Shown one piece after another: positions 1-64,000 of a stretch of 64,000 nucleotides of DNA. The first letter of the stretch is position 1. Each line of letters begins with the position of its first letter. The notes under the pieces are model-generated. The model searched no databases, had not been told where the DNA came from, and saw only the letters and a program-made list of their open reading frames with translations. The stretch covers positions 1 through 64,000 of the forward strand of contig JAFIGG010000003.1 of assembly GCA_020831485.1 (NCBI GenBank). The letters run 5' to 3'. Source of the DNA: Opitutales bacterium. GTDB taxonomy: Bacteria; Verrucomicrobiota; Verrucomicrobiia; Opitutales; Oceanipulchritudinaceae. The position numbers were made by a program, and so were the translations under genes.

Positions 1-1239
1 AACATTTCCTCCGATACGGGTCACATTAGCCTTAAAGCCGCCAACAACATCAGCCTGGCGGCCGACCGCAGCGTCAGCACGGCCACATCCGGGACGATCA
101 GCCTAACTGCCATCGCTGGCAGCCTGAGCATGCACGGGACCGCCTCAATCACGGCCAGCGAATCCTCGCTGCGTTTGAGCGCTCACGATAACATTACATT
201 GGGCAACCTGACTGCCGCCGATGTATCGGTGCTCTCCAGCGCGGGAGCCATCCTCAACGCTGTTGACTCTAGCAAGAACGTAACTGCGACCAACCTTCGC
301 CTGGAAGCGCACGGCACCATTGGCACCGCCGACCGGCACATTTCCACGGATGTGTCCGAAGCCTCCTATGCTTCCGAAACTTCCGGCATCTTCACCACCG
401 AAGACAACTCTATTACCATCGGCACGGTCACAGTCACCGTTACCGGCTTCAACGCCGATGCTACGACCACCACTGTAACCGACGCCGCACAGTCGGGTCT
501 CAACACCGGAGCCGACGGCAACATCGTACTCGTCTCCAGCGGCGGCACAATCACAGTGGATGAGGCAATCTCCGCCGGTGGCAGTGGCAACATCCTGCTG
601 GATGCCCGTGGTGCTGGCAGCGATCTGACCATCAACCACAACATTTCCTCCGATACGGGTCACATTAGCCTTAAAGCCGCCAACAACATCAGCCTGGCGG
701 CCGACCGCAGCGTCAGCACGGCCACATCCGGGACGATCAGCCTAACTGCCATCGCTGGCAGCCTGAGCATGCACGGGACCGCCTCAATCACGGCCAGCGA
801 ATCCTCGCTGCGTTTGAGCGCTCACGATAACATTACATTGGGCAACCTGACTGCCGCCGATGTATCGGTGCTCTCCAGCGCGGGAGCCATCCTCAACGCT
901 GTTGACTCTAGCAAGAACGTAACTGCGACCAACCTTCGCCTGGAAGCGCACGGCACCATTGGCACCGCCGACCGGCACATTTCCACGGATGTGTCCGAAG
1001 CCTCCTATGCTTCCGAAACTTCCGGCATCTTCACCACCGAAGACAACTCTATTACCATCGGCACGGTCACAGTCACCGTTACCGGCTTCAACGCCGATGC
1101 TACGACCACCACTGTAACCGACGCCGCACAGTCGGGTCTCAACACCGGAGCCGACGGCAACATCGTACTCGTCTCCAGCGGTGGCACAATCACGGTGGAT
1201 CAAGCAATCTCCGCCGGTGGCAGCGGCAACATCCTGCTG
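1..1239 (+). repeat. 639-bp tandem direct repeat (213 aa), two copies, continuing upstream
   Basis: The sequence from base 1 recurs from base 640. I see no difference up to about 542/1181, and then a few substitutions (GGC/GGT, ACA/ACG, GATGAG/GATCAA) before the copies diverge near 600/1239. The unit is a multiple of three and keeps the frame. Because base 1 already lies inside a unit, more copies probably lie upstream. Confidence 0.95.
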
Positions 1240-3423
1240 GATGCTTCGGATGAGTTAACTCTTCAGGGTTCAATCAGCAGTGGCAACGGCCACATTTCGC
1301 TGCTTGCAAGCAATGACATTGTTATGGGCGCATCCACTCTCCTCAGAACGGCCGGCTTCGGCACGGTTGATATCTATTCGAGTGACGGAGGTGTCCGCAT
1401 GGACGATACCGCCCGAATTACGACTCTGAGTGGTTCTCTCCGCATCCACGCAGCTGAAAGCATCTCTCTCGGTGGTCTGCAAAGCGGCAATGCTGTATCG
1501 CTGATCTCAACTACCGGAGGAATTTTCAGCGCCGGTGACACCCATCGCGAAATCCGCGCGCAAGTTCTGCGCATCGAAGCCGCCCAAGGGGTAGGAGTAG
1601 CCGCCACGCAACCGGTTCTGCGGACTCAAGTCTCCTCCATCAGTATTGTGGCAGGCGGCGGCATAAATATTGCGAACAGCAGCAATCTTACCGTCGGAGC
1701 CATTAGTGTCTCGACTCAACGCGTCGGCAATGATGGCGGCAGCACTGTCGTAAGTGATGCGACTCAAAATGGTTTGACCTCTGGTGCCACAGGAATCCAG
1801 CTGCAAGTTAACGGTAGCCTTGCCTTGACTCAGGCAATCAGCAGCCCGGGCCCGGTTACTTTGAATACCACTAGCCATATACGCCACAGTTTTGCCGGCC
1901 CCGTTATCAACAGCAGCGGTCGTGTCTCTTTGCAAACCTCAGGTGGCATAGGTCAAACTGGGCCGGGAGCCATTCATCTAAATGCCGATGAACTCAGCGT
2001 TACTAACACCGGTACTGGCTCGATTTATTTGCGCACCAACGAAAACCTGCGCCTGCTCGGCGCAAGCCTCGAAGGCGCTGGTAGCCTCACTATTCAGCAA
2101 ACCAGTGGTGACTTGACGATCGCCGATGCGGTTCAGGTCGACTCCGGGCATCTGCAAGTCAACACGAGCGGAAACCTCCGCATGGAGAATGCAGCTTTCA
2201 ACACTAGCGGTAACATCGATCTGCTCGCCACAAATGTGGATGCCCGCAGCTCGCCGCTCACCAGCGCGACCGGTGACATCTCGATCCGAGCCGCTTCCGA
2301 CATCAACCTCGATCGCGATTCCGCTCTCAGCGCCCTCAATGGACGGATCCACCTGCGTTCAGGTGCCGACATGAGCCTTGCCAAGGTCTCCACCAATGGC
2401 CTACTCAATATCCAGTCCGGCGGCAATATCACCACCAGTGCCGCTGGCGAAAGCGACCGCGGCCTCACCGCCGGCTCACTGCGCATCTTTGCCGCCGGCT
2501 CGGTCGGCACACCATCCGCTTCAATTCACGCCGATGTGGGCCGTATTGATGTCGAAGCAGGCCAGAATTTGCACTTCAGCCAGGGTGCCGGTATGGAACT
2601 GGGCCGCTATGGTCTGAAAGTCGATACCGCAGTAGGTGAAGAGTTCCGCATCATTGTTGGTGGCGGTGAACTCAGCAGTGCTGGCGGAGCCATCATTGAT
2701 CACGGCGAAGGAACTTTTGTGCTCGCAAGCACCCAAGAGATCATCATCACCACCGTCGTCCGCAGCGAAAACGGCAGCATCCGCATCGAAGCCGAGCGCA
2801 TCCTTTCCGGAGTGGCCGCTGAGCAAGGCCGCATCGAAGCCCTCAGCGGCCGGGTAACTCTTATCGCCCAAGACGGGATTGGTTCGATCAGCGGCGGAGC
2901 CGTCTACATCGATGCTGCCGAGCTCAGCGCGATAACCACCAACGGAACCATCAACATCGAGTCCCTAAGCGCAATCACTGTTGCAGGCGAAGGTGTCATT
3001 GCCGGCAACGGCAGCAACGACCTGCGCCTCATTGTGCAGCACGGCGACCTCAATGTGGCTGCTGATATTCGCCACAACGGTGCCGGGGCTCTCAATGTTC
3101 AGGCCCTCAACGGCGCAATCCTGATGCGCCAGGATGCGCGCATGCTCACCACCAGTGGCAGCATGAACCTGTTTGCCCGCAATGACATAAGACTTTCGCA
3201 GATTCAAAGCATTAGCGGCCAGGTTCGCCTTGAAAGCGTTACCGGCTCGATCCTGCGCCTCAGCAGCTTCACCGAGCCAAACCTGATTGCCACCTCGATA
3301 CCAGTGCTCAAAGCGCTCTCTCTTGTCGACCTCACGGTGCTTGCCGAACAGGTCCAGGTAAATGAAATCGACGTCTTCCGCCGCAGCGCACTCGTTATAA
3401 CTCTTTTCCTGGTATTTGGATGA
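1..3423 (+). CDS. C-terminal part of a large filamentous-haemagglutinin-like beta-helix repeat protein (5' end outside window)
   Basis: The frame is open from base 1 (it reads N-I-S-S-D-T-G-H) to the TGA at 3421-3423, so the ATG at 130 is internal and not the start. At least 1,140 residues are visible. They consist of short strand-turn motifs such as 'GNILLDA', 'GHISLKAANNISL' and 'SLRLSAHDNITLG', rich in Gly, Ser, Thr, Ala and Asn, as in the parallel beta-helices of filamentous-haemagglutinin/TPS-type exoproteins. Two almost identical 213-residue units are followed by a diverged third unit (about 1240-1850) and then by less regular repeats. The C-terminus is odd: a charged 'NEIDVFRR' is followed by the hydrophobic tail 'SALVITLFLVFG'. 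I see no autotransporter barrel and no TpsB partner. A surface or secreted structural role is inferred from fold type only, and no specific function can be assigned. The next gene starts inside its stop codon. Confidence 0.9.
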   Translation, partial: NISSDTGHISLKAANNISLAADRSVSTATSGTISLTAIAGSLSMHGTASITASESSLRLSAHDNITLGNLTAADVSVLSSAGAILNAVDSSKNVTATNLRLEAHGTIGTADRHISTDVSEASYASETSGIFTTEDNSITIGTVTVTVTGFNADATTTTVTDAAQSGLNTGADGNIVLVSSGGTITVDEAISAGGSGNILLDARGAGSDLTINHNISSDTGHISLKAANNISLAADRSVSTATSGTISLTAIAGSLSMHGTASITASESSLRLSAHDNITLGNLTAADVSVLSSAGAILNAVDSSKNVTATNLRLEAHGTIGTADRHISTDVSEASYASETSGIFTTEDNSITIGTVTVTVTGFNADATTTTVTDAAQSGLNTGADGNIVLVSSGGTITVDQAISAGGSGNILLDASDELTLQGSISSGNGHISLLASNDIVMGASTLLRTAGFGTVDIYSSDGGVRMDDTARITTLSGSLRIHAAESISLGGLQSGNAVSLISTTGGIFSAGDTHREIRAQVLRIEAAQGVGVAATQPVLRTQVSSISIVAGGGINIANSSNLTVGAISVSTQRVGNDGGSTVVSDATQNGLTSGATGIQLQVNGSLALTQAISSPGPVTLNTTSHIRHSFAGPVINSSGRVSLQTSGGIGQTGPGAIHLNADELSVTNTGTGSIYLRTNENLRLLGASLEGAGSLTIQQTSGDLTIADAVQVDSGHLQVNTSGNLRMENAAFNTSGNIDLLATNVDARSSPLTSATGDISIRAASDINLDRDSALSALNGRIHLRSGADMSLAKVSTNGLLNIQSGGNITTSAAGESDRGLTAGSLRIFAAGSVGTPSASIHADVGRIDVEAGQNLHFSQGAGMELGRYGLKVDTAVGEEFRIIVGGGELSSAGGAIIDHGEGTFVLASTQEIIITTVVRSENGSIRIEAERILSGVAAEQGRIEALSGRVTLIAQDGIGSISGGAVYIDAAELSAITTNGTINIESLSAITVAGEGVIAGNGSNDLRLIVQHGDLNVAADIRHNGAGALNVQALNGAILMRQDARMLTTSGSMNLFARNDIRLSQIQSISGQVRLESVTGSILRLSSFTEPNLIATSIPVLKALSLVDLTVLAEQVQVNEIDVFRRSALVITLFLVFG

Positions 3424-4577
3424 AACGCTACATGACAGCAAAACTCTGGATACTGCTACTGATCTTCAGTAGCGGGCAGATACTGATGGGCAATCTGCCA
3501 ACCCGTATCCTGGAAGCCGATTGGACCGCCGTTCACGTTCATGGAGATGCCGTTCTGGTCGCTGATAGCGATGGCAACCTGTTGCGCTCCACTGACGGAG
3601 GTATTGTCTTTGAATCCCGCTATCAAGGCACTCCTGAGGATGCCATACACTTTATCTACGGCAGCGGCTCAACCGCGATCGCCGTTGGCGCCGGCGGCTG
3701 GATCCTGCGGTCTGCAGACAACGGTCAATCCTGGTCGGAGGTCGCCGCTGATGCAATACTGGGACAGCTGTCCGCCGTGGTTGGCAATGGCAGTGGTCAC
3801 TGGGTCGCCGCCGGCCAGCACCAAGGCTCTGCCGCAACCCAAGTATCTACTGACGACGGCCTCACCTGGACCCTGCATTCTGTCAGCGGTGTGTATGAGC
3901 TAACCGGCATCACCTGGCATTCCGGCAGCAATCAATTTGTAGCCAGTGGTAGCGATGGATTTTTCAGCGGCAGCGTCCACGCCTCCCCTGAAGGTAGCAG
4001 CTGGAGCAGCATAAATGTTCCTTCAGAGACTTCCGTGCTCAAATTCATCGCCTCCGACGGTTCCAATGGATTGCTGGCTGGGGGGCGCGAAGGTATCTTG
4101 CTGCGTTCTGAAGGCTCTCCAATTAGTTTCTCTGCTGTTGAGGGCTTTCGCCCGAGCGAACATCTGCGCAGCGCCGTATCCACTGGGCAGGGCTCCTGGA
4201 TAATCGGTGGTGATCAGGCGATCCTTATCGAAATCCCGGCCGCCTCCGGGAACGCCCGTCTCCGCTCAAATCCCCTCCCAACTGCCGGTTCTATTGTTTC
4301 CATTGCAAACCGCGGAGGTGAAGAAATTTTACTTGCTGGATCATTCAGCGACTATCCATGGGGTCCACCGCAGCTACAAGCGGAGTTCAATGGCCAGCAA
4401 CTCATCCTTCGCCTGCACAACGCCCGCCTCGGCCGCTCCTACCAGTTGCAAAGTTCGACCAATCTGAGCCAGTGGAGCAACCTAAGCGGCACCACCCGCC
4501 AAGCCACCCAACGCACTCTCGAGTGGACCGTAGCCCCCGATGAAACCAATCGTTTCTTTCGGGTTCTGGTAGATTGA
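3420..4577 (+). CDS. Secreted beta-propeller (BNR/Ycf48-like) protein with Verrucomicrobia-type C-terminal domain
   Basis: This 385-aa protein begins with a signal-peptide-like segment (MKRYMTAK, then a hydrophobic stretch to about residue 22), so it should leave the cytoplasm. Residues of about 30-290 contain repeated blade motifs of the BNR/Ycf48 kind: 'LLRSTDGG', 'ILRSADNGQSWSEV', 'QVSTDDGLTWTLH', 'ASPEGSSWSSI' and 'ILLRSEGS'. The last 60 or so residues contain 'YQLQSSTNLSQWSNL' and end 'NRFFRVLVD', a tail typical of exported proteins in Verrucomicrobia. Its ATG overlaps the TGA of the preceding repeat-protein gene (ATGA), which suggests translational coupling. A binding or assembly role at the surface is possible. 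Sialidase activity is not supported, because no catalytic pattern beyond Asp-box-like turns is visible. Confidence 0.85.
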   Translation: MKRYMTAKLWILLLIFSSGQILMGNLPTRILEADWTAVHVHGDAVLVADSDGNLLRSTDGGIVFESRYQGTPEDAIHFIYGSGSTAIAVGAGGWILRSADNGQSWSEVAADAILGQLSAVVGNGSGHWVAAGQHQGSAATQVSTDDGLTWTLHSVSGVYELTGITWHSGSNQFVASGSDGFFSGSVHASPEGSSWSSINVPSETSVLKFIASDGSNGLLAGGREGILLRSEGSPISFSAVEGFRPSEHLRSAVSTGQGSWIIGGDQAILIEIPAASGNARLRSNPLPTAGSIVSIANRGGEEILLAGSFSDYPWGPPQLQAEFNGQQLILRLHNARLGRSYQLQSSTNLSQWSNLSGTTRQATQRTLEWTVAPDETNRFFRVLVD

Positions 4578-4914
4578 GCGAGAAATCTAGTCGATACCAG
4601 ACTGCTGACAGATTGGCCTCAGCAACAATTATCTTTAAAATCAGATTTACATCGATATCAGGTATTCGGTGCTGTTAGATCGTGGCTTGCGGTAGGGCCC
4701 CAAAGTTTTCTAGTTAAGCTTGTGTGCAGTCTTCGATCTGGTGTCCCTCCGAATGGATCAAACAAGTCATTTCCCGCTTGCGTCGCAGCCAATGACTACC
4801 GTTCGGAAACCATGACCGTATTGAAGTATCAGATTCAAGTCTTGATTTATAGGGTAATACCCGCTTTATCCTAAGTTTTCCCTTAATGATGGGAATTAAA
4901 GCAATCGAACTCTG
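4578..4914 (+). promoter_or_regulatory. 337-bp intergenic region upstream of the export cassette, probable promoter region
   Basis: This is the only non-coding stretch above 300 bp. I find no convincing gene in it. The last 75 bases before the TolC-like gene are AT-rich. They contain a weak sigma70-like pair (TTGATT at 4842-4847 and TATCCT at 4867-4872, spacing 19), a small palindrome GGGTAATACCC at 4852-4862, and an inverted repeat TTCCC/GGGAA at 4878-4882 and 4891-4895. No clear Shine-Dalgarno sequence precedes the ATG at 4915. A promoter here is expected from gene layout, but the exact elements are guesses. Confidence 0.4.
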
Positions 4915-6444
4915 ATGAAACTCTCAAACTTGCTCAAAGCATTCGCTCTATCGTGCGGAATCACTTTGGTGTCTTCGCTGTTTGCGGCACCTGAACAAGA
5001 ACGGCCGGTTGTGCGCTACACACCGCAGCAATTGATTGCGATCGCACTCCGTCAGAACATGGACTTGGAATACCAACGGATTGAAGTGGACATCAAGGAT
5101 GACCAGATATCCGGCGCCTGGGGTGAGTTCGAACCTTCGTTTATGATCAACGCTGGCGTCAACCGCTCAAACAGGGCGCAGAACCAGCGGGAATTTCTCA
5201 GTACCGGACAGGTCGGGCGCATTTACGAAGAAGAAGTGCGTCGTCTGACGATGGGCATTGGGGGTCGCCTTCCATTTGGCACCACCTACGAGGCCACCAC
5301 CGGGGTTCAGCGCTTCGACAATACTTCCAATCGCACCGAGATGTCGATTTACAACCCGGAGTATCAGTCGACAACCGTCATCTCGGTTACCCAACCACTG
5401 CTGCGGAATTTTGGTCGGGACGCCAATATGGCCGCCTTGCGCGTGCTGCAGTCGGAGATGCGTTCAGCTAAGGCACAGACCCGCTCGGCGATCGAACAGG
5501 TCGTGGCGCAGGTACTTTCGGTGGTCTACGAATTGCGCTTTGCAGAGGAAAATATCAAGGTTAAGGAGCAGTCAATTGAGCTGGCTCAGAGTCTTTTGAG
5601 TGAGAACCGCCGTCGGGTTGAAGAGGGGCGCATGTCTCCGATCGATGTCACCCAGGCTGAAGTGCGTCTGGCTGAGGCACGGGAAGAGCTCATTTCCGCC
5701 CGCAATTTCTATGCGACCCGGCAGAGCACCCTGCAGGAGTTGCTTGGTAGGGATTACAATTTCGAAGCCCCCTTTATCCGAGTCGATGGCGTCGACCAGC
5801 TCTCGCTGGAGCAGGCCCTGGACCACGGAGAACTGGCGCGAACCATGATGACGATGAGCCCTATATATGAGTCGATGCAGGAAATGGTCGATGCTGAGGG
5901 TATTCGCGTCGCCTACATGGAAAACCAGCGATACCCGGAAGTTGATTTACAGATGTCCATTGGTTGGAATGGCCTGAGTGATTATTTTACGGGTTCCTAC
6001 AGGGATTATGACAACCGCTCGGAGGCCGATTGGGGAGTGGGGATATCCATTAACGTTCCGCTTGGTAACCGCACTGCCAGAGCACGTGTGAGTGAAGCGA
6101 AACGCCGTCAAACACAGGCGTTGCTGGACGTCAAGCGGACTGAAGTGCAGCTGTTGTCCGCATTGGATACCGCTATCCGCGATGTACGTTCCGGCATCGA
6201 ACGCCGCAAACTGATTCAGGAATCGGTTCGTCTGGCCGAAGCGGCGCTGGTATCCGAAGAGCGTCGCCTGGCGACAGGAATGACGACGAGTTACAACGTG
6301 CTCAATCAGCAGCGCGAGCTAACCCTCGCCCGTACCCGCGCGCTCGCAGCTGACGTCGATGTGCAGCAGGCCTGGGCGCAACTCCTCTTGATCCAGGGCA
6401 GTCTTGCGCCGCGTCTGGGATTTGCCGTAAATGTTTCGAATTAA
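4915..6444 (+). CDS. TolC-family outer-membrane channel protein
   Basis: This 509-aa protein is close to the usual TolC-family length. It has an N-terminal signal peptide (hydrophobic stretch, then 'SSLFAAPEQE' around residues 20-28). The mature part shows the family pattern: 'QQLIAIALRQNMDLEYQRIEV' near residue 40, the strand-rich 'VTQPLLRNFGRD' near 160, then a long alpha-helical coiled-coil with 'VEEGRMSPIDVTQAEVRLAEAREEL' around 238-262. A second half repeats this plan ('ISINVPLGNRTARARVSEAKRR' near 378, then 'ERRLATGMTTSYNVLNQQREL'). TolC proteins form trimeric channels through the outer membrane that accept substrate from periplasmic adaptors. It opens a five-gene run with gaps of 3-14 bases, so it is probably the exit pore for the machinery encoded downstream. 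Confidence 0.93.
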   Translation: MKLSNLLKAFALSCGITLVSSLFAAPEQERPVVRYTPQQLIAIALRQNMDLEYQRIEVDIKDDQISGAWGEFEPSFMINAGVNRSNRAQNQREFLSTGQVGRIYEEEVRRLTMGIGGRLPFGTTYEATTGVQRFDNTSNRTEMSIYNPEYQSTTVISVTQPLLRNFGRDANMAALRVLQSEMRSAKAQTRSAIEQVVAQVLSVVYELRFAEENIKVKEQSIELAQSLLSENRRRVEEGRMSPIDVTQAEVRLAEAREELISARNFYATRQSTLQELLGRDYNFEAPFIRVDGVDQLSLEQALDHGELARTMMTMSPIYESMQEMVDAEGIRVAYMENQRYPEVDLQMSIGWNGLSDYFTGSYRDYDNRSEADWGVGISINVPLGNRTARARVSEAKRRQTQALLDVKRTEVQLLSALDTAIRDVRSGIERRKLIQESVRLAEAALVSEERRLATGMTTSYNVLNQQRELTLARTRALAADVDVQQAWAQLLLIQGSLAPRLGFAVNVSN

Positions 6445-6453
6445 TGCCGGTCT

Positions 6454-7188
6454 ATGCAAAAACTCACTACTCTTTCCCTGCTTGTTGTAATGCTTTCGCC
6501 GCTGTCCTTATGGGCACAGCAGCGTGTCTTTGAAGGATTGGTCGAACCTTTCCGCGAGGTAACGCTCAGCAGTCCGGTTCAAAGTTTTATTGAAGAACAT
6601 TTTGTGCGCGAGGGTGACACCGTTCAGGCGGGCGACCTTTTGTGTCGCCTGTTTTTGCGGATCGAGCAGTTGGAAGTCGAGCGTTCGCGCGGCTTGATTG
6701 AAAAGCGGGAATTTGATTTCCGTGGCTCGCAGAACCTGTTCGCCGACCGTCTGATCAGTGAAGACGAGGCCTTGGCCGCCCGGATTGAGTTGGATCTCGC
6801 GCGCCTCCAGCTGGAAATTGCTGAAGAGAATGTCCGCCTGCGTGAAATTCGTTCTCCGATCGACGGAATTATCGTTGAGCGCATGGTCGAAGACGGTGAA
6901 ACCGTCACCGCCACAGAGCCCATTTTCGTCGTAGTGAACATCGAGCAGATTTACGTCCAGTTCTACGTCCGGGCCGAGGACCTTCGCCATATTCGAGTCG
7001 GTCAGGAAGCCAGTATCCGTTTTCCGGAATTGGACTTGGAGGGAGATATGCCGGGGAAAGTCGAGTTTATTGATCCGCGGGTGGATGCCGCCAGTGGTTT
7101 GCTTCGGGTTCGCGTCTTGATGGACAATCCGGAACAGCGGGTAAAAGCCGGCGTTCGTGCGGTCGTGACATTCTCATCCACAAATTGA
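6454..7188 (+). CDS. Periplasmic adaptor (HlyD/RND membrane-fusion protein family), short form
   Basis: This 244-aa protein has a signal peptide (MQKLTTLSLLVVMLSPLSLWAQ). It then shows the two halves of a lipoyl domain, 'VREGDTVQAGDLLCRL' (about residues 50-65) and 'RSPIDGIIVERMVEDGETV' (about 133-151), separated by a helical hairpin. A beta-barrel region with 'VNIEQIYVQFYVRAEDLRHIRVGQEA' follows. This is the plan of RND/HlyD-type adaptors, but the protein is shorter than many of them. It lies 9 bases after the TolC-like gene and 10 before the GAF-HlyD gene. It most likely links an inner-membrane component to the TolC-like channel. No RND pump gene is present, so its partner is probably one of the next two proteins. 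Confidence 0.9.
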   Translation: MQKLTTLSLLVVMLSPLSLWAQQRVFEGLVEPFREVTLSSPVQSFIEEHFVREGDTVQAGDLLCRLFLRIEQLEVERSRGLIEKREFDFRGSQNLFADRLISEDEALAARIELDLARLQLEIAEENVRLREIRSPIDGIIVERMVEDGETVTATEPIFVVVNIEQIYVQFYVRAEDLRHIRVGQEASIRFPELDLEGDMPGKVEFIDPRVDAASGLLRVRVLMDNPEQRVKAGVRAVVTFSSTN

Positions 7189-7191
7189 GGA
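7187..7191 (+). promoter_or_regulatory. Shine-Dalgarno sequence for the GAF-HlyD gene
   Basis: GAGGA lies 7 bases before the ATG at 7199 and overlaps the stop codon of the preceding adaptor gene. It fixes this start and ties translation of the two genes together. Confidence 0.6.
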
Positions 7192-7198
7192 TTTAGAT

Positions 7199-9031
7199 AT
7201 GAGTACGCACTCCTCCGATATGCCCTCCGAATCCACTGTCCATCTGGTGGATGAGTGCCGTTTTTTCAGCGGGGCTGCCCCTGAGTTCTGGCAGAAATTT
7301 GCCAAGGCCTGCTGTGCCTTATCCAGCGCCCGAAGTGTTCGTATGTTGGTTCAGTTGGGTGATGCCTGGCGTGTGCTTTCGGCTCATCCCGAAGGCAAGC
7401 AACCACCTCTGCCGATGACTGAGGATCGATTCAAGGAATTGCAAAATGCTGCCTTTGAAGATGGATACACTTACACGCAGCTCCCAGGCTTGAAGGGCGG
7501 TTTCCTTTTTCTGGCCGCGTTGCAGACCGAAGAGGGTGGCAATCCGGCGATTGCTGAGTTTCGTCTTGATGACGAGCCGGAAGGCGGTTGGCAGGCCTTG
7601 ATTGGCATTATCCCCTTGATTGTGGATACGCCGCGAATGTATCAGCGCAATCGGCAGATGAAGGCCGCTCAGGAGAAGCTGGATCATTACTCGAAGGCAC
7701 TTGATGTACTCGCGGTCGTGAATAATCAAGTTCGCTTCATTCCCGCAGCTATGGCTCTGGTGAACGAGGTCGCAGGTCGGCTGGGCGCTTCAAGAGCGAC
7801 GCTCGGCTGGTTGGCTGAGCCTTATATCAAGGTCGTTGCGATGAGCGGGACTGAGAAGTTTGAGCGCAAGGTTCAGGCTATTCAGAAATTGGAGACGGCG
7901 ATGGAAGAGTGCCGGGATCAGGACGAGGAACTCGTGGTCCCCGCTTTGCCCGAAAGTGATTCTGTCGTTCGCGACCACAGCCAGTATGTCAAGGACAGTG
8001 GCATTGCCGCGGTCCTGTCGGTTCCGCTGAGAGTGGATGGGGAGGTGGTTGCAGTGATCACTGTTGAGCGTGAGGAGGATGCCTTCGCTATGGAGGATGC
8101 TGCTGGCCTGCGCGTGATTGCGGATCAGACCGCACGTCGCCTGGATGAGTTGAAGCGCTCGGACCGCTGGTTTGGAGCCCGCTGGACTGCGTCTGCACGC
8201 AAGGTCTTTGAAAAGGCACTGGGGCCCACTCACACATGGCTGAAGGTCGGAGCGGTTACCGGAACGCTGTTTTTGGCTTTTGCATTGCTGTTTCCCTACA
8301 CCTATCGCGTGGAATCAACTTTTATCGTGCGTCCAGACAGCCTTGCTCAATTGCCTGTACCTTTTGATGGATACATTGCCGAGGCCCATGTGCGCCCGGG
8401 GGATCTGGTCGAGGAGGGGCAGTTGTTGGTGTTGATGGACCAGGGCGAGTTGTTAGTCAGCGAAGCCTCGGCTCTGGCCGATATCGGCCGCCACCGTGCG
8501 GATGCGGAGGGCGCTGAGGCGAATCGCCGCTTAGCCGATTTTCGGGTGGCCCGGGTTTTGGAAGCACAGGCCCAGGCCAGCCTTGAGTTGGCGCGTCACC
8601 GCCTGAACCGTTCAGAGATTCGCTCGCCATTTGAGGGCGTCGTGATCGAAGGGGATCTGCGTGAGCGTCTCGGGGCACCTGTCAGTCAGGGCGATGTGCT
8701 GCTGCAGGTATCGCGACTTGACGGACTTTACATGAACATCCAGTTGCCGGAGCGCGACATTGATTTGTTGGACGATTCCGGGATGGGGGAGGCCGCGTTT
8801 GCGAGCCGACCGGACCTGCGCTTTCCTTTTAAGATTGAGCGCATTGAGCCGGCGGCCGTTTCCGGTGCGGATGGCAGTCATTTTGTGATTCGCGCTGAAC
8901 TCACTGAAAACGCGGAATGGCTGCGGCCTGGGATGACTGGGATTGCAAAGTTGAACGGCGGCAAGCGGACTCTGGCTTGGCGCGCAACCCACCGCATTGT
9001 GGATTTCTTCCGCATGCGTTTCTGGCTTTGA
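7199..9031 (+). CDS. GAF-domain protein fused to an HlyD-type membrane-fusion domain
   Basis: This is a 610-aa protein. Residues 1-145 form an N-terminal region I do not recognise. Residues of about 165-317 look like a GAF domain ('SKALDVLAVVNNQVRF', '...AAVLSVPLRVDGEVVAVITVEREEDAF', '...ADQTARRLDEL'). A single hydrophobic segment follows at about 347-367 ('VGAVTGTLFLAFALLF'). The rest is HlyD-like: lipoyl halves 'AEAHVRPGDLVEEGQLLVLMD' and 'RSEIRSPFEGVVIEGDL' flank a helical hairpin, followed by a barrel region ('LYMNIQLPERDIDLL', 'LRPGMTGIAKL'). The predicted topology puts the GAF part in the cytoplasm and the adaptor part in the periplasm. HlyD-type adaptors normally have only a short cytoplasmic tail, so a cytoplasmic sensory-type domain is unusual and could gate or couple export. 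No ligand can be predicted. Confidence 0.88.
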   Translation: MSTHSSDMPSESTVHLVDECRFFSGAAPEFWQKFAKACCALSSARSVRMLVQLGDAWRVLSAHPEGKQPPLPMTEDRFKELQNAAFEDGYTYTQLPGLKGGFLFLAALQTEEGGNPAIAEFRLDDEPEGGWQALIGIIPLIVDTPRMYQRNRQMKAAQEKLDHYSKALDVLAVVNNQVRFIPAAMALVNEVAGRLGASRATLGWLAEPYIKVVAMSGTEKFERKVQAIQKLETAMEECRDQDEELVVPALPESDSVVRDHSQYVKDSGIAAVLSVPLRVDGEVVAVITVEREEDAFAMEDAAGLRVIADQTARRLDELKRSDRWFGARWTASARKVFEKALGPTHTWLKVGAVTGTLFLAFALLFPYTYRVESTFIVRPDSLAQLPVPFDGYIAEAHVRPGDLVEEGQLLVLMDQGELLVSEASALADIGRHRADAEGAEANRRLADFRVARVLEAQAQASLELARHRLNRSEIRSPFEGVVIEGDLRERLGAPVSQGDVLLQVSRLDGLYMNIQLPERDIDLLDDSGMGEAAFASRPDLRFPFKIERIEPAAVSGADGSHFVIRAELTENAEWLRPGMTGIAKLNGGKRTLAWRATHRIVDFFRMRFWL

Positions 9032-9045
9032 AATAGGGATGACGG

Positions 9046-11196
9046 ATGAATAACGAAAGACCCCTTTTCAGCGAATCCTGGCACCGGGTGGCCCAGCAGA
9101 AAATACGCCTGCGGCCATCGGTCAAAGTGCGCAAACAGTTTTTCCGCGGAGAGCAGTGGCACGTTGCACACGACGCTTATGGGGATCAGTTTTTCCGCTT
9201 TCGCCCGGAAGCCTGGGATTTCATCTCACGCCTGGATGGAACCCGTACGGTCGAGGAGATCTGGAAGGGCTGCCTTGAGCGCAACAAGGACCGCGCACCC
9301 GGTCAGGGCGAGGCGGTTCAGATGCTGGCCCAGCTTTACAATGGCAACTTGATCATCTCCGATGTGCCGGCGGATGTCGGGCAGTTGTTCGACCGTTACA
9401 AGAAGCGCAAATCCCGTGAATGGAAGTCGCGTATCTTTGGTATCTTCTTTCTGCGTATTCCACTCTGGGACCCCGATAATTTTCTCAACCGAACCATCAA
9501 CTGGGTTAAGCCTTTATTGACGGTTTGGGGTGCTTTGCTCTGGTTGATTGTTTTCGGAGCTGGCCTTTCGGTTGTGATTGCCAACTGGGAACAACTGTTT
9601 TCAGCCCGGCAGGGAATTCTGGATCCGGCGAACTTGCCCTTGCTGTATGTTGCGTTTGCATTCGCCAAGCTCATTCACGAATTTGGACACGGCTACGCGG
9701 TTAAGCGATTCAAGGGGGAGGTGCACCGAATGGGTATCACCATCCTCGTGTTTACCCCCATTCCCTTTGTCGATGCGACGGCCGCCTGGGCCTTTAGGGA
9801 GCGCTGGAAACGTGTCTGGGTGGGCTGTTCAGGGATGATTGTTGAGCTCTTTCTGGCCGCGATTGCGGCCTTTGTCTGGGCCGCTACCGGCCCGGGCCTG
9901 GTCAATTCGCTCGCCTACAACACCATGGTGGTCGCTTCGGTTTCCACCATACTGTTCAATATCAACCCTTTGCTCCGGTTCGACGGTTATTACATCTTGT
10001 CGGACCTGACCGATACGCCGAATTTGCAACCCCGCGGTTCGCGCCAGCTGCTGCACGGGCTTGAGAAATATATTTATGGCGGCCGTTTTTCACAGAGCCC
10101 TTCCTCCACCGCCGGTGAAGCAGTCTGGTTGGGATCCTTTGGCGTGCTGGCCTATTGCTACCGACTTTTTATAACGTTTACGATTATCATCTTCGTCGCG
10201 GACAAATACCTGGGGCTCGGTTTGCTGGCTGGCATCCTGACGGTGATCGGGATGTTCATTATACCCTTTGTGAAGGGTATAAAATACCTGTTTACAGAGC
10301 CACGGATCGAGCGGGTGAGGACCCGCGCGTTGAGTATTACCGCGGGCTTTATTGCGCTTGTTTTCTTTCTCCTGGGAGTTGTCCCTGCGCCTTCGCATGT
10401 GCGCGCTCCGGGCGTGCTGAAAGCAGAAGACTCGAGCTTCGTCACTTCCCGGGCCGGAGGCTTTGTCGAAGAAGTCATTCAGCCATCCGGTCGGGTTGAG
10501 TCCGGGGAGGCTTTGCTGCGCCTGGCAAGTCCCGACCTGGACCTCGAAATTCGTGCGCTGGAAGCCGAACTGGAGCACATTGAGGTGGTTGAACGACAGG
10601 CCATGCGGGTTGAGCCATCAGGACTCGCGGTGCTGCGGCAGCGGCGTCTGGTGACCGAGTTGCGTTTGGCGGAGCTGTATGAGCAGCGGGACAATCTGGT
10701 AGTTCGGGCAAGCCGGGACGGCGAATGGGTGGCTCCGGAATTGCGGGAGATGACCGGGCGCTGGATCTGGCGCGGCAGTGTGCTGGGCGAAATCGTCAGC
10801 GGTGACCATTGGGAGTTTCTGGCGGTCGTCTCTCAGGATTCGGCCGGCGCCCTGTTTGATCACGGGGTAGGAGATGCCAGTATCCGTTTCCCGGGAAGCC
10901 GTGGTCTGGAACTCAACCCGGATCGGTTGATGGTGATTCCGGGGCGTCAGGACCAGTTGCCGAGCCCCGCCCTCGGCTGGGCCGGGGGCGGGCCCATCGA
11001 AGTGGATCAAAGGGATGAATCCGGGATGCGCGCGGCAGAGCCTTTTTTCCTTGTGATGGCCCGGGTTCCCGAGTCGGAGCACAGACTTTGGCATGGCCGC
11101 ACTGGAGTGGTGCGGTTTCAACTTCCGTCCGAACCCTTGCTCAAGCAGTGGGGCCGAAGCTTCCGTCAGCTGCTCCAACGGCGATTCCAGATCTAG
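9046..11196 (+). CDS. M50 (site-2-protease-like) metalloprotease with PqqD-like N-terminus and lipoyl/HlyD-like C-terminus
   Basis: This is a 716-aa membrane protein. Residues of about 35-115 resemble a PqqD-like peptide-binding domain ('DQFFRFRPEAWDFISRLDGTRTVEEIW'). Several hydrophobic segments follow. Within them lies the zinc motif H211-E-F-G-H215 ('LIHEFGHGYAVKRF') and the later 'NPLLRFDGYYILSD' with D313, the usual third ligand of M50 proteases. From about residue 445 a periplasmic part begins: 'TSRAGGFVEEVIQPSGRVESGEALLRL' is a lipoyl half, then a short hairpin and 'LVVRASRDGEWVAPELREMTGRWIWRG'. The arrangement matches the 'peptide zinc metalloprotease / HlyD' family seen near peptide exporters. 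All three zinc ligands are present, so it may be an active intramembrane protease, or it may serve as an inner-membrane platform. It lies 14 bases after the GAF-HlyD gene and 3-12 bases before the SecA-like gene. Confidence 0.9.
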   Translation: MNNERPLFSESWHRVAQQKIRLRPSVKVRKQFFRGEQWHVAHDAYGDQFFRFRPEAWDFISRLDGTRTVEEIWKGCLERNKDRAPGQGEAVQMLAQLYNGNLIISDVPADVGQLFDRYKKRKSREWKSRIFGIFFLRIPLWDPDNFLNRTINWVKPLLTVWGALLWLIVFGAGLSVVIANWEQLFSARQGILDPANLPLLYVAFAFAKLIHEFGHGYAVKRFKGEVHRMGITILVFTPIPFVDATAAWAFRERWKRVWVGCSGMIVELFLAAIAAFVWAATGPGLVNSLAYNTMVVASVSTILFNINPLLRFDGYYILSDLTDTPNLQPRGSRQLLHGLEKYIYGGRFSQSPSSTAGEAVWLGSFGVLAYCYRLFITFTIIIFVADKYLGLGLLAGILTVIGMFIIPFVKGIKYLFTEPRIERVRTRALSITAGFIALVFFLLGVVPAPSHVRAPGVLKAEDSSFVTSRAGGFVEEVIQPSGRVESGEALLRLASPDLDLEIRALEAELEHIEVVERQAMRVEPSGLAVLRQRRLVTELRLAELYEQRDNLVVRASRDGEWVAPELREMTGRWIWRGSVLGEIVSGDHWEFLAVVSQDSAGALFDHGVGDASIRFPGSRGLELNPDRLMVIPGRQDQLPSPALGWAGGGPIEVDQRDESGMRAAEPFFLVMARVPESEHRLWHGRTGVVRFQLPSEPLLKQWGRSFRQLLQRRFQI

Positions 11197-11199
11197 GAA
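11195..11199 (+). promoter_or_regulatory. Shine-Dalgarno sequence that favours ATG 11209 for the SecA-like gene
   Basis: AGGAA lies 9 bases before the ATG at 11209 but directly against the ATG at 11200. That favours the second ATG (MKHAASEL...) over the first (MCSMKHAA...). Confidence 0.5.
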
Positions 11200-11208
11200 A
11201 TGTGCAGC

Positions 11209-13209
11209 ATGAAACACGCCGCCAGTGAATTGCCGATGAGGGATGTGCGCCGCACAGAGGTGCCATCTCCACCCGAAGTTCCCAAGGGACTCGATGCGGT
11301 CGTGAATAAGTGTATCGGCTCTTACCGATCCAGAAAATGCCATTCGCGAGAGCTCTGGGAGGCCGCCGGTCGTTGCGAGGCGGCTTTTAGGGAGATCCGG
11401 GGGATCCCGGAGAAGGAGTTGAGGGCTAAGATCCGCCATCATCAGGCTCACATACGACGCTTGGGCGGACGCTGGAAAGAGGGTTTCGACGATGCCCTTC
11501 CGGTTTTGGTGGAAGCTGCGCGGCGCTCTTTTGGGCTGGAGGCCTACCGAACCCAGATGATGGGTGCCATGGCTTTGGCGCGCGGGACACTGGTCGAGAT
11601 GGCGACCGGGGAAGGAAAGACATTGACGATTGCACTGGCGGCTGCCGCCGCCGGTTGGTCGGGCAGGCCCTTGCACGTTGTTACCGCCAATGACTACCTG
11701 GCACGGCGTGACGCGGAGGAGCTGCAGGTATTTTACGAGGCCTGTGGATTGCGTGCGGCTGCGATTCAGGTGGATTTGAAACCGCACGAACGCCGGGAGG
11801 TGTATGAGGCGCCAATTGTCTATTGCACCGGTAAAGAATTGGTTGCGGATCTGTTGCGTGATCGCATTCTTCTGGGCAACTATGCGGAACCGACGCGGCG
11901 CAATGTGATGCGCCTGTCCGGCTATACGCCAACCCAGCAGCACACTGTCCTGCGTGGGATTTACACCGCTTTTGTCGATGAAGCGGACAATCAGTTGATT
12001 GATGAGGCCGTGACCCCCCTGATCATTAGTCGCAAGGATGAGAATTCGCTGATCGAAGAGGCTTCGGAGCGTTCTGAGGAGCTGGCGGCTTCCCTGCTGC
12101 CCGGCGAGCATTATGAATTGAACAACCGTTACCGCGAGGCCCGGCTTATTGAGGCGGGGAGGGCAAAGGTCGCTGAATGGTGCGAAGGCCAAGCCGGATT
12201 TCTGTCTGCCACGGACTGGATGTGTGACCTGGTAAATCAGGCCCTACAGGCCCGGCACTATTTTCTCAAGGATAAGCAATACGTCATCGTCGATGGCAAA
12301 ATTGTGATCGTTGATGAGTTCACCGGCCGCCCTATGCCGGGGCGTAGCTGGCGTCTGGGACTGCACCAGGCAGTCGAAGCCAAAGAGCAGTTGGAGGTTT
12401 CAAAGCCCTCGGAAACCCTCGCCCGTCTGAGTTTTCAGCGATTCTATCGCCTTTTTCGACACTTGTCAGGGATCACGGGCACGGCGCGTGAATCCCGCCA
12501 CGAGTTCTGGGGAGTCTACGCGCTGCCCTTCATCGAAGTGCCGCGTCACCGGCCGAATCAGCGTAAAGACGCTCCGCTGCGCTTTTTTGCCGACGAGCCT
12601 GCCAAGTGGCGCGCAATTGTTGAGGAGATCAGGGAGCTGCACGCCCTGGGACGCCCGGTGCTGGTTGGCACCCGCAGCGTCTCAGCGAGCGAGCACCTGG
12701 CCCGGCTTCTGGATCAGGAAAAGCTGTCCTGTTCGATCCTGAACGCGGTGAGGCATGAGCAGGAGGCCACCATTATTCGCCTCGCTGGTGCTGAAAGCTC
12801 AATCACAATCGCCACCAACATGGCCGGCCGGGGAACCGATATCCGCCTTGCGGGCAAAGTGGTAAAATTGGGCGGCCTCCACGTCATTCTCAGTGAGGGG
12901 CACGAAAGCGGTCGGGTTGACCGTCAGCTGATGGGCCGTGCCGGACGTCAGGGCGACCCGGGATCGACCAGCCGATACGTTTCCATTGAGGATGAATTGA
13001 TCCAACGCTTTTCCCTGCGCCCTGTGCGGGCATTGACCCATACCTGGCTCCGTTCCCGCTTGCCCGCGGCCCAGATCCTGGCCCGGATTTGTTTCCGCTG
13101 GGCCCAGTTTCGTGCGGAAGGGAAGAGTTTGCGTCAACGGGTATCTGTCATGCGACAGGATGCCGAAATGTCTAAGAAGCTCATGGTCAGCACGATCGAT
13201 AAAATATAA
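11209..13209 (+). CDS. SecA-like translocase ATPase, shortened
   Basis: The protein is 666 aa from ATG 11209, or 669 aa from the ATG at 11200. It carries the SecA motor signature: Walker A 'MATGEGKT' (about residues 131-138), 'VVTANDYLARRDAEEL', Walker B with the SecA-type extension 'VDEADNQLIDEAVTPLIIS' (SecA normally has VDEVDSILIDEARTPLIIS), 'VIVDEFTGRPMPGR', 'LSGITGTA', 'TNMAGRGTDIRLAG' and 'GRAGRQGDPGS'. At about 670 residues it is well below the roughly 800-900 of housekeeping SecA. The region after the motor is short and ends without the Cys/His zinc-binding tail. It closes the five-gene run and lies just before the giant gene. I infer a dedicated SecA paralogue that powers export of the neighbouring cargo. 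Housekeeping SecA is unlikely given the length, the company it keeps and the divergent Walker B surroundings. Confidence 0.93.
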   Translation: MKHAASELPMRDVRRTEVPSPPEVPKGLDAVVNKCIGSYRSRKCHSRELWEAAGRCEAAFREIRGIPEKELRAKIRHHQAHIRRLGGRWKEGFDDALPVLVEAARRSFGLEAYRTQMMGAMALARGTLVEMATGEGKTLTIALAAAAAGWSGRPLHVVTANDYLARRDAEELQVFYEACGLRAAAIQVDLKPHERREVYEAPIVYCTGKELVADLLRDRILLGNYAEPTRRNVMRLSGYTPTQQHTVLRGIYTAFVDEADNQLIDEAVTPLIISRKDENSLIEEASERSEELAASLLPGEHYELNNRYREARLIEAGRAKVAEWCEGQAGFLSATDWMCDLVNQALQARHYFLKDKQYVIVDGKIVIVDEFTGRPMPGRSWRLGLHQAVEAKEQLEVSKPSETLARLSFQRFYRLFRHLSGITGTARESRHEFWGVYALPFIEVPRHRPNQRKDAPLRFFADEPAKWRAIVEEIRELHALGRPVLVGTRSVSASEHLARLLDQEKLSCSILNAVRHEQEATIIRLAGAESSITIATNMAGRGTDIRLAGKVVKLGGLHVILSEGHESGRVDRQLMGRAGRQGDPGSTSRYVSIEDELIQRFSLRPVRALTHTWLRSRLPAAQILARICFRWAQFRAEGKSLRQRVSVMRQDAEMSKKLMVSTIDKI

Positions 13210-13237
13210 TGGCTGTGGGTGGGTGTTTGAAGCAGAC

Positions 13238-13277
13238 TTTTCGACGTATCGAAAAAATGGGTCATGCCCCCCATTTT
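13238..13277 (+). terminator. Two overlapping hairpins between the SecA-like gene and the giant gene; possible terminator or attenuator
   Basis: In the 133-bp gap after the SecA-like gene, TTTTCGA (13238-13244) and TCGAAAA (13249-13255) form a 7-bp stem with a 4-base loop. AAAATGGG (13254-13261) and CCCATTTT (13270-13277) form an 8-bp stem with an 8-base loop, followed by the T-rich TATCTTGCTTTT. The stems share bases 13254-13255, so they compete at the base. The second could act as a weak intrinsic terminator. I see no clear -35/-10 pair or Shine-Dalgarno sequence before the ATG at 13343. Confidence 0.45.
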
Positions 13278-13342
13278 ATCTTGCTTTTACAGCCCATCAG
13301 TTTCTAAGATCCGATGCTAGGTAATTGTCACCTGCTGTCTGA

Positions 13343-16300
13343 ATGTCTCTTCGCTCATCAACACGCACTCCTCGTTTCGTTGTCGAAACGTTGGAACAGC
13401 GCATCTTGCTTTCGGCAACGCCGATGGATGATGGTGGGTTGGACCTAGAAAAGAATGGTTTGAATGAGGTAGCCTTTTGGAATGTCGAGATGACTTCCGG
13501 CTCGGAGGATGGCGCCAACGAGGGCGCTGATTTTGAATTGTTCAGCCATGCAGGTGATCAAGCCGACGAGCCGATGTTCGCCGGAAATGGAACCCAGGAG
13601 GATTCAGGGCCTGCGGGTGTGGAGATTGGCGAAGGTGAGACCTTGCGGCACGCAGGCTTGCTTGAAGGCCCTTTTTCTAATGCCGGAACATTCATTCCCG
13701 GGAACAGTCCTGGAATAAGTGAACACCTCGAAGGCTTCAGTACAAGCGGGACTTTGGTATTCTACCTTGGTGGGACCGAAGCCGGCAATGACGATGCCAA
13801 CCACTCCCAGATCCAAGTGACTGGCGGCGCGGAATTGGGCGGTGTCATCGAGCTTCGGCTCTGGCAGGATTTCAGCCCTGCAGTAGGGGACAGCTTTGAT
13901 TTGATGATTTACGACTCGGCTTCGGGAGCATTCTCCGGAGCCGTTGGTCTATTAATGCTGGACGCTCCGGACCGGTATTTTGAACTTGAGCAGCAGGCCG
14001 ATCGTCTTGTCGCAACGGTCAAGGCCTTGCCCGGAACCGAACTCCTGAGCATTGCGCCGGACACTCAGGCGATGGCCGATGCCCTTGGTCAATTGCTCAA
14101 CGGTGACTATTTCAGCGGATTGTCGGACCACATTGTCATCGATGCCTCAATTGTTGTTGGTGAGCATCTTCACATCAGTGGTTCTGTGGGCATCTCAATT
14201 TCAGGGGACGACCTGACGATTTTGGGTGAGGGTGTAACAGTCGCCCTAAAGGCCCCTGGGGTAGAGGCCCGAGTCGAATCCGTTTCTTTTGCTTTATTGT
14301 TTGTTGACGGCAGCGTTGTTTTTGAAACCTCTGCAGCGAGTAATTTTCATCTGAGCGGTGGAGACTTTGCCAGCGTCTCGGTTACCGAAGCAGTTGTTCG
14401 CCTCAACCTGACCGGTGAATCCTGGACCGGCGAATCCGTAGGTGTGGGCGCGATGAGCTATTCTTTTGTCGCCATGCCAGCGGCTTCGGATCTGATTGAG
14501 GTTTCAGCCGTCGGCTTCCAGGCTCAGGTGGCTGATTTTGTTGAGCTGTCCGGTGATGTTGGTTTCAGCATAATCGACAACAGTTTAGTTGCTGTTGGAA
14601 ACGACCTTACCGTCCAGCTCGGCGCGGGTGCTTCTGAGCTAAGTGTTGCCGGCGCGGCTTTTGGGCTGATTCTCAATCAGGACCAGTTTGCCTTTGAGTT
14701 GAGTGGAGAGGACCTGGTTCTGGCCGTTGCCGGATTGGGTGTTGTTTCCGCTAGAGGTCTCAACGTGCGCTACAGCGACGAAGACTCCGTGATTGTTCCT
14801 GGCAGGGTCGTGTCTGCTGGTTCGGCCAGCTACACCTTTGTCGAGGGGATCGCCAGCGGAACAGTTGCTTTTGATGTCGAAGATTTTGAATTCAATTTAC
14901 TTGAGGACGTCCTGCGCGTCCAGGGAGACGGTTCCTTCCACTTGAATGCGGAGGGCGACCTCTCGCTGTCCTTCAATGGGAGCCTTAATGTCTCCAGTCT
15001 TGTGGAACTGGAGGGAGATTTCAATGCAACCGTTTCTGCGGACGGCAACTCGATGGTGCTGACAGCAAACTCCGTCAATGCGAGCCTTGAAGTGGGTGAT
15101 GTCGGCTTGTCGATCAATGACGCGAGCCTGGCTTTGAACCTTACGAATGAAGGAGAAGCGGTCGAATACGCGCTTTATGCCTACGGCAGTGCAACCCTCG
15201 ATGGAATTGACGGTGTCGACTTCTCTATTAATAGTGTAGAGGTTCTTGGCAAGAATATCGAGGACTCGTTCATCGATATGGAAGGGGAGGGCTCCGCCGC
15301 CGGGATGAAAAACTTTGGCGCGGGCGGCGAGGTTTTGGCCATTGTTCTGGATGCATCGCTCGCTATTGACAATTTTGCCTCCGTGTCCGGCGAATTTTCT
15401 GTCACTCAGGTTTCGAATGCTGAAGACGATTACCTGGCTCTGAGCGGAAGCTCGGTCACCGCGACCATGGGTTTAGGCTCAGTTCTTCTGAGTGTGTTTG
15501 ATGCTGAATTGGGTATTCGTCTCGAAGGCGATGGCGGTTACGCTATCGCAGGTGCCGGTTCGGTAATCCTGAGCGGTGTTCCAGGTCTGACGCTTTCCAG
15601 TGGTCAGATGGGCCTTCGCGTAAACACCACAGGTGTCAGCGAAGTCGATTTTGGTGGTGCTCTAGGGGTCGTTGATTTTGGAACGGATGACGAATTGATG
15701 CAGTTCCACGGCACTGATATGGAATTTTCCATTGATGATTTCGTATCGATCACGGCAGATATTAGCGCTGAACGAATCGTCACCGGTGAATCTGAATCCA
15801 TCCAGCTGACTGCCGCAAACGCCTCGGCCACACTGAGTGTCGACGGGGTGGGTTTTGCAATCATCGATGCCGCTCTGGATTTGCAGATTGAAAGCGATGG
15901 TACCGATACCCAGTTTGTTCTGGAGGCCGAAGGCAGCGCCGAATTGACCGGAGTTCCGGGCGTAACCGTTTCTGGCACCATGAATGTCCTTGCGGATACG
16001 ACGGGCAGCGAAAACGTTTACGTTTTCAGCGGATCGGATCTTGAATTGGATCTGGATGGCTTTGCCCAGTTCAGTGGTGATTTGGCCGTCTCTATTGATG
16101 GCGACTCGATAGTCATCAGTGGCAGCAGTGTTCAAGCTGGGCTGAGTGCGGGCGGAGCCTCCTTGTCAGTTTCTGACGGTAGCCTCGACCTGTCTATTAA
16201 GGACAATGACGGCACGGTTGAATACCTGCTTGACGCGACTGGCAGTGTTTCCCTTTCCGGCGTTCCTGGGATGAGCCTTTCCGGAACGGTAACCGTTCAT

Positions 16301-19300
16301 GCCAACACTCGGGATGGGCAAGAGCGATTTGAGCTGACTGGTGAAAACTTGCAGTTGACGGTGGATGATTTCCTTAGCTTTGCGGGAGACCTTATTATAA
16401 GTGTAGTCGACCTGGGTTCTGAATCGAGCCTGTCTGTTCAGGGGAGTGATGTAAGTGCTTCCCTCAGCGTGGGCAACGCCAGCCTCGAAATTTCAGAAAT
16501 GGAATTTGATCTCAGTGTGACTGAGAACGACGGCGATACGGTTTTTGTTTTGGATGCCAGCGGTGCAGTCTCGCTGGTGGGACTGGGCGCAATTAGCTTC
16601 TCCGGTCAAGTCGCGGTCACTGCGGACACGACAGCCGAGACAGCACTCTTCGAGATCTCAGGATCTGACCTTGAACTTGCGATTGGAACACTTGCCACCA
16701 TCAGTGGCGATTTTCTGTTTTCCAGTGATGCGGATAAACTGATCATCGAAGCGAATGCGGTTGAGGCGACTGTCCAGGCCGGAGATGCAATGCTCAGCCT
16801 CTCCGATGCGAGTTTCAGTTTCACGAGTTTCAACGAAGGTCCGCTTGCAACTTACACTCTGGATGCACAGGGCAGCGCTGAACTCAGTGGAGTCCCTGGG
16901 ATTGAGCTGTCCGGAACTATGAGTCTGTTGGTTGATACAACCAATGGTCAGGATACCTTTGAGTTGACTGGTTCGGACCTGGTTTTTGCCATCGATGGCT
17001 TTGCTCGGGTTGAGGGAAGTTTTTCCCTTTCAGCTGATGAATCTTCACTGACGTTCGTCGGTCAGGATGTTTCTGCGAGCCTTCAAGTGGGCGAGGCCTC
17101 GCTGACGATTTCGGATGCAGACCTCTATCTGTATGTGACGTCGGTCGAGGCGGAAACGACTTTTGCTCTGTTCGGCTATGGTGAAGCCAGTTTGCAGGGC
17201 GTTGACGGTATCTCCCTTGAGGGCCGAATGGAGATTCTGGCAAACACTACCGGAGAATCGTTTGTCGAGTTTCCAGAAGTTGGATCCATCTATTTCAATG
17301 GCTCTGAACCCCTTTTCGCATTCGAAGGTTATGATTTGCTGCTCGAGATTGAAGGCTTTGCAGCTTTCTCCGGCGATTTGACTGCAACCTTTGTGGATGA
17401 GGGCGAAAGCAGTCAACTCCTCCTGACTGGTGAAAACCTCAATGCTTCAATGGCTGCCGGTTCGGCTTCTCTCAATGTGACCAATGCCAGTTTTGCGCTT
17501 CTAGTTGAGCATTCGGAAGAAGAGACCCTTTACGCTCTCCATGCCGAAGGCACTGCTTCGCTGAGCGGAGTGGATGTAGTCAGTCTTAGCGGTTCCATCG
17601 AAGTGTTTGCGAACACAACCGGCCGCGAAGAAGTCGACTTTGACGGTTATGGCACTGTCAACTTTGGCAGCGAGGCAGACACCTTTGCTTTCAGTGGAGC
17701 TGACTTGGAATTGAATGTGGCAGATTTTGCCGCTTTCTCCGGGTCGATCGCATTTGTCCTCAGTGAGGGAACTCTGGTCGCGGTCGGCCAGGACGTATCC
17801 GTGACGATCGGAGATCCGGATTCCGTTTATGCTCAAATCGCATCTGCCAGCTTTGGACTCTTCCTCGACTCGGAAAGCCTTTTGCTCGAAGCTACTGGAA
17901 CTGACCTGATTGCGGCCCTTGGCCCGTTGGGTTCTGTCAGCGCATCCGAGGTCTTTATTCGCTATTCGGATGAGAACACTTCTGTTGACGCTGATACCGA
18001 AATCGGCGCAGGAAGTGTTACCTATACATTTGAAGATGCGATTGCAGCCGGGGTGACAGAGTTTTCCGTCACCGATTTCGCCGCATCCATTGCCGGCATC
18101 GCGCAGGTAGCGGGTGACGCATCATTCAATCTGGATGCAGAGGGCAATCTGGAGCTGGATCTCGAAGGCAGTGTCACTGTTGATCAGCTCTTTGAAATCA
18201 GTGGCATCTTTAGCTTCAGCTTCGATGCCGAGAACGAGACGGCCTCAGTCGCCGGAACCGAAATGGCTTTTACCGTTTCCCTTGGTAGCAGTGAACTCCT
18301 TTCCTTCAGCAACGGCTTTGGTGCAATCCTACTTTCCGATTCCGGTGTTGCCGGGGGTATATCCGGGGATCTTTCGGTGTTGGAGGATGGCATCCCGGGC
18401 GTTAGCCTGAGCGCGGATAGTTTTACAGCTATCTTCAATACCTCGACCGAAGCAGTTGAGCATGAATTTATCGTCGGCGGAGACACCATTGAACTCTCGG
18501 TTCCTGCCGGTCCCTATTTGATGATCGAGTCTTCGGCGGTCTCAATGTCCTTCCTGGGCCTGACCCTCGAAGGTGCTTTGAGCTTCCAGCTTTCTCAGGC
18601 TGAGGGGAATGAATACCTGGTCCTTATTTTTGAAAACGTTGAAATCACCACTGGTTTCGAAGGCGAAGGCACCGAATCGGGTCCGCTCAGTGTAACCGAT
18701 GCCAATGGCGTTTTTGTCGTCATTCCGGAAGTCGGTCTTGCGGGCTCGCTCTCCTTCACCGCGGACATCGCCATTGTCGGTGCCGAGGCTGGCGGTCAGG
18801 TCAACCTCTTCTTCAACAACACAGGTCAATCCATCAGCGTTGAAGGACCTTCGGGAGAAATAAATCTCCCGGCGCTTGGCCCGAATAACTCTACCGTTTG
18901 GGTGGAGGCAGCCCTTGATTTGAGTTTCCCTGGGCTCGAGATTTCAGGAACCTTTAGCTACGCTGGAGATTCTGTAACCGGAGCAACGGTTGTTGCCGCG
19001 ACCAACGTTCAGGTCTTTGTTGGCGATACCTTCAGCGAAAACCGGACAGGACTTGAGTTGAGCAATGCCCAAGGCTATTTCTTTGAGCTCGACGGTCTGA
19101 AGATTGGTGAGATAACCGGAACGCTGTCCGTGGTTGGAATTGACGGGCTTGTCGTCACTTCGACCGTTATGCTCCGTTACAACGAGTCGACCGAAGCTTT
19201 TTCCGATACATTCACCGTTGGCGGTGAAGAAATTTCTGTCGACTTCAGCGCTTCGGAAGTCGCAGACGGATCCCTGCCTTTTATACAGTTTATTGGCGAC

Positions 19301-22300
19301 GATATGGAGCTACAGCTCGGTGAGACGCTGACTGTTGGTGCCGACAATCTGACCTTCACCCGGGCTCCTGAAAGTTTCACAGTTTCTGCTTCCGGTGCTT
19401 ACGCCTTTGTGGGTGACGGTCCTTACCGGGATTCGGAAGGTGCCTTCAACCCGGATGCGATCGGGGTTGTCGTGGAGAACCTGGATCTGTCCTTCCTCCT
19501 TCAGACCTCTGAGTCTTCGTCGGGTATAGCCCTGTTTGCATCTGGCGATGTCGCCCTGGTTGGAATTGACGGTCTTGCATTCAGTGGATCCATCTCCGTT
19601 TCGGCCAACACAACCGGCAGTCAGGTCGTTGATTTTGGTGGAGGAAACGAGCATGACTTTAGCACCAGTGAAAATTCCTTTGCATTCTCTGGAACGGACC
19701 TTGAGTTCTCCATTGACGGTTTCGTCTCGCTCACAGGCGATTTTGAACTCGATTTGACTGAGGCGTCGGAAGAGGCCGTGTTGAAAATGTCCGGATCGAA
19801 CATCTCGGCAAGCCTGTCGGCAGGTGACATTGAGTTGGCATTGAGTGAGGCTTCATTCAGTTTTGAACTTTACGATAACGAAACCGAAACAACTTACTCA
19901 CTCAGCGCTGAGGGTAATATTGAACTTCTCGGAGTAACCGGTGTATCTCTTGCCGGAAGCATGGCTGTCATCGCAGACACAACGGGGGAAGAAAATATTT
20001 TTGAATTCACCGGCAACGATCTGCTGCTTGCAATCGATGGTTTCGCATCCCTCGAAGGCAGCATTACCGCAAAACTGACTGAGAGTGAATCAATTACATC
20101 CCTCGAACTAACCGGCAACGATGTAAATGCATCTCTTAGTGTTGGCACTGTTGGTCTGGCAATTGAAGATGCCGACTTTGAAATGCTTTTCCAGGACAAT
20201 GAAGCTGGTTCAGTCTATAGCTTGAGTGCCTCGGGTTCCGTGACACTAGTGGGAGTAGACGGGATCACACTTTCCGGCACAATGGCGGTAGTCGCAGACA
20301 CTACCGGTGAGGAAGACATCTTTGAGTTTACCGGGACGGATATGGTTCTGGCAATTGATGGATTTGCATCGATTGAAGGCAGCTTTGCAGTGACCGCCAT
20401 GTCGGCCACAGCCGGTGACTTTATCCTTTTCTCGGGATCCGATGTAACCGCCTCTCTTTCTGCGGGACCAATCAGCCTTTCGGTAGTCGATGCACAGTTT
20501 GCGATGGCACTCTTTGAAAATGAAGAGGGTTTCTCTTATGCATTGAATGCCTCTGGAAATGCTTCATTAACGGGTGTTCCAGAGTTGACGCTTTCGGGAA
20601 CCATGTCGGTTCAAGCTAATACAACCGGTGAAGCCGTTGTTGATTTTGGAGACGCGGGCACTGTCGATTTTGGCACTTCAGACCCAATTTTTAAAGCATC
20701 CGGTAGCGATTTGGAAATCGCACTGGGTGATATCCTCCTGGTGACCGGAAATTTCGATGCCACTATTGAGACTGCATCGGAGCGCTTTGTGGTTACCGGC
20801 GACAATATTGGCTTTACGCTGACCGCTGGCGGAGTCGGGGTTGATGTGAGCATCAATCAATTCGCCCTCCTGCTCGATGGCTCTTCCACCGAAGCCACTT
20901 ATGCTTTCTTCGCCGAGGGATCGGCTGAATTGATCGGCCTGCCTGAGATTACCCTTGCTGGAAATGTTGAAGTCTATGTTAACACGACCGGTGAACAGGT
21001 TGTGGATTTTGGCGATTACGGAAGCTTTAACTTTCAATCTTCGGACGATAAGGTTCAGTTTATCGGCAATGATATGGAGCTTTCAATTGCTGGATTCATA
21101 AGTGTGACCGGCAATATCGAGGTGCTGCTCGAATCCAACGAAACTGAAAGCCTTTTCCTTCTGAACACTACAGGTATCAATACCTCTCTTGAGGCAGGAG
21201 CCGTTGCTTTCACAGTCAGCGATGCTGATCTTGCTTTAGTAATTCTGGAAATTGAAGGCGTCTCGAGCTTTGCCTTGAAGGCTGAGGGAGCCTTTGCATT
21301 GACCGGAGTACCCGGACTGAGCTTCGGTTCTGAAGAAGGTATCCAGATTTTGGCAAATAACACCGGGCTGCAGACCGTTGATTTTAGAGGCGGGGTCGGT
21401 GAAGTGGATTTCGGAACCGATGAAGAGCTCTTTGCACTCTATGGTGCAGGACTCAATCTCACCGTCGGCGATTTTATATCGATAAGTGGAGATTTCAGTG
21501 TGGTTAAAACCGGAGAAGGTTCCAACGAACAACTGGAACTGACTGCAGAAAACGTTACCACCGCTCTGAATGCCGGAACCGTTTCTCTGAGTGTGACCGA
21601 CGCCAGCCTTGCGATATCACTGATCAGCGAAGAAGGAGAGGGGAGTTTTGCCCTCCATGCTGCAGGTGAAGTGGCCTTGACCGGAGTCAGCGGGTTGAGC
21701 CTCAGTGGTACGATTGAAGTATTTGCCAACACGACCGGTCAGCAAACCGTAGATTTCGGCGACTACGGTGTGATCGACTATGGAAGCCCTGACGAAGTTT
21801 ACGCCTTCATAGGCGAAAACCTGAATCTGGAGATTGAAGGCTTTGCCCAGGTAAGCGGTGATTTCTCCGCTGTAACGGTTAGCAACAGTCAAGGCAGCGG
21901 CTTGTTGATGACTGCGACCAACGTTGCGGCAAGCATCGGCATCGATCCGATTGAGCTCAGCATTTCCGGCGGATCGCTGGGTCTGGTAATTTTTGAAGAC
22001 GAAGGTGAAACCAGTTTTGCACTCCATACAGAAGGCAGCGTTCAGTTGACTGGAGTGGATCAGGTTTCCTTCTCCGGAACCATGGAGGTCTTCGTCAACA
22101 CCACTGGCTTGGAAACTGTTGATTTTGATGGTTACGCTACCGTCGATTACGGCTCTACCGATGATACTTTTGCATTCATCGGTTCCGATCTGGAGCTTGA
22201 CCTTGCTGGCTTTGTTGCCGTTTCCGGCGACTTCACCGCCATTCTCCAGGAAAGCGAAGCGTCCAGCGCCTTGTTGCTTCGCGCCGAGAATATCAACGCC

Positions 22301-25300
22301 TCCATGGGTGTTGGCGATGTTGCCATTACAATCAGCGATGCATCCCTTGGTCTGATACTTTTCAGCGATGGAGAGGACGCGACTTATGCCCTGACGGCTG
22401 CTGGAACGGTCGCACTCACCGGCATTCCGAGCCTGACCTTGAGCGGGACGATGGCTGTGCAGGCGAACGTAACGGGTGAGCAGGAAGTGGACTTTGGTGG
22501 TGATCTTGGTGTTGTTGACTTTGGCACGGAGTTGGATCTGTTTAGTTTCCGCGGAGAGGGCCTTGAGCTGGGCATTGCGGACTTTGTGAGCATCAGCGGT
22601 AATTTTGGTGCGGAGCTTGTGGAAGTGGATGGTGTTGACGTGGTGCTGGTGACAGCGTCGGACGTGGAAGCGGTACTGAGTGCTGGAGCAGTGGAGCTGA
22701 AGGTCAGCGAAGCGGGCTTTGGCCTGATGCTGCTGAGCGAAGGTGGCAGTTCGAGCTACGCTTTGCACGCTGAGGGCACCCTGTCGCTGACAGGCGTACC
22801 CGGGATCGAACTGGGGGGCACGGTGGAGGTGTTTGCGAACACGACCGGTGAGCAGGAAGTGGACTTTGGCGCGGATTACTACCTGATAGATTTTGGCACG
22901 GATGAAGAGCTGTTTGCGATCATCGGCGAAGAGCTGAACCTGAGTGTGGACGGGTTTGTGAGCGTGAGTGGTTCGATGGCCTTTGCCGCTGTGGGCGAAA
23001 CGATTGTTGCCGCTGGCACGGAGATCGAAGCCAAGCTCAGCGTCAGTGAAAGTGTATACGTTGCCTTGACCGGCGCGAACTTCGGCCTGCTGATGGACTC
23101 CGAGCGCTTTGGTTTTGAAGTCAGCGGTGGCAGCCTGGATGTGCAGCTGGGAGCCTTTGCGGATGTGACAGCGGAGAGCGTGAGCGTTCGCTTTACCAAC
23201 GGCTCGACGCTGATTGCGGCGGGCAGCGAAGTGGGTGTGAACGACGTGACTTACACTTTCGAAGATCAGATCGAGGCTGACAGCCTTGGTTTTGAAGTGG
23301 TCGGCCTGTCGGTGAACCTGCTGGACGTGGTAAGCGTATCGGGCGACTTTGGCTTTGGCCTTGAAGGCGAAGACCTCATGGCTGTGGGCCGTGAGGTGGA
23401 AGTGAGCCTTGGCACTGAAGACTTTGGAGTGGGCGTGACCGAGGGCAGCTTTGGCTTGCTTTATCGTGATGGAGCCCTGGCCTTTGAAGCCCGCGGCGGC
23501 TTGTATTTGAATGGTGGCGGTTTTGCCAGCGCGGTAGCCAGCGAGGTTTTTGTTGGCTACAACGAAGCCGGAGTGGACCTGAGCGAAGAGAGCCTTGAAG
23601 TGGGCGAGTTGAGCTACAGCTTCCGGAACCTACCAGCGGTGAGCGACTACCTCGCGGTGAGCGTGCGCGGCCTTGAGGCAAGCCTTGCCGGAGCGCTGTA
23701 TGTGCGCGGCGACTTTGGTTTCAGTGTCAACGGCGAGACTGACGAAGTAGTGGCGGTTGCGCAGAACGTGGAAGCGGGGCTGTCAGCCGGAGGCTTTGAA
23801 GCGGGGATAGTCAACGGAAGCCTTGGGCTGCTGATTGATGGCAACGGAGCCTTGGTGCTGGAAGCGCGCGGAACGCCATCGTTGAATCTTGGCGGAGCGA
23901 TTGATCTCGGAGCGGACACGGTATCGCTGCGGGTGAACGAGACCGGAACGGCCTACACCGGCGAGACCCTCGAAGCGGGTCAGCTGAGCTATACTTTTGA
24001 AAACCTTGTGTCTTCGGACAGCCTGCTGGAGCTGGCGCTGGACAACGCGTATCTGAAGCTTGCGGGCTTTGTGGAAGTCAGTGGCAACTTTGCCCTGCGC
24101 GCGGACAGCGACACGGTGACTTTGGGCGACGGCAGCACTGTGTCGGTGGAAGTGCTGACGGTGGGTGCCAGTGATGTGAGCGCCTTTGCCGGATACAACG
24201 GCGGCAGCGCGCAGGCCCTTGGCCTTGAGCTCAGCGAAGTGAACTTTGCCCTTGGACTGTTCAGTGAAGTGGGCGGTGAGCGCAGCTGGACAACGCTGCA
24301 GGCCGAAGTGGGCGAGGTGAGTGTGGTTGGAGTTCCCGGCCTGACCCTGACGGTGACGAGTTTTGGTCTGGAAGTGAACCTTGCCGCGGCGGATGACAGC
24401 CTGATTGATTACGAAGCTGCAGGTTACACGGTTGCCACCGGAGTGACTGCAAGCATTGACTTTGGCATGGCCGCCAGTGACGGCGAACTGATCCAGGCCG
24501 CCGGCAGCGTGGAGATCGAGCTGCTGAACTTCTTCCGTGTGAGCGGAGACTTTGCCTTTGTGAGCCGCAGCGACACGGTGCGCCTGTCCGATGGCAGCAG
24601 CGTGGAAGTGGACCTGATCACGATTGGCGCGAACCAGATCGACGCCTTTGTTGGGCTGTCGGACATTGGTTTTGAACTGTCGGAGGCGGACTTTGCGCTG
24701 GTGCTGCTGACCGACAGCAACAACTCCGCGCGGCAGTGGATGGCACTGAAGAGCGAAGTGGGTTCGGTAGGCTTTGTGGGCGTGGACGGTTTGACCGTGG
24801 AAGCCGATACGCTGACGGTTGAGATCAACCAGAACATCGGCAGCGAAGGCGCGCCGATTGAACAGGACGATGTGCTGACGGCGACGGTCCTGGAGTTGAA
24901 TGTCGAGCTGGGAACAGGCGAATTGATTTTTGAACTGGGTGGCGAGGAAGCGCGCGTGAGTGTTCGTGCCAGCGACACCAATACGACATTGCGCTCAGCG
25001 CTGCGCAGTGCCCTCGAAGGGCTCAGCGGCGTAGGCGAAGGCAACGTGACGGTGAGCGGAACCCGCGCAGGCGGCTTCACGCTGACCTTTGGCGGCGATC
25101 TGCTGGGCGAAGACTTGAGCGGCCTGACGGTGCGCGCGGAAGGCCCTGAAGCCAGCGGCAGCGTGGTGGAACGGGTTGCCGGAGAGCCTGAGCTGATTGA
25201 AGTGGAAGTGGAGATCGAAACGGTCAACACGGTGCTGCGGCTGGAAACCAACATTGTATCGGGCGCACTGGACCTGAAGCTGCGCGGAGCGACCACGCAC

Positions 25301-28300
25301 CGAATCCTGGTAACGCCCGGTGACACGGATGCGGACCTGCGCGACTTGCTGCGTGAAGCCATTGGGGACTTTGCCGCGGTGGGGTCGATGGACAACGTAC
25401 TTGTCAGCGGAGACCGTGCGAGTGGTTTTGTGATTGAGTTTGTGGGCGCAGCGGCCGGAGAAGACTTCAGTGACCTGCAGCTGGTAGTGCAGGTGCCGGG
25501 AGTGGAAGCGTCGGTGTCGACGATCGTGCGCGGAGCAACGGTGACGACGACCAGTGCCGGCAGTGGCGAGAACGTGCGCGAGCGCCAGATGATCTCCTTC
25601 TCGGGAGCGACCCAGAGCACGAACACGCGCTACTCGCTGACCTTCGATGGGCTGACGACGGGACTGATCGACTTCTCGCGGATGAGCCCGACGTACAACC
25701 GCGCCTTGCTGCAGGGAGCCCTCGAGAGTCTGACGAGCATCAAGAAGGGCAATGTGCGTGTAACCTTTGACCAGAGCTCGACCACCGCGGCGCCCCGCTA
25801 CTTTATCGATTTTACCGGTGAGCTGGCTTACCAGAACGTGCCGCAGATCACCGTGGCCTCTGCCAACAATGTGATCGTGGATGTGAGCACCATCCGTGAC
25901 GGTCAGTCCGCGGCGACGGAAACGACTCAAACGACCACCGCTGCGGTGCAGGAATTGCGCGTGAGCTCTGAAGCCCAGGGCGGCTACCGCCTGAGCCTGA
26001 GCTTCGACGGTGGTACCTACACGACCGCGCTGCTGGGTTTTGACGCCGATGAGCATGCGATCGAATCGGCCCTCAACACAGCCCTTGCTGCCATCGGCGG
26101 CGAAGTGTTTGTGGAAACAATTGAATCGGGAGTGTGGCGGATCCTCTTTGGCGGGGATCTGGACGGAGTGGACCTGCCGCGCCTGAGTGTGAGCACGGAG
26201 CTGGAACCGGTGCGCGGAACCCTGATCGTGGATCAGCGCGGCTACACCCAGGCAACCGTGGAAGTGATCAGCAGCCCTGCGATCAACGAAGTGCAGCGTC
26301 TGCGGATCGAGTCGGAGGGAACAGGGACCTTTACGCTGAGCCTGCAGGACGGCTCGAACCTGATCGAAACCGTTGCACTGCCCTTTGACGCAAGTGCGCG
26401 CCAGCTGGTGGATGCGATTGCGGATGCCTTTGATGTTTACTACGACGAGTGGGCGTTCACGGTACGCCGGATCGATGGGGGCGTTTGGGATATTATTTTC
26501 CGCAAAAACCTTGGCGGCATTGACTGGCCGTTGTTCGAGCTGAACCTGAACCCCGAAGTGGCCTCGGCCTCACTGAGCGTGTTGCAGGTGGGCGAAGCGA
26601 TTGCTCAACCGGACATCATCCCGGATGCGGATGCAAACCTTGTGGTGGACTTTGCGGTGCAGCCTCTGGAGGTCCTGACCGGACCCGAGAGCAGCCTGGC
26701 CCTGACCATGGACGGCATCGATGGCGCATTGCTGCGCGCCACGGGTAACTTTGACCTGGACGTGTTCGGGTTCTTCCAGGTGTCGGGCGGATTTGGTTTT
26801 GAACTGTCGCAAAAGACCGTGACCGTGGACGACGGCAACGGAACCCAAACGCAGGTGCTCACCGACGTGCTGACAGCCGGAGGCGGCGGAATCGACGCCT
26901 TCGCCGGGGTCAACGGCGGAACCGCGGATGCCATCGGCTTTGCAACCCGCGAGCTGGACTTTGCTCTTGGTATCTTTAGCGAGCAGGACGGCGATCGGGT
27001 ATGGACAGCGCTGCAGGCAACGATCACCGCCGCTGAGTTTGTGGGCATTGATGCCTTTACCCTTGCGGTGAACAACCTGCGCGTGGAAGTGAACGTGGCC
27101 GCCGATGACGACAGCGTGATCGACTTTGAAGCTTCCCCCGTGGAAGTGCTGACGGGCCCCGGCCTGAGTGAAACCCTGTCGATGTCTGCAGCGGCGCAGG
27201 AAGCCATTCGTGGCAACCTTGAGATAGTGGTTGCGGACTTTGTGACCCTCAGCGGAGAGTTTGGCTTCAGCCGTACGACCATCGGAGGCGAAACGACCCT
27301 GGTGGCCGTTGGCAACAATGTGTCGGCAAAGCTCAGTGCCGGAGGCGTTGCCGAAGTGACTGTGAGCGGAGCGAACTTTGGCTTCTACAGCAACAGCACG
27401 CAACTGGCCTTTGAGCTGACCCAGGAACTGCCCAACGGCGGCCTGACAGCGAGCATCAATGGCCTTGGCAGCGTCTCCGCGGATGCGGTGACGGTCCAGT
27501 ATACCAATGAGGACACGGAAGTGGCTGCGGGCTTTGACCTGGATGTGCTGGGACTGGAATACATCTTTACCGGTATCAACAAGAATACCATTGCCTTTGG
27601 GGTGGAAGGCTTCAGTGCCCAGGTGGCGGACTTTGTCAGCCTCAGCGGAGACTTTGGCTTTAAGCTGGAAGGCGATGAAATCATCGCCGTGGGTGACAAT
27701 GTCAGCGCAAGCCTGGAAGCAGGCCCTGCCGTAGTGAGTGTGACCGGAGCAAAGTTTGGTCTGCTGGTGGACGAGTCCGGCAACCTGGTGTTTGGCCTGA
27801 AAGAGGGCGCCTTCCTCGCAGCCCTTGCGCCGCTGGCAAGTGTGGGCGCGGAACGGGTGAACGTTCGCTACGCCAGTGGCAGCTCGGTGGCCGCAGGCCG
27901 GACCCTGAGCGTGGGCAATATCAGCTACCAATTTGATGAAGCCATCGCCGACGGCGATGCCTCCATCGCAGTGGAGGAACTCACAGCAAGCATAGCGGGA
28001 GTTGTCAGCCTTGAAGGCGACGGCTCCTTCAGCACCAACGCCCAGGGCGATATTACCGCATCTTTTGACGGCACTCTGGATATCTCTGGAATGTTTGTAA
28101 TGTCCGGAAGCTATCAGCTGGACTTTGATGCGGTTACTGAGGAAACCCGAATTGCCGGGACCGATATTTCATTCACGGTCGAAGTCGCTGGCACTGAGCT
28201 GATGTCATTTACAGATGGATTTGGTGGCTTGCTGATAACCGAAGATGGTGTTGCCGGTGGCATCACGGGCGAAGTCAGTTTGCTCGCTGGCGTGCCCGGC

Positions 28301-31300
28301 GTGACGCTTTCCGCTGATTCCTTTACTGCGATCTTTAATACGATTGGTAGCGCAGTGAATGAGTCCTTCACGGTCAGCGGTGACGCGATCAGTCTTTCGG
28401 TCCAAGCCGGTCCTTACCTTTATCTTGAAGCGCTCGACGTAGCCGTTGGGCTCGCAGGCATCACGATGACCGGTAATGTTGGCTTCGAGCGGGCAGTGAG
28501 TACCGATGGCGAAGTCATGATCGTCTTCTTTGACGACGTTCAGATCGATGCCTTTGGTGGCGAAGGGACCGGTGGTTCTTCTATCAACATTGAAGACGCC
28601 AGTGGTATTTTTGTAATTCTCCCTGGAGTCGGGATGGCGGGTCGCCTGGAGTTCACCGCAAATGTCGATATGCCCGGCATTGATGCCGGTGCCCAGGCAC
28701 AGATAAATTTCAATGACCTCGGTGTTGCTGTTCAAGCGGAGGGTGTCTTCGGTGTGGTCGAGCTTCCGGCTACAGGTCCGAATGACGCTACCGTCTGGGT
28801 AGAAGTTGCACTGGAACTGAATTTCCCCGGCATCGAGATTTCGGGTGTCTTCAGTGTCGCCACATCCAGCTCTGCTGGTGGCTCTACCGTGGTTGTGGCG
28901 ACTCAGGTTGAGATCTTTGTTGGAGACAATGTCAGCGATAACCGTGTCGGCCTCCAGCTACTCAATGGCCGTGGATTCTTCCTTGAAGAGGGTGGGCTGA
29001 AAGCCGGTTACATTACAGGGGATGTCAGTTTTATCGGTGTCGATGGTCTGGTGGTTCAATCGACCATGACCTTCCGCTACAACGAATTCACCGAATCCTT
29101 CAGTGATAGCTTCACCATCGCCGGTGAATCCGTAACGGTTGACTTTGGCTCTTCCGAAGTCGGCGACGGAGATTCAACACCCTTTATCCAGTTCACCGCC
29201 CTCAACACTGAAATTGACTTGGCTGGGGCCTTTGTGCTCGGAGCCGAGGAATTGATCATTACCCGCAGCGTCGGAAGCTTTAATGTTTCGGCGAGTGGAG
29301 GTTATGCTTTCATTGGCGATGGACCGTACCGCAACCCGAACGGCAACCTCAATCCGGCTGCCGTTGGCATCGCTGTTGAAAATCTTGATTTCGGATTCTT
29401 CCTGGATACCGAAACCGAGGTAGGTCTCTACGCCCTTTACGCAACCGGAGATGCCGCAATTGTCGGCCTGTCCGGTCTTTCCGCCAGCGGCAATATCACC
29501 GTGCAGGCGAACGTAACGGGTGAGCAGGAAGTGGACTTTGGTGGTGATCTTGGTGTTGTTGACTTTGGCACGGAGTTGGATCTGTTTAGTTTCCGCGGAG
29601 AGGGCCTTGAGCTGGGCATTGCGGACTTTGTGAGCATCAGCGGTAATTTTGGTGCGGAGCTTGTGGAAGTGGATGGTGTTGACGTGGTGCTGGTGACAGC
29701 GTCGGACGTGGAAGCGGTACTGAGTGCTGGAGCAGTGGAGCTGAAGGTCAGCGAAGCGGGCTTTGGCCTGATGCTGCTGAGCGAAGGTGGCAGTTCGAGC
29801 TACGCTTTGCACGCTGAGGGCACCCTGTCGCTGACAGGCGTACCCGGGATCGAACTGGGGGGCACGGTGGAGGTGTTTGCGAACACGACCGGTGAGCAGG
29901 AAGTGGACTTTGGCGCGGATTACTACCTGATAGATTTTGGCACGGATGAAGAGCTGTTTGCGATCATCGGCGAAGAGCTGAACCTGAGTGTGGACGGGTT
30001 TGTGAGCGTGAGTGGTTCGATGGCCTTTGCCGCTGTGGGCGAAACGATTGTTGCCGCTGGCACGGAGATCGAAGCCAAGCTCAGCGTCAGTGAAAGTGTA
30101 TACGTTGCCTTGACCGGCGCGAACTTCGGCCTGCTGATGGACTCCGAGCGCTTTGGTTTTGAAGTCAGCGGTGGCAGCCTGGATGTGCAGCTGGGAGCCT
30201 TTGCGGATGTGACAGCGGAGAGCGTGAGCGTTCGCTTTACCAACGGCTCGACGCTGATTGCGGCGGGCAGCGAAGTGGGTGTGAACGACGTGACTTACAC
30301 TTTCGAAGATCAGATCGAGGCTGACAGCCTTGGTTTTGAAGTGGTCGGCCTGTCGGTGAACCTGCTGGACGTGGTAAGCGTATCGGGCGACTTTGGCTTT
30401 GGCCTTGAAGGCGAAGACCTCATGGCTGTGGGCCGTGAGGTGGAAGTGAGCCTTGGCACTGAAGACTTTGGAGTGGGCGTGACCGAGGGCAGCTTTGGCT
30501 TGCTTTATCGTGATGGAGCCCTGGCCTTTGAAGCCCGCGGCGGCTTGTATTTGAATGGTGGCGGTTTTGCCAGCGCGGTAGCCAGCGAGGTTTTTGTTGG
30601 CTACAACGAAGCCGGAGTGGACCTGAGCGAAGAGAGCCTTGAAGTGGGCGAGTTGAGCTACAGCTTCCGGAACCTACCAGCGGTGAGCGACTACCTCGCG
30701 GTGAGCGTGCGCGGCCTTGAGGCAAGCCTTGCCGGAGCGCTGTATGTGCGCGGCGACTTTGGTTTCAGTGTCAACGGCGAGACTGACGAAGTAGTGGCGG
30801 TTGCGCAGAACGTGGAAGCGGGGCTGTCAGCCGGAGGCTTTGAAGCGGGGATAGTCAACGGAAGCCTTGGGCTGCTGATTGATGGCAACGGAGCCTTGGT
30901 GCTGGAAGCGCGCGGAACGCCATCGTTGAATCTTGGCGGAGCGATTGATCTCGGAGCGGACACGGTATCGCTGCGGGTGAACGAGACCGGAACGGCCTAC
31001 ACCGGCGAGACCCTCGAAGCGGGTCAGCTGAGCTATACTTTTGAAAACCTTGTGTCTTCGGACAGCCTGCTGGAGCTGGCGCTGGACAACGCGTATCTGA
31101 AGCTTGCGGGCTTTGTGGAAGTCAGTGGCAACTTTGCCCTGCGCGCGGACAGCGACACGGTGACTTTGGGCGACGGCAGCACTGTGTCGGTGGAAGTGCT
31201 GACGGTGGGTGCCAGTGATGTGAGCGCCTTTGCCGGATACAACGGCGGCAGCGCGCAGGCCCTTGGCCTTGAGCTCAGCGAAGTGAACTTTGCCCTTGGA

Positions 31301-34300
31301 CTGTTCAGTGAAGTGGGCGGTGAGCGCAGCTGGACAACGCTGCAGGCCGAAGTGGGCGAGGTGAGTGTGGTTGGAGTTCCCGGCCTGACCCTGACGGTGA
31401 CGAGTTTTGGTCTGGAAGTGAACCTTGCCGCGGCGGATGACAGCCTGATTGATTACGAAGCTGCAGGTTACACGGTTGCCACCGGAGTGACTGCAAGCAT
31501 TGACTTTGGCATGGCCGCCAGTGACGGCGAACTGATCCAGGCCGCCGGCAGCGTGGAGATCGAGCTGCTGAACTTCTTCCGTGTGAGCGGAGACTTTGCC
31601 TTTGTGAGCCGCAGCGACACGGTGCGCCTGTCCGATGGCAGCAGCGTGGAAGTGGACCTGATCACGATTGGCGCGAACCAGATCGACGCCTTTGTTGGGC
31701 TGTCGGACATTGGTTTTGAACTGTCGGAGGCGGACTTTGCGCTGGTGCTGCTGACCGACAGCAACAACTCCGCGCGGCAGTGGATGGCACTGAAGAGCGA
31801 AGTGGGTTCGGTAGGCTTTGTGGGCGTGGACGGTTTGACCGTGGAAGCCGATACGCTGACGGTTGAGATCAACCAGAACATCGGCAGCGAAGGCGCGCCG
31901 ATTGAACAGGACGATGTGCTGACGGCGACGGTCCTGGAGTTGAATGTCGAGCTGGGAACAGGCGAATTGATTTTTGAACTGGGTGGCGAGGAAGCGCGCG
32001 TGAGTGTTCGTGCCAGCGACACCAATACGACATTGCGCTCAGCGCTGCGCAGTGCCCTCGAAGGGCTCAGCGGCGTAGGCGAAGGCAACGTGACGGTGAG
32101 CGGAACCCGCGCAGGCGGCTTCACGCTGACCTTTGGCGGCGATCTGCTGGGCGAAGACTTGAGCGGCCTGACGGTGCGCGCGGAAGGCCCTGAAGCCAGC
32201 GGCAGCGTGGTGGAACGGGTTGCCGGAGAGCCTGAGCTGATTGAAGTGGAAGTGGAGATCGAAACGGTCAACACGGTGCTGCGGCTGGAAACCAACATTG
32301 TATCGGGCGCACTGGACCTGAAGCTGCGCGGAGCGACCACGCACCGAATCCTGGTAACGCCCGGTGACACGGATGCGGACCTGCGCGACTTGCTGCGTGA
32401 AGCCATTGGGGACTTTGCCGCGGTGGGGTCGATGGACAACGTACTTGTCAGCGGAGACCGTGCGAGTGGTTTTGTGATTGAGTTTGTGGGCGCAGCGGCC
32501 GGAGAAGACTTCAGTGACCTGCAGCTGGTAGTGCAGGTGCCGGGAGTGGAAGCGTCGGTGTCGACGATCGTGCGCGGAGCAACGGTGACGACGACCAGTG
32601 CCGGCAGTGGCGAGAACGTGCGCGAGCGCCAGATGATCTCCTTCTCGGGAGCGACCCAGAGCACGAACACGCGCTACTCGCTGACCTTCGATGGGCTGAC
32701 GACGGGACTGATCGACTTCTCGCGGATGAGCCCGACGTACAACCGCGCCTTGCTGCAGGGAGCCCTCGAGAGTCTGACGAGCATCAAGAAGGGCAATGTG
32801 CGTGTAACCTTTGACCAGAGCTCGACCACCGCGGCGCCCCGCTACTTTATCGATTTTACCGGTGAGCTGGCTTACCAGAACGTGCCGCAGATCACCGTGG
32901 CCTCTGCCAACAATGTGATCGTGGATGTGAGCACCATCCGTGACGGTCAGTCCGCGGCGACGGAAACGACTCAAACGACCACCGCTGCGGTGCAGGAATT
33001 GCGCGTGAGCTCTGAAGCCCAGGGCGGCTACCGCCTGAGCCTGAGCTTCGACGGTGGTACCTACACGACCGCGCTGCTGGGTTTTGACGCCGATGAGCAT
33101 GCGATCGAATCGGCCCTCAACACAGCCCTTGCTGCCATCGGCGGCGAAGTGTTTGTGGAAACAATTGAATCGGGAGTGTGGCGGATCCTCTTTGGCGGGG
33201 ATCTGGACGGAGTGGACCTGCCGCGCCTGAGTGTGAGCACGGAGCTGGAACCGGTGCGCGGAACCCTGATCGTGGATCAGCGCGGCTACACCCAGGCAAC
33301 CGTGGAAGTGATCAGCAGCCCTGCGATCAACGAAGTGCAGCGTCTGCGGATCGAGTCGGAGGGAACAGGGACCTTTACGCTGAGCCTGCAGGACGGCTCG
33401 AACCTGATCGAAACCGTTGCACTGCCCTTTGACGCAAGTGCGCGCCAGCTGGTGGATGCGATTGCGGATGCCTTTGATGTTTACTACGACGAGTGGGCGT
33501 TCACGGTACGCCGGATCGATGGGGGCGTTTGGGATATTATTTTCCGCAAAAACCTTGGCGGCATTGACTGGCCGTTGTTCGAGCTGAACCTGAACCCCGA
33601 AGTGGCCTCGGCCTCACTGAGCGTGTTGCAGGTGGGCGAAGCGATTGCTCAACCGGACATCATCCCGGATGCGGATGCAAACCTTGTGGTGGACTTTGCG
33701 GTGCAGCCTCTGGAGGTCCTGACCGGACCCGAGAGCAGCCTGGCCCTGACCATGGACGGCATCGATGGCGCATTGCTGCGCGCCACGGGTAACTTTGACC
33801 TGGACGTGTTCGGGTTCTTCCAGGTGTCGGGCGGATTTGGTTTTGAACTGTCGCAAAAGACCGTGACCGTGGACGACGGCAACGGAACCCAAACGCAGGT
33901 GCTCACCGACGTGCTGACAGCCGGAGGCGGCGGAATCGACGCCTTCGCCGGGGTCAACGGCGGAACCGCGGATGCCATCGGCTTTGCAACCCGCGAGCTG
34001 GACTTTGCTCTTGGTATCTTTAGCGAGCAGGACGGCGATCGGGTATGGACAGCGCTGCAGGCAACGATCACCGCCGCTGAGTTTGTGGGCATTGATGCCT
34101 TTACCCTTGCGGTGAACAACCTGCGCGTGGAAGTGAACGTGGCCGCCGATGACGACAGCGTGATCGACTTTGAAGCTTCCCCCGTGGAAGTGCTGACGGG
34201 CCCCGGCCTGAGTGAAACCCTGTCGATGTCTGCAGCGGCGCAGGAAGCCATTCGTGGCAACCTTGAGATAGTGGTTGCGGACTTTGTGACCCTCAGCGGA

Positions 34301-37300
34301 GAGTTTGGCTTCAGCCGTACGACCATCGGAGGCGAAACGACCCTGGTGGCCGTTGGCAACAATGTGTCGGCAAAGCTCAGTGCCGGAGGCGTTGCCGAAG
34401 TGACTGTGAGCGGAGCGAACTTTGGCTTCTACAGCAACAGCACGCAACTGGCCTTTGAGCTGACCCAGGAACTGCCCAACGGCGGCCTGACAGCGAGCAT
34501 CAATGGCCTTGGCAGCGTCTCCGCGGATGCGGTGACGGTCCAGTATACCAATGAGGACACGGAAGTGGCTGCGGGCTTTGACCTGGATGTGCTGGGACTG
34601 GAATACATCTTTACCGGTATCAACAAGAATACCATTGCCTTTGGGGTGGAAGGCTTCAGTGCCCAGGTGGCGGACTTTGTCAGCCTCAGCGGAGACTTTG
34701 GCTTTAAGCTGGAAGGCGATGAAATCATCGCCGTGGGTGACAATGTCAGCGCAAGCCTGGAAGCAGGCCCTGCCGTAGTGAGTGTGACCGGAGCAAAGTT
34801 TGGTCTGCTGGTGGACGAGTCCGGCAACCTGGTGTTTGGCCTGAAAGAGGGCGCCTTCCTCGCAGCCCTTGCGCCGCTGGCAAGTGTGGGCGCGGAACGG
34901 GTGAACGTTCGCTACGCCAGTGGCAGCTCGGTGGCCGCAGGCCGGACCCTGAGCGTGGGCAATATCAGCTACCAATTTGATGAAGCCATCGCCGACGGCG
35001 ATGCCTCCATCGCAGTGGAGGAACTCACAGCAAGCATAGCGGGAGTTGTCAGCCTTGAAGGCGACGGCTCCTTCAGCACCAACGCCCAGGGCGATATTAC
35101 CGCATCTTTTGATGGCAAGGTTGATGTTGCAGGCTTTTTCCAATTGGAAGGTGGTTTCGGCTTCACTTCATCCCAGATGGAAATTCCGGTGCTTCTCGGT
35201 GAGACAACTACAATGACCGAAGTGCAGATGCTCACCTTTGGTGCTTCGGATGCTGGTATTTTCCTCGGTATTAATGGCGGAACGGATGATGCCATTGGCT
35301 TTGAAGTCAGCGGTGTGGACTTTGCCCTCGCACTTGCAACTGACATTGAAGATGAGAACCGCATCTGGACAACCCTGACGACACAGGGCGGCTCCGCTGG
35401 ATTTGTGGGCCTTGACGGATTGACCATTTCTGTCAGCCAGGTGAACGCCTTGATCAATCTGGCCGCCGAAGATGGTAGCTTGGCCAACTACAGTGAAGAG
35501 CCTCTGAGCGTTCTTACTGGCGGTTCCAACTCGATGGACATCGAAGCGGATGCCAGTGCAGGAGAGTTTATTGGAGTGAGCGCCAATGTGGACATCAACC
35601 TCTTCGATTTCGTTTACCTCTCTGGCACGTTCGCTTTTGAAAAGTCCACCCGGGAGCTCAACCTCTCCGAAGGTGACCCGGTTACGGCCGATGTTTTAAC
35701 CATTGGTGGATCTGGTATTGAAGCGTTTGCCGGGGTGAATCGCGGTGAATCGAATGAAATTGGCTTGGAGCTCAGTGGTGTCAATTTTGCAGTTCTGCTT
35801 GCCACAGATACTACCAGTGAGCGCAGCTGGATCAGCTTCCAGGCCGATGTTGAAGGCTTGAGCTTTGACGCAGTGCCCGGCATTGGATTTGAGAGCGAAA
35901 GCGTCTCCGTCGAAATCAATGTGGCCGCTGACGACGACACCTATATCGATTACAGCGAGAACCCGTTTGCCGTAACCACAGGCCCTGACAGCAGCAAGAC
36001 CCTGTCGATGGACAGTGATTCCCTTAAGGTCAGCTTGATCGGTGCCGAGATTTCACTGTTTGGGCTGGTTACCATTGAGGGCAGTGTCAGCTTTGAACTT
36101 GCCTCGATGTCTGACGACGAGAGTAACATCGCCATCGTCGGCAGCAACCTGGCCTTCAACCTCGAAGCCGGTGGGGTTGACCTGCTGCGCTTCAGCGGAG
36201 GTGAGGGCGCTCTGCTCCTTACCCCGGATGGCCTCGTGGCCTCTTTGACCGGTAGTGTGGCCCTTCTGGATGGCGTTCCGGGAATTGGCCTCAGTGCAAC
36301 GGACTTCAATGTTGTCTTCAGCAACATTGAATCCGAAGTCGATGAGAGCTTCACGGTTGGAGGAGACTCTATATCACTCGTGGCACCGGCTGGTCCTTAC
36401 CTGCGCCTGGCGTCGCCAAGCGTGACCTTGGAATTTGCGGGTATCGAACTCGTCGGTGGTGTTGCTTTCCAAAAGATCGAAACCGACGACGGGGCTTTGG
36501 TTGTTGTCGAACTGGATGATATTTCCATCGACGCCTTTGCCGGTGAAGGCGTTGGCGATTCACCAATCGATATTTCCGGAGCCAGCGGTTTCCTCGCAAT
36601 TGTGCCCCAGAAGGGCATGGCTGGTTCTCTGACCTTTACAGCCTCGGTCGGATTTGGCGGCTTTGATGCGGGTGCTTCGGTCACAATCAATTTCAACAAT
36701 GCTGCAACCACAGTTGATGTGGAGGGCTTCTTCGGTCAGATCTTCATGCCAGCTTTTGGTCCGGGTGGCGCGACGGTCTGGATTGAAACTGAAATTGAAT
36801 TCAGTTTCCCAGGTTTGGAGATTTCCGGAACCTTCAGCTATGCGGACGGTACTTCCAATGGTGGCGCACTGATTGTCATCGGTTCGGAGATTGAAGCCTT
36901 TGTCGGGGATAATGTAAGCGGCAGTGGGATTGGACTACGTTTGACCAACGGTACTGCGGTGTTGATTGACAATGGAGGCGTGCTCACCGGTTTTATCACC
37001 GGGACAGTGACCTTCGAAGGTATCGATGACTTTGATGTAACCGCAACCATGACTCTCCGCTACAATGCGGCGACTACAGCTGTCAGCGATGAATTCGTGG
37101 TTGGCGGCAATACCATCACTCTGGATTTCGGTGAAGATGAAGTGGGTGACGGTGACGAAGAGCCCTTCCTGCAATTCATCGCAAGCAATATAGCGATCAA
37201 CATCGCCAACGTGATTGAACTCGGTGGCAATCTCTCCTTTACCCGTCAGGGCAGTGCCTTTATGGTCGGCGGTTCGAATGTCTATGCCTTTGTTGGCGAT

Positions 37301-40300
37301 GGACCCTACAAGGTAGACGGCTCTGTCAGTTCCGACGCTCTCGGATTGGCCGTCACCAACATCGGTTTTGCGATGATCGTCTTTACCGACGAAGATAACA
37401 GCTATGCCTTTGAAGGTGAGGGCTCGCCCGAAATCGTCGGCCTTGGGGAACTTTCCAGCTTCTCAGTGGATGCCTCGTTTGGCATCCGATTGAACCGCAC
37501 TGGTGCTGCCCTTGATGTGGAAGTTCCTGTTGGGACTGACACCCCGCGTCGATTGCAGTTCGAAGATGGCAGCGCGGACCCAACTTTGATGGGCAGCATC
37601 ACGATTGGCTTCGGTGACATATTTGAAGTCGGAGGCACGGCCACCGTCACCCCTGAATCCGATGGCACTCTTGTGTTCGATATCGAGACGGCGCAGCTGA
37701 AAATTTATGATGGTGACCAAGTCGCCTTCGGAATCAGTGGCCAGGCAGCGTTCCGGATCGATACCGTTGACGGCTTCAGCCTCGACAGCTTTGCAATTAC
37801 TGGCGTCACGGTCTACGACTCAACCCTTGATCTTGACCCGACCACGGCCTTGAGCGGAGGCAGCACCACGATGGGTGCCTTCTCCAGCATGGGGATGGGA
37901 ACCATGTCGGACAATGATGCCCCACGGATCCAATCCAGCAGCACTATTTCCCTGGGACCTTTGGAAATCGTAGCACCCTTTATCGAGCTGTCTGACTTCC
38001 GTTTTGATATGGAGCGTTTCGTTCCGATTATAACCATCGGAGTGGGTGCGGATGAGGCGAACCTTGCATTTGGCGATGGCGATATAGGCGCGTTCATAAC
38101 CGACCTTATTGTAAAGTTCGAACTCAGTGTCGGCTTTGACCTATCGGTTGGCTTTGAGGGTTTTGCTGTTGAGGCCGAGGAAATCGTTATCTCGCTAGGT
38201 ACCTTGTTAAGGGTTGAAGCAACCGGAGTCGTCTTTGACTTCACCACCACTGCCGCCGACAGCGACGAACTCCTGAGGGTGGAAACCGCTACAATTTCCA
38301 GCCCGATGATCAGTGAAACCACGACGGTTGATCTGAATCCTTCATCGAGCGGACGCCCTGGCCTGATAATTTACAATGACGGCTTTGAACTCGGCCGTGC
38401 CACATTGACCCTCGGTGCCAGTTTTGACCTCGGATTCCTTGAGATCTCCGGAATCACTTTCGGTGTCGAGGACTTCTCATGGCGCAGCGGTCAAGGTGTG
38501 ACTGCCGGTGGAATCATCCTGGGTGCTGCCAACGCAAACTTTGGTGTCGGACCATTCACAGCGGAGTTGGAAACGCTTGAGGCGACCTTTGTTTTGGATG
38601 ACAACGGCGGTCTGGAGAACTTCATCTTCAGCGTCGAGCGAATTGAAATCGGTTTTGGTGAGTTCCTCAAACTTTATGCGGAAGGCTTCGAGCTGAACAC
38701 TGGTGCCAGTGGACCGGATGAAGCCCTCGTTGCATTCAGTCGTCTCGGAGCACAAGTTGGAATTGGCAGCCTGAAAATCGGCGGATCCGCCTACAATTTC
38801 TACATCGATGGCGACCAGAACTTCCGCACCGGATCGCCAACCAATCCAGGGGCGAATTTCGCCATCAGCCTTGACTTCAGCGGCGATGGCAGCGCATTCG
38901 CCTGGCCGGACTTCCTCCCGATCCGCATAACCAAGATTGGTTTGGTATTTAATAATTTCGAAGCCGATCCTTCCGACTTCAATATTGTTCTGAGCGCATC
39001 GGTCAGCAGCATCGCAGGGGTCGAAGCACTGTCTATCACTGGCGGTATCGAAGACATTGTCATTGCTCCGCGCCTCCTCTTGGAGGGCAAGTTTCCGATA
39101 ATCGGAATTGGTGCCCTGGGCGTTTCGGTATCGGGAGCCATGTTTGGAGGCGAAATCAATGCTGGCCTGATCGGTGGAATCATCCGCATGGGTCAGGACT
39201 CCAATGGCAATTTCTTCCAGATTGAGGGAATTGATACCACGACACCGGTTGTCGATCGGGTCCTGTTCTTCGGACTGGAAGGTGGCTTTGCGATTGGCAG
39301 TGGCAGTGGCGGAGGACTGAAGATCAGGTTTGCACTCAGTGAGCTTGGTCCTCTGGGCGTCCAGATTACCGGAAATGTGCCCGGCGGTATTATGCTCGAG
39401 CCCAACACCGGTTTGGCGATCAACAATCTGACCGCTGGCGTGGAGTTTTTCAAAACCCTGCCGAGTATCAGCGATCCCTTTGAATTGCGCCGTCCGGAAT
39501 TCTCGGTCACCGGATCTGCCGATGCGGGCGATTGGCTCTCAAGCGTTCAGAAGCAAGTTGTGGATCAATACAATGCCATCCAGGCGAACCCTGCGCTGGG
39601 TGGATTTGGCGCTGCTTTCACGGCTCCAATGCTGATTAAAGGGTCTGCACAGGTTTACACGATGTATGCCTCACAGTTTGTGTTCAATGGTCAGGTTGAT
39701 ATCATCATGGCAACCGATGGTAAAATCCTGGTTGCCGGGCAGTTGAACTTTATTGGTGGCATGATCAGTACCAGCGCAAAGATGTATGCCGACCTTTCTC
39801 AAATTGCGCAGGGAGCGGCAGGTGTCTACTTCCTTGCAGATCTGCCGGATCAAGTCAGTATGTTCTCGCTCTATGGTTCACTTGAAATGGGTTTCCGGGA
39901 CTCCGAAGGACGGGAGATTTCAGTGCCAACGTTCTCCAATCCTGGTGGTCCGATACAATTGAATCCTACTGCGACCATCCAGCTGCCAAGTGCCAGCGGT
40001 GGTTCCAATGTGGGAGTGCTCAATGCGAACCTGAGTAACGGCAAACGGTTTATCGATGTGCAATACACTCCAGGCCTTGGGCAGACACTCGATTATGCAA
40101 GTATCCTTGATGCTGGCCAGGAGTTCCAAGCCCGACTACTTTCGGCTGACGGGTCGGTGGTAAACCTGACGCTTAACGGAACGCCAAGAGCCTACGAAGT
40201 ACAGGTGATTGACGGGGTGATGGTTGAGACCGAAATAACCGCATCCACGCAGGAAGAGCTGATCACCAAGCTTGAGGGATTGGGTGTCACCCAGTTCCGT

Positions 40301-43300
40301 TACGAAATTACGAACAGTAGCTTTGAATGGGTGCCCGGTGAACTTGAAGTTACATTTATTGATGGATCCTGGAGTACCACCAATACGGAAACCGGAGCTA
40401 CGGTAATGGGTGAAGAGTCCGTTGTGACGGCAACCATTGAAGGTGCAACTGCAAGGCTTTTGAATCCCTTGGCTGACAGCGGAACCGCCTTGGTGGAACT
40501 TAACCGACAGGGCTATATCGACGTGGCCTTCCGGGCTTCCCGAACTTCGGGGGCCAGCCTGTCTCTGAGTTCGGCACCGACGATTCTACTGAGCGGAACG
40601 GGTATGGGGACGATAGAGCTCTCGGAGAATGCTGAGTTGTTTACCGGTAGCGATGGATCGCAAATAGTTCGCTACTTCCTCGACGGAGAATTTGGAATAG
40701 GGGAGGTCAGTCTAACGATCGCTGCCGATAGTTTTGCGGATTCCGCAGGCGTCAGCAATCGGGAGCAGGTGCTTACATTCTTCGTTGAGGGCAGTACTGC
40801 GACCCTTGAATCCGTCAGCAATGGTGGCGTGATTGGCGTCAATGAGTGGGCGGACCAAGGCTATCTGGACTTGGTTTTCACACCCTCCTCGTCCAGGACA
40901 AGCATCGATTCGAGTACAGTAACTACGGATACAATTACGATCCAGCTTTCCAATGGCGATTTCCTTGATGTCGATAGCGTTACTTTGCTGGACGGCCGCG
41001 ACGATGTATTCCGCTTTACCTTTGACGGTGACCTGACGCCTGGCCTTGTAACGGTCACGCTTCTGGCAAACAGTTTTACCGACACCAACGGTGTCACGAA
41101 CCGTGAGCGCACGCTTACCTTCAATCTCGCTCAGCCGACCGCGGAAGCTCAAAATATCCAACACACCGGTAGCTTTAATGAGGATGACATCAATGACTTT
41201 GGCCTCGAAGACGGTGAGTTCTCCGGCTACATCGACATTGAACTGAATCCATTCAGTAACGGAAGTTATGCCGTAGACGCTTCAAGCGTTACGACATCGA
41301 GCTTGAATGTGCAGGTTCGTCGGATCGCACTCCAATCTGTCGGTGTGGTCAACATGGATTTCGATACCAACACGATCACCCTTGGCGAACACGGATACAG
41401 CAATGGAACCGAGCTGCGTTTGACTGCTGTTCCGGGAGCTGCTGTCCCGACTGGCTTGCAGGCGGGTGCATTCTATACCGTTCAGGTGGTCAATGCTGAC
41501 GAGTTCCGTCTCTTGAAGGATGGCGAACTGGTTGAGTTTGGCAGCGTCAGCGGGAATGGTGCCTATATCCTTGAGGAGACCATTGACACCGCCCCGGATT
41601 GGGCCGTCACTTCGGTTGAGCACTTGGGTGGTAACCTGTTCCGCTTCCACCTGGATTCGAGCTACAGTCTGAATCTAGGTTCCGAGGCAGAAGTCTGGAG
41701 TGTCAGCTATGTGATGGAAGAGGGTGCCTGGACCGACAATGCGGGCAATGAATCTGCCTTCTTTATCACCACCAGTTATGTTCGTAAGCCTGCCACAGCT
41801 TTCTTCATTCGCCTTGCGGGTGGCTTCCAGTTTGATGGAGCAGGCCTAACCGGTGAACCCATCCTTGAGATTCGCGGGGAAGTCGATTTCGAAGCTGTTC
41901 GCCAACTGGACGATGCCGGCAACCTTATCGGTGCCCGATTCCAACTGTCCTTCAACGGTACCTTCCGGGTCATCGCCCTTGGCAATTTGGGATCTGTGGC
42001 CGGATTGTTTGTGCTGGATGTAAGCACGGACCTTTCAGACGCCGTCTCTCTAGGCGAATTCCTTGGTGATCTGGGACTCCCCGGAGTTAGCGATGACAGC
42101 TTCCCTGGGAATATTCCAATGCCGAAATTCTGGGGTGTCATGGCCCTGCAGACCAACCTTGATTTCCTCAAGAACATTGGCATTACCCTTGAGCTCGCGG
42201 GCACTTTCCAAGTCAATACCACCCGTACAGAAAAGACAGAGACCATCCGTCTGGAAGGTGTCGCCGGTGATATTCTGGAACTCAATAATGGCCAGTTGGC
42301 TGAAATCAATTTCGATAGCGCAATTACCAACCAACTGGATGCTGAATCAAGTATTCTGGATACTTCGGGTGCTGCTCTGCCAACACCGATTATCAACCTG
42401 TTGACCGATGCTGGCGTAAATCTGAACGGGGTCGATATCGCCATTCGCAAGGTGATCATTGACACCATGTGGCGGATTGAGCTGCGCCGGGAAGGAGATC
42501 TGGTAGGACAGTACTTTGTCGAGAAGGTTGACCGCACAGATATCGACAACCCGACGGCTGCGAGGGATATCAAGCTGGCAGTTCGCGGCGATGAGCAGAC
42601 CTTTACCCTGACGGAAAAGACCCTTTTGATCGCGGGCTACGCCCTTGCTGAGTTCGAATTCCTGGGGACCCAGTTGTTCTATGCCTCGGGAGCATTCTCG
42701 ACGGTCATCAGTACCACCAGCCAGGAGTTCCTTATTGACGGTGTTCTGGTTATCGGTCCGCCAGGCACGGAGCTTCTTGAGGTGCGTGGTCGAGCGCTGT
42801 TTGTTTCGCGTCCGTCAGAGATAGGAGGCATCCCGATACCTGGTTTTGCCGGTATGCTCCAAATGCAGGCCAACCTCGATTTGCCGGGGCTGAATATCTC
42901 GGGCAGTATCAATGCGGGCTTTAATACCTTCCGAGAGGATGTCGTCGTTGAAGTTCCAACTTTCATTCGGGATGTGGTCGGTGAGGATCAGATTATCATA
43001 CCGGGCGGGCCCATCCTCCTCGATGGAACTCAGGCGCCGGATCAGGTATACCTGTTCATTGATGTTCAGGGATCGGCCAACCTCCTGGACTTGTTGACTT
43101 TCGAGGGTCGATTCTATCTGCGTATCGACGAATCCGGTCTGGAAATGCAGCTCGAAGCGGAACTCGACTTCTTCCTTGGCAAGGCCGCAGCTGCGGGCAC
43201 CTTGCGAATCGATAACCAAGGCATCGTCGGCTCTTTGGAGTTGGGTGTTTCCGCAGGCTTGGGTCCACCCGGACTGTTCTCCATTACCGGTCAGTTCATG

Positions 43301-46300
43301 CTGCAGGTGAATACGACGAATTCTGCTCAGGAGGTACTGTCGCTTGACATTGCTGAAGACGGCACGGTTCGGGGTATTACGACTACCACCGTCGAGGCCA
43401 CAACGTTGCGTATGGTAGTTGGCGGACAACTGATTATTGGAGGGATCGTTGAATTCCGCGGACGTCTCGACCTTACAATTAATGAGGACGGAATAGACGC
43501 CTACATGTATATGCTTCTGGACATCACCATCACCGAATTTGAGGTGGAGGGCGCGTTCTCGATACTGAACACCAGTGATGGTGTGGTGCTGGCGATGGGG
43601 ATTCGAATTTCTCGGGAGATCGACCTTGGGCCCGTGGCGCAGATGAGCGGAGAGGGGGTAGTCCAAATCAACACCGGTAATACCGTATATGAGCGTGGAG
43701 GGATCAGAGTCGATCCGAATACACTTTTCGCAGTCAGTATTGAGGGTGATCTGGACTTGCTTGGTGGATTGATAACCCTGGACGGTTCTTTGGGGCTGAC
43801 CATTACGACCAGTGGTGTGCAACTTGCATTTAACGGTGTCCTGATCATGCCTCTGATCAGCGCTGGTGCATCGGGCAGTCTTGCAATCACAGATGAGGGC
43901 CTTTTTGGTAGTTTGGAAGTAGCTGTCGGGTTTGGCTTCACCGGCTTCAGCTTCTCGGGAGAAGCTAGACTGCTGTTGAATACAACCGGTTCTTCGCAGA
44001 TTGTCGAAGTGCTGGATATAAATGCTGAAAACGGGAATGTGCGGGGCATAAAGAATGAGGCTCTGGCAGCCAACAGCTTCTACATGATGATTGGCGGACA
44101 GCTGAGCATCGCTGGCTTCATCAATCTGAACGGACGCTTTGAGATCCGCGCCGACGGCAACGGTCTAAAGATCGAGATGGATGCTTCCTTTACCCTTGGC
44201 GGGTTCGGGCGTCTGCAAGCACGCGGAGGCGCGATGATCACATCCTCCGGAAACTTGGTGATCGTGATCGACATCAACTCCCGAATCGCACTCGGACCAT
44301 TGACGATTGAGGGAACCTTCACCCTCATGGTGAATACGGGCAGCGCGTCTCAGACCGTCGCTGGTCGGAATGTAGCGGGCAACAGTTTCATGGTCCGCGT
44401 TTCGGCCGAAGTCGCTTTACTCCTCTTCAAAGGTCAGGGTGACCTGACGATCAGTATTATTGGAGGCGTGTTCGAAGCTCGCATCAATCAGCTCTCGATC
44501 AATTTCTTCAATATCATAAGTGTCAGCGTCAATGGCTTCTTCCGATCCGACGGATCCTTCGCAATCAATGGGCGCGCAGATTTCACTATTCCTATGGGGC
44601 CCTTCCAATTGTTTGGCGGAGTTGAGGTGGCCTTCACCAACGAGAGCTTTGCAGCAGACATTTTTGGAGGCATCCGCTTCTCAATCAACCTTGGTCTCTT
44701 CAAGATCCGCTTCAACATTGCGAGCATTTCCGCCGGATTGACTGTTACGCTGACATCGGCGGAGGGTCGCATTACCATCAAGGTCGGACCGCTGACCATG
44801 CGGGGATCTGTTGCCTGGAGTTGGGGTCCTCCACCTGTGCTTGCGACGAAGGTGGGAGATACGCTTTACCTTAATACCGGTCCACGGGCTGGGCAACGTG
44901 GCAGTCTCTATAAGGACATCGTTGACGAAACCTATGGGATTACCATGCGCGACGGCAAAATGGTTGTGGGTGGACTCGGGTTCGAGCAGTCTTTCACTGG
45001 CATTAACCGCATCGTAGGCGATTTGGGTGATGGTGAGAACTTCCTGTTCATTGATGACTCTGTTACGGCGGATGCTCACATCAAAGGCGGCACTGGTGAC
45101 AGCACTATTGTTTATGCAGGCAGTGGGTCCGTCTTCCTGGAAGGAATAAGCGGCAATAACATTATGTACGCCGGCACTGGTGGCGGGGTCATTCATGGTG
45201 GTACCGGTGATGACGTGATCTATGGTGCAGAAGGCAACACCACAATCCACGGCAATGCCGGCAATAACATCATCTACGGAGAAGCCGGGAACAACAAGAT
45301 CTACGGCGGAACGGGCCGCGACATAATTTACGGTGGAACCGGCAATGACCAGATCTGGGCGCAGGCCGGCAACAATGTCATCTATGGCACTGCTGGTGAC
45401 AATTTCATCTACGGTGGAACGGGCGTTGATGAAATTCATGGCGGCACCGGCAATGACTTCATCGAGGTTTATACAGGCGACAACATTATTTACGGAACTG
45501 CCGGGAACAATACCATCATTGGTGGTACTGGCAACGACCGCATCACCGGCGGCACCGGTCACGACACCATTTACGGAACCTCCGGTGACAACTGGATCCG
45601 GGGTGGCGCTGGCAACAACACGATCACTGGTGGCACCGGCAACGATGTAATCTACGGTAGCTTTGGCAGCTTCGACAGCATCCAGACGACTTCTGGCTCC
45701 GGTGCGGGTAACAACACGATCTATGGCAACGCCGGTAACAACATAATTTTTGGCGGCGCTGGCAGTGACACGATCACCGGTGGTTCCGGCAACGATATCA
45801 TTTTCGGCGACTTTGGATCTGTCAGCGGCAACACCGCCACTGCAACCGGATCAAACGGTGGCAATGACACCATCACAGCCGGTGGTGGAAATAACCTGAT
45901 CTTCGGCGGCGCCGGGAACGACAGCATCACTGCAAATACCAGCCAGCACAACGTCATCGTCGGTGGGACCGGAGTTGCGAACCTGACCACGAACTGGATG
46001 AATGGCGGACTAGTCAGCTCCGTCAGCAGCAATCCGACGGGCGGCGGCAACGACACAATCAAGGTTTCTGACGGAAATAACTTTATTATAGGTGGTAGTG
46101 GCAACGACCACATTACTGGCGGCATCCGCATCGACTACATCTTCGGGGACCATGCCCAGTTGACCCTGAACCAGGCTCAGGGAACACTCACCAGCTTTAC
46201 CACGACCCACCGGACCGTCGGTGGTGACAATACGATCTTTGGAACGGCCGGAAACAACCTCATCCTCGGTGGTCCTGGGGCGGACACCATTCATGCCGGT

Positions 46301-49300
46301 ACCGGCAACGATGTGATCTTTGGTGACCACGGCGACGCAACCCTCGTCAATGGTGTTGTCACCCGCGCAAATACCATTGAAACCGGAATTGGTGGCAATG
46401 ACCGGATATACGGCAACAGCGGCAACGACATTATCTTTGGTGGACCTGGCAACGATGTCATTTCGGCCCTGCCACAAAGCGGCTCAGGACCGAGCGGCAA
46501 CAATGTTATCTTCGGCGACCACGGGGTGGCTGTGTTGGCCGATGGATCCACGGATGAATGGGATGCCTGGACAACTGACCCAGGCACCGGTGGCAATGAT
46601 ACCATCAGCGGCGGCACTGGCGTTGACATCATCTTCGGCGGTTTTGGCAACGACACGATCAACGGTGGTTCGGGCAGAGACTATATCATCGGCAACTCCG
46701 GACGCATTGAGCGCGATCAGCCGGGCGACATTATTCTAATGGAGTCCACGGACACCGCTCTTGGTGGCAACAACACCATCACCGCAGGCAGTGGCAACAA
46801 TTCCATCATTGGCGGTGGCGGCGTGAACACCATTACCGGTGGGTCAGGCAACGACACTATTATTGGCGACAACGGTCGAATCGGCATCCGTGATGGTGTT
46901 TACAGCGTGCAGTCGATCGCTCCGCAACACGGTGGCAATGATACCATTACTACCGGAGGCGGACAGAATATCGTCATTGCCGGTTCCGGGAATGACAATG
47001 TCACAGCCGGCAACAATTTCAGCTTGATCCTTCTGGACAACGGAACCGTGTTCCGGGATGCGAATCTTGTTCCCTACCGGGCCACCAGCCTGACCAGTGA
47101 TACCAACGCTGGCAACGATACCGCACATGGCGGCAGTGGACGTTCCATCATCATTGGTGGCGGCGGCAATGACACTATCAACGCAGGCCAGGGCAACAAT
47201 GTGGTCTTTGGTGACAACGCGGACATCCAACTTTCCGGCTCCTCACTGGTGCTGCTTTCCGTCGACACCAGCCGCGGCGGGACGAACACCCTGACCGGTG
47301 GCAGCGGCAACGACATCCTCGTGGGTGGTGCAGACAAAGACACCATCACTGTCCCGGCAGGGCGCAATGTCATCTTCGGCGATCACGCCCGGATCGAATT
47401 GACGGCTAGCTCTCTGTTTGATGTGAATCCAATCCTGCAATCTGCTGCCTCTTTGGCACCTCAACACGGTGGTGACGACACCATCACCGGCGGCAGCGGT
47501 CAGGACATTATCTTCGGCGGGACGGGTACAGACAACATTCGCGGCAATGCCGGTGATGACATAATATTCGGCAATCAGGGTCGTGTTCAGTTCTCCAATG
47601 GCACGGTAACCGGAATGGTTTCCGGGGAAGTCTACAGCGATGGCAACTATGTTCGCTCAACTACCTGGGGTGGCGACAATACCATTACCGCAAATTCCGG
47701 CGACAACGTCGTGTTTGGCGGTGAAGGCGATGACAAGATAACCACAGGTGCCGGAGACGACATCATCTTTGGCGATCATGGTGTCGTTGGCCGCGGCTTT
47801 GCCTGGGGCGGTTATACGAATTTCTACGATGTCAAGAGTATCTATGACGACCATCACGGCAATGATACGATCGTCTCAGGCGATGGCACCGACCTTGTAA
47901 TCGGTGGCGGTGGCGACGACAAGATAACCGGTGGCCGCGACAACGATTTCATCATTGGTGACCATGGCCGCTTCCACCGCGATTCCGGAAGAGTTGTCCT
48001 GGTCATGGAATCCAAAACCAACGATATCCATGGCGGTGACGATGACATCAATACCGGGCCGAGTGGACGCAATTATGTGATCGGTGGAGTCGGCGACGAC
48101 GTGATCCGCGGTGGTGCAGATCCAAATGTTCTGTTTGGCGACAATGCAGTCATTGTCTTCCAGATCAATCAAACCAGAACATTCAATCTCTGGGCACCCA
48201 TTCCGCTGACTGGTGATACCGACATGAGCCGTCAGGCCCGTGAGCTGACGCCCTCCCGTTCCCAGGATATGTGGTCCACCGATCCGTCCATGGGTGGTGA
48301 GGACAGAATTTACGGCGGTCGCTCCAACGACATCATTGTCGGCGGTTCGATGCACGATTTCAACAGCCCGAACACCCAGGATCGGGGCAATATTCTTCAA
48401 GGTAATCGTGGCAACGACATCATTGTCGGAACCAACGCCTACATCCAGCGCAACACTGGAAAGACTGTGCTGCGCATCGAAACGATCTATCCACAGTGGG
48501 GTAGCAATGACCGGATTAATGTGGCTGAAGGTCACCAGCCGGAAGCAAGCCGCGGCAGCAACATTATGATCGGTGGTACCGGGGATGACATCATCCACGG
48601 TGGATGGGAGAATCAGCCGCAGACCATCATCGGTGACAACGCTGTTGTGGTTCGTGCCGATGGAACCGCCAGCGCTAATGATATCTGGACCCAGCATCCG
48701 CAATGGGGTGGCTCGGATATTCTTATCGGTGGCCCGGCCAACGACATTATTATCGGTGGTAGCGGTGGTAACGATGACATCAGTGTGCCGAATCGCCTGG
48801 GCGTTTACGATTTCAAGCAAGGTGTGATGACCGCCGTTGTCCAGTCGCATGGATTGATTGCAGGTCAGGTTGCCTATTTTGACTTCACCTCCGGTTCGGC
48901 CAACGACGGCCTTTACGAGGTCAAAGCGGTGAACGGTAACCAGTTGACTTTGATCGTTCCGAACTGGGTTGGAATGGACCTGGCTGTTTTGCCGGAATCA
49001 GACACCGACGGTAATGTCATTCTCCGCCGTGGCGGCGATGTGATCAGCGGTGGCCGCGGCGATGACCACCTTATGGGTGACGGGGCCTACATTGAGCGCG
49101 ATTCCAATGACCGCATCCTCCGCATACGCTCTCAGGATCCTGAGTTTGGTGGCAACGATCTGATCGATCTGTTCGGCAACATGGGCAACGATGTGATTAT
49201 CGGCGGCCATGGTAACGACATTATCGAAGGCGGCACCATGGACGATGGCCGCGACCTGATCTTTGGTGGCTGGGCACTGATTGATTACACTTCCTTCCGC

Positions 49301-52300
49301 AATGTGTCGGTGGATGTCACGGTGCCGAGTGAGCGCATCCTTTTCGCCAATGCTATGGCCACCGATCCGGGTTATGGTGGAGATAACTGGATTGACGGCG
49401 GCACAGGCGCCAACCTGATTTCCGGCGGCCCCGGCAACAATTACATTACCTCGGGTCCCGGCAACAGCATCCTCGCCGGTGACATGGTCTTCTTTGAGCG
49501 CAACCGCTTTAATAAACTGTCAATGGTTCACTCGGTCCACCCTGAGGCCGGCGGCGACGATGTGATCATCGGAAACCTTGGCAGTAGCCTGATTATCGGC
49601 GGTGGCGGCAACGACTACATTGACGGTGTCGAAGGCAACAACCGTATCATTGGTGACCACGGGGCATTCATCTTCTACCGCGAAAGTGCCCGAGACGGCG
49701 ACATCTTCTCGCTCTATCCTGAGTATGGCGGTTTCAACACCATCTTTGGCGGTGCCGGCCACGACATCATTATCGGTGGCTCCAGCGGTGTGATGAGTGA
49801 GCCTGCTTTACTGCAGGGCCTCTCCGTGGTTCGTTCCACTTCGAGCACTGTATGGGCCCAGGGTTCAATCTCGGATCGGACTTTTGAAGCACGTCAGGAT
49901 GTTGGCGGCTACATCACCCGTGCGGGTGGGTATGCGGCTGAAGGCAACCTCATTTACAGCAGCCCCAATGGATCTTCCTTCGATGACATTGTCTTTGGTT
50001 CCAGTGGCTACGTTCAGCGCAGCCTCAGCGGTGAAATCCTCTTCCTGACGACCCGCGAGAGCATTCCAGAACTCGACCAAAACCGCAATTACCTGGCCTA
50101 TCCGAACCATTCAAGTGTCGGCCAGGTTGGCAGCCAATGGTTCCGTGATTCCCTGCGCGCGGGCACTCCAGTCTCGGAAACACCTGTCCTCTACCAGGAC
50201 TTTGGCGGTGACAGCGTGATCAACTGGTATGCAGGCGCTCAAACCAACTCAGGTACCGGCGGGAACAATATCATCTTTGGCGGTGCCGGTAATGACGTGC
50301 TCTATGGCGGCACTGGTGATGACATTATCCTCGGTGACAACGGCGAGGTCCGCCCCATCGGTGGCCAGTACATCGTCGAAGGCGTACGCTCCACCCATCC
50401 GGGTTCCGGAGGACACGATCTGATCTACGGCGGAGCCGGAAATGATATCCTGATGGGTGGCCCGGGACACGACCTGCTCGTCGGTGGACCTGGCGATGAC
50501 CATCTCTGGGGCGATGGCGGCGATGACATTCTGTGGGGTGGCGTTGAGCTGCTGCCGTGGACCGAATTCCGCGTCCTCGAAGGGGAGAGCATCGAAGACA
50601 AATTTGAACTGCCCCCGGGTTGGGAAGAGGCAGAGGCCGATTATCCGACTGGATACCAACCACCATTGATTACCGCCAAGATCCTGAATGGCCAGATCAT
50701 CAGTGGCACCGCACAGGACGGTAACAACGTGCTGCGGGGCGGCTTTGGCGACGACATCATCTTTGGCGGTGGCCGCGATTCCGATATCGATGGTGGCCCG
50801 GGCAATGACTACATCGATGGCGGTGCGGGCAATAACATCCTGACCGGTGGTGGCGGCGACGACGTCATCCGTGGTGGTTTCAATGACGACGTGATCCGCG
50901 GAGACTTCCCCTTCCTTGGCTCGTATGATGCCATTGACCCAAGCATGCGGGTCGGCATGGTCGGCACACCTGCGGATCCGTTTGAATACTTTATTTTCCG
51001 CGGCTTCTACACCGGGCGTGATCAGATCTACGGCACCGCCGGCAGCAACAGCATCTTCCCTGATGGTGGCGCCAGTGACTCCCTGATTTTCGATGACTTC
51101 GATGTCTTCAAATACGACTACAATGGCAAGCAGTACGATGCTATTGTTCAGACTTCCAGCACCAAAACCAATCACGCTCCAGGTCTCGGGTATTCTTACT
51201 CGCACTTCGAATTCAAAAACGCCAACAATGACATTGAATTGCGGGCTGTTACCGCGAGCACTGCCTTTAACGGCTGGAAACTCCGTTTCATAGATCTCGG
51301 CAATGACTTTGAGGAGATAAAGGTCGAGTTCGATGCCACTGTCGAAAAACCTTACATGAATATTTTCATCAAGGTGGGCGAGACCAATGCAGCAGAGGTT
51401 CAGAACGCAATCATCAACACCCCGAATGCTCCTTTCCTTGCCTGGGCCTACTACCGTGGTCCGAATGCCGTTGAGTTTTCCGACCATGGCGATGGGCCAG
51501 CCAGCCAGCTCGGTCAGCGCGCCTGGGGTGGCAATGGCGGTAATACAATGTATTCCTGGGCTCCGACAGAGAATGAGGACCAGTGGGACTACTACGGCAC
51601 CGAGCTGCGTGGTGGTACCGGCAACGACACCCTCTACGGCAATATCCGTCAGGACCGCCTCTTCGGTGTTGGTGGAGACAACTTGATCCGAGGCGCTGCC
51701 TTGAGCGGCCCGGCTTATGCCCAGAACGAATACGGATTTGGCAAAGGACCTCTGGAAGTGGGCGGCCCGAACCTGCTCGTCGGCGGTCCTGGCAATGACT
51801 TTATCTACGGTGGCGGCGGAGACGACCTCATCTGGGGCGGTGGCGGCAGCGACTGGCTCGAAGGCGGTGACGGTCTGGACACCATTTATGGCGGAACCGG
51901 AATCGACACGATCGTGCTGGATGTGAAGGCCTATTTCACTCGTTTTGGAAACAACATCGACGGTTTCTACGGGAATGAATTCCGCAATGATACCCTGGAT
52001 GACAACGCGACCGACATCCTCCTGATCGAAGGCACCGATTTCAATGACCTGATTCTCCTCTCCGAAGAAACTGCATTGCTGAGCAGCAAACCAAATGCGG
52101 TAACGGTCTCGAATTATTCCTTCAGCGATTCCTTTACGCTGCGGCTCGAGCATCCTGATGACGGCATCGTCTATGAGGACAGTTTCTCGGTTTCCAGCTC
52201 TGGAGACTTGGCTGACCTGATCAATGCCTTTAATACGGCCTTCAATACCAGCCAGGGAGTGAACGGACTTGCCGGGCGGGTTGAAGCCGTTGCCCGCGGG

Positions 52301-55300
52301 CAGACCGTCGCGATTATAACCCGTGGTTTTGGCGCTGATGCATCCTTGACCATCAGTGGCTTCGAAGAACGGTCAGAATCCAACAATCCAACAGGCAGGC
52401 TGCTCGATGACCTCGGCTTTGTTGCGGGTCAAGTTGGCGTAGGACAGTTGGCAGTCGATTATGCCCAGTGGGTTGCACGGTCGGGCGTCGATATGAGTAC
52501 GGTCGATCCGATGGCGATTCTTGAGCTTTGGAACTCTATCGGTGCGCCACGCCTGGATGCCTGGAACAGTGATCTGGAGACGCCTTTTGAGCTGGTTCCG
52601 CACCCAGAGGAAGCTCCCGACGGAAGCCCCGCACTGCGCACCATTCTCCTGACCTGGCGCAGCGATAGCGGACGACCGCTGGTTGAACAGTTCCGCATCA
52701 GTGGTCTTGCCGGCGATGACATCATTGGCTTCGTCCAGGGACGTAACGCCGTCAACGTTGACGTGTTGACCGAGCGCAGCCGGGACTATGTGAGCGTGAT
52801 CGACGGCGGCCCTGGCGACGACATCATCTTTGGCTCCGATGGACGCGACCAGATCTACGGCGGTTTTGGTTCGGACCGCATCTATGGATTCGGTGGCGAC
52901 GATCAACTTTGGGGCGATGGACCAGCTGAAGGATCTCCAGATGATGTGAACATCATCTTCGGCGGCCAGGGCAACGACGACATCATCGGTGGTGCCGGTG
53001 AGAACTTCCTTTATACTTGGTCGGACGATCCAAACCGGGGTGGCCCCAACGATCCTGCCCTGAACGAACTGCACTTCACTGACGGTGAGGAATTGATCGT
53101 TGTTCCAGTGGATCCGGAACTGCACCTGCCGATGGGAGATCCGATCCGCGTGCTCTCCAACCAGTTCCAGGCTGGCTTCGATACCCTGCGGCTGGTCGGC
53201 ACTGCTGATCTTCCGGAGAATGGCCGTCTGCAAAACGACGCTCGCTTCGCCATCTTCCTGGGCCGGAATGCAAATCCGGTTGAGGTTCTGGTTCGGGCCG
53301 AGGACACAGCTGACAATACCAGCATTGCGAATCTAATTGCGGACGTTGAGGCAGCAATGAAACAGGGTCGTCTTGCCAACGGCAATACAGTCGACCTCAC
53401 ACGAGCCATTGCAGTAGGACGTGAAGGCAACCGAATCACCTTTACTACCAAGGGCACTCATGTCGCTGCCAAAATCGTCGAAGGTGGCGCCACTATCGGG
53501 ATTGCCGGTCCCAATCCCGTCTCCTTTTCCGGTCACGGCACGATCGCCGTCAGCGGTGTTCTTGACAGCGGATTTAATGGTAAGCTGGAAGAGGATCTTG
53601 AGATCGAGTTGAAGCTCAACAACGGTAAAGCATATATTTTGGAGCTGACTGTGGATCAGACGGCCTCCAACAACGACAGATTCGCTTTCCGCAATAGTCT
53701 AAACGCTGCACTGGCCCAGATACTGGAGGAAAATGGCGCTCCGGCCCGACTCAACCAGTTCCTGCGCTTTGATATCCAGGCATTGGGTGGCGATCAGATT
53801 CAATATGTCCTCAGCGCACGCACCGATCAATTGCAGATTGTCGACCGCTCCGATGTGCTGCGGATCGTTGGTACGGATGACGTTCCTTTGACGGGTATCC
53901 TCTCCGGCAACGCCCACTTTACTGTTATTGTCGGGGTCAATGGTGAACCGGCGAATGTGATTGTTCCGTTCGAAGCTACCCGTGCGAACCTGACCATTGA
54001 CATGTTGATTCAGGACGTCAACGAAGCCATCGGCAAGGCACGGTTTGCGGACGGCAGCTATGCCAACCTCGACCTCGCAATCGAGGCCGTTCGTGAGGGT
54101 AACCGGGTTGTTCTGCAGACCAAGGGAACGCTTGTTGAACTGAATTCCGGGGCCGGAGACCCGACCAGCGAAGTTCTGAACTTTGCTCCGGATATGATTG
54201 GCCGTGGTGAGTTGCAAGCTTCTGCGCCAGCGCCATCGAATGGCCGTCTGCCTCTGCCTGAAGCCGGTGAGCCTGATGATGCCCGCGATATGAATTTCAC
54301 AGTCCGCCTGAATGGTGGCCGCGCTTACTCGCTGACTCTCGAGGCTGCGGAAACCCAGGAAAACAACTCTGTTGCGGACTTGGTTGCACAGTTGAACAGC
54401 TTGTTGGCCTCCGCTATGGACGGAACGACTCCGGCCCGCCTCGACCAGTATGTCCGCTTCGGCAACACCGCTGATGGCCGCCTGACCCTGAGCTCTCAGA
54501 TTACATCCATCCGCTTCATCTCACAGTTTGGAATCTACGTGGATAAGGAAACCGGCGCGCTTCACGACAACGATGGCGGTGGTCGTTTCGATCTTGAGGA
54601 CACCGGATTGAACCGTGTGCTCGGCGGCGATTATGACGATCACCTCTACGGTGGAACTGGCCTCGACTTCCTCTACGGCAATGGTGGCACCAATACTTTG
54701 TGGAAGTCCGATGGAACCAGCTTTGATGGTGGAGACGGTGGCGTTGCCGGTGATGCATGGAAGGAATACGCCCAGGGGACAGACAAGGTCTGGTATTACC
54801 GGGGTACCAATGCCGATGACGTTATTTCTGTCGACTACGTTACCGAGCCAGGCCTCATGGGCGGTCGTCATATCATTACCCGCCTGACCAATAACAACGG
54901 AAACTTTACCTTCGACGCTCAGGTCAACCTCAGCTTCAGCGCCACTGACTCCCAGGGCAATCCAATCTACGCTGACCTTCCAGCCGGAACACTGCCTCCG
55001 GAAGATGACTTCCTTGCCATCATAATCGATGCTCTCGGCGGCAACGACATCATCAACATCGGGCCCACAGTCCAGGTATCCGTCTGGACGGATGTGGGAA
55101 CCGGGGACAACGTCGTCAACACCATGTCGGGCAATTCCATTCTGCCGGACAAGACCGAGCAAGGTGGACGCAACGATACGCCTGACACAGCTTACTCACT
55201 AGGTCGTGCCTGGCTCGTCGCCAACAGCGAACCAACGGCTCTCAATTACCGTCTACAGCCTGCAACCGGTGGTGGTGCCCCGCAATTTGACTTGCGGGTC

Positions 55301-58300
55301 AATGGCTCGGAACGCATTCGCATCACCGTCAACGGAACCCAGAGTAATCAGGACATTGGCGACCTGCTGGATGACCTTAACCTGGCTCTCTCCAACGCTG
55401 GCCTTGCGGCCCGTCTGGTTGCCATCGAATTGGGTGGACGCCTCGCTATCGGCCCGACGCCGGGCAGCGATGTGGTGGCCGTTGAGATCTATTCAGTCTC
55501 AGGCAGTTCCGCCACCTTGGGTCAACTGGGTTACGCCAATGGCGATTTTGTCGGCCAGGCCGTGATGGTCAGCCAGGACACCGTCCCGCGGATCACGGCA
55601 GAGAGTGCAGTTACATCCTTCTCAATCGCAGGAAGCCTTAGTATCTCGGTAAATGGAACCGCTTATAACCTGAATGTCTCCAGCGGATCTGGAACACTTA
55701 GCGAACTGATTGCGGCACTGAACCACGCCCTCGACTTGGTTGGCACAGGCAACGGAAGTACACTCGCGGATATCCTTGAATTCAGCTCCTCGGCCAGCCG
55801 GGTCGTCCTCAATGCCGCCCCCGGTGGAGTCGTTGAGGAACTCGCACTGAACAGTGGAACCTATGCCCAGAACCTGGGCTTCAGCTTCTCCGGCGGTCAG
55901 CCGCTCAGTTCGTCGTTTGTATCTGGATTGCTGCCTGAAGATGGGGTGCTCACTTCGAATGCTACCTTTGACATTAGTTTGAACGGCGGAGAACTCCGCA
56001 CAGTGCGCGTGACCGCTGCATCGACTGCGAATAATTCCTCTGCTCAGGATTTGGTCCACGATGTCCAGGCAGCGTTGCATGCCGTTGAGATCGGCAACCG
56101 GATTCGTGCTGAACTGCACAACGGTCGCCTGCGCCTGGTAACGGTTGAGGGTGGGGCACGTGCCTCGATTGTGGTCCAGGTAGAGGCCAACAATGCGGCC
56201 CGTACCCAACTGCACCTGATGAACAATCAGACAGCCCTTTCCAGCTTGTTGATAACCAGTAACCTGATCCTGGAGAATCTGACCATCGACAATGCAGATG
56301 ACGTCGACTGGTATTCCTTCACGCTTGCTGAAGATCCACGTCCGGGCGCAACGATCCGTCTTTCCAGCGCCTCACCGCTTGACGGTCTCGGTCTGGCCAT
56401 TTTCCCTGCCGGCGGTGATAAACCCTTCAAACCGGAGATGGAGCCCGAAAGCATCAATCCGGACAAGGTTGACCTCCAAGGCGGTAACGACTCGGTCGAT
56501 GATGCATTCTACCTGGCTCAGATTGAAACCTATTCGAAGATCTTTGGCCTGACGATCGACACCGTATCGGAAACTGTTTCGGATATCGATTATTTCCGCT
56601 TTACCCTTGAGAACGCAGGCCGGGCCAGTGATCGCCTGACGCTGCTGCGCGTCGACAGTGATGCCGAAATCACCTTTGAACTGTTTGATGAGTTCGGTAA
56701 TAAGGTCCTCGGTCCCGATGGTAGTCCGCTTGGACGTGCCAATGATCCCGGCACGTATCGTTTCAGCGGCACCACCAGCGAAACCGCCAACACCGTGGCC
56801 TTTATTCTCGAAGGTCTGGCCGCTGGTGAATACGTGATCCGGATTTCCGCCGACAAGCCCACCCAGTATGAGATCATTACCAATATCGGTGAACCCGGAA
56901 CTACCCAGCGTGACCTTTCCGGTCAGGATCAAACCGGAATCCGCTTGGATGGACTGCAGGCCGGCGTTCCCTACCTCCTGCGGGTGAATTCGCCGAATCT
57001 GGTTCCAACCATCTACTCGCTCCATTTTGATCTTCGGCTTGACGGGGAGCCGCTGGTTCTGGATATGGCAACCCGCCCGGATCAGGTTCGTCGCGATGTG
57101 ATTATTGGCGGTCCGGGGAATGACCGTTTGCAAGGCGGTGCCGGTGAAGACTGGATCTTTGGTACTGGTGGCAACAATGTTATTTCCGGCGGTTACGACC
57201 GTGGAGCCCAGGACTTGCTCTTCGGCGGCACGGGCAATGACACCTTCCAAATCATGCCGGATGCCCTGCCGGTACTCGACAGCACCGGCGAAACCTTTAT
57301 CCCGACCTTCAGCGACATCATCCAGGGTGGTGGTGGCGAAAACCGCATCCTGTTCCTCGGCGGTGATGTCGATCACCTGGGCCGCGATGTGCCTGACTTC
57401 GCCTCGATCCGTTTCAACCCTGTCCTGCAGCGTTGGGAGTTCACTTCGAAAGTATGGGATACGGCCAATCAGGAGTTCATGATGGACGAGCTGCCAGGCA
57501 GTGTAGTCACCGCTGAGAGTAGTGTCATTAACGCACTGCGTGCCGGCCGTCTGCAAGGTGACTTCAGCTTCTACGTAATGCTGGCACCCGACGGTGTCGA
57601 AGATGGCCCCATTTACAGGATCACGGTGTCGGCTGACGAAACCGACGGAAAAATCAAGGCGGACGATGAACCGAACTATAGCGGTAGCGGGCCATCCTTC
57701 ACCGATGTCGTTCCGGAGATTGATTTCAACGTTGTCTTTGGTGCCGGTGATCTGGCCGAGGTTAAGGTCGAGCTGAACGCCCTGTATTTCACGGAAGGAC
57801 ACGATGCCGAACACGATATCCATGGTTTCATTATCCATTTCCTGCCGGGCGCAACACACTCCAGCATCGCCAAAGCCATCAGCTTGATCGACGGCTACAA
57901 GGCGACCGTTAAGGGCACGTCTGCAATACTCACAGCGGGTGCCGCCGGAACTCAGGTGAGCCTTTCGGACGGAAGCAATTCCAAGCGCGCGAAGGCAACG
58001 CTTACGATCGATGGAGTGGACATCGAAATCGTAGCCGACAGCACTGGCGACGTTTTCAATGATATCGTTTTCAAGGTTGGCCCGCAGGTGACTGCAGCTG
58101 AGGTTACGCCGTTCCTGATTGACCTTTTGAATGAGGGACTGCGCCAGAGCGGAATTAGCAATCGTGTTCAGTTCATCGACGACAATGGCCGAATCGTTCT
58201 CGCTCCGAACAACATTCTGAGCAACAACACCATTACGCTTGAAGCGCTCCAGGCAGGGGCCCTGCGTCTGCTCGGATTTGGCGGTTCCGCCGACACTGAA

Positions 58301-61300
58301 TTCAGCGCCACGGTCAACAATGGCCTGCGCGACCTGGCTGCCGACATCAACGCCGCTCTGCGTGAAGCTGTCCGGGTCTCCGATGATCAACAGACGGACC
58401 TCACTGACCTCATCTCGTTTGGCGTTCGCGATGGCCGCTTCGTGATGCTGACGACCGGTGCTGCTGTTCAGCAGGGCCTCACCGAAATGCGCATTATCGA
58501 TGCTGAGGACCTCGGATTTGGAGACGGGCAGGGCAATGACCCCGGACGCCCGATCTATGTTCAGCACTACTATTTCTTCCAGGCCTTCAACGTCCAAAAG
58601 ATGGTCATCGACCTGCAGGGTGGCGATGACACCTTCCGTGGCGATCCGGGCTTTACCTTCCTCAACCAGACGGACGAGTGGGGCATTAAGCCGGGTGCTC
58701 GCCAGCAGGGTGGCGGATCGCTGACCAGCCTCTATATTTACGGTGGCGATGGCAATGACCTGCTGTTCGGTGGCGCATACGATGACTACATCTACGGTGG
58801 TGCTGGCGATGACTTCCTTGCCGGTGGTCCTGGCAGTGACCACCTCGACGGTGGCTCCGGTAATGACTTGATCGCCGGCAATACCACAACGCCTTTCGAC
58901 CGCTTTACCTTCGTTGAAAAACGGGGCCAGACTGGCCGCAACGACACAGCTGAATTCGCGGCGCTTCTGCCGGACATCACACCGGGCAAGGTGATCGACA
59001 ATCTGAGCTTCCACGAAGGCGATCGTGCGGACTACTACCTGATCCGCGCCCCGCAGGCTCTGAAACAGTTCTCTGGCTCGGTGGCCTCCGAGCTCATGCT
59101 CGATATGATTCAGGTCGTATTCGATCTGGATATCAGCCAGCAGCGCTTCGACATGTTTAACAATGCCAACGGCTTTGGCAGCAACATGGCTCTTTACGCC
59201 GCCCGTGACATCGATCCGAGCAGTGTTGTGGATGCGGTTCCTGCCGAACAGTTTGCCGGTGTTCCGAAATACTACATCCTCAAGATATCCAATGTTGCCG
59301 CCTACACCGTGGTTTCCGAGGCCAACCCTCCGGCATCGGGAATCCTCAGCGGCAATGCGGCCTTTGGCATTTCCATTGAGGGCGCCAATCCGGTTGCCGT
59401 TTCGGTGGCTCCGAATTCAAACAGCACAGGCATACATAACCTCGCTCAGGATGTAGCCGATGCCCTGAATGCCGCAGGCCTGGCCGATCGTTTCATTGTT
59501 GAGATCGTCAATACAGCCCTCGGCCAACGCCTGGCGCTTACCGCTGCCTACGACTTTACCTACTCGATCTCCATCGCTGAAGGAAACCCAGCCGAAGAGC
59601 TTGGCTTCCGTGATGGCCAGAACAATCAGATCCGCGCCTCGGAAATGGGTCAGTACCAGCTTCGGTTCTCCAATGCAGTTGGATCCACGGTAATGGTAGG
59701 CGGGGCCAATGCGGCTGCAGCCCTTTTGCTGGTTGGAGATGATCAGGATCCGGAATTGGCATCCTACCGTCCTATCGCAATCAATCTGGGTGACATTGAT
59801 GGCAGAGGTGTGGATTCCTACATTGCAGGGGTTAACGACAACCTCGCCAACGGCACATCGATCATAATGATTCTACCGGGTGAGCCGGACTTCTCTGATC
59901 TCGGTATCGGTGCCAACAGCGAACGCCGCTTTATCAGCCTGCCGGCTCCGTTGATGACGGCCACTGCCAATGGTCGCCAGGCAATCGTACTTGATCCGGC
60001 GGATTACAACGGCGATGGCATCATGGATATCGCGATTCTGATTACTGGAGAAGAGTCGGCCGTATACATTATTGCCGGCCAGCCACTTGACCCAGATGAC
60101 GAAGATGCTGAACCAAGCTCCGAGCCTATCGATCTCGCCGCAGCTGCTGATGTAATCATTCGCGGCAGCCAGATGGGTGCGGCGCCATCGTACAATCCTT
60201 CCGGTTCCGATGGCCTGATCGTCTGGGAAGGCAGCACGGTTTCTTACATTTCCGGTTCGACACTTCAGTCCGAAGGTTTTGATGCGGATTCACAGTCGGT
60301 TACCTTTGAGGTCGGTTCGACGGTCAACTTCAAGACGGTTACAGACGCAGACAACCTTTGGAGAGTCTTGGGCACGGGCGACGGTAACACACTTTACTTC
60401 GGCGATGTGGATTCCAGCTCGAATCCAATACCAAGCTACCGTGGCCCCAGCAACGGACGGGTTGCCGGCTATGCGACTGTTTCTGGATTGAGCGTCAGCG
60501 GCAATGGTGCTGTTGTGAGTTTCTCTTCATTCCTCGAAACCGAGCAATTGGCACGCGAGTTTGACCAGGTAGGTGTCTGGATTAGCCATGCGAACGTAAA
60601 TGATGGTGAGTGGGTGCTGTTCGCTACCAATGCTCCTGGCAGCGGGACCATTGAGATTCTCAATCCGAATACCGATCAGCTCGAAAGCGTGAACCTTGCT
60701 GACCTTGTTCGCATTCCAGATCCGACCACTGCAGCCCAGCGGGTCGCCATTGAACTGGGTTCAGAATATGCCGGTGACATCGACATCCGCTTTGTCTTCG
60801 ACAGTGTGGACGGCGACGAAAATGCCCATGCAGGTTGGTTCATTTCGAATCTCGAAGTGGACAAGTTCCTGACCGCCGCAGTGGATCGGAGCGCACACGT
60901 TAACGCCGGATCCAAAGTGATTACAGCTGCGGGCGTCGGCAAGGCAGCAAGTGGACACGATAACGGAAGTTTGATCTACAGCACCGCCGGATCCACTTAC
61001 ATTGCCAACCTCAGCGGTACTGGGCCTCTGTCTGGAACCAAGATAGGTGACTTCAGCGGTCGTCGCCTGGTTGCCCTCGGGCACATCATCACCAAGGACG
61101 ACTACGTGGCTTTCGCCTTGGACGGTGCGACGAGCAATCACCTCGTGCGCAACAACGGCTCAAGCTGGGAGGTCGTCAGTGAAGACCGTGGGGCACGTTA
61201 CATCGCTCTCGGAGACGTCGATGGAGACGGTTTGGCCGACATCGCCCGTATCGTGGCCAAGCCCGGTCAAAAATTAAACAACGCCTCTGTCTGGACTTAT

Positions 61301-64000: not shown

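Follow-up and report, generated by a model that had tools for sequence, protein, structure and literature searches.

The window is the whole 64,000-nucleotide stretch of DNA analysed here, positions 1 to 64,000 of contig JAFIGG010000003.1 from an Opitutales bacterium, and all of the features with coordinates in the cassette and its cargo are on the + strand. It contains a tight row of genes for a TolC channel, an adaptor, a GAF-adaptor, an M50-adaptor and a SecA-like ATPase, upstream of a giant LEPR-XLL ORF. The first gene (4915-6444) encodes a TolC-family outer-membrane channel (PF02321, E=7e-42). The second (6454-7188) encodes a periplasmic adaptor of the RND_mfp family, which scores above the cut-off of TIGR01730 and has an N-terminal hydrophobic, signal-like segment by hydropathy. 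The third (7199-9031) combines a GAF domain (PF01590), one membrane span by hydropathy and an adaptor domain (HlyD_D23). The GAF domain lies ahead of this single predicted span, and a sensor of this kind is unusual for an exporter adaptor. The fourth gene (9046-11196), the subject of this work, encodes a 716-aa fusion of an RRE-like domain, an M50 (site-2 protease) domain and an HlyD-type adaptor. The ORF has an ATG start and a TAG stop, is 14 bp past the end of the GAF-adaptor gene, and is present as a single copy in the source genome. The gene for the 669-aa SecA-like ATPase begins 3 bp on (11200-13209), and the giant cargo gene (21,533 aa) runs from 13343 to the end of the window at 64000 and on to contig position 77944. 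Both neighbours are as described in the first-pass annotation. A profile search of the cassette found no ABC transporter among its genes, and the SecA-like ATPase stands in that place. The cassette has no anti-sigma or regulator gene, and by hydropathy the M50-adaptor is its only multi-span inner-membrane protein. No paper describing this gene set was found in the open-access literature.

An AlphaFold2 model of the 716-aa protein (mean pLDDT 78, pTM 0.48) was compared with solved structures and gave three separate matches along the chain, in the order RRE, RseP, MacA. Residues 18-111 (9097-9378), predicted to be cytosolic, match RRE/PqqD-like domains that were solved together with leader peptides (VIA-align Z 9.4 to the TbiB1-leader complexes 5v1v/5v1u). 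Pfam PqqD has no above-cut-off match in the 716-aa protein itself; it is below threshold in 7/18 close family members and above the cut-off in a Methylosinus relative. The S2P core is at residues 193-323 (9622-10014) and aligns over 127 residues with the RseP orthologue 7w6y (Z 9.9). Pfam M50 (PF02163) gives E=4e-6 and 26.7 bits, where the cut-off is 27.2, and the score is 30.9 bits with its neighbours in frame. The MacA/MexA/HlyD-type periplasmic adaptor domain at residues 448-703 (10387-11154) is weak in Pfam (HlyD, E=0.03) and clear by fold, with MacA being the best structural match of the whole model (Z 16.3). The modelled barrel-sandwich and hairpin fold, beside a TolC gene, is that of an HlyD/MacA-type adaptor. 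The PqqD-like front and the HlyD end had both been proposed from the letters alone, and the model is consistent with both. Hydropathy suggests about seven membrane spans, with the N-terminus inside and the adaptor outside. A phmmer search of the 716-aa protein against PDB sequences gave no match. An N-terminal W-H/Y-R motif occurs in 34/40 rows of the SecA clade and 0/27 others; it may mark a contact specific to the motor or the leader, but shared ancestry alone could explain it.

The zinc site is intact. The HEFGH motif (H211-E212-x-x-H215, 9676-9690) is followed by NINPLLRFDG (9958-9987), in which the third ligand D313 is encoded at 9982-9984, and all four residues H211, E212, H215 and D313 occur at exactly the numbering first reported. 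The spacing N305-x-x-P308-x-x-x-x-D313-G is the site-2 protease third-ligand motif. H211, E212, H215, N305, D313 and G314 are without variation in 67/67 relatives from Verrucomicrobiota and Pseudomonadota, while the adaptor end is far more variable; therefore, the conservation of the site is far beyond chance. Since the catalytic glutamate E212 varies no more than the zinc ligands do, the alignment argues for catalysis. The HExxH, the third-ligand D in NxxPxxxxDG and the S2P core fold in membrane helices are all present, so by motif and modelled fold the 716-aa protein is a site-2 protease with predicted proteolytic activity. The catalytic loop 307-316 has pLDDT <50, and with a pTM of 0.48 for the whole model the geometry of the zinc site is modelled unreliably.

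Among curated NCBIfam families the top match of the 716-aa protein is NF041824, the daptide leader protease (E=2e-45, residues 21-405). The score of 155.7 bits is about half the curated cut-off of 300, which the protein does not reach, and the protein is in no daptide cluster, as its neighbours are exporter parts and giant cargo. MpaP of the daptide cluster joins an RRE to a site-2 protease and is described as an intramembrane peptidase that takes off the leader in an RRE-dependent manner; dependence on leader and RRE was shown by mutation for MpaB, another RRE protein of the same cluster (PMC10036551). The 716-aa protein shares with MpaP the N-terminal RRE fused to an M50 site-2 protease and a conserved substrate leader. 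The substrates of MpaP, however, are short peptides in RiPP clusters, and MpaP lacks an adaptor domain and has neither TolC nor a SecA-like protein as a partner. The best reading of this comparison is that the 716-aa protein would work like MpaP without belonging to the NF041824 family. It also resembles RseP and other M50 site-2 proteases in its HExxH, NxxPxxxxDG and core fold, but differs from RseP in having an RRE-like front and an adaptor end. An ordinary RseP-type gene was found separately in the source genome, so the M50 protein of the cassette appears to be specialised.

The cargo gene begins with an LEPR-XLL domain (NF012209, 29.3 bits against a cut-off of 17). Its leader FVVETLEQRILLSA is at residues 12-25 (13376-13417), as defined by NF012209 and the conservation profile. 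The source genome has four LEPR-XLL ORFs of 21,533, 7,280, 7,471 and 7,938 codons, with the leaders FVVETLEQRILLSATP, FRVEGLEARILLSAAP, FSVELLEARILLSATP and FTVEVLEARILLSASV, and one exporter cassette apparently serves all four. Across 18 leaders, E, L, E, R, L, S and A are invariant positions, the consensus is F-x-hydrophobic-E-x-L-E-x-R-I-L-L-S-A, and beyond LLSA the conservation declines within three residues, past an SA-T-P stretch. The LExR core loosely resembles the daptide leader motif ELExMEAP (PMC10036551).

A genome scan for relatives of the M50-adaptor gave 18 loci with 45-69% identity, all in Verrucomicrobiota. The SecA-like gene adjoins the M50 gene in 18/18 of these loci, and the TolC and adaptor genes are present in nearly all whose contig reaches far enough; in some the TolC and free adaptor genes are on the opposite strand. 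Co-occurrence with the leaders was analysed in 241 Verrucomicrobiota genomes of at least 90% completeness, 54 of which have the M50-adaptor family. The LEPR-XLL leader, strictly defined, is found in 14/15 genomes with the close clade and in 2/226 others (Fisher p=1e-19, which ignores shared ancestry). Within the SecA clade, no LEPR-XLL leader was detected in genome G086. A second leader class, LExRxLFDAA, was searched with a profile from five sequences at E<=1e-3 and occurs in 22 genomes. Of these genomes, 21/22 carry divergent branches of the family, most of them SecA-less, and the close clade is in none (the p-values again ignore shared ancestry), while 18/39 genomes with divergent family members have no strict LFDAA match. 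Outside Verrucomicrobiota, alphaproteobacterial plasmids with a SecA-like gene have giants that start HFEALEPRLLLSAD, IFDTLEPRVLLNAD and ALETLEPRYLLSAD, and giants beside SecA-less clusters on Citrobacter and Variovorax plasmids carry FALESRQLFDGAA and ALEARYMFDAAA. By these sequence comparisons, the link between exporter and leader does hold across phyla.

The SecA-like protein keeps its ATPase motifs but is without the SecA wing/scaffold domain. This domain (PF07516) is absent in 5/5 SecA-like proteins and present in the housekeeping SecA of the genome (E=3e-52). In the model, a single long helix ends the SecA-like protein where the wing/scaffold domain would begin. The source genome (96.8% complete) has one SecY and no second or accessory SecY. 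On the M50 protein tree, rows with an adjoining SecA-like gene require three changes of state. Loss of the motor in G086 and G218 was considered and rejected, because both genomes have unlinked SecA-like genes, the copy in G218 being beside an LEPR-XLL giant. The tested genomes of other branches have the housekeeping SecA only and no SecA-like protein. Since the SecA-like genes are confined to one clade, the motor is clade-specific, and the leader, adaptor and protease are shared. It was also considered whether the zinc site is kept only alongside the SecA-like motor or LEPR-XLL, and this was rejected as the site is intact in all relatives. Its presence in both the SecA clade and the SecA-less sister clade indicates that it serves the common exporter or leader and not the motor.

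We propose that the 716-aa protein probably combines an exporter adaptor with an intramembrane leader peptidase guided by the RRE, and is used in TolC-dependent export of giant proteins. The predicted leader-cutting role is well supported, because an RRE-like domain and an intact S2P site are in one protein, the conserved leader co-occurs with the family, and a relative, MpaP, has been described as removing leaders. The cassette probably exports giant surface proteins of up to 21,533 residues. The cytosolic RRE-like domain would bind the N-terminal leader of the cargo, and the S2P zinc site, predicted to be near the cytosolic face, would cut it, perhaps directly behind the conserved LLSA. Pushing the cargo would fall to the truncated SecA-like ATPase, and the connection between cargo and TolC-type channel would be made by the C-terminal adaptor domain together with the GAF-adaptor and the free adaptor.

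The first-pass annotation had offered two roles, cutting of a leader or a membrane channel in the place of SecY. The former is probable, by the reasoning given above; no positive test supports the latter. If the 716-aa protein were mainly an inner-membrane conduit, its roughly seven spans would form a channel fed by the SecA-like ATPase and the zinc site would be secondary. This agrees with its being the sole multi-span membrane protein of the cassette, with the one SecY of the genome and the lack of an accessory SecY, and with the motor lacking the wing/scaffold domain, which holds the two-helix finger used with SecY. The SecA-like genes also go with one clade, where unlinked copies fill both apparent gaps. 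But relatives without any SecA-like protein retain the architecture and the zinc site, so partnership with the motor cannot be the general role, and a conduit leaves the constancy of the catalytic residues unexplained. We know of no site-2 protease that conducts unfolded protein, which we also count against this explanation, and we consider it improbable.

The M50 part may instead act on a target other than the leader, clearing jammed cargo or cutting a regulator of the exporter in RseP-like signalling. Regulated cleavage is common among site-2 proteases, which counts in favor of this explanation, as do the GAF sensor domain on the neighbouring adaptor and the ordinary RseP encoded by a separate gene. 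The cassette, however, has no anti-sigma or regulator gene, the protease carries a leader-binding fold, and the association tracks the cargo leader across phyla. We consider action on another target unlikely. We consider it very unlikely that the zinc site has only a structural role or is a relic, with the 716-aa protein being no more than an adaptor that carries a leader-docking domain. In favor of this, the adaptor fold is the best structural match, but the catalytic E212, which zinc binding does not require, is the same in 67/67 relatives, and the adaptor end of these proteins drifts.

The cassette resembles type I and tripartite exporters (HlyD, MacA, TolC) in its TolC channel, its adaptors and the RTX repeat near the C-terminus of the cargo. 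It differs in having no ABC transporter, an N-terminal leader and a SecA-like ATPase instead; without an ABC transporter in the cassette it falls outside the definition of a type I system. Bacteriocin ABC exporters with a peptidase domain carry a leader-cutting C39 cysteine protease on the ABC transporter. The cassette is similar in that a predicted leader protease is built into the exporter, but this is a zinc site-2 protease and not C39. Accessory Sec (SecA2/SecY2) likewise devotes a second SecA-like protein to large surface proteins. The genome of the cassette lacks a second SecY, unlike accessory Sec, and the motor lacks the wing/scaffold domain; with no SecY2 and a truncated SecA, the cassette is not an accessory Sec system. 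Two possible precedents were rejected. The RSP of IncHI plasmids is another protein altogether, of 155 kDa, and depends on the type IV system for its export (PMC6764697, PMC11268884), and the 6,177-aa protein of ant-gut Rhizobiales has an ordinary type I system and a C-terminal signal (PMC5156944).

A broader and more tentative proposal, to which we give rather less than an even chance, is that these genes represent a separate Gram-negative secretion route. In this route, leader-tagged giants would be driven by a SecA-derived motor that lacks the SecY-engaging scaffold; they would cross the inner membrane through the RRE/site-2-protease/adaptor protein and enter a TolC channel. No ABC transporter would take part, and perhaps not SecYEG either, and LFDAA-tagged giants would be served by a sister form that has no motor. 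For LEPR-XLL proteins, no paper on export of 5,000-20,000-residue proteins without an ABC type I transporter was found in the open-access literature. The locus offers a concrete, testable machine with a predicted leader, cut site and catalytic residue, and the clades with and without the SecA-like motor provide a natural comparison. RRE-guided membrane proteolysis would then cover the largest bacterial proteins as well as small peptides.

Several other features of these loci were observed. SecA-less adaptors with the M50-adaptor, often with TolC, are beside giants at loci L070, L076, L108, L036-L038 and L040. Some giants beside SecA-less loci bear the LFDAA leader, and no ATPase gene was seen within those clusters. 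Two alphaproteobacterial plasmids have a DUF3467 gene between the giant and the exporter genes (L034, 12732-13052; L039, 11784-12089).

In the source genome, the four LEPR-XLL giant ORFs (contigs C62, C77 and C29) amount to 44,222 codons, or about 3.4% of the genome. The C-terminal 1000 residues of the cassette's giant (contig positions 74942-77941) include leucine-rich, LamG and RTX calcium-binding repeats. Window positions 22401-28100 recur in the giant gene 7044 bases further on with 99.3% identity, which points either to an internal duplication that is very recent or to the assembly. The ORF at 3420-4577, which overlaps the end of the preceding one, encodes a BNR/YCF48-like propeller protein that starts with a signal-like segment. 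Window positions 1-3423 encode a long repeat protein that is cut by the contig start; since its 213-residue repeats are near-identical, it may be a fifth giant with its leader beyond the contig start.
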